Shown here piece by piece: positions 1 to 41,798 of a stretch of DNA of 41,798 nt (the first letter of the stretch is position 1; every line of letters starts with the position of its first letter). The DNA lies in the IMG/VR virus record IMGVR_UViG_3300046009_010344, positions 1 to 41,798 of that record. One strand, 5' to 3'. Below the pieces are notes generated by a model that was given only the letters and a program-made list of their open reading frames with translations, made no database searches and had not been told where the DNA came from. The translations under genes were made by a program, and so were the position numbers. Origin of the DNA: a virus.

Positions 1-105
1 ATCAAGCCGTTCGGTGATCCTAGCCGAGCCGACTGGATCAAGGCAACCCAGCAGGCTGCAGAGAAGACCCTGCTGTTCCGACAGACCGTCCTTGGGGAGA
101 AGTGA
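1..105 (+). CDS. C-terminal end of a truncated gene, unknown function
   Basis: An open frame runs from the first base to a TGA at 103-105 and gives 34 residues ending LLFRQTVLGEK. Its stop overlaps the ATG of the next gene (TGATG), the coupling pattern used throughout this block, which supports it as real. The start lies outside the window. I recognise no domain in the fragment. Confidence 0.5.
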   Translation: MKPFGDPSRADWIKATQQAAEKTLLFRQTVLGEK

Positions 106-371
106 TGCATCACTGTCAGCACTGCGACGCCAAGCACGAGCAGGCCCGGCCATGCGCCCGGATGAACTGCTCGGGCTGCCTCCACTTCACGGTGAGCTAC
201 GATCCGATCCTGCCGCCGATCAAGCTGGACACAACCGAAGCTGAGGACGCCATACTCAAGGCGCAGGAAGCACTCGGCGTGCTTGCTGACCCCTCGCGCG
301 CGAGCGCGCGGAAGAGCACCGCCAATCTGCAGGATTCAGAGGACCCAGAGCGCGAGTGGTGGGAGGAGTAG
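105..371 (+). CDS. Small Cys-rich protein, paralogue of the next gene's N-terminus
   Basis: This 88-residue protein has an N-terminal zinc-binding pattern: C-x2-C (CQHC), then HE, then further Cys in ARMNCSGC. The following gene opens the same way (CGHC...HE...RNCSG), so the two N-termini look duplicated. The rest is acidic and ends EREWWEE. I chose ATG 105 because GGGGAG sits about 5 bases upstream and it overlaps the previous stop; GTG 102 is possible. It is probably a phage zinc-finger accessory protein; the function is unknown. Confidence 0.75.
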   Translation: MHHCQHCDAKHEQARPCARMNCSGCLHFTVSYDPILPPIKLDTTEAEDAILKAQEALGVLADPSRASARKSTANLQDSEDPEREWWEE

Positions 372-385
372 CCAATTGCAGGCCC

Positions 386-434
386 GTAGGGTACGCTGTA
401 CCCGTACGACGAACCCAGACGAGGAGAGACCACG
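386..434 (+). promoter_or_regulatory. Duplicated leader module, copy 1
   Basis: The 49 bases before the gene at 435 resemble those before the helicase gene at 1266. Both contain GT(A/G)G(G/A)GTA(C/G)GCT, then a CG-rich spacer, then CCAG(A/G)CGAGGAGAGA as the ribosome binding site. TACGCT could be a -10 box, but no convincing -35 is visible. I read it as a duplicated promoter/RBS cassette. Confidence 0.4.
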
Positions 435-1055
435 ATGATCCGCTGCGGACACTGCAAGAACCAGCACGAGACCGTTGCCGAGGTCCGGAACTGCTCCGGC
501 GTCCAGCACGCCGCAACGGCGAGCGACGGCATCACCACGAAGCAGCTCGACTTCCTGAACAAGCTGCGCGTCGAGCGCGGCCTCGGTGCCCTGCCGGCCG
601 ACGTCAAGCTCAGCAAGAAGGACGCCAGCGCCGCGATCAGCGATCACCTCAACACCCCGACCACCCACCCGATCCTCCCGGCTATGACGATCCGCAAGGC
701 TTACGACAACACCACCCCGGCTTCGGGCATCCCGGACGTCCCGGCCGGTCACTACGCGGTGACCAGCCTGACCGGCAACAACGACCTGGACTTCTTCCGC
801 GTCGACCGCCCGACCGAGGGCCGGTGGGCCGGTCGTACCTTCGTCCACCGGATCATCGGCGGCAAGGCCGACAGCCCGGTGCGCGGCAAGACCGCCAAGG
901 ACGCACTGGTGGCCATAGCGGCTGCCGGGCCGGACGCTGCAGGCTTCCTGTACGGCCAGGAGCTAGGCCGCTGCCGTCGGTGTAACCGCCACCTTACGGA
1001 CGAGCTCAGCCGCTCGCTGAGCATCGGCCCTGACTGCCGCAGCAAGGCTGCCTGA
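435..1055 (+). CDS. Zinc-finger protein with DUF6011-like C-terminus
   Basis: This 206-residue protein has two Cys-rich ends. The N-terminus (MIRCGHCKNQHE...NCSG) matches the preceding small protein. The C-terminus (GRCRRCNRHLTDELSRSLSIGPDC) has the C-x2-C...S...GIGPxC pattern typical of DUF6011-type zinc ribbons in actinobacteria and their phages. The middle includes a helical segment (ITTKQLDFLNKLRVERGL). A strong GAGGAGAG site precedes the ATG. It may bind nucleic acid through its zinc ribbons; that role is inferred only. Confidence 0.85.
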   Translation: MIRCGHCKNQHETVAEVRNCSGVQHAATASDGITTKQLDFLNKLRVERGLGALPADVKLSKKDASAAISDHLNTPTTHPILPAMTIRKAYDNTTPASGIPDVPAGHYAVTSLTGNNDLDFFRVDRPTEGRWAGRTFVHRIIGGKADSPVRGKTAKDALVAIAAAGPDAAGFLYGQELGRCRRCNRHLTDELSRSLSIGPDCRSKAA

Positions 1056-1056
1056 G

Positions 1057-1200
1057 ATGATCCCGGTGCCGGCGCACATATGCGATATCTGCGGTGAGTT
1101 CCTGCCGCACTGGTGCGCCTGCATCGTCAGGTTCAGCCGCGAGCGGTACACCGGCCGAAGGGTGGTCAAGATCACCGACCGGCAGAAGCCACCCGAGTAG
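1057..1200 (+). CDS. 47-residue Cys/His microprotein
   Basis: ATG at 1057 comes one base after the previous stop and the frame stays open to TAG at 1200. The product holds H-x2-C-x2-C (HICDIC) followed by H-W-C-x-C, a plausible four-ligand zinc site, and a basic C-terminus (RYTGRRVVKITDR). It fills the space between the zinc-finger gene and the helicase leader. No family recognised. Confidence 0.7.
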   Translation: MIPVPAHICDICGEFLPHWCACIVRFSRERYTGRRVVKITDRQKPPE

Positions 1201-1214
1201 CGCGCCGTACAGAA

Positions 1215-1265
1215 GTGGAGTAGGCTCGTGCTTGCACGGCGTCCCAGGCGAGGAGAGAACCAGGA
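1215..1265 (+). promoter_or_regulatory. Duplicated leader module, copy 2
   Basis: This is the second copy of the leader described at 386-434, directly upstream of the helicase ATG. Shared elements are GTGGAGTAGGCT (compare GTAGGGTACGCT) and CCAGGCGAGGAGAGA. The conservation over the leader exceeds what a ribosome binding site alone needs. Confidence 0.4.
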
Positions 1266-3101
1266 ATGAACAAGGTGCAGGCCACTACCGAGGGCAACCG
1301 GATTCTGGTCCGGTTCCCGTACACGACGGCTGACGTCGCGCTGGTCAAGAGCGTCATGGGCGCCCGGCCCATCTACGACGGCCGGAAGTTCAGGCACTGG
1401 TCCCTGCCGCTGACCCCGGAGACCTGCCAGGGGCTGCGTGCCGTGTTCGGCGACCGGCTGCAGGTGACCACAGCCCTGGCCGACTGGTACCGTGCCGAGC
1501 GTGACCGGCGTGGCGAGCTGGAGCAGCTGCGAGCCGGGTCGGTGTCCGACCTGCCCCGTGTCCGTGAGATGGCGCCCATGCTGTGGGAAGCGCTGCAGAA
1601 CCGGCCCTTCCAGATCACCGGCACCGCGTTCGTCGTTCGTGGCCGGCAGGTCTGCCTGGGCGACGCTCCCCGACTGGGCAAGACGTACCAGGCTCTCGCG
1701 GCTGCCGTCGAGACCGGCGCCAAGCGGATCCTGATCGCCTGCCCCCGGACCGCCACCCGGACCGTGTGGATGCGCAAGATCAACGAGCTGACCGGCATCA
1801 TGCCGTTCGTGGCTCAGGGTAGCCACGCTGAGCGTGAGCAGGCCATCGCCAACTTCAATGACATGCCGACCACCGGCCCCAAGGCTCTCATCATCAACAA
1901 GGAGATGATCCGGGTCGTCCGTAGCTACGCCTGCCCCGACGGCACCGAGAACCGGTGCGCTCCCGGTCGCAAGGGTGGCTGCGACGAAATGCACGACCAC
2001 AAGAACGTTTACAACCCGGAGTGGCCCCAGCTGTTCGAGGGCAAGTGGCACGCCATCATCCTGGACGAGTGCCATCACGCGCTGGCCAGCACCAAGAACA
2101 AGCAGTCAGCCGCGATCAGCCAGATCCGTATGGGCGCCGTCCGCCTGCCTACCCACCCGGACACGCTGAAGCTGGCGATGTCGGGCACACCGTTCCGGGC
2201 GAACCTGAACAAGGCCTGGGGCGTCCTGAACTGGCTGCGGCCGGATGTGTTCGGTAGCTTCTGGCGCTTCGCCGAGACCCACTTCCACGTGAGCCACGAC
2301 GGCTACGGCAAGGTCGTAGGGAACAAGCCCAAGGACGAGACCGCCTTCACCGACGCGCTGCGCCCGTACTACCTGGCCCGCAGCCTGGCCGATGTGGCGC
2401 CTGAGCTGAGGCCCATTGAGTACGTGAACGTCGAGCTGCCGATGGACGAGAAGCAGAACAAGGCATACCGGGGCATGGCTAGGATGGCCACTGCATCGGT
2501 GGAGAACGGGACCCTGAGCGCTACTGGGGTTCTGGCTGAGCTGACACGCCTGAAGCAGCTGGCATGTTCCTACGGCCGGTTCAGCCCGTCCGGGTCTTAC
2601 GTGCCGGCGCTCCCGAGCAACAAGTGGGACTGGCTGCTGGACTTCCTGTCCGAACGCGAGAGCGTGCCGGGCAAGGTCGTCATCGCCACCCAGTTCACCC
2701 AGCTGGCGAACATGTTCGTGAATGAGCTTCGGGCCAAGGGCCACGCGGTCGTCGTCATCACCGGAGAGAGCAGCGACGCTCAGCGCGAGCACGCTCAGAA
2801 CGAGTTCGCAACCGGCCCGACCCGGATCGCCGTCATCAACATGTTCGCGGGTGGCGAGGCGATTGACCTGAGTGCTGCTGACGAGATGGTGTTCCTAGAC
2901 GACCCCTGGACCGACGACGTCGTACAGCAGGCTGAGAACCGCATCCTGAACCTGGCCAAGACCAGCCAGCTGACCGTGTTCCACCTGAGGAGCGAGAACA
3001 CGCTCGAGTCATGGATCGCAGGCCTGACCGCCGAGCAGCGCAAGCTGCTCCTTTCCAGCAAGCCCCAGGCGCTAACCGCATTCAAGGAGGCAGTCGCGTG
3101 A
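1266..3101 (+). CDS. SNF2/superfamily 2 DNA helicase with HARP-like N-terminus
   Basis: This 611-residue ATP-dependent DNA translocase has Walker A GDAPRLGKT at residues 132-140 and a DEAH-type Walker B variant DECH at 267-270. The second RecA lobe contains KVVIATQFTQ, a GE motif, and an arginine-finger-like QQAENRI at 554-560. Residues 10-60 (VRFPYTTADVALVKSVMGAR...WSLPL) resemble the HARP motif of SMARCAL1-type annealing helicases, so strand annealing or fork remodelling is plausible. It overlaps the next gene by GTGA. It likely acts with the nuclease, Sak4-like ATPase and SSB-like protein downstream. Confidence 0.92.
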   Translation: MNKVQATTEGNRILVRFPYTTADVALVKSVMGARPIYDGRKFRHWSLPLTPETCQGLRAVFGDRLQVTTALADWYRAERDRRGELEQLRAGSVSDLPRVREMAPMLWEALQNRPFQITGTAFVVRGRQVCLGDAPRLGKTYQALAAAVETGAKRILIACPRTATRTVWMRKINELTGIMPFVAQGSHAEREQAIANFNDMPTTGPKALIINKEMIRVVRSYACPDGTENRCAPGRKGGCDEMHDHKNVYNPEWPQLFEGKWHAIILDECHHALASTKNKQSAAISQIRMGAVRLPTHPDTLKLAMSGTPFRANLNKAWGVLNWLRPDVFGSFWRFAETHFHVSHDGYGKVVGNKPKDETAFTDALRPYYLARSLADVAPELRPIEYVNVELPMDEKQNKAYRGMARMATASVENGTLSATGVLAELTRLKQLACSYGRFSPSGSYVPALPSNKWDWLLDFLSERESVPGKVVIATQFTQLANMFVNELRAKGHAVVVITGESSDAQREHAQNEFATGPTRIAVINMFAGGEAIDLSAADEMVFLDDPWTDDVVQQAENRILNLAKTSQLTVFHLRSENTLESWIAGLTAEQRKLLLSSKPQALTAFKEAVA

Positions 3102-3865
3102 AGCCGTTCATCGTAGTCAATCGTCTACAGGAACTGGGATTCTCCGTCTCGCGGGCATATCGCGTTCTCGAGATAGCAGATCAGCACGGCGAAAGTCGCG
3201 AGCCGATAGAAGGCGGCGTTGTCTCCGTTAAGAGGATCGCCGGCAGCGAATTCGAAATGGACGTGCGAAAGGTTAATTCGGGCACGCGAAATCGCCTGGC
3301 TCATGTAGCGCAAAGCAGTGATGCACGGTATAGTTCGGTCAGAGGCAATAAGGGAAAGACCCCCATTCCGAGCAAGAGGAGCAAGCCAATGCCCAAGCGA
3401 GGTGCGGCCGTCGCGGAGCCCGAGGTCGACGAGACCGAGGATGGCGTGAAGGACTACACGATCTACGCCGAGAAGGACCCCACCCCCACGATGCAGGACT
3501 TCGCCGACTGGCTGATCGAAGAGGTCGGCCTGGAGTTCAAGTCCTCGCAGCATGAGGACGAGTTCCGCACCGGCGTGCGGCTCGGCGGGACCCTGCGCAT
3601 GGAGTTCCAGCGGTCCGACTTCAACAAGGAGCGCAAGGCGGAGCGGCGCGCAGCCCGTGCCGAGGAGAACGGAGCCGACGAGGTCGACGAGACCGAAGAG
3701 GCGCCGGCCAAGCCCGCGCGTGGCCGTCAGGCTGCCAAGGCTGGCGCCGCGAAGGCCGGTCCCACCAAGGGTGCCGCCAAGGCCGCCGCGACCACGCCTG
3801 CGGCACCTCGGCGTGGCCGGCGAGCCACTGCGGCCGCAGCGACGAGCGGCGAGGCGCCGTTCTAG
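3098..3865 (+). CDS. Unknown protein with Ala/Lys-rich tail and SSB-like tip
   Basis: GTG 3098 overlaps the helicase stop and gives 255 residues. A second good start, ATG 3390 behind AAGAGGAG, would give 158 residues. The first ~95 residues (KPFIVVNRLQELGFSVSRAYRVLEIAD) look like a folded helical domain. From MPKRG onward come an acidic stretch, a central domain (YTIYAEKDPTPTMQDFADWLIEEV), and a low-complexity KPARG/AAK tail ending GEAPF. That ending and tail style match the SSB-like protein at 6511. Whether one or two proteins are made is unresolved. Confidence 0.75.
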   Translation: MKPFIVVNRLQELGFSVSRAYRVLEIADQHGESREPIEGGVVSVKRIAGSEFEMDVRKVNSGTRNRLAHVAQSSDARYSSVRGNKGKTPIPSKRSKPMPKRGAAVAEPEVDETEDGVKDYTIYAEKDPTPTMQDFADWLIEEVGLEFKSSQHEDEFRTGVRLGGTLRMEFQRSDFNKERKAERRAARAEENGADEVDETEEAPAKPARGRQAAKAGAAKAGPTKGAAKAAATTPAAPRRGRRATAAAATSGEAPF

Positions 3866-3869
3866 GACC

Positions 3870-3923
3870 CTCCGGCCCGGAGCTACCCAGTTGACCCTGG
3901 GCACGTCTAGCTCCGGGCCGGAG
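3870..3923 (+). terminator. Long nested hairpin, probable terminator
   Basis: A perfect 15-bp inverted repeat pairs 3870-3884 (CTCCGGCCCGGAGCT) with 3909-3923. Its 24-base loop holds a second hairpin, CCCAG...CTGGG. There is no T-tract, as is common for GC-rich actinophage terminators. It starts four bases after the preceding stop and separates it from the next coupled cluster. Confidence 0.7.
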
Positions 3924-3952
3924 TCACCTTCCCAGGCGAATGGGGTTACGCA

Positions 3953-4117
3953 ATGAGCAAGGCACAGGAATTCGCTGATTGGCTCGAGCTCAAAGGTGCA
4001 GACGTTGAGGTAGAGCAAGAAGACGACGGCAACGGTTACACCGTTTTCTCCGTCGAGACGCATGGCCACCTCGGTTTCGATCCCGGTAGCACATTCCAGA
4101 TCACCGTGAACGAGTGA
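3953..4117 (+). CDS. 54-residue acidic protein, unknown
   Basis: ATG at 3953 after the terminator-like hairpin opens MSKAQEFADWLELKGADVEVEQ, and the frame closes at TGA 4115-4117, which overlaps the next gene's ATG. The opening EFADWLELKG recalls DFADWLIEEVG in the preceding protein, hinting at a small shared helical motif. Otherwise unrecognised. Confidence 0.65.
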   Translation: MSKAQEFADWLELKGADVEVEQEDDGNGYTVFSVETHGHLGFDPGSTFQITVNE

Positions 4118-5109
4118 TGGCGGAGCTAGTCGAGCTTCACACGAGTGAACGCTCCTGCTTCCGTCGTTGCCCCCAGAAGTGGTGGTGGCGTTATCGCATG
4201 GGCCTAGTGCCCAAGGGCGAATCCCCGGATGCACTCTGGTTCGGAATCGGCGTCCACATAGCCCTGGCCGAGTGGTACCAGAAGGGATTCAAGCGCGGCC
4301 CGCACCCTGCAAAGACATTCGCTGAATGGGCCAAGGATGAGGAACGCTGGCTACGTGCTAGCCAGCCCCATGGCGAGAGCGAATGGTACGACGAGCCCAA
4401 GTATGTTGACGCCGTTGAGCTGGGTACGGCGATGCTGGAAGGCTATGTAGAAGAATATGGCAAGGACAAGCAGTGGGAGATCCTTGCCATCGAGCAATCG
4501 TTCCGCGTCAACGTTACGCACCACGGAAAGCTCGTGGCTGTATTCGCCTCCACCTTTGACGGTGTTGAGCGTGACGCTAGCGATGGCGAGGTGTACCTCC
4601 TAGAGCACAAGACGGCCGGCCAGATCAGTACGGCTTACCTGGAGCTTGACGACCAGGCAGGCTCCTACTGGGCCGTGGCCACGGCCATCCTCCGAGCCAA
4701 GGGAATCCTGGGGCCAAAGGAGCACATTGCCGGCATCGTTTACAATTTCCTCCGTAAGAGCATGCCGGATGACCGGCCAGTCAACGCGGAAGGATTGCGG
4801 CTGAATCAGGACGGCTCGATCTCTAAGCGCCAGGGTGTGCCCCGGTTCGTCCGCGAGATAATCGAACGTAGCCCGGGCGAAAGCAAGCGGCAGATGGAAC
4901 GGATGGCGGACGAAATCGTCCTGATGAATGCCGTCCGTGACGGGCTTGTTCCGCTGACCAAGAGCACTATGAAGGATTGCACATTCTGCGAGTTCTTCAC
5001 CATGTGTACGCTTCACGAACGCGGCGGAGATGACTGGCGCGAGATCATGCGCTCCGAGTACGTCGTACAAGACCCGTACGAGGACCGAAGGAAGAGTGCG
5101 TCATGGTGA
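4117..5109 (+). CDS. Cas4/RecB-like PD-(D/E)XK exonuclease with Fe-S cysteines
   Basis: This 330-residue nuclease of the PD-(D/E)XK superfamily probably resects DNA ends. The active-site signature is FDG in the middle of the chain followed by YLLEHKTAG (E-x-K). Cysteines near the N-terminus (C14, C18 in the CFRRCPQKWWWRY stretch) and a C-terminal C288-x2-C291-x5-C297 group match the four-Cys 4Fe-4S arrangement of Cas4 and AddB-type nucleases. ATG 4117 overlaps the previous TGA; GTG 4114 is an alternative. It sits in a recombination cluster with the helicase and Sak4-like ATPase, so recombination-linked replication is likely. Confidence 0.88.
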   Translation: MAELVELHTSERSCFRRCPQKWWWRYRMGLVPKGESPDALWFGIGVHIALAEWYQKGFKRGPHPAKTFAEWAKDEERWLRASQPHGESEWYDEPKYVDAVELGTAMLEGYVEEYGKDKQWEILAIEQSFRVNVTHHGKLVAVFASTFDGVERDASDGEVYLLEHKTAGQISTAYLELDDQAGSYWAVATAILRAKGILGPKEHIAGIVYNFLRKSMPDDRPVNAEGLRLNQDGSISKRQGVPRFVREIIERSPGESKRQMERMADEIVLMNAVRDGLVPLTKSTMKDCTFCEFFTMCTLHERGGDDWREIMRSEYVVQDPYEDRRKSASW

Positions 5110-5267
5110 ATGACCGGGACCTGTGCAACAGCTGCGGCAACCAGTTCCCGGATGGGCAGGTGTGTAATGCCTGTATGCCCAGCCTGGGCATTTCATTCGT
5201 ATTCGGATTCGCCGTTGCCATAATGCTCGTAGCCGTGATATCCGTAATCATCATCACATTCCATTGA
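5103..5267 (+). CDS. 54-residue zinc-ribbon/membrane microprotein
   Basis: ATG 5103 lies inside the end of the nuclease gene in another frame; the stop is TGA 5265-5267. The N-terminal half has a full zinc ribbon (C-x2-C in CNSCG and C-x2-C in CNACM). The C-terminal half is one long hydrophobic helix (SFVFGFAVAIMLVAV...IIIT), so it should sit in the cell membrane. Function unknown. Confidence 0.75.
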   Translation: MVNDRDLCNSCGNQFPDGQVCNACMPSLGISFVFGFAVAIMLVAVISVIIITFH

Positions 5268-5277
5268 GGAGGGATCT

Positions 5278-5706
5278 GTGAAGATATACATAGCGGCGAG
5301 CTTTGCCGATAAGCATTACATGCGTGTCGTTCGGAATGCCCTGATGGATCAGGGACACACTGTTACCTCGGACTGGCTCGACACCGAGGGTGACGGAATG
5401 ATTCCGGAGGACATCTCCGGCGACACGGCGAGGGCCCAGAACGGCGCACTCACCGATATGCGCGGAATCCGTACTGCCGAATGGGTTGCGGTATTCACCG
5501 ATACGCCCAGCACTACGGGTGGCCTGCACGTCGAGCTGGGCATAGGTATAGGCTTGAAGAAGAAGGTCGTGGTAGTGGGGCCATTGCTGAATGTGTTCTG
5601 CGCCCTCCCGATCATCGAGCACTTCGACAATGTGGGCGATTTCCTGGACCGAACAGAAAAGATCCAGGAAAGGAGGATCAGAACAGATGCCGCCACCAGC
5701 AGCTAA
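5278..5706 (+). CDS. Nucleoside 2-deoxyribosyltransferase-like protein
   Basis: This 142-residue protein resembles the nucleoside 2-deoxyribosyltransferase fold. It opens with a short strand and turn (KIYIAASFAD), has a nucleotide-contact region, and has GGLHVELG, where E86 aligns with the catalytic nucleophile. GLKKKVVVVGP completes the Rossmann-like core. Members move deoxyribose between bases or hydrolyse the N-glycosidic bond of deoxynucleotides. GTG start behind GGAGG. It shares the nucleotide-pool theme with ThyX and the MazG-like protein; the true substrate is not clear. Confidence 0.75.
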   Translation: MKIYIAASFADKHYMRVVRNALMDQGHTVTSDWLDTEGDGMIPEDISGDTARAQNGALTDMRGIRTAEWVAVFTDTPSTTGGLHVELGIGIGLKKKVVVVGPLLNVFCALPIIEHFDNVGDFLDRTEKIQERRIRTDAATSS

Positions 5707-6511
5707 ACGAGGAACACGGCGTCCTCGTACCGCTAAGCAGAACAGGGAAGCTCCGTCCGCTCTTGAGGTGCCCGAGGTCACAGTCGAGATCGAGGACCTG
5801 GCCGACTTCAACGAGTCCATTAACTGGGCCATCTACGGGCCGTCCGGCCATGGCAAGACATCGCTGGCCGGCGGAGCGCCCAACGCTACATTCATCAGCA
5901 CCGAGAAAGGCGTCGTGGCTGCCAAGCGCACCGGCAGCAAGGCCAAGCTGATACGCACGCCAACATGGAAGCATGTCGTCGCGGCCAAGAAGAAGTGCGA
6001 CGCTGAGCTCGGGCCAGAGGACTGGACCATCTGGGATAGCGGCACCAAGATGCAGGTTCTGATGCTGCGATGGATCCTGCAGGAGATCAACGCCGGCAAT
6101 CCAAGTCGCGACCTCGACATCCCGGCGATCCAGGATCACCAGAAGTGGCAGAACTACTTCAAGCGCTTTGTCGATTCCATTATCGACGCCCGTTATAACT
6201 CGATCTGGATCTTCACGGAGATGTACCGCGAGGACCAGGATGGCGAGACGATCGTTCTGCCGGCCATCACCGGCAAGGACTACGAGATATGCAATTACAT
6301 CCGGGCACAGATGGATATCTCGTGCTACTACGGGATCACGGATAAGACACCAGACGGACAGCCGATTCGGCGTGCGCTGTTCCAGCCATACCCTCCATTC
6401 GTCGCTCCGAAAGACCGCTATAATGTACTGGGTAAGTACCAGGACGTTGCCGACGGCGAATATGGCGCTATGGGCGAGTTCATAGAAATGGTCACAGACT
6501 CGGTCGCGTAA
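5687..6511 (+). CDS. Sak4-like RecA-fold ATPase
   Basis: This 274-residue protein has Walker A GPSGHGKTS at residues 51-59 and a Walker B-like strand NSIWIFTEM. The overall length and the immediately following SSB-like gene fit Sak4 (AAA_24 type) phage single-strand annealing ATPases. ATG 5687 has AGGAAAGGAGG about 11 bases upstream and overlaps the end of the preceding gene. The N-terminus (residues 1-30) is basic and probably disordered. It likely promotes annealing or recombination together with the nuclease and SSB-like protein. Confidence 0.85.
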   Translation: MPPPAAKRGTRRPRTAKQNREAPSALEVPEVTVEIEDLADFNESINWAIYGPSGHGKTSLAGGAPNATFISTEKGVVAAKRTGSKAKLIRTPTWKHVVAAKKKCDAELGPEDWTIWDSGTKMQVLMLRWILQEINAGNPSRDLDIPAIQDHQKWQNYFKRFVDSIIDARYNSIWIFTEMYREDQDGETIVLPAITGKDYEICNYIRAQMDISCYYGITDKTPDGQPIRRALFQPYPPFVAPKDRYNVLGKYQDVADGEYGAMGEFIEMVTDSVA

Positions 6512-7332
6512 TGCGTCCGCATAAACCCGAGCCGAGAAAATTCAGGCTCCAACGCGGAAGGAAGGCGAGTCCAATTCCGAAGCTCAAAGTGGAAGACGAC
6601 GAACTCGACATCGACGAACTTGAGGAAGCTGAGTACAGCGAGGATGGCGGTGACTTCGAGCCGTACGATGGCCCGCTGCCGCCCAAGGGAACCATCCTGG
6701 TCGGGCTGGTCAAGAAGGTGTGGTGGACCTACACCAAGAACGACGACCCGATGCTCAAGATCCTGTTCGTGGCTGACGACAACGTCGGCGACAAGGCCAA
6801 GTACAACGGCTGCCCGATCTGGGAGAACGCCGCACTGACCGCCGGTTCCAAGTTCCGGTGGAAGCCGTTCCTGGACGTGATGGGCCTGACCATCGCCATG
6901 GTCAAGAAGAACACCACCATCTCCTCCGAAGAGGAGTCCAACGGTGACCCAATCGAGAAGATCGGCAAGTGGTCGCCGGGTGGCGATGAGGCCTGGTGCC
7001 GCATCCTGACTGCCCGCGAGAAGTACCTTGACGAGTGGACAGCCCGCGTCGGCAAGTGGCTGGAGTACGAGGAGCCGGAGGAGGACGAGGACGACGAGGA
7101 CGTCGCTGACGAGCCCGAGGACGAGGCGGACACGCCCGAGGAGGAGACAACCAAGCCAGCGCGTGGCTCAGGTGGCCGTAGGGCTGCCAAGCCGGCAGCG
7201 ACCACCGCCGCGCCTGCGACCCGTAGCCGTCGCCAGCCCGCTGCCAAGGCGGCCACATCAACGACCAAGCCGGCACGTGGGCGCGGTCGGAGCGGCAAGG
7301 CAGCCGACACTGACAACGAGCCGCCGTTCTAG
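6511..7332 (+). CDS. Probable single-stranded DNA-binding protein
   Basis: This 273-residue protein is coupled to the Sak4-like gene by TAATG. An acidic N-terminal linker precedes a beta-rich core (GTILVGLVKKVWWTYTKN...LKILFVADD) that could be an OB-fold, with conserved-looking aromatics. A Glu/Asp-rich stretch and a KPARG/AAK low-complexity tail follow. The last residues DTDNEPPF closely mimic the acidic -DDDIPF tip used by bacterial SSBs to recruit partners. The SSB assignment rests on context, core character and tip, not on a clear family match. Confidence 0.72.
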   Translation: MRPHKPEPRKFRLQRGRKASPIPKLKVEDDELDIDELEEAEYSEDGGDFEPYDGPLPPKGTILVGLVKKVWWTYTKNDDPMLKILFVADDNVGDKAKYNGCPIWENAALTAGSKFRWKPFLDVMGLTIAMVKKNTTISSEEESNGDPIEKIGKWSPGGDEAWCRILTAREKYLDEWTARVGKWLEYEEPEEDEDDEDVADEPEDEADTPEEETTKPARGSGGRRAAKPAATTAAPATRSRRQPAAKAATSTTKPARGRGRSGKAADTDNEPPF

Positions 7333-7392
7333 GAATTACAGTAGGGCAGTAACGCACGGATGGCCAGGCCAGCGACGCCCGTGACTATCGTG

Positions 7393-7418
7393 GCCCCGGA
7401 TAGCCTGTAAGACGGGGC
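7393..7418 (+). other. Small hairpin in the intergenic region
   Basis: GCCCC at 7393-7397 can pair with GGGGC at 7414-7418 over a 16-base loop. It lies 60 bases after the SSB-like stop and just before the larger structure at 7429. It may be part of the same RNA or a weak terminator. Confidence 0.35.
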
Positions 7419-7428
7419 ACCTGAGCGT

Positions 7429-7499
7429 CCTGCCCGAATGGCGGCGATCAGTCTTCTCGCGGGATCAGCCGCAGACCCGCCGGGTCACATTCGGGCAGG
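7429..7499 (+). ncRNA. Candidate structured RNA (three-way junction)
   Basis: A perfect 12-bp outer stem pairs 7429-7440 (CCTGCCCGAATG) with 7488-7499. Inside it, arm 1 pairs 7441-7449 with 7463-7472 with one bulged A, and arm 2 is GACCC-GCC-GGGTC at 7474-7486. Single A residues at 7473 and 7487 join the helices, so nearly all of the 71 bases are paired. It sits 21 bases before a start codon in the longest gap of the left block. It could be a riboregulator, processing signal or terminator; there is no U-tract. Confidence 0.5.
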
Positions 7500-7520
7500 G
7501 CACTGATGGAAGGAATTGAC

Positions 7521-7733
7521 ATGGCAGAGTTCACTATCACGGCCAAGGTTGATAAGGCTCTATACGACGACGAAGTAGCCAGGGACGTATATGTAAGGGT
7601 CCTCATCGACAATGTTGGGGATCGTAATGTTCGCTGGACCGAGGAGCCAAAGGTTAAGTGGACTAAGTTCCTTATGTTTCCCGGGGAAGTATGGATCGTC
7701 AGAATTTCCGGAGAAGCCGAGGCTGTGATATGA
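7521..7733 (+). CDS. Small beta-rich protein, unknown
   Basis: The 70-residue product MAEFTITAKVDKALYDDEVARD... alternates short strands and ends IVRISGEAEAVI, which suggests a small beta-sandwich. ATG 7521 has GGAAGGA 7 bases upstream; ATG 7506 in the same frame is less favoured. Its TGA overlaps the next ATG. It is the first gene after the structured RNA candidate. No family recognised. Confidence 0.7.
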   Translation: MAEFTITAKVDKALYDDEVARDVYVRVLIDNVGDRNVRWTEEPKVKWTKFLMFPGEVWIVRISGEAEAVI

Positions 7734-8548
7734 GCATCATTCTTGGCAGACAACTGAGCATTGTAGTCATCGGATGCGGGCCAGCCGGGCTGGCTGCCGC
7801 TCATGCTGCGGTAGGGCTTGGGTGCAGAGTGGAGGTGTTCGCGCCCAAGAGCAAGACGCCCCAGAAGGGTCCGCTGCTGATCCAGCGCCCGATTCCGGGC
7901 ATCAACACGGACCACCCGTTCGGCACGGTCCGTCAGATTGTTATCGGCGGGTCCATCCTGGACTATCGGTACAAGCTGTATAACGACATCAACATAGGAA
8001 TCAACGGCGATATCCTGCAGCCGTTCTATCACGCCTGGAACCACCAGGTGACCTACGATGAGCTATGGCGCCGGTACAGCGGCCTGATCCATGATTGCCT
8101 GATCCGGCCGGACGAGATGAACCTGCTTCCAAACTATGCGGACCTCGTGGTGAGTACCGCGAATGCGCGTAACATGTGCGACAGGCATCCGTATCCTCCA
8201 GAATACGGAGGCCATGAATTCATATCGGCTGAGGTCCTGGTAACGCCGAGAGCTTCCTATCCGGACCAGGAAGAAGACACCATCATCTTCAATGCGGGCG
8301 ACGAATTCAAATGGGTCCGTAGCTCGCGGATCTTTGGGAACGAGGTCACCGAATGGCTACCAGGAACAGAGATCGATGGTGCGCGCAAGATATGGAAGCC
8401 CATCAGCAGCACATGCGACTGCTACCCAAGGGTCCTCCGCACCGGCCGTTTCGGAGCGTGGCGAAACGAGACCTGGGTAGACACTGCATACTGGGACACG
8501 TACAATGCAGTCAAAAGCATCCTTACGACCGGTAAGGTAAGCGAATAG
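7730..8548 (+). CDS. FAD/NAD(P)-binding Rossmann-fold protein
   Basis: This 272-residue protein begins with a classic dinucleotide-binding motif: IVVIGCGPAGLAAAHAA followed by an acidic strand end (VEVFAPKSK). The rest has no oxidoreductase signature I know but is rich in Trp and Tyr. ATG 7730 overlaps the upstream stop. It directly precedes thyX, itself FAD-dependent, so a flavin or folate redox partner role is possible. At 272 residues it is shorter than most flavin monooxygenases, and the substrate domain is unassigned. Confidence 0.7.
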   Translation: MSIILGRQLSIVVIGCGPAGLAAAHAAVGLGCRVEVFAPKSKTPQKGPLLIQRPIPGINTDHPFGTVRQIVIGGSILDYRYKLYNDINIGINGDILQPFYHAWNHQVTYDELWRRYSGLIHDCLIRPDEMNLLPNYADLVVSTANARNMCDRHPYPPEYGGHEFISAEVLVTPRASYPDQEEDTIIFNAGDEFKWVRSSRIFGNEVTEWLPGTEIDGARKIWKPISSTCDCYPRVLRTGRFGAWRNETWVDTAYWDTYNAVKSILTTGKVSE

Positions 8549-8565
8549 GGAAAGCGAGAAACCGA

Positions 8566-9477
8566 ATGGAAACCCCAGGCAATGAAGTCGCGCGTTATGC
8601 AGACGTGGCGATGTACGACGCCGAGCTCAATCCCCTAGCTGCGGTAGGGCAGGATGTTCGTCCGCAGGCGTATCTGATCAGCATGACCCCGAATCCTCTG
8701 CGGGTGATGGCAGCCGCCAGTGAGCTATATGCTGGTCGCGTTGTTACCGATCCTGAGATGGTCAGTCGCGAAACGGCCGAACGATGGCTGGCCGACATGA
8801 CCAAGACTGCCCTTCAGGCGCCGCTTGAGTTCATCGACCTGCACTTCCTGTTCGATGGCGTGACGCGCGCCTTCACGCACCAGCTAGTTCGGCAACGCAC
8901 GGCCGTGTTCGTACAGGAGAGTCAGCGCTTCGCGGTGAAGACCGGCGCCCGGTGGGAGGTGGCCTATCCGCCGAGCATCGCCGACCTGAAGGACGACGAC
9001 CCGCGTCGTGTCCTATGGGACGGTGCAGTGACGCACTCGGCGGACATATACACGGCGCTGATCGAGGCTGGCGTACCTGCAGAGGACGCTAGGGGACTGC
9101 TACCGACCAACATCACAACGCGCGTCCACTACAAGACCAACCTGCGCAACCTCGCGACCCACGCCGGGATGCGGCTGTGTTCCCAGGCCCAGGCCGAGTG
9201 GAAGATGGTCTGGGCCGAGATGATCAACGCCATATGGCAGTACGGACCCCAAGAGGATCGGTGGCAGCAGGAGGCCATCGGCAGGCTGTTCAAGCCGGTG
9301 TGCTACCAGACCGGCCGTTGTGAGTTCCGCGCCGAGACCGATCGTCACTGCGTAATTCGCGAGCGGGTGGAAGCCCACCACGCCAAGGGCGAAGGCCCAG
9401 AGGTCTGGATCGACATCGACCCACGCGAGCCAGTACGCGAAGGCGCCGCTCGCCTGGCCCCGGGAGCACAGCGGTAA
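8566..9477 (+). CDS. thyX: FAD-dependent thymidylate synthase ThyX
   Basis: ThyX makes dTMP from dUMP using methylenetetrahydrofolate and FAD. The signature is visible as R109-Q-R111, then seven residues, then S119 (RQRTAVFVQES), a variant of RHRx7S with Gln in place of His, followed by QRF. Upstream FLFDGVTRAFTHQLVR fits the family helix, and the C-terminal half carries PTNITTRVHYKTNLRNL. Its 303 residues are slightly longer than most ThyX. It works in the same pathway as the dCMP deaminase encoded at 37261. Confidence 0.93.
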   Translation: METPGNEVARYADVAMYDAELNPLAAVGQDVRPQAYLISMTPNPLRVMAAASELYAGRVVTDPEMVSRETAERWLADMTKTALQAPLEFIDLHFLFDGVTRAFTHQLVRQRTAVFVQESQRFAVKTGARWEVAYPPSIADLKDDDPRRVLWDGAVTHSADIYTALIEAGVPAEDARGLLPTNITTRVHYKTNLRNLATHAGMRLCSQAQAEWKMVWAEMINAIWQYGPQEDRWQQEAIGRLFKPVCYQTGRCEFRAETDRHCVIRERVEAHHAKGEGPEVWIDIDPREPVREGAARLAPGAQR

Positions 9478-9704
9478 TGGCTGACTACGGCAAGGTCATA
9501 AAGGACATAGAGGACGAGCTAGACACCGCCATCGCCGAACACGGACCGATGCATAGCGGCCACGAGGGGTACGCTGTGATCCTCGAAGAGCTTGACGAGC
9601 TATGGGACGAAGTCAAGAAGCGCAACCAGGACAAGACGGCAATGTATCTAGAGGCCAAGCAGACAGCCACAATGGCCATCCGATTCATGATTGAGGTATG
9701 CTGA
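9477..9704 (+). CDS. MazG-like small protein
   Basis: This 75-residue all-helical protein is coupled to thyX by TAATG. The stretch ILEELDELWDEVKK (residues 35-48) matches the first metal-binding helix (EExxE) of MazG-type nucleotide pyrophosphohydrolases. The second E-x2-D helix is not evident, so catalysis is uncertain. Position next to thyX supports a nucleotide-pool role. Confidence 0.6.
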   Translation: MADYGKVIKDIEDELDTAIAEHGPMHSGHEGYAVILEELDELWDEVKKRNQDKTAMYLEAKQTATMAIRFMIEVC

Positions 9705-10177
9705 TGCCACCCGAGAGCGGAAGCATCTATTCCGAAGAAGACCCGAAGATCCGTCTTTTCGGAACAGAGGACACGCCGCTTGTTACCCGGCGTGCCGGGA
9801 GCGACGCGCATGTTGATCTTGCCGAGAGCCTTTCGCGGCAGGAAGCCGCTCATATGTTCCTGAAGGCCTGCGGGCTTACTCCCACCCCGGACGCCATTGC
9901 ACAGCTTACCGAAGCGTTCCTGCCGTGCCTCCGGATCATGTGTACCCGACCCTGGAATCCGCATGGCGGAACATGGCGGCAGTCCGGCATTCTCGGGGTG
10001 CTCACTGACGCCAAGAAGAAGTGGGAGCGATTCTGGGAGCGTACCTGGAAGCACGGCCAACGGCACGATGACAGCGGATTCGATCTGATCAACTACATCG
10101 GATTCATCATGAGGTCCGACCCAGATAGCCGATGGGGCGAATGGGGCGAGCCGGGAAACCCAGGAGACGAACTGTGA
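9704..10177 (+). CDS. Unknown protein, possible nucleotide-associated domain
   Basis: This 157-residue protein starts at ATG 9704, overlapping the previous TGA (ATG 9698 also possible). Its C-terminal half (DAKKKWERFWERTWKHGQRHDDSGFDLINYIGFIMR) is helical. DLINYIGF resembles a motif in phage nucleotide-modification-associated and MazG-like proteins. The C-terminus is Gly/Pro-rich. The similarity is weak and the function is unassigned. Confidence 0.65.
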   Translation: MPPESGSIYSEEDPKIRLFGTEDTPLVTRRAGSDAHVDLAESLSRQEAAHMFLKACGLTPTPDAIAQLTEAFLPCLRIMCTRPWNPHGGTWRQSGILGVLTDAKKKWERFWERTWKHGQRHDDSGFDLINYIGFIMRSDPDSRWGEWGEPGNPGDEL

Positions 10178-10578
10178 CAACGCCAAGGAACTGTGTATTC
10201 TGCGAACGAGTGCGGATGCAGGATTGGCTCCACACGATGAGCAATATGTGTGCATTCGAGCCGGTCAACCCGGTGACGGAAGGACACCTGATCGTCATCC
10301 CGTTCGCGCATGTGGAATCGGCACTCTCGTCTCCGGCCACGACTGGGCAGCTGTTCGCTTACGCATCCAGCCTGGCGAGAGTCAATGGTATTCAGCAGGC
10401 CAATCTGATCACCAACGCCGGCAGGCATGCAACGCAATCTATCATGCACGTACACGTGCACATCGTTCCGCGCAGAAGGGGCGATCGCCTGCTCCTTCCC
10501 TGGTCACCTCAGAGCGGCAGGAAGTCAAGTGTCGAGCAGCCAGAGCCCGAAGAGGACGAGACCGGCGCCACTGACTGA
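10174..10578 (+). CDS. HIT-family nucleotide hydrolase/transferase
   Basis: This 134-residue protein of the histidine-triad superfamily has the catalytic HVHVHIVPR motif at residues 92-100, with the conserved fold core GHLIVIPFAH at 37-46 and LITNAG at 78-83. An N-terminal C-x2-C (C7, C10) is a known structural zinc site in Fhit/Hint relatives. GTG 10174 overlaps the previous stop. The C-terminus is an acidic tail. HIT enzymes cleave nucleotidyl-phosphoramidates or dinucleoside polyphosphates; the phage role is not known. Confidence 0.9.
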   Translation: MTTPRNCVFCERVRMQDWLHTMSNMCAFEPVNPVTEGHLIVIPFAHVESALSSPATTGQLFAYASSLARVNGIQQANLITNAGRHATQSIMHVHVHIVPRRRGDRLLLPWSPQSGRKSSVEQPEPEEDETGATD

Positions 10579-10768
10579 CTGCACCTGCACAAATACGTGC
10601 GGCGTCCCGTGTGTCCCGTGTGATGGCCTGATATCCGGTAACGACCTTCTCTGTGACCAATGCAGGAATTCGTTCGGGATACCGCACTGTCACCGGGAGC
10701 ACGGGCTAGCTATGTTTATCGCGCATACCAAGTTCCTGAAGGAGATGCTGGGTGGTGAGGAAGAATGA
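10529..10768 (+). CDS. Cys-rich zinc-binding protein
   Basis: I chose GTG 10529 because AGGAAG lies 5 bases upstream; it lies inside the HIT gene's end in another frame and gives 79 residues. The core packs seven cysteines and two histidines (CTCTNTC, CVPC, CDQC, HCHREH), enough for two zinc sites. The stop overlaps the next gene's ATG, so it is coupled to the polymerase PHP gene. No family recognised. Confidence 0.65.
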   Translation: MSSSQSPKRTRPAPLTDCTCTNTCGVPCVPCDGLISGNDLLCDQCRNSFGIPHCHREHGLAMFIAHTKFLKEMLGGEEE

Positions 10769-11685
10769 AGTTCGTTAACCTGCACCACCACACGTCCTTC
10801 TCATTCGGCGACGGATTCGGAATGCCGAACCAGCACGTTGCCCGTGCGGCCGAGCTTGGGTATTCCGCTATTGCCTTTACCGAGCACGGCAATATCTCCA
10901 GTCACTTCCAGGCTGAGAAAGCCGCGCTCAAGACCGGTATAAAGCCCATCTTCGGTGTCGAGGCTTACTGCGGTGCTGTGGGCGAGGACAAGCAGCAATT
11001 CAAATTCCACCTTACGATCCTGGCGGCGAACAATGAAGGATACCGAAACCTCAACCGAATCGTCACCCAATCCTACCGAGATTTCCATTACCATCCGACT
11101 GTCTCCGGAGCTAGCCTCCATGATAACAGCGCTGGTCTCGTGGTTCTCTCGGGTTGTTCAGGATCTCTCCTCGCTTGCACGCTCACTGGAGGAAAAGGGA
11201 TTCCTGACCCGGGAGGAGTCAACCTCATCTCGGCCCGTCGCGTCATCGAGAGCTTCAAGAGGACGTTCGGCGACAGGTACTTCCTCGAGATCCAGCCGTT
11301 CCCAGAGCTAGATCACTCGGAAGCTATCAACGGTAGCTATGCCTGGCTGAGTAAGCAGACCGGCGTTCCTCTGGTCGTCACTCACGACGTCCATTATCCA
11401 AAGTACGAAGATCACGAGATGCAGGCTGTGCTACACGCTGTCCATCGCGGAAAGGCTTCCGTTGATGACGCAATGCGCGAATGGAACTACGAGGTCCCGA
11501 TGACCCTCCCTGACTCGGACAACGAGCTATACGACAGGCTCCGCCAGACCGGCCTGAATCGTCAGGATTCAATAGATGCCATCATCAACTCAGCCGCCAT
11601 ATCCGACACACTGAACGTGACGCTACCCAAGGCAGAGCGCCTACGCTACCCGGCCACAGAGGAAGACCTGGCGCCATGGAGATGA
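10765..11685 (+). CDS. dnaE: DNA polymerase III alpha, PHP-domain half
   Basis: These 306 residues correspond to the N-terminal PHP domain of bacterial DnaE. Metal-binding motifs are intact by eye: LHHHTSFSFGDG (residues 6-17), FTEHGNI (38-44), GVEAY, and VTHDVHY. FHLTILAANNEGYRNLNRI matches a standard DnaE block. The chain ends after LRYPATEEDLAPWR, where normal DnaE continues into the thumb/palm. The next gene supplies that part in the -1 frame and overlaps this one by 10 bases. No intein sequences are present at the junction. Confidence 0.9.
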   Translation: MKFVNLHHHTSFSFGDGFGMPNQHVARAAELGYSAIAFTEHGNISSHFQAEKAALKTGIKPIFGVEAYCGAVGEDKQQFKFHLTILAANNEGYRNLNRIVTQSYRDFHYHPTVSGASLHDNSAGLVVLSGCSGSLLACTLTGGKGIPDPGGVNLISARRVIESFKRTFGDRYFLEIQPFPELDHSEAINGSYAWLSKQTGVPLVVTHDVHYPKYEDHEMQAVLHAVHRGKASVDDAMREWNYEVPMTLPDSDNELYDRLRQTGLNRQDSIDAIINSAAISDTLNVTLPKAERLRYPATEEDLAPWR

Positions 11686-13937
11686 CCTCTGAAGAGCTGA
11701 TGTGGCAATGGCTGCGGTTCGGATGGAGCTTCCGTAGAATCAGCGAGCGGCCTAAGAAGGATCAGGAATGGTATGGCGAGCGCGTCAAGTACGAGATGGG
11801 CCTGATCGTAGACAAGGACTACCCGGACTTCTTTCTGGCCACGAGCGACATGGTGCGCTGGGCGAAAGATAACGGGATCCCTGTTGGGCCGGGCCGTGGC
11901 TCAGTGGCAGCGTCCGTGGTTAGCTGGCTCCTCCGCATAACCGAGGTTGACCCGATACGCTACCCACACCTGCTGTTTGAGAGGTTCATTGACGTCACCC
12001 GATCCGACCCGCCCGACATCGACCTGGACTTCGCGGATGATCGCCGGCACGAGGTCTTTGAGTACATGGCGAGCAAGTACGGATCTGACTGTGTCGGTAG
12101 CGTTGCAAACTTCATACGGTATCGGGCCAAGAACAGTCTCCAGGATATTGCGCGTGTGTATAACGTCCCCATCGGAGCAAAAGAAACGGTAAGCAATCTC
12201 ATCATTGAGCGCTCCGGCGGCGACAGCCGTTTTGACTCCAGCCTCGCGGACACCGTGGACATGTTTCCTTCGGCGGCCGCAGTGTTCCAGCAATTCCCGG
12301 ATCTGTGGAAGGCTACTGAGCTTGAGGGCAATGTCCGGGGCATGAGCATTCATGCGGCCGGCATGATCGTCGCGAACAGCCCGCTGACGGATGTGTGCGC
12401 GGTGTACGAGCGTGATGGCCGGCAGGTTCTGTCCATTGACAAGTACGACGTTGAGTACGCTGGCGCGCTGAAGATGGACTGCCTTGGCCTTACTACAATG
12501 GGCATAATATCTTCATGTCTGGCAATGACCGGCCTTACCCTGGAGGACCTGTATGCGATTCCCGATGACGATGCAGAGGCACTCGAGATATTTCGATCTG
12601 GAGATGTCACCGGAATCTTTCAGTTTGAGGGTCGTGCGACGCGACTTGTCAACCGCGATGTTCGTCCGGATTCTTTTGCGGAAGTCATCGACATCAATGC
12701 GCTATCTAGGCCTGGACCTCTGTTTTCCGGTACGACGGCAGAGTACTCCGAAGTCAAGCACGGAAAGCGAAAGGCCGAACGGTATCATCCCATCATCGAC
12801 AAACTGACGGCGCACACCAAGGGCCAGATCATCTACCAGGAGCAGATTCTCCAGATCGTACGCGAGGTCGGAGGATTCGACTGGACCAACGCAAATGAAA
12901 TCCGCCGTATCATCGCGAAGAAGATCGGAGAGGCTGCCTTCAATGTGAGCATGGGCAGCTTCGTAGAGGGTGCGGAAAGGCTGCACGGTATCAAGGCCGA
13001 GCTAGCCCAGCGCATCTGGAAGCGCCTCGTGACTAGCGGCACGTATGCTTTTGTGTACGCCCACTCCGTCAGCTACAGCATTCTCGGCCTCTGGTGCGCC
13101 TGGCTCAAGGCCCATTACCCACTTGAGTTCTATGCGGCGTCCCTCGCTCGGGCGGGCGATGAGGAATCTCAGTTCAAGCTCATGAAGGACGCCATCGCAC
13201 ACGACATCAGCATTGTTCCGCCGGTACTGAACGCTAGCCGAAAGTCCTGGCGCGCCGTTCCCAGCCTAGGGCTCGTGGCTGGATGGAGCCAGATTCCCGG
13301 TGTCGGCCCCAAGACGGCTGATCGCATTGATTATCTGCGATGGGGCGACAATGCTGAAACGTTCAGTTCCTGGGAAGATCTCCTTGTCATACCCGGCATT
13401 GGCCCGAAGACCGTGCAGAAGATGCAGGAATTCGCTACAGGCTACGACCCATTCAAGCTGAAGCTGACTGAGAACAGGATGAACCGCTCGCTTGACTGGC
13501 TGGCGAATCAGGATCGCGTACCGTTCCCAACGCACAACGGGCTAGAGATTGCCGAGATCAAGGTAGAGCAGAGCTACGGCGCCAATGCTAAGGCTAAGTA
13601 TGGCGAAGGGCCGGAGGTCGTTTACGCCGGAATCGTCAGACAGAGGAACATGCAGGACGCTGTCGAGAACCGGCGCTCCCGTACTGGCGAAGAGGCCGAG
13701 GATATCCTGAGGGACCTGAAGCGGCCGGACCTTCTTGAGTACTGCTCGCTGCGCTGCTTTGACACCACAGACGAGGAAGTCTATCTGCGCATCAACAGGT
13801 TCAAGTTCCCGGCCCTGAAGCGCGTCATCGAGTCTATTGCCGTCAACCATGATGTCGTCATCGCGGTCGGTAATCGTATCGCAGGATTCGGAACGCCGGT
13901 AATGGTTAAGCGCCTATACTGTATTGACCCCGACTAG
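11676..13937 (+). CDS. dnaE: DNA polymerase III alpha, catalytic half
   Basis: This 753-residue catalytic part of a DnaE polymerase has palm motif GPGRGSVAAS near residue 75, PDIDLDF with catalytic D114 and D116, and KMDCLGL with D268. A fingers region follows, then tandem helix-hairpin-helix motifs (IPGVGPKTADRI near 540, IPGIGPKTVQKM near 572), then a beta-rich C-terminus that may be the OB domain. ATG 11676 lies inside the end of the PHP gene; GAGGAAG is 10 bases upstream. With the PHP half it should form the phage replicative polymerase as two chains. Confidence 0.92.
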   Translation: MEMTSEELMWQWLRFGWSFRRISERPKKDQEWYGERVKYEMGLIVDKDYPDFFLATSDMVRWAKDNGIPVGPGRGSVAASVVSWLLRITEVDPIRYPHLLFERFIDVTRSDPPDIDLDFADDRRHEVFEYMASKYGSDCVGSVANFIRYRAKNSLQDIARVYNVPIGAKETVSNLIIERSGGDSRFDSSLADTVDMFPSAAAVFQQFPDLWKATELEGNVRGMSIHAAGMIVANSPLTDVCAVYERDGRQVLSIDKYDVEYAGALKMDCLGLTTMGIISSCLAMTGLTLEDLYAIPDDDAEALEIFRSGDVTGIFQFEGRATRLVNRDVRPDSFAEVIDINALSRPGPLFSGTTAEYSEVKHGKRKAERYHPIIDKLTAHTKGQIIYQEQILQIVREVGGFDWTNANEIRRIIAKKIGEAAFNVSMGSFVEGAERLHGIKAELAQRIWKRLVTSGTYAFVYAHSVSYSILGLWCAWLKAHYPLEFYAASLARAGDEESQFKLMKDAIAHDISIVPPVLNASRKSWRAVPSLGLVAGWSQIPGVGPKTADRIDYLRWGDNAETFSSWEDLLVIPGIGPKTVQKMQEFATGYDPFKLKLTENRMNRSLDWLANQDRVPFPTHNGLEIAEIKVEQSYGANAKAKYGEGPEVVYAGIVRQRNMQDAVENRRSRTGEEAEDILRDLKRPDLLEYCSLRCFDTTDEEVYLRINRFKFPALKRVIESIAVNHDVVIAVGNRIAGFGTPVMVKRLYCIDPD

Positions 13938-13950
13938 GAGCTATTGTGAG
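13937..13950 (+). repeat. GGAGCTATTGTGAG start-site repeat, copy 1
   Basis: The same 14 bases occur at 14611-14624. Each copy holds a GGAG ribosome binding site, a 5-base spacer and a GTG start (13946 and 14620). It looks like a short duplicated initiation cassette. Confidence 0.5.
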
Positions 13951-14623
13951 AAAGCGCCTCATAGACTTCTGCTGCAAGGCTGGCGGAACGTCCATGGGCT
14001 ACCACATGGCCGGATTCGAGGTGGTCGGTGCAGACAAGGAGCCGCAGCCGAATTACCCTTTCGAATTCTACCAGCAGGACATCACCAGTCTGACCGATAA
14101 GCAAGTATCCAACATCGGAAAGAACTTCGATGCGATAGCCGGTAGCCCACCATGCCAGCGTTACACAAGGTCGTACACGGCGAAGAGAGAACAGCATCCT
14201 GATCTTGTCGATCCGTTTCGAGAGATAGCTGAGGCTACTGGGCTGCCATATGTAATAGAGAATGTCGTAGGCGCTCCTCTGATCGATCCGGTTCAGCTAT
14301 GCGGCTCTGCTTTCGCGCTGCGTGTGCAGAGGCATCGACTATTCGAAAGCAATGTGCCCATCAAGGGAATACGATGCAATCATCAATGGCAGGAACGCCA
14401 TAAGCCGTATCTGAAGATAGCCAATGGACCGGGTAGTGAGAGAGCAGCCGGCATAATAGAGGTGTACGGTGGCGGCGACGGAACCCATATCAGAGGTAGA
14501 CGACAGATCGATATAACAGCCATAGCTATGGGTATCGACTGGATGAATACAGGCGAGCTAGCCCAGGCAATCCCGCCTGCCTACACATTCTATCTTGGCC
14601 GACAACTAATGGAGCTATTGTGA
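13946..14623 (+). CDS. C5-cytosine DNA methyltransferase-like protein
   Basis: This 225-residue methyltransferase follows the C5-cytosine order: SAM motif I IDFCCKAGGTSMGY (6-19), acidic GADKE, catalytic GSPPCQRYT with C70, YVIENVVGA (102-110), QRHRLFES (128-135), and a final PPAYTFYLGRQL. The target-recognition region is very short (about 60 residues). It is much smaller than bacterial Dcm enzymes, so it may be a compact phage enzyme that protects DNA from host restriction. A mononucleotide substrate cannot be excluded. GTG start from the repeated cassette. Confidence 0.87.
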   Translation: MRKRLIDFCCKAGGTSMGYHMAGFEVVGADKEPQPNYPFEFYQQDITSLTDKQVSNIGKNFDAIAGSPPCQRYTRSYTAKREQHPDLVDPFREIAEATGLPYVIENVVGAPLIDPVQLCGSAFALRVQRHRLFESNVPIKGIRCNHQWQERHKPYLKIANGPGSERAAGIIEVYGGGDGTHIRGRRQIDITAIAMGIDWMNTGELAQAIPPAYTFYLGRQLMELL

Positions 14624-14624
14624 G
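14611..14624 (+). repeat. GGAGCTATTGTGAG start-site repeat, copy 2
   Basis: This is the second copy of the initiation cassette described at 13937. Here it overlaps the end of the methyltransferase gene and supplies the GTG of the next gene. Confidence 0.5.
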
Positions 14625-14838
14625 CATCGCCGAGAAGCCAGTTGTGGTCCACCCCGACAGCATGGATGCCGAGGCATTCCACAAGCACATGAACAATCGG
14701 CACCGTGATAGCCTTGGCGGCCTTTCCAGTATCTCATTCAAGTCAGACTACCTGACCCTGTGCTGGCGCAACTTTCACCGCAGGCTGCACGCTCTCCGGC
14801 CCGACCTGACGCACGACCACGGCGAATACCGCCCGTAA
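14620..14838 (+). CDS. Small conserved-type phage protein, unknown
   Basis: This 72-residue protein begins at GTG 14620, overlapping the methyltransferase stop. The central FHKHMNNRHRDSLGGLSS and the end LTHDHGEYRP are rich in His; I have the impression of similar short proteins in actinophages but no known function. It is the last rightward gene; its TAA sits in the loop of a hairpin. Confidence 0.75.
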   Translation: MSIAEKPVVVHPDSMDAEAFHKHMNNRHRDSLGGLSSISFKSDYLTLCWRNFHRRLHALRPDLTHDHGEYRP

Positions 14839-14844
14839 CGGGCG
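14830..14844 (+). terminator. Hairpin with the stop codon in its loop
   Basis: CGCCCG (14830-14835) pairs with CGGGCG (14839-14844) around TAA, the stop codon of the preceding gene. A weaker long-range pair, GTGGCTCAG at 14854-14862 with CTGAGCCAC at 14939-14947, follows. Together these could stop rightward transcription. Confidence 0.5.
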
Positions 14845-14969
14845 AAACCGGGCGTGGCTCAGCGGCCTTCTAACGGCTCGGACCGCCCGACCCACAAGCT
14901 AACCCACGGGACCCCCGTTCAGCCAGCGCTTACCCGGCCTGAGCCACATGCTCAGCGACACCGGACAGA

Positions 14970-15005
14970 CGAGCGCCCCACCGGCCGGACACGATGGGGC
15001 GCTCG
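14970..15005. terminator. Bidirectional terminator between convergent blocks
   Basis: A perfect 11-bp inverted repeat pairs CGAGCGCCCCA (14970-14980) with 14995-15005 over a 14-base loop. It lies between the last rightward gene (stop 14838) and the end of the leftward late operon (stop 15022), the expected place for a two-way terminator. The remaining gap sequence shows no gene. Confidence 0.78.
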
Positions 15006-15021
15006 CGCTGACGGGCCGGTG

Positions 15022-15849
15022 CTAGGTGAGGATCTCCACCGACACCAGCGGGTAGCCATCGGTCGGCTCCGCACCGCGCCGCAGTACCAGCGCGCTGACG
15101 TTGTCGGGAATGTCGAGGCCAGCCGGACCATCATCGTAGCTGGTGGTCAGCGTCGCATTCGTGACGCCAGCCCCGAAGTCAACTCCGATGTTGACCTCCT
15201 CCTCGTTGCAGTAGAGCCGGAGACGCCGAGTTGCGTCGCCGACCTTGCGCGGCAGGGACACCGGGCTGTTGGGCCTGTCGGCCAGATAGAACGGCATGCT
15301 CACTTCCTTCGGTTCGGGCTGAACCTGGACAGGGTCGTTACCCCGAGCCCAGTTGATAACCTTGTCCATGGGGAATCCGGGGCCACAGTTGAAGTGGCCA
15401 CCGCCCCAGGAGCCCAGATCGACGTGCTGCGCCACTCCTCGGCCGCTGCTCTGAGCCTGGCCAGGCGTCAGGGCGACGATCGGAATGCTGAACCGAGCGG
15501 CTTCCTCCGCAATCCATGCCGCTGTATTGCGCAGCATAGGCTCGTGGTCGCCGAGCCACTGGTCCCTGGTCCAGCTAGCGAATCCGCATTGCTCCGCCTG
15601 CACGGCGACCGGATTCGCATTGGTGGCTGTCCAGGCCTTGTTGCCCCGGGTGACGTACTCGCCGATAATCCCAGGCTTGTCGTCGATCCCGACATGCGAG
15701 GAAACCTGGTTGCTGGCGTTCTGGAAGAAGTGCCCGAGGTCCTCAATTGTCCTAGCGCCCTCGGCGGTGTGGAGAACGATCAGGCGAACATTCGCCCCAC
15801 CACGAGAGGAGAAGCACGGAGACGGAATCCACAGCCGGTTAAGAGGCAT
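15022..15849 (-). CDS. Endolysin, N-acetylmuramoyl-L-alanine amidase
   Basis: This 275-residue amidase_2-type endolysin cuts the bond between muramic acid and the peptide stem. Metal-site candidates are H27 (VLHTAEG), H52 (SSHVGID), and H142 or H152 with C155 (HFNCGPGFP). A proline-rich linker near 170-180 leads to a C-terminal beta-rich domain (from about 185), probably the wall-binding part. ATG 15849 is behind GGCGGAGGA. It is the last gene of the late operon, next to the holin candidate. No lysin B is seen. Confidence 0.9.
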   Translation of the reverse strand: MPLNRLWIPSPCFSSRGGANVRLIVLHTAEGARTIEDLGHFFQNASNQVSSHVGIDDKPGIIGEYVTRGNKAWTATNANPVAVQAEQCGFASWTRDQWLGDHEPMLRNTAAWIAEEAARFSIPIVALTPGQAQSSGRGVAQHVDLGSWGGGHFNCGPGFPMDKVINWARGNDPVQVQPEPKEVSMPFYLADRPNSPVSLPRKVGDATRRLRLYCNEEEVNIGVDFGAGVTNATLTTSYDDGPAGLDIPDNVSALVLRRGAEPTDGYPLVSVEILT

Positions 15850-16024
15850 CCGATTCCTCCGCCGGATCGACGGGCGGATTCACATGAGTCTGCTCCGTCA
15901 CATGGGGCTCAGGAACAGGCATCACCTGCGGCCGGTCTTCGGTGTCCTCCTCGAGATCGGCGAACCGGCCTTTCCGAGCCAGCCAGTCCTCGTAATCCGG
16001 ATGCTGGTGGTGCTTGTCCGTCAT
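15839..16024 (-). CDS. 61-residue acidic protein in lysis block
   Basis: Starts MTDKHHQHPDYEDWLARKGR at ATG 16024 behind AGGAAGGAG and ends inside the endolysin start (11-base overlap). The chain is acidic and Pro-rich with no membrane segment. It lies between the holin candidate and the endolysin and may be a soluble lysis accessory; the role is unknown. Confidence 0.7.
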   Translation of the reverse strand: MTDKHHQHPDYEDWLARKGRFADLEEDTEDRPQVMPVPEPHVTEQTHVNPPVDPAEESDAS

Positions 16025-16278
16025 GACGGCTCCTTCCTGGTAAGCGAAGGGTACAGCGGAGTACCGCTCTTTCCCTTGGGATCCGCGACCGGGGTGACGA
16101 CCTGGCGCGTGGCAAGCGCCGCTACTGCGCCCACCGCCGCGATGATCACCTGGGTGTCGATCACCCCGTGGTCGCGGAACGCATTGACGACCGCCAGGAC
16201 AGCCGCGAGGATCGCCATCCCGGCCGACATCAGGCCAGCCGGATTCGTCTTGGGAGAAAGTACGCGCGCTGCTTTCAT
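16021..16278 (-). CDS. Holin candidate
   Basis: This 85-residue protein has two hydrophobic helices: GLMSAGMAILAAVLAVVNAF (residues 15-34) and IIAAVGAVAALA (45-56), separated by a short charged turn (RDHGVIDTQ). The C-terminus is basic (PKGKSG...LTRKEPS). This fits small class II-type holins, and it lies two genes upstream of the endolysin. ATG 16278 overlaps the upstream gene and its TGA overlaps the next ATG. It would form membrane lesions that let the amidase reach the wall. Confidence 0.75.
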   Translation of the reverse strand: MKAARVLSPKTNPAGLMSAGMAILAAVLAVVNAFRDHGVIDTQVIIAAVGAVAALATRQVVTPVADPKGKSGTPLYPSLTRKEPS

Positions 16279-16523
16279 TCCGACACCCTTTCCGGCCAGT
16301 GCCACGTGCCACCCTGGTTCTCGTCCTCGGAGTGACGGACGTCCCGGTCGAAGAACAAGCCAGCCGGATTGAGAACGGCCAGCCCTACGTAACTGGGATC
16401 CTCGGTCGGGTCCTTTCCGGCCGGGACATCGGTCACGACTGCGGCACGGCACTCCTTCTCGTACTCGCCACCGGGCGTTCCGTAACTGACGTAGTGCACG
16501 ATCCTTCCGATCGAAGGCTTCAT
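16275..16523 (-). CDS. Small conserved-type phage protein near lysis genes
   Basis: This 82-residue protein (MKPSIGRIVHYVSYGTPGGEY...) has a compact beta-rich look and ends GGTWHWPERVSE. From memory this type is common beside lysis genes in Streptomyces phages and prophages, with no known role. AGAAAGGAAGGG precedes the ATG. It overlaps the holin gene by four bases. Confidence 0.78.
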   Translation of the reverse strand: MKPSIGRIVHYVSYGTPGGEYEKECRAAVVTDVPAGKDPTEDPSYVGLAVLNPAGLFFDRDVRHSEDENQGGTWHWPERVSE

Positions 16524-16547
16524 TTCGGCCCTTCCTTTCTCTTGGTC

Positions 16548-17117
16548 CTATCCTAGCTTCTCATACGTTGTTCCGTGGCAGGTAATGGTGGCGGCGAAAG
16601 CGGCGGACGCCCAGTTGGCCTGAACCACGAGCGACTGCGGCACAGTCGTGTCGACAACGGTCGTTCCGGTGGCGCCACCGCAGAATCCCATTGAAGCGTT
16701 AGCACCGATTGCCGGCAGAAGGTTCGCACCGGCAATTGATACGTCACCGTGGAACCAGCCCTGAACCGTGCCCGCCACGCCGGTGGTAATACACTGGACA
16801 TAGCCGACCATGACGAGTCGGATCTGAGTAGAGGCAGTGGTGAATGTACTCCCCACAGCCTGGGCTCCGAGATTGTTCCCGCCATAGTTCATCTGCAGCG
16901 AAAGGGTCGTGGGCGTCGATCCCCATGCACCGTTACAGATGAACGAAATCCGGTAAACCGAGTTGACGCTCATATCGTTGGCAGGAACCGTGTAGGGATT
17001 CGACAGGTTCTGAAGGGTCGCTGCCGTGACGGTTCTCGATGTACTGTCGGCCAGCTCGTAACTGTGATTAATTATGGCAGGCGTTATGCGAGTGCCAGCC
17101 GGAACGGGGAAAGTCAA
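16548..17117 (-). CDS. Putative tail-tip/receptor-facing protein
   Basis: This 189-residue beta-rich, Thr/Ser/Ala-rich protein follows the large minor tail gene. The start is TTG 17117, supported by GTAGGAGG 5 bases upstream. It has few charges, Gly/Asn turns and three Cys. Its position at the 3' end of the tail module and its composition suggest a fibre or baseplate-distal component that touches the host. No domain recognised. Confidence 0.65.
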   Translation of the reverse strand: MTFPVPAGTRITPAIINHSYELADSTSRTVTAATLQNLSNPYTVPANDMSVNSVYRISFICNGAWGSTPTTLSLQMNYGGNNLGAQAVGSTFTTASTQIRLVMVGYVQCITTGVAGTVQGWFHGDVSIAGANLLPAIGANASMGFCGGATGTTVVDTTVPQSLVVQANWASAAFAATITCHGTTYEKLG

Positions 17118-17126
17118 GGAAGCCTC

Positions 17127-19373
17127 CTACAGGCTGATGTTGGTCGGAGAGAACAGACGGAGGTCCTCGCCTGCGCTGTGGGATCTGACGACTCCGTTGA
17201 CGCCGCGCGTTACCGTGAATGTCTGCGGGCTTGACGACCCAGTAATGTTCGTCACCGTCATTTGCTCGCCGCCCATCAGGATGTCAAAGGGCATATCCGA
17301 AGCGCTCGTTGTCCACAGCGCAAGTGGATAATCCGAAGACACAGGCGTCGCAACAAGCATTGTCGTGTCTGTCGGCGCAATCCCCGAGGACAGCTGAGAG
17401 CCGTCCGTATCAACCTGGGCGTAAACTGGGTCGCCTACTATACCAACCTGGAACGGCGACTCAGGAACAGTATTCAGCGTGATCTCAAACTGGTCATTAG
17501 TCAGCTTCTCTGAATTGCCCATCCTAATCTGGGAGATCGGGCCAGGCGGAAGCCATGTCGGGAGACCGGTAACCGTAACACGGTCTCCATCGCCCAGACC
17601 AAGGATCGTCGCAAACAATGCCGCTATCTCGGGACGCGCCATGTTCAGGTTGATCTGGGGGTATCGAGGCTCATCGGTAGTGAACATGTGAAGTAGCCAG
17701 CCGGCCAGATCGGCAGCCTTTGCATCTGTCTGTACATTAAGCGTTATCGACGTGTCGTAAAGCCCTACGCCATTCGGAGGAGCGTTAACAGAAAGAGCTC
17801 CGTTCGTGAGTACCTGGCGGGATGATGATCCGCCATATGCCCGGGTCACGGTGATATCGTTCTTTGTCTGCTGGTCATCATCGACGGGCTCAAGCGGAGG
17901 GGAAAGCTGAGCCTGGTTGTAAGCCAGCGTAATAGCGGGCTGCTGCGACTGCATTGAGACGCGCGTCCGGTAACCAAGGCCAAGGAAGTCCCTTGGCTCG
18001 TATAGCAGACCACGATCAGCATCAACACATTCCTGCAGCAGGTCTGTTATCTTTAGCGCTGTCTGCGGGCCCATCGACACTGTGTCGTTGAGATCACCCC
18101 TGCTCGTGAACGCTATCCCTTCCTCGTTGCATATCCTGTTGATTCTGTTGCCGGCCGTTTCCCCGACGTATCCGAACAAGGGGTTGATCCAGGCCGATAT
18201 TGGAGAATTGACCTTCTGCAGGAACACATGCCCGACCGCAATGTTCTTAGCGGAGCCTGCTCCGAACCCCTGCTGCTGGTTTACCGTGACTGACTGGATG
18301 CGACCAAGATTAGTCCCAAGCGCCACATCCGATCCACTCGTGATAATTCCTCCGGACTGCATCACATCTACACCGACATTCAGATTACCGCCAGACACAG
18401 GACCGACAGATATCCTTACCGCAAACTGCTTGCCATTGGCTCCTGTGACACCGGGGAAAGGCAGAGGGATCTCAGTGATAAGCGCGCCAGCCTGATCCCA
18501 GAACTCAGCGATCAGCGAACCACCACTCGCTGTGAAGTAGTGAATGTTCGCCTGTCCTATCGTGCCACTGCTCTGGAACGAAACAGGAAGGGTATCGTTT
18601 ATGTCACCGCCAGAAGGAATACTGATAAGGAATATCATCTGGTGCATTGTGCCGACGGAATACCGTGGAACGACACCCGTCCATACCGCACTGTTGATTA
18701 CAGGAAGAGCGCCCGAGCTAAGGATACTGGAATCGCTAGCGAATGTCGGATGCCCGGACGTGATCGCCATCGGAGACCCGGCGGACAGGCCTGACGCGAA
18801 CACCGAAGCCTTCGTCAGGTCCTCCATGGGCCAGTACGCCACAGGGGATGCCGAACCGGACAATCGGGTGACCGCCCGGAACATCGCGGAATTCAGAGGC
18901 TTACGCTGTCCTAGGCGACGCAGGATCCCCGAGACCTGGATCGGCACATACACATCAGCTTCGTTCTCCGTCCAGCGCTGAGGCCAGGCCGGAACTTCTC
19001 CACAGAACCGATACGATCTTCCTCCTAGCCCGTCCCCAACGGAAACACGCAATGGCGTATTCCGGCCGATCTGCCCGTAGTACGCACCCGATGGATTCCT
19101 GGGGGAGAATTTGCCACAACGATTGTTGATCGTCATCGCTGCCGTACCAGGCGGCGTCTGGGTTGACTCGTCAGGAATGCCCCTGACTATCGCGATGTTA
19201 TCGCGGTAATACACGAGCTTCGATATGTCCGTCCAGACGCCATTGAGCAATAGCTCTACCCTCTGGTCCAGTATGCCCTGAGGGAAGAACGGCAGGGCAG
19301 CCGGAGGAACGGCAGCCGAGGATACCGATCCCCTTAGTCTCTTTCTTCTGAGACGATTGGCCGGAACTGGCAT
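17127..19373 (-). CDS. Large minor tail protein
   Basis: This 748-residue protein follows a pattern seen in Streptomyces phage minor tail proteins: a basic N-terminus (RLRRKRLRG), then DQRVELLLNGVWTDISKLV, a RYW-like wall/fibre region, and PVAYWPMEDL, which opens a lectin-like (LamG-like) segment around residues 180-390. The C-terminus carries a repeated-type motif (GGEQMTVTNITG...VTRGVNGVVRSH). It probably forms the tail tip and contacts the cell surface. ATG 19373 with GGAG upstream in the previous gene's end. Confidence 0.85.
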   Translation of the reverse strand: MPVPANRLRRKRLRGSVSSAAVPPAALPFFPQGILDQRVELLLNGVWTDISKLVYYRDNIAIVRGIPDESTQTPPGTAAMTINNRCGKFSPRNPSGAYYGQIGRNTPLRVSVGDGLGGRSYRFCGEVPAWPQRWTENEADVYVPIQVSGILRRLGQRKPLNSAMFRAVTRLSGSASPVAYWPMEDLTKASVFASGLSAGSPMAITSGHPTFASDSSILSSGALPVINSAVWTGVVPRYSVGTMHQMIFLISIPSGGDINDTLPVSFQSSGTIGQANIHYFTASGGSLIAEFWDQAGALITEIPLPFPGVTGANGKQFAVRISVGPVSGGNLNVGVDVMQSGGIITSGSDVALGTNLGRIQSVTVNQQQGFGAGSAKNIAVGHVFLQKVNSPISAWINPLFGYVGETAGNRINRICNEEGIAFTSRGDLNDTVSMGPQTALKITDLLQECVDADRGLLYEPRDFLGLGYRTRVSMQSQQPAITLAYNQAQLSPPLEPVDDDQQTKNDITVTRAYGGSSSRQVLTNGALSVNAPPNGVGLYDTSITLNVQTDAKAADLAGWLLHMFTTDEPRYPQINLNMARPEIAALFATILGLGDGDRVTVTGLPTWLPPGPISQIRMGNSEKLTNDQFEITLNTVPESPFQVGIVGDPVYAQVDTDGSQLSSGIAPTDTTMLVATPVSSDYPLALWTTSASDMPFDILMGGEQMTVTNITGSSSPQTFTVTRGVNGVVRSHSAGEDLRLFSPTNISL

Positions 19374-19376
19374 CTG

Positions 19377-19955
19377 TCAGTTATCTCCGTAAACCTTGAG
19401 CTGCTCCATCTGGACCAGGTTCAGAGCGTTGTTAGTGCCGCACGCTGCAGACACGAACAGGTAGTACTGCTGGCTGTTGTCGAACGTTGAAACATCCGGG
19501 CTGGTGTTGTTGGCCGGGATGGTTCCGGCAAACGGGCTAGCGAGCGCTAGTGGCCCGCGAACCTCGCCCATCGTGCGAAGAGTCGAGGCTGCAGCAATGG
19601 CGAGCGTCTTGAGCCCTATGCTCACATCGAGGAAGCACGGTGCGAGTGTCTGAGTTGTCCCCGCTGTGAGCGCGGCGCTCGTCCCCAGGAGAATACCCCC
19701 AGCGGACCAGGTTGTGCTCGTAAGGAGACGTAGGGACCACTGGAAGGTAGGCGCACCGGTAGTGCCCAGACGCATACTCGCACGGATGTGGAGGGACTTC
19801 CCCGTGGCCTGAAGATTCGCGAACAGGCCGGGCCGAAGGATCACCGGAGGATATGTCTTCTGCAGATTATCCTCGGTAGTGAACGAGCTCAGAGCCGTGC
19901 TCTGGTTGAAGTTCGAGTATATGCAGTCAGTGGGGATCGGGTTCTCATACGACAT
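19377..19955 (-). CDS. Tail-associated protein, unknown
   Basis: This 192-residue beta-rich protein lies between tape measure and minor tail genes, where distal tail proteins are usual. It starts MSYENPIPTDCIYSNFNQ at ATG 19955 behind AAGGGAAA and ends KVYGDN three bases before the next gene. The Thr/Ala-rich body looks like a jelly-roll or carbohydrate-binding fold, but no motif is decisive. Confidence 0.7.
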   Translation of the reverse strand: MSYENPIPTDCIYSNFNQSTALSSFTTEDNLQKTYPPVILRPGLFANLQATGKSLHIRASMRLGTTGAPTFQWSLRLLTSTTWSAGGILLGTSAALTAGTTQTLAPCFLDVSIGLKTLAIAAASTLRTMGEVRGPLALASPFAGTIPANNTSPDVSTFDNSQQYYLFVSAACGTNNALNLVQMEQLKVYGDN

Positions 19956-19965
19956 ATCGTTTCCC

Positions 19966-21561
19966 TTACGCGCCTAGGACGGCAGGGTTGCCGCCGTTGA
20001 ATCGAATGTTCCTCTTGAGCCAGGTCAGGAATTCCCTGTCGGCCCCGGCGCCACCAACCCACTCGATCGTGATTACCTGGGCGCCACCACTGGCCCCACT
20101 CATCATCCGCTCAGTATCCGGATTGGACATTACCTGAGTGCCCGGCGGAAGCCTGAGCATCTCGCGACCATGCTCGCCCACCATCGTCATACGGGACCGA
20201 GGCCCACCACCCTGTGCCCCTACAATGCCGCCGTGCTCGAGACCGACGATGTGGAGAAGCTTCCCGGGTATCCCGCCAAGCGCACCATTGATACTGCCGA
20301 TGAATCCCTGAATCTTGGAAACGATACCGGCGATGAAGTTGACGGCTGATTCGCCGGCCGAGATCAGAGGCTGGAATACACTCGACAGCGCACCGGCTAC
20401 CCGGCCCGGGATACTGACGATGAAGCTAACGACAGTTGCGAATGCATGACGGATACCGGCGTTAACACTATCGGCCTTGTCGTGAAGGGAGTTCCATACA
20501 GCCTCGATACCGTGACCGATGTTGATGAACGTCTCTCGGAACCAGTCAACAAGGCGAGCACCGTCGTGCCATGCCTGCCTGAAGTTCCTCAGCCACGAAT
20601 TGCCGGCATTGCGCAGGAAACTGAATGTCTGGCCTATCCCCTGGACAATGTCGAACATGACGTGTCCGAACGTCTCGATAGCGTGCGGCCCGTCACTCCG
20701 CATCCACTTGAGGAACTTCTGGCCACTACCTGACTTCAGCCAATTGTCAATGTCATCAAGGAAACGCCCGATCGCTCGGCCAGCTGCCTTGGCCAGAGGA
20801 ATCAGTGTCGGCATGAGGTCGCCGAGGATCCTCAGGGCGGAAGCGAATGCATGAATGACCTGAGGAGCTACGGCTCTCTCGAGCTTGTGGAACTGATCGC
20901 CAAGCTTCCCCATCATCCCGAGCAGATTGTTCTCTGATCCGCTCAGGCTTCGGACGACACGTTCCTGATCCTGGAATGCTTTGTACGCTGCACCCGACGT
21001 TGTGGCCTTGGACATAGCCAGCTGTGCAGCTTGCAGCTTCTTATGGGCGTCTATGACCTTGGTGATCTCGCCGACAGCCCCAGCACCGAAGGCGACAAAG
21101 CCAGCGATGATAGGCGCGAAGGATGCCAGCATCGGGCCAGCGAGAATCCCTAGCAATGCAAGAATCGGAATCAGGATCAGCCCGATAGTTCCTGCCAGAC
21201 CGCTAGCCGGTCCGATAGCGTTCGCGAATCCTACGGCCAGACCATTGAGCATTCCCCGGAAGCCTGTGGTCCGATTCAGCTTGCTGTTCAGATGATCAAG
21301 AGACAGCTCTAGCCCTAGAATCTTCGCATGGGCTGCAGCTGCTCCCTCGATGTCGATCTTCGGGTTGGAAACCTTCTTCCCCAGGGCAGCCAGCTGAGCC
21401 TGCATCTTGGCAACCTGGATCTCGGCTTCCCTGTTGCCGGCGACCCTGACCCGCGCTGTCTCGACGGTATTGCCTAGATTGGAAAGCTTCTTCTTCAGCG
21501 CCTCTAGGTCGAAGCTGGAGTTGTCCTCGGTCCCGACAATGATCTCGACTCTGTTATCCAT
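19966..21561 (-). CDS. Tape measure protein
   Basis: This 531-residue protein sets tail length. The N-terminal ~110 residues are charged and helical (LEALKKKLSNLGNTVETARV). A hydrophobic stretch (GLILIPILALLGILAGPMLASFAPIIAGFVAF) lies around 145-180, and Gly/Ala-rich helices continue to the end. It follows the frameshifted chaperone directly, the invariant order in siphophages. At about 0.15 nm per residue it predicts a short tail near 80 nm. ATG 21561 behind GGAGGAGG overlaps the chaperone extension's stop. Confidence 0.9.
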   Translation of the reverse strand: MDNRVEIIVGTEDNSSFDLEALKKKLSNLGNTVETARVRVAGNREAEIQVAKMQAQLAALGKKVSNPKIDIEGAAAAHAKILGLELSLDHLNSKLNRTTGFRGMLNGLAVGFANAIGPASGLAGTIGLILIPILALLGILAGPMLASFAPIIAGFVAFGAGAVGEITKVIDAHKKLQAAQLAMSKATTSGAAYKAFQDQERVVRSLSGSENNLLGMMGKLGDQFHKLERAVAPQVIHAFASALRILGDLMPTLIPLAKAAGRAIGRFLDDIDNWLKSGSGQKFLKWMRSDGPHAIETFGHVMFDIVQGIGQTFSFLRNAGNSWLRNFRQAWHDGARLVDWFRETFINIGHGIEAVWNSLHDKADSVNAGIRHAFATVVSFIVSIPGRVAGALSSVFQPLISAGESAVNFIAGIVSKIQGFIGSINGALGGIPGKLLHIVGLEHGGIVGAQGGGPRSRMTMVGEHGREMLRLPPGTQVMSNPDTERMMSGASGGAQVITIEWVGGAGADREFLTWLKRNIRFNGGNPAVLGA

Positions 21562-22122
21562 CGGGGACCACCTCCTCCTTCGTACCCAGCGTCTGTATCT
21601 TTATCAGCCGAAGAATATCAGCCGACTCCGGCCTGACCTCTGAGGGCAGCTTATGGAACCTGTCGCAGAGGCCAAGAACCAGATTTGCTTCTACTAGCTC
21701 CCAAGGCTCTTCGACTGGCTCTCCAGTCCGAGTGTCGATAGCTCCTGCGAATTCTCGCCAGAGCTCGAGCCTTCGGGCAAAGGGGTATCGACAGACCCGA
21801 TCGCCGTAGCCCAGGCAAGAACGATTCCGAAGAGCCAGTACGGGTCATCGCCGGCCATTTCCTTGACGGCCTCGGAAGTAGCCGGGACGGGAACGTCATC
21901 ATCGTCCGTGATGTTCCATCCGACCAGCTTACTGCCGAATAGCGTGAACATCTCGTCGAACCGTTCGGCAAGACCTTCCTTGTCCTTGTCGCTCGTGATC
22001 TCCATCACGCGCACAAGCTGGTCGATGGACAGGCCTCGCATGTCGACCTCGAGACCGCCATACTGCTCATTATCGGCCGGCCACACCAGGTGGTATATCT
22101 TACGACCCCTCTTGAATCCCAT
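21554..22122 (-). CDS. Tail assembly chaperone, -1 frameshift product
   Basis: This is the long form of the tail chaperone. Translation starts at ATG 22122, reads 115 codons, slips back one base at CCCTTTG (21784-21778), then reads 74 codons to TAA 21556-21554, giving 189 residues. The extension, in the new frame, reads ARRLELWREFAGAIDTRTG and later KIQTLGTKEEVVPDG, clearly protein-like and Asp/Glu-rich. Its stop overlaps the tape measure ATG. The long form is expected to bind the tape measure and recruit tail tube subunits, as gpGT does in lambda. Confidence 0.88.
21694..22122 (-). CDS. Tail assembly chaperone, short (zero-frame) product
   Basis: This 142-residue short form ends at TAG 21696-21694. 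It is helical and acidic (LSIDQLVRVMEITSDKDKEGLAERFDEMFTLFG), with YWLFGIVLAWATAIG before the slip site. The last ~27 residues, beyond the slip site, are Ser-rich and look incidental. The short form should be the major product, as with gpG of lambda. SD AGCTGAGCG is modest. Confidence 0.88.
   Translation of the reverse strand: MGFKRGRKIYHLVWPADNEQYGGLEVDMRGLSIDQLVRVMEITSDKDKEGLAERFDEMFTLFGSKLVGWNITDDDDVPVPATSEAVKEMAGDDPYWLFGIVLAWATAIGSVDTPLPEGSSSGENSQELSTLGLESQSKSLGS
21778..21784 (-). promoter_or_regulatory. Slippery heptamer for -1 frameshift
   Basis: On the - strand the codons ACC CCT TTG contain C-CCT-TTG, a canonical X-XXY-YYZ heptamer in the correct phase (X at 21784 is the third base of a codon). 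Slipping opens the only frame that reads through to the tape measure start. A GC-rich stretch follows (CCCGAAGGCTCGAGCTCTGG) that could fold as a stimulator. Confidence 0.88.
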
Positions 22123-22125
22123 CGC

Positions 22126-22557
22126 TCAGCTCCAGGTAGGAACGGACCCATTGCCCAGGACACCGGGAGCGACGGCAGTCAGCTCACCGGCCTGGGAACG
22201 AGCCAGCTGGTAATCGGTGAACAGAACGGCGCCGGTTCCGGCGCCTGCGGTGCCCATGTTCAGGCTCTTGCCGTTGGTGGTGAGTGCGACGGCCCGATTG
22301 ACCGAAGTCGAAGGCACCGTCTTGAAGACGTCGTGCTGCGCATTGGACGCCGGGTTGAACACCATGTTAAGCGTGAGCGAGTAATCCGCCAGGAGCAGCA
22401 GACGCTCGATCGCGCTCTTGTCCAGACCGGTGACGTCCTGTACGCCGCGTGGCGTAGCCATCTGCCAGCTGGTGATATCGTTGATGATTGCCTGTAGCGC
22501 ATTGGAGGCATCCCCAACGCTCAGCGTGGTCTGTGCGAGACCAGTGACCTTAGCCAT
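22126..22557 (-). CDS. Tail tube-type structural protein
   Basis: This 143-residue protein just upstream of the chaperone carries IERLLLLADYSLTLNMVFNP and ends GELTAVAPGVLGNGSVPTWS, matching the size and beta-sandwich look of siphophage tail tube subunits. ATG 22557 has only a weak GAAGGGATGAAG site. An unusual 21-bp repeat lies 26 bases before the ATG. The protein at 23824 is the other tail tube candidate; I cannot decide which is the tube. Confidence 0.7.
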   Translation of the reverse strand: MAKVTGLAQTTLSVGDASNALQAIINDITSWQMATPRGVQDVTGLDKSAIERLLLLADYSLTLNMVFNPASNAQHDVFKTVPSTSVNRAVALTTNGKSLNMGTAGAGTGAVLFTDYQLARSQAGELTAVAPGVLGNGSVPTWS

Positions 22558-22583
22558 ATCGATTCACTTCATCCCTTCGGTGC

Positions 22584-22604
22584 CCGTTGCCATTGCGGAT
22601 GGCG
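22584..22604 (-). repeat. 21-bp start-associated repeat, copy 1
   Basis: This 21-bp stretch is identical to 33201-33221 and starts CGCCATCCGC on the - strand. The likeness continues about ten bases with three changes. GCCAT and ATGGC inside it can form a 5-bp hairpin. This copy is non-coding and ends 26 bases before the ATG at 22557. Confidence 0.6.
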
Positions 22605-22611
22605 TTTCGTA

Positions 22612-23055
22612 CTACCCTCTCTGCCTTTCCTCGGCCTGTCGGCCCTGGTGCTCTTCGAATGTTCCGACCCATGATTCGCGCGTGTGCCGGATTAGCCCGC
22701 CGGTCTGCTTTCGCCAGTCACCGCCACGCTCGAAGAAGTTCTGTGGCCGCGTCCTGTGTTCCCCGAAACAGCGCTGCTGCCGCGAGAATCGGAATACCGT
22801 CAGCGAGCCTGACTTCATCTCCTTGTAGGTGCGTCCGGACTTCTGGCGAATGTACGTGGCCTGCATCACGCCGAGATCGGTACGCTCGTCAACCGTCGTC
22901 TCCCAGCCTTTCTCCCAGTGCTCACACTGAGCCAGGTAACACGAGATGACGTCCATGCGATCCGACAGCTGAGAGAAGCCGAATGTCTTGTAGGCTCCAG
23001 CCGGGCCAACCGGAATGATGCGCTGCCCGTCCCTGGTCGTGATCGTCCCGCTCAC
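22612..23055 (-). CDS. Unknown protein in tail region
   Basis: This 147-residue protein starts at GTG 23055 (SD GGGAGGGAATGCT) and overlaps the previous stop. It is unusually basic and charged for a tail region (SGRTYKEMKSGSLTVFRF, FFERGGDWRKQTGGLIRH), and its tail EEHQGRQAEERQRG is disordered. It may bind DNA or another protein; nothing recognisable. The 54 bases after it hold the repeat at 22584. Confidence 0.65.
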   Translation of the reverse strand: MSGTITTRDGQRIIPVGPAGAYKTFGFSQLSDRMDVISCYLAQCEHWEKGWETTVDERTDLGVMQATYIRQKSGRTYKEMKSGSLTVFRFSRQQRCFGEHRTRPQNFFERGGDWRKQTGGLIRHTRESWVGTFEEHQGRQAEERQRG

Positions 23056-23420
23056 AGCATTCCCTCCCTGTAATTTTCGAGCTGCTTTATTCGGCTCTCA
23101 AGCTTATCGTTCCTAGCGGCCAGAACTTCATTGTCATGCTCCAGCCTGCGAACATGCCCTCGTAGGTCGTCGACTTCCCTTGCGATACTACGTAGCTCCC
23201 TTATCTCCTGTGCCGAGTCATCAAGCTGCTTCCTGAGATCTGCCATCACATTTCCCTGGACAATGACGGCACCCTGGGCAGCATCAACGATAATCTTGCT
23301 GCCTTCGGGACGAGCACGGAAGAATGCAACAACGGCTCCAGACCCTAGTAGGGCGAGAATTATCGGAACCACATACCGAAGGTAATCCGGCCCAGCGGAA
23401 GTAGCGGCGGCAAGTGTCAC
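23052..23420 (-). CDS. Single-pass membrane protein with coiled coil
   Basis: This 122-residue protein has an N-terminal transmembrane helix (YVVPIILALLGSGAVVAFF, residues 16-34) followed by a long coiled coil (LRKQLDDSAQEIRELRSIAREVDDL... to the end). Heptad spacing of L/I/V is clear. GTG start, coupled by GTGA on both sides. A membrane-anchored coiled coil inside the tail module is unusual; spanin-like or cell-surface exclusion roles are speculative. Confidence 0.75.
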   Translation of the reverse strand: MTLAAATSAGPDYLRYVVPIILALLGSGAVVAFFRARPEGSKIIVDAAQGAVIVQGNVMADLRKQLDDSAQEIRELRSIAREVDDLRGHVRRLEHDNEVLAARNDKLESRIKQLENYREGML

Positions 23421-23824
23421 AGGACATCATCTACAATGACGATCTTCCTATCCTTTACAAGGGTAACCAGACGAGAAACTGCCGCGCATACGATGGCGGC
23501 ATCGAATACCCCGGTCACGATGAATCCGGAACCGTATCCAAGATACTGTCCGAACAGAAGGAACCTGGACAGGATAACGGCGATGAGAAGCATTAGCCCT
23601 GCATACTCTGACCCTTTGTGAGGCAATCCAGACCCGAACCACATGAGGAATCCTGTCGCCACGGACACTCCCGATAGCAGATGTTGCTGCCAGGCCGGCA
23701 GCAATGCGGTGAACGGGTCAACGACGCCAAACTTCATCAGAGAGGATACCCCAGAGATAATGAGCAATGCAGCAATCGCTGCCTCGAAAGGCACCACGGC
23801 GAGACGAGCGAAGAATCGTCGCAT
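23417..23824 (-). CDS. Four-helix membrane protein
   Basis: This 135-residue protein has about four hydrophobic helices (around residues 8-35, 48-65, 73-92 and 98-118) and a basic N-terminus (MRRFFARL). It is coupled to the tail gene upstream by TGATG and to the coiled-coil membrane protein downstream by GTGA. The two membrane proteins may work as a pair. No family recognised; a second holin or a membrane-targeting protein are possibilities. Confidence 0.72.
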   Translation of the reverse strand: MRRFFARLAVVPFEAAIAALLIISGVSSLMKFGVVDPFTALLPAWQQHLLSGVSVATGFLMWFGSGLPHKGSEYAGLMLLIAVILSRFLLFGQYLGYGSGFIVTGVFDAAIVCAAVSRLVTLVKDRKIVIVDDVL

Positions 23825-24573
23825 CAGAACACGATCCCTGCAATTTCGTTCTTGTGCACCATCACAGCGAAGTCGGCATTGGTGAATGTGCCGACAGTAG
23901 CCACAGCGATGTATCGGCGGATCGTAGTCGTGTTAGGTACGGTCACCCGGACAGCCTGCGGCGTGGTCAATGCGGCCGTCGTAAGGGATGTGCCCGAGAT
24001 GTCCGCAAACGTGATGTTGTCGGCACTATCCTGCAGCTTGATCGTGACCGATGTTCCGGCGAATGCGAATAGATGCACGTACATCTGGGCGCCGAAGGCC
24101 GCCGACGCCAGGGTGTCAACGCTATTGGCCGGTCCAGCTGCCGTTGCCGATCCGTCTACCCGGCGACCAGGGGTAAGCTGCACACCCCACTCAAGGCCGA
24201 ACTGGTCACCCTGAACCGAGACGGCCCCGAGGAGCGAACCGTCATTGCCTCGGTTCCAGTCGTAGTTGATCTGCTTGGAATTGCAGCCCGCTGCCGGATT
24301 GCCAAGGGCCAGGCCCCGGAAGTACGTAGAGATGGCGCTCGTGGTCGGCAAAGCAGAGAGGACAGGATGGGCCGTGGCCGAGTCAAAGAATACCGCAAAG
24401 TCCATACCGCCATCACGCTCAAGGCCGGCACGAGCATGCCCGGACTGGGTGATGTCCGTCATGTCCTGCTGGTTGGGATTGCCACCGTTGATCTTCCCAA
24501 AGGAATTGATGTCCCCGGAAAGGTCTGATCCGCTGACGTAGAAGTTGTCGGGCAATCCGCCTTGCTTGGCCAT
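23824..24573 (-). CDS. Major tail protein candidate
   Basis: This 249-residue protein starts MAKQGGLPDNFYVSGSDLSG at ATG 24573, coupled to the upstream gene by TAATG. Motifs such as DITQSGHARAGLERDGGMDF, LPTTSAISTYFRGLALGNPA and RGNDGSLLGAVSVQGDQFGLEWG resemble a family I associate with actinophage tail proteins. The C-terminal ~90 residues form a separate beta domain (SVTIKLQDSADNITFADISG), a common Ig-like or coiled extension. It sits right after the tail-terminator-like gene, as expected for a tube subunit. Confidence 0.72.
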   Translation of the reverse strand: MAKQGGLPDNFYVSGSDLSGDINSFGKINGGNPNQQDMTDITQSGHARAGLERDGGMDFAVFFDSATAHPVLSALPTTSAISTYFRGLALGNPAAGCNSKQINYDWNRGNDGSLLGAVSVQGDQFGLEWGVQLTPGRRVDGSATAAGPANSVDTLASAAFGAQMYVHLFAFAGTSVTIKLQDSADNITFADISGTSLTTAALTTPQAVRVTVPNTTTIRRYIAVATVGTFTNADFAVMVHKNEIAGIVF

Positions 24574-25037
24574 TACTGTACCTGCGCCCACATGTCGTTG
24601 ACGATGACCGGAAGAGTTATGTCCATAACCCGATAAACCTTCCTGTCTATTTGCACGTACCCAGCTAGCGCGGAAAGCGGCGTACCGTCGATCCCGAGCA
24701 GATCAATCATCCGGACTGTTCCGCCCAGGGTGATGTTCCCGCTATATGCACCGATTAGCGTGGAGGCTGCGGTAAGGACAGCCGGGTCAATTGAGTCCTC
24801 AGGCTGCGCCATGAAGCTAGCACCGATCCTGCACGTAAACTCGACATACCCGGATGTGATAGCCAGTCCCGAGGAACGCGTCGGGCGAATACGCTGAACC
24901 CAGATCGTGCACCAGACACCGGCACCCGGAGCATTCTTCGCCTCGTGGGTATTCACCGTCTCGAATAGACCGAGCTCCATCGCATGGGTCTGGAGATTGC
25001 TGAACAGAGCCAGAACGGCTGCCTGGTCGAAACTCAC
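24573..25037 (-). CDS. Tail terminator-like protein
   Basis: This 154-residue protein at the head-tail junction position (connector, neck, terminator, tube) shows a helical N-terminus (AAVLALFSNLQTHAMELGLF), a beta middle, and a C-terminal hydrophobic strand (RVMDITLPVIVNDMWAQVQ). That shape fits tail terminator/completion proteins of the gpU type. GTG 25037 follows AGGAGGCTGAT. The assignment relies mainly on position. Confidence 0.65.
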   Translation of the reverse strand: MSFDQAAVLALFSNLQTHAMELGLFETVNTHEAKNAPGAGVWCTIWVQRIRPTRSSGLAITSGYVEFTCRIGASFMAQPEDSIDPAVLTAASTLIGAYSGNITLGGTVRMIDLLGIDGTPLSALAGYVQIDRKVYRVMDITLPVIVNDMWAQVQ

Positions 25038-25038
25038 A

Positions 25039-25437
25039 TCAGCCTCCTAGCCTTCTGATTAGCTCTGGCGTCCTGGTCTGCAGGATCTCCGGAATGATGG
25101 TCCCGTCAAGATACTGGGAGGTCTTCCTCCAGAGCCTGTACCCCTTGAACCGGGTGGCCGCGTTCCGAGCCGACACGCCTTCTAGCCACGGCCCGTAAAC
25201 AGCCGTATCGTCAATCAGGATCTGGTCAGCGGAAAGATCTACTGTCCTGAGATGGCTCTCGTAAAATCCTGACGGTGGGCCGGACTTGTCCATGACGAAT
25301 GACCTGAGATGCTCGACGCCTTTCTGGGCGACGTCATGTCGTATTTCATTCAGCCATGTTCTCACGATCTCCGGTGCCCTCCCGTCAATGAGAGGGCCCT
25401 GACCGTGGACCGTGATCCTCACGTTAAGTCCGGCCAC
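25039..25437 (-). CDS. Head-tail (neck) protein, HK97 gp10-like
   Basis: This 132-residue protein follows the usual plan of gp10-type neck proteins: an N-terminal strand (LNVRITVHGQGPL), a helix (IVRTWLNEIRHDVAQKGVEHLRSF), then a strand/loop with GPPSGFYESHLRTVDL and VYGPWLEGVS. The phrase YGPWLEGV is typical of such proteins. GTG 25437. It would join the connector to the tail terminator. Confidence 0.7.
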   Translation of the reverse strand: MAGLNVRITVHGQGPLIDGRAPEIVRTWLNEIRHDVAQKGVEHLRSFVMDKSGPPSGFYESHLRTVDLSADQILIDDTAVYGPWLEGVSARNAATRFKGYRLWRKTSQYLDGTIIPEILQTRTPELIRRLGG

Positions 25438-25443
25438 CTTACG

Positions 25444-25734
25444 TCAGCCTCTCCCGCCGTTAAGCTCCAGCGCCGATGCCGGCTGGATCGCCTTCGGGTC
25501 AAGCGGCGCCAGATGCTTTTCCTGGCAGACCGGAATGGCGATGCAGGCGAACATCATCTGCCCGAACTGCGACTGAGACTGCCACTGCGGCGCGAGCGTG
25601 TCGGCGATGTTGATCTCGGGAATCTTGATGCTGCTGGGGTCAGGGCTAAGAGCAGCCCTGCGCTTGGCGTCGAGGTACTCCGCAACACACGGGTTGCACT
25701 TCGGCAGCCATCCGGCAACCTGAACGTCTGTCAT
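25444..25734 (-). CDS. Small Cys-containing neck-region protein
   Basis: This 96-residue protein starts at ATG 25734 behind GAAGGAGA. It carries WLPKCNPC near the N-terminus and FACIAIPVCQEKHL later: four cysteines, possibly a zinc site. Located between connector and gp10-like genes, so a minor virion or assembly role is likely, but it is not recognised. Confidence 0.68.
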   Translation of the reverse strand: MTDVQVAGWLPKCNPCVAEYLDAKRRAALSPDPSSIKIPEINIADTLAPQWQSQSQFGQMMFACIAIPVCQEKHLAPLDPKAIQPASALELNGGRG

Positions 25735-25750
25735 TTCGGCCCATCTCCTT

Positions 25751-26821
25751 CTATACCACGGCCGAGCGCATCTGGCGCCCGTACCTTGTCTTGGCCTCTT
25801 CCCATTTGTCGGCGAGGCCTTCTCCGATATCGGTTGTTGTGCCGCCACCCTGACCCTGGGAGCCGGCATACCCACCGATCTCCATTTCGCCCTGCACGCT
25901 CGCCTCTCCGATGGAGAGGTCGCGGATGATCGTTGGGACCTGGGAGATCAGACAGGCACTGTTGATCAGGTGCGTGGCTGCCGTGGTCCCTAGGGCTCCG
26001 CGCGTCACGGTCAGGTTACGGGGAGTGAAGATCGTCGCACCACTGTGAGTGGCCAGTACGGTCCCATCCCAGCCACGCTTCACAGTGAGGACATTGCCGG
26101 CTATATCCGTAATCAGCATTCGCTCGGAATTGAGGAGCAGGACCTCTCCGGCAAAATACTTTGTGCCGTCAGTGACGGTCAGCGCAACATCGGCCGCATT
26201 GGACGTTCCAGCCCCAGCACCTTGCTGGGTTTGTGCGGTAGACACCATTGCCTTATCAGTCACGAGCAATCGCTCGGAGCCGACGATCAGAATGTCACCA
26301 ACACCTACCGCCGTGCTATTGGTAACCGTGGCCAGCCCGGTTGTCGTGTCGGTCATGGCCACAGCGAGAGCCCCAGCCGGATTCGTCCTGGTCCAGAATC
26401 CGAATGTGCCATTGATGGCGATATCCATCTGCGGGGTTGGGCCCTGACCGAATGCCGACGACGATGACCTGTCCAGTTCCATACGGGTATACGGCGGACC
26501 CTGGTTCGGCGGATACCAAAGAATGGTATTCGCAGGAATGACGATTCCTCCACTAGTCACGACCGGAACCTTTGTCGTAACGTCAGCCAGTTCATTCCTT
26601 CTCAGCCACACCCTCCATGGCATTCCGCCACGAGGCTCTGGCCAGTCAAACCTGGCCGTCCGGTCCTCGGGGAAGAACGCCCGGCCCAGCTGCCCGTCAA
26701 TGTTGTCGGCAGCCGTCTCGATTGCGCGATCGACCGCATTGGCTGACCGAGCGGTGAGCTTGATGTCGAGCGCCGACATCACCATCTCGCGCGTGCTATA
26801 GCACGGCCTGCTAACAGCCAT
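25751..26821 (-). CDS. Head-tail connector/adaptor protein
   Basis: This 356-residue protein begins MAVSRPCYSTREMVMSALDI and has a helical N-terminal region (NAVDRAIETAADNIDGQLGRAFFPE), the layout of gp6/gp15-type head-completion adaptors. It is enlarged by a central beta insert (about 150-290) with two related blocks, GSERLLVTD and NSERMLITD...VKRGWDGTVLATHSG. The same style of block ends the minor tail protein at 17127. It should close the portal. ATG 26821 overlaps the preceding gene's end. Confidence 0.75.
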   Translation of the reverse strand: MAVSRPCYSTREMVMSALDIKLTARSANAVDRAIETAADNIDGQLGRAFFPEDRTARFDWPEPRGGMPWRVWLRRNELADVTTKVPVVTSGGIVIPANTILWYPPNQGPPYTRMELDRSSSSAFGQGPTPQMDIAINGTFGFWTRTNPAGALAVAMTDTTTGLATVTNSTAVGVGDILIVGSERLLVTDKAMVSTAQTQQGAGAGTSNAADVALTVTDGTKYFAGEVLLLNSERMLITDIAGNVLTVKRGWDGTVLATHSGATIFTPRNLTVTRGALGTTAATHLINSACLISQVPTIIRDLSIGEASVQGEMEIGGYAGSQGQGGGTTTDIGEGLADKWEEAKTRYGRQMRSAVV

Positions 26822-27035
26822 ATCGCGACCACATATCTCTCACGGCTTCCTCAATCGCTTCGCAGGTGAATACGCCGATATCCGTAGAGTCGTTGGCGTA
26901 CAGAGCCTTCAGCTGCTCCTTAGCGCCAGTCTCGGTCTCGTGACAGCCTGCAACCGAACCGTCGGAATCCTTGACGACAGCCCATGGCTTACTCGGCGAG
27001 CACTTAGATGCTGACTTCTCAATATGCCAGGGCAT
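26811..27035 (-). CDS. Small conserved-type phage protein
   Basis: This 74-residue protein reads MPWHIEKSASKCSPSKPWAVVKDSDG, then VAGCHETETGAKEQLKALYAN. This WAVVKDxDG...CHxTxxxAxxQLxALYAN pattern is frequent in phage small proteins and in N-terminal modules of some head proteins. ATG 27035 overlaps the previous TAA. Three Cys and a His may bind metal. Role unknown. Confidence 0.78.
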   Translation of the reverse strand: MPWHIEKSASKCSPSKPWAVVKDSDGSVAGCHETETGAKEQLKALYANDSTDIGVFTCEAIEEAVRDMWSRYGC

Positions 27036-27223
27036 TACCAGGACCTCTCCCAAACGATCTTGCCGTTTACAAGTACGGCCTTGGCCACGCTGGTTCGAAT
27101 GACGAATTCTTTCTTGTCATTCATACCATCGGAAACAAGTTCTCCGAATTTATGCGCGTCTACGGAACGCGCATCTATTCGTACGCAAAGTTCAATCATT
27201 ACCGTGGCCACCTCACATTCCAT
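27035..27223 (-). CDS. Small unknown head-region protein
   Basis: This 62-residue protein, MECEVATVMIELCVRIDARS..., ends AVLVNGKIVWERSW. It begins inside the end of the papain-like gene and its TAA overlaps the next ATG. The alternating hydrophobic pattern suggests a small alpha/beta fold. No family recognised. Confidence 0.65.
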   Translation of the reverse strand: MECEVATVMIELCVRIDARSVDAHKFGELVSDGMNDKKEFVIRTSVAKAVLVNGKIVWERSW

Positions 27224-27786
27224 GTCTCTTCGGCAACGGCCGGTAGATCACCGGGAAGCCAGTGCTCGCTCCAGGAGAACACACCGGTACGCGTCATTGT
27301 GACGGTATGACGGTCACCATCAAGAAGCTGCCATCCCTGAATGTCCCCGGGCTGGAATGCCTCGTCGGCGATCGGTTCCCAGCTAATTGGGTGGACGCCC
27401 GCGAGGCTGAACCGTGAGGCAGCCTCAAGCATGGCAGGGATGGTCGCTCCCGCTTCGGGATCGTCAGTCGTGAGGAAGTACAAGGCAAGAACGTCTTCGT
27501 CGCCTACGGGCCACCCGGCCATCCGCAGGGAGGACGCTAGGGCTTCAGCGGTACAGCAATGGACGTCGCCAATGACCAGAGGAGCGCCGCGCGGATTCGG
27601 GCGCGGAAGCCGGAAGGTTCGGTGGTGCGGGTGATGCTGTACACCGTGGGGGCCGCCCGGGAACATCTGCATCCCGGCAATACCGCTCTGCTTCTTGCCC
27701 CTGGGATTGTGCTTTTTCCGGTTGCCAGCGTGCTTCCAGCTGCCACCATGCTTGTTGCCGTGACCGGCACCTTTTCCTGCGCTCAT
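27199..27786 (-). CDS. Papain-like (C39/NlpC-type) fold protein in head module
   Basis: This 195-residue protein has two parts. Residues 1-65 are basic and His-rich (KHGGSWKHAGNRKKH, HHPHHR) and look disordered. Residues 68-195 begin LVIGDVHCCTAEALASSLRMAG, where C77/C78 opens a helix as in papain-fold peptidases, and later have DRHTVTMT with H160 followed by a strand and W-rich end. A Cys-His peptidase or transglutaminase-like fold is the best reading by eye. It may cut or crosslink capsid components. ATG 27786; SD weak. Confidence 0.6.
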   Translation of the reverse strand: MSAGKGAGHGNKHGGSWKHAGNRKKHNPRGKKQSGIAGMQMFPGGPHGVQHHPHHRTFRLPRPNPRGAPLVIGDVHCCTAEALASSLRMAGWPVGDEDVLALYFLTTDDPEAGATIPAMLEAASRFSLAGVHPISWEPIADEAFQPGDIQGWQLLDGDRHTVTMTRTGVFSWSEHWLPGDLPAVAEETWNVRWPR

Positions 27787-27848
27787 TGTCCCGTCCTGTG
27801 CCTTGCATTCTTGCCGAGAACCCCGGAGGGTGGGATGGGGATATTCAG

Positions 27849-28580
27849 TTAGTATGTGCTGGCCATCGGGCCAACGTTCTGCGAGAATGTAGTGCCTGGA
27901 ACAAGCGGGCTTGGAAGGGTCCCGAAGGAGCCATTCACCTGGCCAGTGACGAAACCCTCGACCAAATTCGGGAACCCGAGGAACCTGGCCGTTGTACCGT
28001 TGGTCTGAAGGCCGATGTAGTACACAGTAGGCCCGACCACCGGAACCTGAGCTGTGAATGGGAACTGCTTCTTGGTGTTCGAGGACGGAGCTGCTATCCC
28101 CGAGAGAGATGAGTTGGCAATCAGATTTCCTGCAGCGCCGAATAGCGCACCGATCCACAGATCGGTCCCGCCAACACTGCCGGCCGTAAATGTGACCCCG
28201 GTCAGAAGCACATTGAAAGGAATCACCAGGGCAGCATAGAACGTCGCGCCGGCAACGCCTAGCGTGTTAGCCCCAGAAGTAGAGTTCAGAGCGGCTGGGA
28301 GACCTCCAGTAGCGAACGAGGTGAACCCAGAAGTGATAGGACTCTGGCCACCAGGAGACGATACAACACCAGCCGAGTCAACCTTGTACTTCGAAACGCC
28401 ATTGGAATCCTGCAAGTCTATGAGCGTACCGGCAGACCTGATCCTAAGAGCTGGGGCGGCCGAATCGTCATTCTCAATGGCGAACGCCGGATTCCCTTGC
28501 GACGCTGCTCCGGGCTGATGGTTGATTGCCAGGGCAGGACGGGATACGCCTACGTTCCTGATGTACTCGTCTAGCGGCAC
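27849..28580 (-). CDS. Head fibre/decoration-like structural protein
   Basis: This 243-residue protein starts at GTG 28580 behind GGGAGGG. The N-terminus (PLDEYIRNVGVSRPALAINHQPG) leads to a fibre-like stretch (IDLQDSNGVSKYKVDSAGVV) often found at the base of trimeric fibres, then a Gly/Ala/Thr-rich beta domain resembling a jelly roll. A capsid fibre or virion surface protein is likely. The 62-base gap downstream holds nothing I can name. Confidence 0.62.
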   Translation of the reverse strand: MPLDEYIRNVGVSRPALAINHQPGAASQGNPAFAIENDDSAAPALRIRSAGTLIDLQDSNGVSKYKVDSAGVVSSPGGQSPITSGFTSFATGGLPAALNSTSGANTLGVAGATFYAALVIPFNVLLTGVTFTAGSVGGTDLWIGALFGAAGNLIANSSLSGIAAPSSNTKKQFPFTAQVPVVGPTVYYIGLQTNGTTARFLGFPNLVEGFVTGQVNGSFGTLPSPLVPGTTFSQNVGPMASTY

Positions 28581-28581
28581 T

Positions 28582-28770
28582 TTACCCTCCCGTCCAATCC
28601 CTTGGGTACTGCCATCCGTCGTGCATGCAGAACAGAATTCCGGGCTCACTGGGCGGCCCAGGCTTCAGCGGAGTGCCGTCGTTCGGACACGCCGTCGGAG
28701 GCTGGGCCGCCCAGAACTGCTGTTCCTCCTCATTACTCTTGAGGATGCTCAGCAGCTGCTCGAATCCCAT
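28582..28770 (-). CDS. 62-residue zinc-ribbon protein
   Basis: MGFEQLLSILKSNEEEQQFW opens with a helix, then CPNDGTPL...ILFCMHDGWQYPRDW. The CPNDGTPL and GWQYPRDW blocks are familiar in small head-region proteins of Streptomyces phages; C-N-D with C-M-H could form a zinc ribbon. It lies one base before the fibre-like gene. Role unknown. Confidence 0.75.
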   Translation of the reverse strand: MGFEQLLSILKSNEEEQQFWAAQPPTACPNDGTPLKPGPPSEPGILFCMHDGWQYPRDWTGG

Positions 28771-28772
28771 GA

Positions 28773-29402
28773 CTAGGCTCGGTTCCCCTTGCCCTTGCCG
28801 CCGCTCGTCCTGGACGCCCTGGTCGGGCCATCCTTCGGAGACCCGACGGACGGGTCATGGACAGCCGGGCCAGCTTCGCCCGTGAAGGCCGTGCCGGTGA
28901 CCGAGTCGGACGGGGCAGGCTGGTCGTCCGGGGTCTCGCCCGCACCCTGGCCCGCCATCGCCATGTGGCTAGGATCCGTGCTAACGGATCCCTTCTCGTC
29001 CGCCCCACCCTCGGCCGACCCGGCGCCCTCCGACGATGCAGCAGCAGCCTGGTCACCAGGCGAAGGAGACTCCGGAGGAGCGCCCTGCCCGCCTTCCGGG
29101 TCAGGCAGTACCGGCGGATCCACGCCAGCCTTCTGGTCAGCGATGGTCACCGTCTCGTCGGCCGGGATGCCGGCCGCCTTCTGGTCGGCGACGCTGATCA
29201 GCTCAGGCTCCTCGTCCTCCTCATCCTTCAGACCCAGCGGGTCGTCAGGCGAGACGGACTCGTGGTCGCCGTCGTTCAGGTTCTCGAACAGACCATCGTC
29301 CTGAGCCTGCTGCTCATCGACCCAGTGATCGGCGCCACACTGCGGACACTCCGGTGCCGGAGCGTAGGCGGTGCCACAGTTGGTGCATACGTGCAGTGCC
29401 AT
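28773..29402 (-). CDS. Zinc-ribbon protein with long acidic disordered tail
   Basis: This 209-residue protein begins with a complete zinc ribbon (CTNCG at residues 5-9, CPQCG near 17-21). The remainder is acidic, Pro/Gly/Ser-rich and probably unfolded, with repeated ADQKAAG / IADQKAG units near the middle, and a basic end (GGKGKGNRA). ATG 29402. It may be a scaffold or adaptor in head assembly; inference from position only. Confidence 0.7.
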   Translation of the reverse strand: MALHVCTNCGTAYAPAPECPQCGADHWVDEQQAQDDGLFENLNDGDHESVSPDDPLGLKDEEDEEPELISVADQKAAGIPADETVTIADQKAGVDPPVLPDPEGGQGAPPESPSPGDQAAAASSEGAGSAEGGADEKGSVSTDPSHMAMAGQGAGETPDDQPAPSDSVTGTAFTGEAGPAVHDPSVGSPKDGPTRASRTSGGKGKGNRA

Positions 29403-29418
29403 GTATCTCTCCTTCCGG

Positions 29419-29901
29419 CTAGCTGGCCACGACGTTGGACGCCGGGTCCAGCGGGATGTAGAACAGCGTCCACTGGGCAGCACCAGTTGCGTCGGCTGCC
29501 GAGTTGTTGATGCCGATCGTGCCAGGCGCCACGACCTGCCCGCCCAGGCCCGGCCCGGACGCGGAACCGGACTTGCCGGCTGCGGCCGCACCGATCAGGG
29601 CGGAGCCGACGGCGATGGGGCACACGAACATCATGCCCACCTCGTCGGCCGTGATCGTCAGTGCCGTGCACATGTCGTTGGCCGTCCCCACCGTGGGGGT
29701 GGCGACCAGCTTGATGGCCGGGGTCGTGCCGCCGATGATCGTGGTGACGACCCCGTACAGGAGCCCGATCATGATGCGGCCACCGGACACCGTGAAGATG
29801 GTGGTGGTCGCGTTCAGCGGCATGGTCTTGGGCGTGCCGGAAGATGCCCGGAACCCAAGCTCAGCGTTGCGCAGCTGGCTGTTGGTGGCTGGCGTCGGCA
29901 T
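29419..29901 (-). CDS. Capsid decoration-like protein
   Basis: This 160-residue hydrophobic, Thr/Ala/Gly-rich beta protein sits two genes after the capsid gene. It has IFTVSGGRIMIGLLYGVVTTII and DEVGMMFVCPIA, consistent with a compact barrel. Its neighbour at 29901 has a similar composition. Both are likely virion surface or cement proteins, a guess from position and composition. TAATG coupling with the upstream gene. Confidence 0.62.
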   Translation of the reverse strand: MPTPATNSQLRNAELGFRASSGTPKTMPLNATTTIFTVSGGRIMIGLLYGVVTTIIGGTTPAIKLVATPTVGTANDMCTALTITADEVGMMFVCPIAVGSALIGAAAAGKSGSASGPGLGGQVVAPGTIGINNSAADATGAAQWTLFYIPLDPASNVVAS

Positions 29902-30323
29902 TACGCAGTCACCGCCGCCAGGTTGGCCGGGTCGCGCTTGAGCTGCAGGTCGCCCAGGATGTAGACGAACGAGCCGCTCGCGTGCGAGATGGCCAGGTAG
30001 GTGAATCCCGAGGACAGAGCAACGGCCGGCACGTACACCGCGAGCAGGCCGCCCGTGGCCGCCGTCACCGTAGCGGCCGCAGCCTGTGTCACACGGGTCC
30101 AGAGACCATTGTTCTGGGTGAAGTACTCGGTGACGCCGGCAGCCAGGTTCTGCGACGTACCGCCGGTGGCCGCGTTGGCCTCGGTGATGGTCGCAGCGCC
30201 AGACGTGGCGCCGATGAGCACGAAGGTGACACCGACCGCGTTCTTCATGTTGACGCGGACGGCGCTTGTGGTGGCACTCGTGGCGAGATTGTACCTGTCG
30301 CCGAGCTGCCTTCTTGCGGTCAT
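29901..30323 (-). CDS. Capsid decoration/cement-like protein
   Basis: This 140-residue Ala/Thr-rich beta protein lies directly after the major capsid gene, the commonest place for decoration proteins. ATG 30323 has AGGAAAGG 6 bases upstream. The body (VNMKNAVGVTFVLIGATSGAATITEANA) reads as alternating strands. The 100-base gap upstream contains an AT-rich tandem repeat and a possible -10 box, so it may have its own promoter. Confidence 0.65.
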   Translation of the reverse strand: MTARRQLGDRYNLATSATTSAVRVNMKNAVGVTFVLIGATSGAATITEANAATGGTSQNLAAGVTEYFTQNNGLWTRVTQAAAATVTAATGGLLAVYVPAVALSSGFTYLAISHASGSFVYILGDLQLKRDPANLAAVTA

Positions 30324-30391
30324 TTCTAGCCTTTCCTGTTCTCTGTGGGCAGGTCGTCAGTGCTGCCTCATTTTAACGACACCAGAGTTTG

Positions 30392-30413
30392 GTTATTCAG
30401 TTGTTATTCAGTT
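30392..30413 (-). repeat. 11-bp tandem repeat after the capsid gene
   Basis: GTTATTCAGTT is repeated head to tail (30392-30402 and 30403-30413, + strand). On the coding strand it reads AACTGAATAAC twice, starting 10 bases after the capsid stop. The stretch is AT-rich in a GC-rich genome, and TAAAAT at 30375-30370 (- strand) downstream could be a -10 element, with no clear -35. Confidence 0.55.
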
Positions 30414-30423
30414 ATGGGCCGGA

Positions 30424-31857
30424 TCAGGTCCGGGTGCTCGACAGGTTGACGTAGGCGGAAAGGGTGTTGCCGCCGTTACGCGGGGTGATCGGCTGCTGCA
30501 GCCACGGACGGCCGTCGACACGCTCGATGATCTTGTAGGCGATCTTGTCGGTGCCGAACGCGAAGTGCTCGCTGGAGCTCGCCGTGACTGCCTGGCGGTC
30601 ACCCACGAGGTAGAACGACGGGTCGATCAGCGTGATGTCACCCGCCGTGCCCAGGGCCGGGCACTTCTCCGTGAAGTACAGCGGACGGCCGTAGATCGCC
30701 ATCGGCGGGGCACCGATGACACCGTTGTTCATCCAGACCGGGGTCGAGCCGCCGAGCGGTCCCTGCACAGCCAGCAGGGCCAGCTGAGCGAAGGTGCCGA
30801 TGTCCGCGATCCAGATGGCGTTCATCAGCGAGGACGGGAGCAGCCGGGTGAACATGGCCGCCAGGTTGTCCACGATGATCGAGCCCGCACCCTGGCCGGT
30901 GACCGCGCTGGCCGTGACCATGCCGTTGCCATTCAGGAAGCCGAGCGGCTGGCCGGCGCCGGTGCCCTGGATGAACCGGTAGTCCTCCTCGAAGGCGAGC
31001 GCCTGCGGGAGCACCTGGTTCATGTAGGCGTTGAACGCCGGAGCATCCGCGACCAGCTCCTGCGGCGCCGTCATGTACGCCATCAGCTTCTTGGCGTCCA
31101 GCTTCACCTGCGAGAACTTGCCGCTGGACTCGGTCGGCTGCGTCGACTCGTCCACCCAGAAGACCTGCACGCCGCCGAACACCGTGCCGCCGGCATGCGT
31201 CGTGTCGTCGACGGCCGGGATAGCCAGCGTCTGCGAGGACATCGGGATGATCGTGGCGCGCGGCCGCATGATGGCGTGCTCCAGCGCGACCATCAGAAGG
31301 TCGGACCGGAACTCCTCGGGCAGGAGGAACCCACCGTCGGACGGAACGTTGGTGCTGAAGCTGTTCTGGATGTCCTGGATCTTCTCCAGCTGCTGCAGCA
31401 GTTCCGGCGTGTCCCGGAAGCGCTGGCCGCGCTGGGACGAGGCGATCGCACGGAACAGGTTGGCAGCGGAGTCCATCGACCCGTCCAGCGGCGCTCCGAC
31501 GGCCGTCTTGTTGTACAGGCACTGCTTCTGCGCCTGGTACGAGCCACCCGGGAAGGCGTTGGGGTCCGCGTTGGTGAAGCCGCGCATACGCGGCGCACCG
31601 GTCGGCGTCAGGTCCACCCTCGGACGCCCGGCACCGTTGTAGCCGTTGTCCTTGAGGAAGTCAGCGATGCCGAGCTGGACCTGCTCCTTGATCTGGTCCT
31701 TCATGCCGGGGTCGTTGTTCACCACGCCCTTGGCATAGGCGGTGATGAACTCCTTGAAGGCGCCCGGCTCTCCCATCATCGCCTTCACCTTGGCGGGATC
31801 CGTGAGGAAAGCCTGCAGCCCCTCGGCATCGGTCGGAATTGTGACCTTCGTTGCCAT
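30424..31857 (-). CDS. Major capsid protein, HK97 fold
   Basis: This 477-residue protein starts MATKVTIPTDAEGLQAFL at ATG 31857. A helical, charged N-terminal region (residues 1-~170) resembles the cleaved delta/scaffold domain. The mature shell domain follows, with LPEEFRSDLLMVALEHAIMRPRAT, an E-loop region, and QVLPQALAFEEDYRFIQGTGAGQPLG, a hallmark of HK97-type capsids. The adjacent ClpP-type protease would process it. Confidence 0.92.
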   Translation of the reverse strand: MATKVTIPTDAEGLQAFLTDPAKVKAMMGEPGAFKEFITAYAKGVVNNDPGMKDQIKEQVQLGIADFLKDNGYNGAGRPRVDLTPTGAPRMRGFTNADPNAFPGGSYQAQKQCLYNKTAVGAPLDGSMDSAANLFRAIASSQRGQRFRDTPELLQQLEKIQDIQNSFSTNVPSDGGFLLPEEFRSDLLMVALEHAIMRPRATIIPMSSQTLAIPAVDDTTHAGGTVFGGVQVFWVDESTQPTESSGKFSQVKLDAKKLMAYMTAPQELVADAPAFNAYMNQVLPQALAFEEDYRFIQGTGAGQPLGFLNGNGMVTASAVTGQGAGSIIVDNLAAMFTRLLPSSLMNAIWIADIGTFAQLALLAVQGPLGGSTPVWMNNGVIGAPPMAIYGRPLYFTEKCPALGTAGDITLIDPSFYLVGDRQAVTASSSEHFAFGTDKIAYKIIERVDGRPWLQQPITPRNGGNTLSAYVNLSSTRT

Positions 31858-31859
31858 TC

Positions 31860-33182
31860 TCAGCCTCCATTCAGTGCTGCGAGGAACTGCGAGACGTCCT
31901 CGTCGTTTGGCTCGGACCAAATGGCCTTTGCCTGTGCGTTCGGGTCGTAATCGGGATTCACGACCTTCATGTGCGCCTCGAGATGCGCCTTGGCGGCGGA
32001 CTCGTTGGTAAGACCATTCGTCGAGTCGAATCTAGCGAGCGCGTTGCGAACCCCAGCAGCATTCGGCGCGTCGCCAGGGTGGTAGTGGTGCGGAAGCGCA
32101 TGCGCTTCCTGCTTGGAGGCATCGCCCGACTTCTTGCCGGCACAGATGCCGTTGTAGAACGCCGCAGGGTTGTCACTGTTCGCGGCATTGTGCATTGCGC
32201 GATCAGCATCCCACGGCGAATTGTCAACGGCAGCAGCCGAGACATCCACCAGGTTCCCCTTGACGTCCAGCGGCCTTCCGGGCACAGACCGGATCTGCCT
32301 GCCGGTGATGTCCCAGTGGCTGTTGTCCTGGTCGCCTTCTGGCGAGCTGTCGTCATCGCCATCGTTGTCCGGGTCCCATGCCATGTGGTGCTGGTGCAGG
32401 TTGTCGGCATTGTGCCGGTGCATGTGACCGTGAACACCGTCGGTCGAGTCGTGCTGGCCGAATCCGGCGTGGTCATGGGTATGCGTGCCGGTCATCGGCT
32501 CGTGGGCCGTCTGGTTCTTCGGCACGTACAGGACGGTCCCGGTCTTGCCGAAGATCTGCATGTTCCAGTTGTCGCTCGGAGGCTTGACCGTCCGGCCCGC
32601 ACCGGAATCCATCATCCGGTCGGCCAGACCATTGTCGATGGCCTCCTGGGCGCCATACCAGGCTTCCGCCTTCATGACGTCCCGCCAGTAACCTTCCGGC
32701 TTCCCGGTGTGCTCGGCGTAGATCTGGGCGATGTTGTTACTGGTCCGGTCCAGCTGCTCAGCGAAGTCGCGCATGTCCTGCGCGTTGCCGATGGCCATCC
32801 CGAATCCGTCGTGCACCATCATCTGGCCCTGCCGCGCAATCAGGACGGGATTCCCAGCCATGGCAATGACCGACGCGATGGAAGCCGCGAGGCCATCGAT
32901 CATGATCGTGACGTCCTTGCGGGCCATCAGCGCGTTATAGATGGCGATGCCGTCGAAGACCTCGCCGCCCGGCGAGTTGAGATGGACCTCGAGAGGCCCA
33001 TTGACGTCCGCGAGATCCCGGACGAGGTCGTTGGCGGTAACGCCGAAGTAGCCGATCTCGTCGTAGATGTGCAGCTGGGTGGGTCCGTCAATCTGGTTCC
33101 GAATCCGGTACCAGTCATTCCGCCCAGGCTGCACGAGCGCGAACATGCCTCTGGCTGTGCGCCAGGGAGTGTTCCTGCTCAT
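31860..33182 (-). CDS. Head maturation protease, ClpP/S14 type, with His-rich insert
   Basis: This 440-residue prohead protease has ClpP-like HLNSPGGEVFDG (68-78), nucleophile S101 in DGLAASIAS, and H124 in MMVHDG. By eye E173 occupies the place of the usual catalytic Asp. After residue ~200 comes an insert with 11 His between 234 and 266, then an Asp-rich run, then a helical C-terminal domain likely serving as scaffold. ATG 33182. It should digest the scaffold and the capsid delta domain during head maturation. Confidence 0.88.
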   Translation of the reverse strand: MSRNTPWRTARGMFALVQPGRNDWYRIRNQIDGPTQLHIYDEIGYFGVTANDLVRDLADVNGPLEVHLNSPGGEVFDGIAIYNALMARKDVTIMIDGLAASIASVIAMAGNPVLIARQGQMMVHDGFGMAIGNAQDMRDFAEQLDRTSNNIAQIYAEHTGKPEGYWRDVMKAEAWYGAQEAIDNGLADRMMDSGAGRTVKPPSDNWNMQIFGKTGTVLYVPKNQTAHEPMTGTHTHDHAGFGQHDSTDGVHGHMHRHNADNLHQHHMAWDPDNDGDDDSSPEGDQDNSHWDITGRQIRSVPGRPLDVKGNLVDVSAAAVDNSPWDADRAMHNAANSDNPAAFYNGICAGKKSGDASKQEAHALPHHYHPGDAPNAAGVRNALARFDSTNGLTNESAAKAHLEAHMKVVNPDYDPNAQAKAIWSEPNDEDVSQFLAALNGG

Positions 33183-34618
33183 ACATTATCCTTTCCGTGT
33201 CCGTTGCCATTGCGGATGGCGAACGCATCCCTGATCATTCCTGCCATCTCAAGAATCCCAGTCTCGTCAATTTCCTCCCAGGCGTTCTTTGGCCCAGCGG
33301 GAAGCGCTGGCTGGTCTGGCTCGTATCCGGGAACGGCATCCGGACCGGTCGATGGCCGGGTAGCAGGTGGAGGATTACCGGCTGGCTTCAGCTTCTCGGG
33401 CGGATGGAACGTCATGTCCGGCAGCCCGACTGTCTTGGTGACCTCAGAAGCGTTGTACCCGGCCTTGGTCAGCGTCAGCGCCGCATTCGACTTTGTCATG
33501 AGCTCCATGTTCGAGCTCTCGCGGCTTTGCGAGATCGGGTTACAGTAATCGAACTCAACATTCTTGCCGGTGGCCCCGAACATCTCCAGGTATCGGCCAT
33601 TGAGTGCGCCGCGCATCCTCTTCAGGCGCGGAACCTCGTGCCATGTGATGTGGATCTCCTGGGCCGTTTCCGCATTGGCCCGGTTCACATCATTCGACAG
33701 GCCAAGCATCGCCTGGTGAATTCGGTATGCCTCGCGCATGATCTCACGAGCCATCGTACGAAGCTCTACGAATTGCATCTCACGGATCGTGTACGTGTTC
33801 GGATACCAGGTTGCGCCTTGCTCCAGCACGCCCACCCTGTGGCCCCTAGCCACACCCTGGTGCTGCTCCCGCCAGCGCTCGGTGAACTCCTCGAACTCCT
33901 CATCGGAAAGCCGCTTGGAGAACTGCACGATGCCGCCCGGCGTCGCGCTATTCAGGAAGAAGTTGCGGCTCCACTGTGCCGTGTACTTGGCGCTGTCGAT
34001 GTCCATCAGAAGCGCCTGAACCGGCGACAGGCCCCGGTAGAAGTCATTCGGGTCCGGATACTTCAGCTGGATGACCTCGCTATGGCGAAGCGGAACCTGC
34101 TCCCCATTCGGACCGGTGTAAACCCAGCCAAGCAGGAATTCGTTCTTGTCCGGAACAGGCTCCATCCTGTCCGGACGAACCGGCCACATCTCAATGGGCA
34201 ATCCGGTGCCGGACGGACCCCTATTCAGAACCCAGTACCACTCACCGACCAGCTCCATGAACTGCCAGCCGATTTCCCGGAACTGCTCTCCGTCCATGAA
34301 CGGATTCGGATTCTTCCAGAGCCTCAGAGCCTGGTGCTCGAGAACCTGCTGGCGGTCCTCGTATCCGATCTCGTACTTGGAGAAGCGATTCGTCGGCTGG
34401 CTGGTCTTGCGGAACATTTCCCACTGGTGGGCCGACGTCCCGGTGGAAAGAAGCTGCACAATCGAGAACAGCGTTCCTGTAGCGCCCATCTGGTTAAGCT
34501 GAGTCAGCTTTCCCGTTCCCCCATACCCGAGCAGCATCCTACTGCCATTCGTCCGATTGCCCTCGAACGGAATAGGACGAGCAAGATTGGCAACCTTGCC
34601 AAGGAATGACTTAGCCAT
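33179..34618 (-). CDS. Portal protein
   Basis: This 479-residue portal protein of the HK97-type (phage_portal) family has GTSAHQWEMFRK, GEWYWVLNRGPSGTGLPIEMWPVRPDRM (clip/wing strands), VIQLKYPDPNDFYRGLSPVQALLMDID, and WSRNFFLNSATPGGIVQF, all typical blocks. It forms the dodecameric ring at the capsid vertex through which DNA enters. The C-terminus is Pro-rich and disordered and its last codons contain the 21-bp repeat. ATG 34618; overlaps the protease gene by four bases. Confidence 0.93.
   Translation of the reverse strand: MAKSFLGKVANLARPIPFEGNRTNGSRMLLGYGGTGKLTQLNQMGATGTLFSIVQLLSTGTSAHQWEMFRKTSQPTNRFSKYEIGYEDRQQVLEHQALRLWKNPNPFMDGEQFREIGWQFMELVGEWYWVLNRGPSGTGLPIEMWPVRPDRMEPVPDKNEFLLGWVYTGPNGEQVPLRHSEVIQLKYPDPNDFYRGLSPVQALLMDIDSAKYTAQWSRNFFLNSATPGGIVQFSKRLSDEEFEEFTERWREQHQGVARGHRVGVLEQGATWYPNTYTIREMQFVELRTMAREIMREAYRIHQAMLGLSNDVNRANAETAQEIHITWHEVPRLKRMRGALNGRYLEMFGATGKNVEFDYCNPISQSRESSNMELMTKSNAALTLTKAGYNASEVTKTVGLPDMTFHPPEKLKPAGNPPPATRPSTGPDAVPGYEPDQPALPAGPKNAWEEIDETGILEMAGMIRDAFAIRNGNGHGKDNV
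33201..33221 (-). repeat. 21-bp start-associated repeat, copy 2
   Basis: Identical to 22584-22604. Here the bases encode the end of the portal (AIRNGNG) and lie 18 bases before the protease ATG at 33182. The placement near a start in both copies suggests a shared signal instead of chance. Confidence 0.6.
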
Positions 34619-34904
34619 CCGAGTCGCTCACCTTCCACTCGAACAGGAACCAGCTGATCCCCGTCGCGAGAAGGCCGCTGAATAGCGAGTGCGTGAAGAA
34701 TGCCGCATCAATGCAGGTGAATCCGAATATGGTGTAGACATGGTCTCGGATGTGCTCAGCCGAAGCACGGGTGCGAACGCGAGCGGAACGCACTACATTC
34801 CCAAGGACTGCAGCTGTTACACCGGCTGCCTTGCGCGCTCGCGCCTTCCAGATGCCTTTCCTGGGGTCAGGGACCACCCATGGCGGTACATTCGCATCGC
34901 TCAT
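34611..34904 (-). CDS. Small membrane protein between terL and portal
   Basis: This 97-residue protein has a basic N-terminal half (RKGIWKARARKAAGVTAAVLG...RSARVRTRASAEH) and a hydrophobic C-terminal half (FGFTCIDAAFFTHSLFSGLLATGISWFLF) with one or two membrane helices. It is coupled to the terminase gene by ATGA. Membrane proteins in this slot are uncommon in siphophages; the role is unknown. Confidence 0.72.
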   Translation of the reverse strand: MSDANVPPWVVPDPRKGIWKARARKAAGVTAAVLGNVVRSARVRTRASAEHIRDHVYTIFGFTCIDAAFFTHSLFSGLLATGISWFLFEWKVSDSDG

Positions 34905-36280
34905 GCCGTGAAGCTCCTAAATACAGCCCGGACGCCGAAGTCCTGCTCGGCAACCATGTACCTCATGGCGTCACAGCCGTCGTCGTCAACCTTGGTGGGC
35001 GCTTCCTTGCCCTTGCCATCCCAGACGTACCCAGGAATCTCCTCGATGGTACTTGTGGGCCGGGCACTGTCGACAAGCTCAGCGTCCTTCCGAACCAGGG
35101 CTGTCCGCAGGAAGAAGACGCGCGGCCTACCATCCCCGGCGTCCTTCATGCGCACCTGGCAAGCCTCGATGCCTTCCAGAACTGATTTGTGGGCGGGAGA
35201 CGTGCTCATACCAGTCTCCCGCTCCAGCACGGCCCTTCCCTCGGCATCGTGGTCACAGATTATGCCACGAGGCTTCGGCTCTTTCCAGATTCGCTGCTTC
35301 CCGGTCTCGTCATCCGGATCAAGCGGCGCGACAATGTTCATGATCTCGGCGGCGTGCACGTCGACAGTACGGCGCGTATGGAAGATTTCCCTGTACAGGT
35401 ACAGACGGCCATCCTCGTCCACGGCCCAGCACTGGAGAACGAATGGGTGGACGAATCCGAAGTCGACTGACCAGTAACGCGGCCACTTCACCGGAACACC
35501 GAATGCGTCTATCTCGCGCTCTCCGGCTGGGATTTCGTTGATGATATGCGTATCCGGAACGAAATCCTCGTAGATACTGCCCTCGGCACTGACCCAGTTA
35601 CCCAGTCGGAGCCTTTCGTGCCGCACTCCGGTGAGGCTGTCCAGCTTACTCAGGTAATCAGCACCACGCGTCGTCACATCACCGTTAGCCCCGAACAGGA
35701 TCGGGTTGTCCTCGTGCCGGCTCTCAAGCATTGTCGTGTGCCCATTGACGCACCGCATCCTGAGCCAGTGTGTTGGCGACGAAGGGTTACAGTCACCGAT
35801 GATCTGCTGGAAGGACACGCGCCAGCTACGTAGCCGGGTAGTCAGCGCCTCCCAGTCGTTCTCGGTAAGCTCAGTAGCCTCCTGGACGTAAATCAGGTCG
35901 TATTCCGACGACATGATCTTGCTAATCTTGTCCAGGCCGCCGATTACGATGACCGAGCCGTTCTTGTACCGGTACTGCGCAGGCTCCGATGCGCTGCCGC
36001 CGTAGTACTCGACGTCGCCAGCCAGCAATGCCTCCTGGATGACGAAGCGCCGGAAGGTCACGAGCGCCGTACCGGACAGGGTGGCGCCGGTCTTTCGGCA
36101 GACGAGCCCACGCATGCCCGGATTGGCGAGGCACATCGCGTGCAGCTTCTCCAGGCATGCGCGGCTCTTCCCGGTGCCCGCTGGGCCAGCGACGAGCACT
36201 TCGGGGTCTCTGCACAGATATAGCTGGCGACAGGCACCACGCGGGCGGTATGTATGCTTACTTCTGGCCGCCGTACTCAA
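34901..36280 (-). CDS. terL: Terminase large subunit
   Basis: This 459-residue packaging motor/nuclease has Walker A AGPAGTGKS (31-39), Walker B YDLIYVQEATEL (127-138), and coupling region IIGDCNPSSPTHWL. The nuclease domain has SVDFGFVHPFVLQCW, with the first metal-binding Asp, and later CDHDAEGRAVLERE. Start appears to be TTG 36280, since no ATG/GTG lies between it and Walker A; it overlaps the small subunit's TGA (TTGA). It cleaves and translocates DNA through the portal. Confidence 0.93.
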   Translation of the reverse strand: MSTAARSKHTYRPRGACRQLYLCRDPEVLVAGPAGTGKSRACLEKLHAMCLANPGMRGLVCRKTGATLSGTALVTFRRFVIQEALLAGDVEYYGGSASEPAQYRYKNGSVIVIGGLDKISKIMSSEYDLIYVQEATELTENDWEALTTRLRSWRVSFQQIIGDCNPSSPTHWLRMRCVNGHTTMLESRHEDNPILFGANGDVTTRGADYLSKLDSLTGVRHERLRLGNWVSAEGSIYEDFVPDTHIINEIPAGEREIDAFGVPVKWPRYWSVDFGFVHPFVLQCWAVDEDGRLYLYREIFHTRRTVDVHAAEIMNIVAPLDPDDETGKQRIWKEPKPRGIICDHDAEGRAVLERETGMSTSPAHKSVLEGIEACQVRMKDAGDGRPRVFFLRTALVRKDAELVDSARPTSTIEEIPGYVWDGKGKEAPTKVDDDGCDAMRYMVAEQDFGVRAVFRSFTA

Positions 36281-36792
36281 GTAAGAGCCTGCACGATCTC
36301 CTCGTCGGCTTCAAGAACATAGTGCACGACATTGCTGTCGCCAGCACCGGCCTTGTCGACGCGAGATGGCAGGAACTCATCAGCCGCATTCCGCATGGTG
36401 ATGTTCCACGAGCGAACCAGGTTGTTGTGCTCCTTGCCGCCAGGGTTGCTCCTGCGAGCGGCGTCAATGTCGTCGCGCAGCTCATCTACCATCGCCTGGT
36501 ACTCGGCCACACGGTTAACCCGCTTGGATATCCACAATCCGGCCGTCTCAATGGCGATTTCGCCGGCCAGGGCACCACGAACCTCGGTAACCTCGTCAGC
36601 ATTCATCGCGGCGAAGGTTGCGACCTCTACGACCGGGACCTTCAGCTGATTCGCAAGCTCGCGGTAGGTCCACTCACCTAGAGCGAGGTCCCGGATCAGC
36701 GCCAGACGGGCACGGCCCCGGTAGAGCTCAAGGGTGACCAGGTCAGAGCCAGCGCTACGTCCGCTGCCGCCCCTGCTCGCTGTCCCCGCCAT
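36277..36792 (-). CDS. terS: Terminase small subunit
   Basis: This 171-residue protein directly precedes terL. An HTH-type segment (WTYRELANQLKVPVVEVATFAAMNADEV, residues ~40-68) would bind the packaging site, and a helical oligomerisation region (RVAEYQAMVDELRDDIDAARRS) follows. ATG 36792 behind TAGGAGG. Sequence match is general, so the call rests on the HTH, the helical body and the position. Confidence 0.78.
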   Translation of the reverse strand: MAGTASRGGSGRSAGSDLVTLELYRGRARLALIRDLALGEWTYRELANQLKVPVVEVATFAAMNADEVTEVRGALAGEIAIETAGLWISKRVNRVAEYQAMVDELRDDIDAARRSNPGGKEHNNLVRSWNITMRNAADEFLPSRVDKAGAGDSNVVHYVLEADEEIVQALT

Positions 36793-36840
36793 TGTCGCAC
36801 CTCCTAGGCGGGAATCCTAACCTAAGAATCCGATCTGCGG

Positions 36841-37053
36841 CTATTTACACAGGTAAAAGGCTGCGACGTGCTTTCTCGTATAGCGGGACATTGCCGAAAT
36901 GGCCCATACGATGGCTTTCACGAGAAGCCACACAATACCGAAGGCGAGACGGATAGCCACCCAGACAAGAATGCCTAGCCCTATGACGAGCGAACCGACA
37001 ATGCTGAAGCTCGCTCCGGTGGAGCGCAGATCATTGTCGTAGTAAGTGCGCAT
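36841..37053 (-). CDS. 70-residue membrane protein
   Basis: MRTYYDNDLRSTGASFSIVG leads into two hydrophobic helices (SLVIGLGILVWVAIRLAFGIV and VKAIVWAISAM), then a basic end (SRYTRKH). The start follows the previous TAA closely (ATG 37053). The 47-base gap to terS contains only its RBS. Unknown role. Confidence 0.68.
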   Translation of the reverse strand: MRTYYDNDLRSTGASFSIVGSLVIGLGILVWVAIRLAFGIVWLLVKAIVWAISAMSRYTRKHVAAFYLCK

Positions 37054-37055
37054 CG

Positions 37056-37298
37056 TTAGATGCACTCCACCTTTCCGTGGACCCTGCAAGCCCTGTTGAT
37101 ATACTTGATACGCCACTTCTTGAAGCCGATAGCTACCCAGGTACACTTATCGCACCCTGGGAATTCGCCTGTGACCTCAGTCAGCGGGATAATCCTGATC
37201 CTGGACGGGTGACCCTGTGCAATCCTGGCCGTTCCCGAACCAGTACCGCTAATGTGCGGCTTACTCGTTCCGGTCTGGCGTCTCTTCTTCGCCGACAC
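37056..37298 (-). CDS. Small basic Cys protein
   Basis: This 80-residue protein begins at GTG 37298 behind GGAGGAG, within the end of the deaminase gene. It is strongly basic (KKRRQTGTSKPH, FKKWRIKYINR) and carries C-x2-C (GCDKC) plus CRVHGKVEC, a possible zinc-ribbon. It may bind nucleic acid; not recognised. Confidence 0.65.
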   Translation of the reverse strand: MSAKKRRQTGTSKPHISGTGSGTARIAQGHPSRIRIIPLTEVTGEFPGCDKCTWVAIGFKKWRIKYINRACRVHGKVECI

Positions 37299-37701
37299 TG
37301 TACGCTCCTCCGGGCGTTACCACCCTTGCGATTCCTGCGGTAGATATTATCCTGCTGCAGTCAGCGCATGGCCTATCCGTACAGTATAGCGTGGATCCGT
37401 CCAGTAGCCTATCAGACCGGAATGCATAACGTATCGCAGCCGCTTCGGCATGCACAGCGTGGCATAGGCCTGGCCCTGACTTGTAATCTGCGCCATGCGG
37501 CACCTGCTCGGTGGTAAGTAGCCCACGAGGACAGCCTCCGGCCATGCAGCCTGGCCCTGAGGGAACCGCATTGGAACCCGTAGCAATCTGGCGACCCAGT
37601 ACATTGACGATCACCGCGCCTACACGCCTGCGTCGGCAGTCGGCATTCCTCGAGACATCGCCGGCTACCCTGAGCCAGAAAGCATTCGTGTTGTATTCCA
37701 T
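37261..37701 (-). CDS. dCMP/cytidine deaminase-like protein
   Basis: This 146-residue zinc deaminase has the catalytic HAE at 84-86 and PCADC (C112, C115), completing the H-C-C zinc site and the proton-shuttling Glu. Extra Cys in GCMAGGCPRG (52-60) match the second structural zinc of phage dCMP deaminases. It would turn dCMP into dUMP, the substrate of ThyX. ATG 37701 overlaps the TGA of the upstream microprotein. It overlaps the next gene by 38 bases. Confidence 0.9.
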   Translation of the reverse strand: MEYNTNAFWLRVAGDVSRNADCRRRRVGAVIVNVLGRQIATGSNAVPSGPGCMAGGCPRGLLTTEQVPHGADYKSGPGLCHAVHAEAAAIRYAFRSDRLLDGSTLYCTDRPCADCSRIISTAGIARVVTPGGAYSVGEEETPDRNE

Positions 37702-37799
37702 CACCCACACCTCGGACACTTCTTGACCTTCTCGCCGTCCCATATGGTGCCGGATCCGCCGCAGCCCGGGTAGGTACATTCGGGGTCGTGTGATTTCAT
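37701..37799 (-). CDS. 32-residue zinc-ribbon microprotein
   Basis: ATG 37799 (AAGGGATGGCG upstream) encodes MKSHDPECTYPGCGGSGTIW, ending KKCPRCG. C-x4-C plus C-x2-C form a full rubredoxin-like zinc ribbon. Its TGA overlaps the deaminase ATG (TGATG). An in-frame ATG at 37805 is possible. Confidence 0.7.
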   Translation of the reverse strand: MKSHDPECTYPGCGGSGTIWDGEKVKKCPRCG

Positions 37800-37821
37800 C
37801 GCCATCCCTTCCCCTCAGCGC

Positions 37822-37852
37822 CCAGCGCGGGCCACCTCATTGCCCGCGCTGG
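37822..37852 (-). terminator. Strong GC-rich terminator hairpin
   Basis: A perfect 11-bp inverted repeat pairs CCAGCGCGGGC (37822-37832) with 37842-37852 over a 9-base loop. It follows the stop of the gene at 37874 on the - strand and separates the secreted-protein unit from the deaminase/terminase operon. Confidence 0.75.
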
Positions 37853-37873
37853 ACACTCAAGAGCCGGGCCGGG

Positions 37874-38152
37874 TCAGTTCTTGGTCGTCAGGAACGAACA
37901 GACCACTTGCTCGTTGGACGCGGCCAGCACCGAACCCGAATCGGGTGACGACTCGGTGCGGAACAGCCGGACCTTGACCGTCCTCGCCCCGGTGACCTCG
38001 CAGGTGCCTCCGACGATCCCCGCTCCGGCACCGGACTGCGGCGACTGCACGGTCATCTGGCACTGGTCGAAGTCGGCGTCGAAGGTGAGGGTCTTGGAAC
38101 CGGTGGAGTCAAGCGTGAACGAATCGTCGCGGCTCTCAACAAGAGTGGGCAC
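37874..38152 (-). CDS. Small beta protein, unknown
   Basis: This 92-residue protein starts at GTG 38152 behind AAAGGAAG. The sequence (DSFTLDSTGSKTLTFDADFDQCQMTVQSP...TVKVRLFRTESS) looks like a single beta-sandwich with three Cys. No signal peptide. It is the last gene of the secreted-protein unit. A 6-bp hairpin at 38181-38197 lies in the gap upstream. Function unknown. Confidence 0.7.
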   Translation of the reverse strand: MPTLVESRDDSFTLDSTGSKTLTFDADFDQCQMTVQSPQSGAGAGIVGGTCEVTGARTVKVRLFRTESSPDSGSVLAASNEQVVCSFLTTKN

Positions 38153-38204
38153 GATGCTTCCTTTCGCTAGGGAATCGGGCGTAGGAGGCGATCCTACCGC
38201 GCGG

Positions 38205-38756
38205 TTAGGCTGCCGGCGTGAGGACGGCCCGGAAGGACATGTTCGAGATCCTCCACTTGTCGCCCAGTCCGTCGCTGCCGGAAAGGGCCAGGCCCCAGGT
38301 GTTCGGGCTGCCAGCCGCAGTGTCGCAGCGCCGGTTGATCACGACCAGGTTACCGTCCTCCACCTTGAACGTCCAGACGGTGCCCAGCGCGCTCGGGTCG
38401 GACTTCAGGGTGGCGTTGCTGCAGTCATTGGTCGAGGCCAGCAGAATGCCACCGCTGAACGTGATGTTGCCGGTCTGGTTGCCCATGTACGTACCGCTGG
38501 TCGGGAACCAGTGCAGCGTGCGCCCGGGGTGGTTCACCGCGATGGCGGGCGTGTTCGGGATCAGGTTGTCGTTGCCGACCGCGAACGAGGATCCGAACTT
38601 CTCCCAGATGTTGAACGGGTTGTTCGTCGGGCCACTCGTATCCATTGCAGCGCTGTTCGTCGGCGCCGCGCTGGCCCCGGTAACCGCGATCGTGGCCGGC
38701 AGACACCCTGCAGCCAGTACGGCCACGGAGAGGGCCAGCCTATTGAGAATGCTCAC
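38205..38756 (-). CDS. Secreted protein of the beta-trefoil-like cassette
   Basis: This 183-residue protein begins at GTG 38756 (GAAGGAGGAAGCAA upstream). A Sec signal peptide is clear: short basic start, hydrophobic LALSVAVLAAG core, cleavage near TGASAA. The mature part contains LLASTNDCSNATLKSD, GTVWTFKVEDGNLVVINRRC and LGDKWRISN, which match in order the protein at 39584 (ASTNDC..., GTVWIF..., HQWQVS). Repeated aromatic-G-C patterns suggest a beta-trefoil/lectin fold. It would be exported by the infected cell. Confidence 0.8.
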   Translation of the reverse strand: MSILNRLALSVAVLAAGCLPATIAVTGASAAPTNSAAMDTSGPTNNPFNIWEKFGSSFAVGNDNLIPNTPAIAVNHPGRTLHWFPTSGTYMGNQTGNITFSGGILLASTNDCSNATLKSDPSALGTVWTFKVEDGNLVVINRRCDTAAGSPNTWGLALSGSDGLGDKWRISNMSFRAVLTPAA

Positions 38757-38875
38757 TTGCTTCCTCCTTCGCTGTCGCCGGATGGTCCGGCAACTAGCTT
38801 GTCGCCGTGAGTGGGGCACAGGTTGTTGACCCGGCGCACTCCGTCAATCTCACGGCAAGTACAGATGGCCGCCAT
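38753..38875 (-). CDS. 40-residue Cys-rich microprotein
   Basis: ATG 38875 to TGA 38753 gives MAAICTCREIDGVRRVNNLC then PTHGDKLV. C-x-C, C and H could bind one zinc. It is squeezed between two secreted-protein genes and overlaps the next GTG (GTGA). Confidence 0.6.
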   Translation of the reverse strand: MAAICTCREIDGVRRVNNLCPTHGDKLVAGPSGDSEGGSK

Positions 38876-38876
38876 G

Positions 38877-39434
38877 TCAGGCCGCCGTGTGGAAGCTGAA
38901 CTGCTCGTTCAGGCCGGTGCCCTGGCCAGGGTTACGGTTGAACACCTCACCGGTGATGGCGTCGATACGCAGGGACAGCCCAGTCGACTTGTTCACCAGG
39001 ACGAAGCTGTGGAAGTTCCCGGGCACCTCGTAGAACTGCTGCAGCGTACCACCGTTGCAGAAGGTGAACTCAGCCAAGCTGCCGCTCGTGGCGTCACTGG
39101 TCACGCAGAGGCCGCTGGCCTGGCCGCGCGGCGCCCACCGGATCATCGTCACGGTGCTGTCGCCGAATGGGGCCTTGATGATGAAGTCCTGGCGACGACT
39201 CTGGGCCGGCATGGCTGAGATGAGCCGGGCACCCGGAAGCGGGTGCCTGACGTCAACTGACAGCGCCAGCGCCTGCGGAGCGTCCAGGATACCGACACAG
39301 CGCTCGGTGGGCAGCGCGTCACACGCTGCCGTCTGGTCCGGGTGGACAGCCGCCGAGGCTGTACCCGTGAGGGAAGCGGCCGCAGCAACTGCCGAGACCA
39401 TCCCGATCAGGGCTGCCAGATAATTCTTGTTCAT
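38877..39434 (-). CDS. Secreted lectin-like protein
   Basis: This 185-residue protein has a Sec signal peptide (MNKNYLAALIGMVSAVAAAA...TASAA, cleavage near residue 29). The mature part shows GLCVTSD, FCNGGTLQQFYEVPG, FVLVNKSTGLSLRID and NEQFSFH, the QxW-like and C-paired turns seen in ricin-B/beta-trefoil domains. It is preceded by a good promoter candidate. It probably acts outside the cell; a sugar-binding role is inferred. Confidence 0.8.
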   Translation of the reverse strand: MNKNYLAALIGMVSAVAAAASLTGTASAAVHPDQTAACDALPTERCVGILDAPQALALSVDVRHPLPGARLISAMPAQSRRQDFIIKAPFGDSTVTMIRWAPRGQASGLCVTSDATSGSLAEFTFCNGGTLQQFYEVPGNFHSFVLVNKSTGLSLRIDAITGEVFNRNPGQGTGLNEQFSFHTAA

Positions 39435-39468
39435 TTCGATCTCCTGTCCTTTCGGTATTAGTCAGGCA

Positions 39469-39496
39469 ATTGTAAGGCCTGTCTTCCTGTTTACAA
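39469..39496 (-). promoter_or_regulatory. Sigma70-like promoter for the secreted-protein unit
   Basis: On the - strand TTGTAA (39496-39491), a 16-base spacer and TACAAT (39474-39469) form a good -35/-10 pair. It lies 35 bases before the ATG at 39434, just past the terminator of the upstream gene. The surrounding AT-rich stretch stands out. Confidence 0.55.
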
Positions 39497-39527
39497 AACG
39501 TAATCTCTTTGCGATTTCGTCAGGGCC

Positions 39528-39567
39528 CAGCCCGACCGGGGCATTCCGTAGGGAACCGGTCGGGCTG
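39528..39567 (-). terminator. Terminator hairpin after the first secreted gene
   Basis: CAGCCCGACCGG (39528-39539) pairs perfectly with 39556-39567 over a 16-base loop. It begins 17 bases after the stop of the gene at 39584 and ends that transcription unit. Confidence 0.78.
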
Positions 39568-39583
39568 GACGCTCACGGAATCC

Positions 39584-40105
39584 CTAGGACTCGATGACGA
39601 TCTTGCGGTAGAGGGACAGGTCCGAACTGACCTGCCACTGGTGGCCGGCCACGTCGTCCGACGCCATCACGACGTCGTACTCATCGTGCCCGTTGCAGTA
39701 CTGCGGCACCAGGAAGATGTGCCCGCCGATAGGCGCGAAGATCCACACCGTCCCGTTACTGGACACCGACGACTTGATCGTCACCTTCCGGCAGTCATTC
39801 GTGGACGCCATGTAGTTGCCATGCGCCGGGTTGCTGAATGCGAACAGGTACTTCGGGAAGCCGTTGATGTCGACTCCCATTTCCGTCTCGTACAAACGCA
39901 CGCAGTTGGCCGAGTTCGACTTCTGGATCACCGGCTGTCCGGGGTTGGCACCTCCGCTACCGAGCCCGACACACATCGGTGCTCCGTTCTCGGTGTACAC
40001 GAGAACACCATCCCCGACGTTCTGGTGCACGCCAGCGCTCGAGACGCCACCACCCGCAAGGGCGACAGCAATCGCGACTCCGATGGCCACGAACATCTTC
40101 TTCAT
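39584..40105 (-). CDS. Secreted protein of the beta-trefoil-like cassette
   Basis: This 173-residue protein begins MKKMFVAIGVAIAVALAGGG, a strong Sec signal peptide with likely cleavage near VSSAG. AAAGGAGAATC precedes ATG 40105. The mature part has YMASTNDCRKVTIKSS, GTVWIFAPIGGHIFLVPQYC and DVAGHQWQVS, parallel to the protein at 38205. It forms its own unit, ending at the hairpin 39528. Function unknown; exported lectin-like protein is the best description. Confidence 0.8.
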   Translation of the reverse strand: MKKMFVAIGVAIAVALAGGGVSSAGVHQNVGDGVLVYTENGAPMCVGLGSGGANPGQPVIQKSNSANCVRLYETEMGVDINGFPKYLFAFSNPAHGNYMASTNDCRKVTIKSSVSSNGTVWIFAPIGGHIFLVPQYCNGHDEYDVVMASDDVAGHQWQVSSDLSLYRKIVIES

Positions 40106-40283
40106 GATTCTCCTTTTGCGGGGTACTTTCGTTTCTTCAGACGCGACGGGAGCGTGTTCCCTCTCCATTCTATCCGCCACACTCCCATTCCTCCGTGCCG
40201 TGGACACCATGGCGGCCACAGCCGGGTTATTCCATCAGCCCGTGGGCTGGTGGGCTTGATACAGGCGCATGGGCGCGGCATTG
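40106..40283 (-). other. Intergenic gap with a terminator-like hairpin
   Basis: No gene is supported in these 178 bases. A hairpin of about 9 bp (40232-40240 with 40245-40253, one G-T pair) lies 31 bases after the stop of the RsbW-like gene and may end that unit. TAGAAT at 40172-40167 (- strand) could be a -10 box for the secreted gene, but no -35 is visible. Confidence 0.45.
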
Positions 40284-40664
40284 TCACGCGACCATCTTGG
40301 TGAACCACACGGTCTTACCGTTCGGAGCACTGTCCACTCCTATCTGGTCCACGAGCGCCCTCACGATAGAGATGCCCCGACCGAAGTCTACACGCTTTGT
40401 ATCAGCGATGTCCGGCCTTGCATCCGTTACTCGGAATACTACCTCGTGACCCTTTTCCTTACTGTAGATCGCGAGGACCGCACGGACAGGCATGGCCCCG
40501 TGAATAATCGCATTCGCCACCAGCTCGCTAATGGCCATGGTGATGTCCCACACGTCCTCGCCGTTGGGCCACGCCCAGCGCTCAAGAGCCTGCCTACATC
40601 TGTCTCGTACGTCGCACAGGCTCTCGGCGCTGCTGATGCGCAAAGCGATTCTATTGCTGGGCAT
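40284..40664 (-). CDS. RsbW/SpoIIAB-like ATP-binding protein (anti-sigma type)
   Basis: This 126-residue protein has the GHKL (HATPase_c) fold of anti-sigma serine kinases. The N box is MAISELVANAIIHG (residues 43-56, E47 and N51), with VTDARPD as G1-like and DFGRGISIVRALVDQIGV...GKTVWF as G2. There is no other domain, as in RsbW and the many Streptomyces relatives. It could bind a host sigma factor or an anti-anti-sigma partner and redirect transcription during infection; this is inference. It overlaps the upstream gene by 14 bases. Confidence 0.88.
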   Translation of the reverse strand: MPSNRIALRISSAESLCDVRDRCRQALERWAWPNGEDVWDITMAISELVANAIIHGAMPVRAVLAIYSKEKGHEVVFRVTDARPDIADTKRVDFGRGISIVRALVDQIGVDSAPNGKTVWFTKMVA

Positions 40665-41730
40665 GGTTGTTCTCGGCGTCCAGGATATCCTGCGCCATGG
40701 CGTCGGTACGAGCCTGGAACGTAGCGAACCACGTGTCCTCGTCGGCGACCGCGAGGTCTAGCTCAGTTCCGTGCCGCGCTCGGTGTTCCCTCAGCCACGG
40801 TGTGACCGGCCCGGTGTCGGCGGGTGTGATGACCGGATCCCGCTCGTCCAGCACACGGATAGCGCGGGCCGTGTCCTCGTCGAATGCCTTCCGGAACCTT
40901 TCCTCGAGCTCAGCCATCTCGGCTGCGTCAGGCTGCCGGAATGTAATGTGCGGGAATCCGTCCGCATCTACCGGGATGGCGTTCGGGTCATTTGCCCATC
41001 CGATTGCGATCGGCGGGCTGTAGTGCTCGACCGTCATCTCGACGTCTCGCCACTTCGGACTGATCTCCTTGCCGAGGAATTCGTTCCGGTCCCTGACGTA
41101 CTCCTCGATGTCGGCGAGGATCCCTGGCTTTGAATACTCGTCGTACGGGAAATTCGGAACCCTGAATCCCGTCGGCTTCCAGTTCTCGGTATCGCCGAGG
41201 AATCTGTTCTCGATTTCCGTTGCCGCTTCTTCTGCAGCCTTGTCGGCAGCTTCATCCAGGCTGTGAATCCATTCAGTGTGCTCGGCGGCTGTACCGGAAT
41301 TGTCCAGGTCGCGCAGTTCCTTCTTGGTGTACGGTGGCTCGTCCGGGTCCTCCACGGACATAGGCGGCTCGTATGACGCATATACCAGTCCGTCACGGAC
41401 GCGACCCTCTGTAACTTCACTCGGCGTGAAATATACCGCATGGGGGTCAACAGGAATCGGATCAAGGTCCGGCCTGGGCTGGACGTAGTATCCGTTCGCC
41501 TCTGTGGCCTCCTGCTCGATGCCCTTCCACCGCGCGTTGTATTCGCGCTGCTCCTGTTCGCGCCTATCGCGTTCGTAACGCTCCTGGTCCTTGGCGCCGT
41601 TCTTGTAGGCGTCCGCTATGGCGTCCTCTACCCTGCGGGCGAACAGGGACGGGAAGTAGTACCGGCCGAGGACATAGAACACTGCTGCTGTTCCGACGAA
41701 TACTGCTACGAGGTCGAGAATGGGCTTCAC
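40651..41730 (-). CDS. Membrane-anchored protein, unknown
   Basis: This 359-residue protein has one N-terminal transmembrane helix (LDLVAVFVGTAAVFYVLGRYYF), a charged coiled-coil stretch (NGAKDQERYERDRREQEQREYN) and a long acidic, Pro-rich cytoplasmic part. GTG 41730 with ACAGGAG upstream. It is co-transcribed with the RsbW-like protein and overlaps it, so the two might work together at the membrane. No domain recognised. Confidence 0.75.
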   Translation of the reverse strand: MKPILDLVAVFVGTAAVFYVLGRYYFPSLFARRVEDAIADAYKNGAKDQERYERDRREQEQREYNARWKGIEQEATEANGYYVQPRPDLDPIPVDPHAVYFTPSEVTEGRVRDGLVYASYEPPMSVEDPDEPPYTKKELRDLDNSGTAAEHTEWIHSLDEAADKAAEEAATEIENRFLGDTENWKPTGFRVPNFPYDEYSKPGILADIEEYVRDRNEFLGKEISPKWRDVEMTVEHYSPPIAIGWANDPNAIPVDADGFPHITFRQPDAAEMAELEERFRKAFDEDTARAIRVLDERDPVITPADTGPVTPWLREHRARHGTELDLAVADEDTWFATFQARTDAMAQDILDAENNHAQQ

Positions 41731-41732
41731 GG

Positions 41733-41798
41733 TTATGCTCCTGTGTGTCCTGTCTGCCTGGGATGGGGATGGGTCGCGCCGGCACCCGGGAGTGGGTA
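41733..41798 (-). CDS. Possible C-terminal end of a gene cut by the window edge
   Basis: An open frame enters from the right edge and stops at TAA 41735-41733, two bases before the next GTG. The 21 residues (YPLPGAGATHPHPRQTGHTG...) are Pro/His-rich and not characteristic. The tight spacing matches other coupled genes; coding status is uncertain. Confidence 0.35.
   Translation of the reverse strand, partial: YPLPGAGATHPHPRQTGHTGA

What the first reader, a model, noticed from the sequence alone, without database searches (positions are those of the whole stretch)
37874..40105. Cassette of phage-encoded secreted lectin-like proteins
Three genes carry clear Sec signal peptides and Cys-paired beta-rich mature parts. 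Two (38205 and 39584) share the order ASTNDC, GTVW-F, then a late W in a Q/K-W motif, so they look paralogous; the third has ricin-B-like turns. They are in short units with strong terminators and at least one good promoter, apart from the virion genes. Exported phage proteins could block reinfection, act on the mycelial surface or serve the host community.
Basis: partly seen in the sequence, partly recalled or inferred. Interest (0 to 1): 0.62.

Follow-up and report, generated by a model that had tools for sequence, protein, structure and literature searches.

The report
Exported lectin-like cargo in soil actinophage
A soil phage of filamentous bacteria carries three genes for small proteins built to be exported from the infected cell; relatives of this phage often carry other exported proteins, including true sugar-binding lectins, at or near the same genome position, which suggests a swappable slot for proteins that act on the cell surface or outside the cell.

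Summary
Three genes (38205-38756, 38877-39434, 39584-40105, minus strand) encode 173-185 aa proteins with Sec-type signal peptides. A fourth gene inside the given coordinates (37874-38152) has none. The 38205 and 39584 products are paralogues (BLASTP 2e-11). No homologue of the three exported proteins was found in any collection searched. A ricin-B fold is only marginally supported for 38877 and unsupported for the paralogues; AlphaFold gave no usable model. Two very stable hairpins without T-tails delimit two short units.

The stronger result lies outside the window. Related phages, two of them 88-95 kb with repeated ends and no detected integrase, also code exported proteins, often just upstream of the terminase genes: CBM13-type lectins above Pfam cut-offs, an RCC1 propeller, a phosphoesterase, and an Ltp-type protein (a superinfection-exclusion family). 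So this looks like a variable exported-cargo slot in probably virulent actinophages.

Best mechanism, inferred and not shown: the proteins are exported and bind the envelope of the infected hypha, blocking a second phage. Auxiliary carbohydrate binding is the main rival.

The parts
37874..38152 (-). P0001, 92 aa, no signal peptide, 3 Cys; last gene of the three-gene unit; no database match
37829..37853 (-). Stable hairpin 3' of P0001 (terminator-like, no T-tail); core CCAGCGCGGGC / GCCCGCGCTGG
   Evidence: I2; -35.8 kcal/mol, z -3.2
38205..38756 (-). P0002, 183 aa exported protein, GTG start, paralogue of P0004
   Evidence: signal peptide; paralogy; no homologues
38877..39434 (-). P0003, 185 aa exported protein, 4 mature Cys, possible ricin-B/beta-trefoil
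   Evidence: signal peptide; PF14200 E 0.06 1/60 shuffles
39469..39496 (-). Sigma-70-like promoter candidate for the P0003-P0002-P0001 unit (TTGTAA-16-TACAAT)
   Evidence: 9 of 12 matches
39527..39568 (-). Very stable hairpin 3' of P0004 (terminator-like, no T-tail); core CCAGCCCGACCGG / CCGGTCGGGCTGG
   Evidence: I1; -47.2 kcal/mol, z -6.9
39584..40105 (-). P0004, 173 aa exported protein, 4 mature Cys, paralogue of P0002
   Evidence: signal peptide; paralogy; no homologues
34901..36792 (-). Terminase large subunit (34901-36280) and probable small subunit (36277-36792): anchor that defines the slot
   Evidence: PHROG terminase matches for the large subunit; collinear relatives of both in G001-G003

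Best explanation
A two-unit cassette (P0004 alone; P0003-P0002-P0001) of Sec-exported, Cys-containing small proteins sits in a variable cargo slot upstream of the terminase genes of a probably virulent actinophage. During infection the host Sec system exports the three proteins. They fold outside with disulphides and bind polysaccharide or teichoic-acid ligands of the hyphal envelope, most likely masking receptors or DNA-entry sites so that other phages cannot enter the infected, interconnected mycelium (superinfection exclusion). Shown: the genes, signal peptides by sequence rule, paralogy, hairpin boundaries, exported cargo at the slot in relatives, CBM13 lectins in two near-complete relatives. 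Inferred: actual export, disulphides, binding to the envelope, exclusion. The cargo-slot reading is about 0.75 likely; the exclusion mechanism about 0.35.
For: Signal peptides. Virions assemble in the cytoplasm, so a cleaved signal peptide argues against a structural role (established knowledge). Exported soluble genes concentrate upstream of TerL on the same strand in the clade: 16 in 382 kb against 5 in 457 kb downstream, binomial p 0.007; p 0.03 with the window left out. Cargo types differ between phages but share surface themes: CBM13 lectins, Ltp repeats (PF07553, 5e-20), PF04185 phosphoesterase, RCC1. PASTA and a second CBM13 protein lie elsewhere in the genomes of G001 and G002. Ltp is a known superinfection-exclusion family (PMC3952083; Ltp-like gene in an actinobacterial phage, PMC11480721). 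The nearest named phage by TerL, P1312 (58.7%), has a signal peptide + CBM protein that its authors predict to be wall-anchored and anti-superinfection (PMC4569894). No integrase in G001-G003, so lysogenic conversion is less likely.
Against: No homologue of P0002, P0003 or P0004 with known function. A lectin fold is not demonstrated for any window protein. About half of the relatives with enough upstream sequence showed no exported gene in the slot. The Ltp protein is in one relative only. No expression or phenotype data.
Confidence: 0.35

Rival explanations
1. Auxiliary cargo for carbon acquisition or adhesion: exported carbohydrate-binding proteins tether infected hyphae or host enzymes to plant or fungal polysaccharide and prolong productive infection.
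For: The G002 slot lectin is closest by sequence to CBM13 of an endo-xylanase (1knl, 1.1e-16) and to secreted Streptomyces CBM13 proteins. Soil viral carbohydrate-active genes are known, with one proven chitosanase (PMC9485262).
Against: Window proteins show no catalytic domain and no clear CBM match; other slot cargo (Ltp, RCC1) does not fit carbon use.
Confidence: 0.25
2. Envelope or lysis management: exported wall-binding proteins stabilise or weaken the hyphal wall to time lysis, or protect against lysis from without.
For: PASTA (wall-binding) repeats in exported protein G001c; G003 codes an exported LysM + transglycosylase-like protein; exported phage lysis factors are known in other systems (T4 RI, PMC8385771).
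Against: The window's endolysin (15022-15849) and possible holin (16021-16278) lie more than 20 kb away; no hydrolase domain in the cassette.
Confidence: 0.15
3. Effectors against third parties (competing bacteria, fungi, grazers) released from infected mycelium, benefiting the host community.
For: Small secreted Cys-rich paralogues with no homologues; a temperate Paenibacillus larvae phage codes a multi-domain protein with PF14200 domains described as a toxin (PMC3764407).
Against: The mature parts are about 150 aa, leaving little room for a toxin domain besides a binding domain; probably virulent phages gain little from helping the host; no toxin-family match.
Confidence: 0.1
4. Virion-associated or otherwise internal proteins whose N-terminal hydrophobic segment is not a real signal peptide.
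For: The predictor is home-made and no SignalP was run; P0002 and P0004 have no outside homologue to confirm export.
Against: All three have complete n-, h- and c-regions; they stand apart from the head and tail genes; known head and tail genes are accounted for elsewhere.
Confidence: 0.08

Closest known systems
CBM13 / ricin-type beta-trefoil lectins (PF00652, PF14200), e.g. Streptomyces xylanase 10A CBM13 (PDB 1knl)
   Same: Small, exported, Cys-containing; true members are found in the related phages G001 and G002.
   Different: Window proteins miss the family cut-offs; P0002 and P0004 show no ricin repeat or profile match.
Ltp-type superinfection-exclusion lipoproteins (PF07553; Streptococcus phage TP-J34)
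   Same: Phage-encoded exported surface protein; a two-repeat Ltp protein lies in the slot of relative L062.
   Different: No Ltp domain in the window; window proteins look soluble rather than lipid-anchored; TP-J34 is temperate (PMC3952083).
Thermobifida phage P1312 ORF22 (signal peptide + metallophosphatase + CBM4_9)
   Same: Predicted secreted, wall-anchored and anti-superinfection protein, in the nearest named phage by TerL (PMC4569894).
   Different: 1096 aa, multi-domain, with an enzyme domain; the window's proteins are single small domains with no match to it tested.
Soil-virus auxiliary carbohydrate-active genes (e.g. viral chitosanase V-Csn)
   Same: Soil phages carrying genes of polysaccharide biology (PMC9485262).
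   Different: V-Csn is an enzyme; no enzymatic domain is seen in the window cassette.
Phage PF14200 protein gp26 of Paenibacillus larvae phage phiIBB_Pl23
   Same: Phage-encoded protein with ricin-type lectin domains (PMC3764407).
   Different: 975 aa multi-domain protein described as identical to a toxin, in a temperate phage; here about 150-aa mature proteins in a probably virulent phage.

Membership tests
Ricin-type beta-trefoil lectins (PF00652/PF14200) | Pfam match above the curated cut-off | tested here: not met
   P0003 14.4 bits against 25.6; P0002 and P0004 none. Met by relatives G001a, G002a and G002b.
Ricin-type beta-trefoil lectins (PF00652/PF14200) | Threefold internal repeat | tested here: inconclusive
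   Self-alignment: P0003 6/40 shuffles as good, P0002 36/40, P0004 18/40; positive controls 0/40.
Ricin-type beta-trefoil lectins (PF00652/PF14200) | Profile similarity to CBM13 | tested here: inconclusive
   hhalign: P0003 1/60 shuffles as good, P0004 3/60, P0002 35/60.
Ricin-type beta-trefoil lectins (PF00652/PF14200) | Beta-trefoil fold | tested here: inconclusive
   AlphaFold2 mean pLDDT 31 and 36.5, unusable.
Ricin-type beta-trefoil lectins (PF00652/PF14200) | Carbohydrate binding | not testable with these tools
   needs binding assays
Sec-exported proteins | n-, h-, c-region signal peptide with AxA cleavage site | tested here: met
   home-made predictor, three clearest hits of the window; SignalP not run
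Ltp-type superinfection-exclusion proteins (PF07553) | Ltp repeats | tested here: not met
   no match in the window; met by relative L062 only
Ltp-type superinfection-exclusion proteins (PF07553) | Blocks infection by other phages | not testable with these tools
   needs spot tests
Known anti-phage defence proteins (PADLOC) | Match to a PADLOC model | tested here: not met
   no family at E 0.1

The most novel reading that the evidence does not exclude
Probably virulent soil actinophages keep a dedicated, rapidly exchanged slot beside the packaging genes for exported proteins (lectins, propellers, phosphoesterases, Ltp, orphan paralogue families) that act on the envelope or outside the infected mycelium; the P0002/P0004 pair is a new protein family in that slot.
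Probability: 0.35. Interest if true: 0.7.

Novelty: new variant of a known kind. Interest (0 to 1): 0.5.

Why it matters
Phages known to export surface proteins are mostly temperate. A position where related, integrase-less soil actinophages repeatedly carry different exported proteins would show that infected mycelium is remodelled from outside during lytic growth, would give candidates for superinfection exclusion in filamentous bacteria, and would point to an easily recognised place to look for more such genes.

Tried and rejected
Homologue searches for P0002, P0003 and P0004: viral contigs, 50,697 phages, plasmids, genome contigs with the P0002/P0004 alignment (31), a codon-degenerate NDC-N36-GTVW pattern in genome and viral collections (50-52; only unrelated proteins or out-of-frame matches), PDB (nothing meaningful): all negative. 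Structure prediction: pLDDT 31 (two-row alignment) and 36.5 (single sequence), unusable, so no Foldseek search was made. Distribution of the G002/G001 lectin: only the two query contigs in viral contigs (107), none in phages. PADLOC: none (106). Considered and dropped: G003 13703-14797 as a polysaccharide deacetylase (no Pfam match); a lipoprotein reading of P0002 (its LAAGC lacks a canonical lipobox -3 residue). Nearest named phages P1312 (ends searched) and Dagobah (whole): no comparable exported gene upstream of terminase by the same predictor.

Full report
What is there. The window is an IMG/VR virus record of 41,798 bases. It carries head, packaging, lysis and replication genes and is collinear with three larger phage records of 88-95 kb (G001-G003), so it is probably a fragment missing the part that lies between the cassette side and the helicase side. 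By terminase large subunit the nearest named phages are Thermobifida phage P1312 (58.7%) and Streptomyces phage Dagobah (50.5%), so an actinobacterial, probably filamentous, host is likely (inference).

The cassette. Reading from high to low coordinates on the minus strand: P0004 (39584-40105), a very stable hairpin (about 39527-39568; -47.2 kcal/mol, z -6.9), a weak sigma-70-like site (39496-39469), P0003 (38877-39434), P0002 (38205-38756), P0001 (37874-38152), and a second stable hairpin (about 37829-37853; -35.8 kcal/mol, z -3.2). Neither hairpin has a T-run, so T-tailed terminator scans miss them. GC at third codon positions is 0.82-0.88 in the four genes against 0.58-0.74 in the immediate neighbours, although the capsid gene reaches 0.89.

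Signal peptides and paralogy. With a home-made rule (charged n-region, hydrophobic core, AxA-like site, Shine-Dalgarno, coding bias), P0002, P0003 and P0004 are the three clearest hits of the window; the only others are a Rossmann-type N-terminus and a small two-helix protein near the endolysin. P0001 has no signal peptide. P0002 and P0004 are paralogues (E 2e-11). P0003 is not detectably related to them.

Fold. P0003 has a sub-threshold ricin-B match, recovered at genome level with E 0.0012, but that search also lists frames with stops at comparable scores. Against a CBM13 profile built from nine plasmid-borne actinobacterial and acidobacterial sequences and three phage sequences, P0003 scores better than 59 of 60 shuffles, P0004 better than 57, P0002 no better than chance. 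Internal-repeat tests are negative for the paralogues and weak for P0003, with clear positive controls. AlphaFold models are unusable. I therefore do not file any window protein as a ricin-type lectin; P0003 is a candidate.

Relatives. G001 and G002 have 100-base repeats at their ends, so they are probably complete. Searched with integrase and large-serine-recombinase profiles, G001-G003 give nothing, so they are probably virulent. They encode exported proteins: G002 14100-14672 (CBM13, PF14200 7e-13, 1knl 1.1e-16), immediately upstream of its terminase genes; G002 50155-51093 (CBM13, PF14200 6e-8); G001 59261-59806 (PF00652 4e-9), about 4.7 kb upstream of the small-terminase gene on the other strand; and G001 27879-29087 (PASTA repeats). 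No phage in a collection of 50,697 has a tblastn relative of the G002 lectin at E 0.01.

The slot. A terminase scan gave 80 viral loci. Counting exported soluble ORFs by the same rule, 16 lie within 10 kb upstream of TerL on its strand (382 kb examined) and 5 downstream (457 kb); antisense counts, a noise estimate, are 2 and 1. Binomial p is 0.007, or 0.03 with the window's three removed; after I removed obvious membrane proteins by eye, 11 against 1, p 0.002 (post hoc, and the loci are related, so these are rough). The cargo is of different kinds: CBM13 (G002), RCC1 propeller (L036, 1e-49 and 8e-41), phosphoesterase PF04185 (L058, 4e-49), Ltp repeats (L062, 5e-20), a family shared by L047, L056 and L057, and orphans. 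Five of 21 exported genes have a 3' hairpin stronger than the 5th percentile of random segments. Among the closest relatives with enough upstream sequence, roughly half show such a gene.

Mechanism. Export follows from the signal peptides (inferred). What the proteins do is not shown. Superinfection exclusion is favoured because an Ltp-domain protein occupies the slot in one relative, Ltp is the prototype family of surface-exposed exclusion proteins (PMC3952083) with an actinobacterial phage example (PMC11480721), and P1312's authors predict an exported wall-anchored anti-superinfection protein (PMC4569894). In a mycelial host, whose compartments are connected, excluding rivals would be useful even to a virulent phage (inference). 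Auxiliary carbohydrate binding (PMC9485262 as a soil-virus precedent) is the main rival.

Verdict.

Noticed in passing
window 40284-40664 (-): HATPase_c_2 protein (5e-12), anti-sigma/histidine-kinase-like, PHROG 'transcriptional regulator', next to the cassette.
   Followed up: partly
window 37261-37779 (-): dCMP deaminase (phrog_174, 3e-34) between the terminase genes and the cassette; ThyX-type thymidylate synthase at 8566-9477.
   Followed up: no
window 10765-13937 (+): DNA polymerase III alpha-like protein split into a PHP-domain ORF (10765-11685) and a polymerase ORF (11676-13937) overlapping by 10 bases; the relatives G001-G003 show the two parts as separate matches too.
   Followed up: no
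L062 1108-1695: Exported protein with two Ltp repeats (PF07553, 5e-20) upstream of TerL; only relative of 44 records searched with it.
   Followed up: partly
L058 4806-6170: Exported PF04185 phosphoesterase (4e-49) in a phage contig upstream of TerL.
   Followed up: partly
L036 3972-5123: Exported RCC1-like beta-propeller followed directly by a lipoprotein-like ORF (5125-5766) with an HNH-like C-terminal part by eye.
   Followed up: no
L047 6186-7214, L056 1137-2150, L057 5581-6402: An exported protein family (46% between L047 and L056) shared by three phage contigs at the slot; no Pfam match.
   Followed up: partly
L033 3141-3926 (G003 41141-41926): Exported LysM + transglycosylase-like (Rpf-like) protein, possible endolysin of G003.
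   Followed up: no
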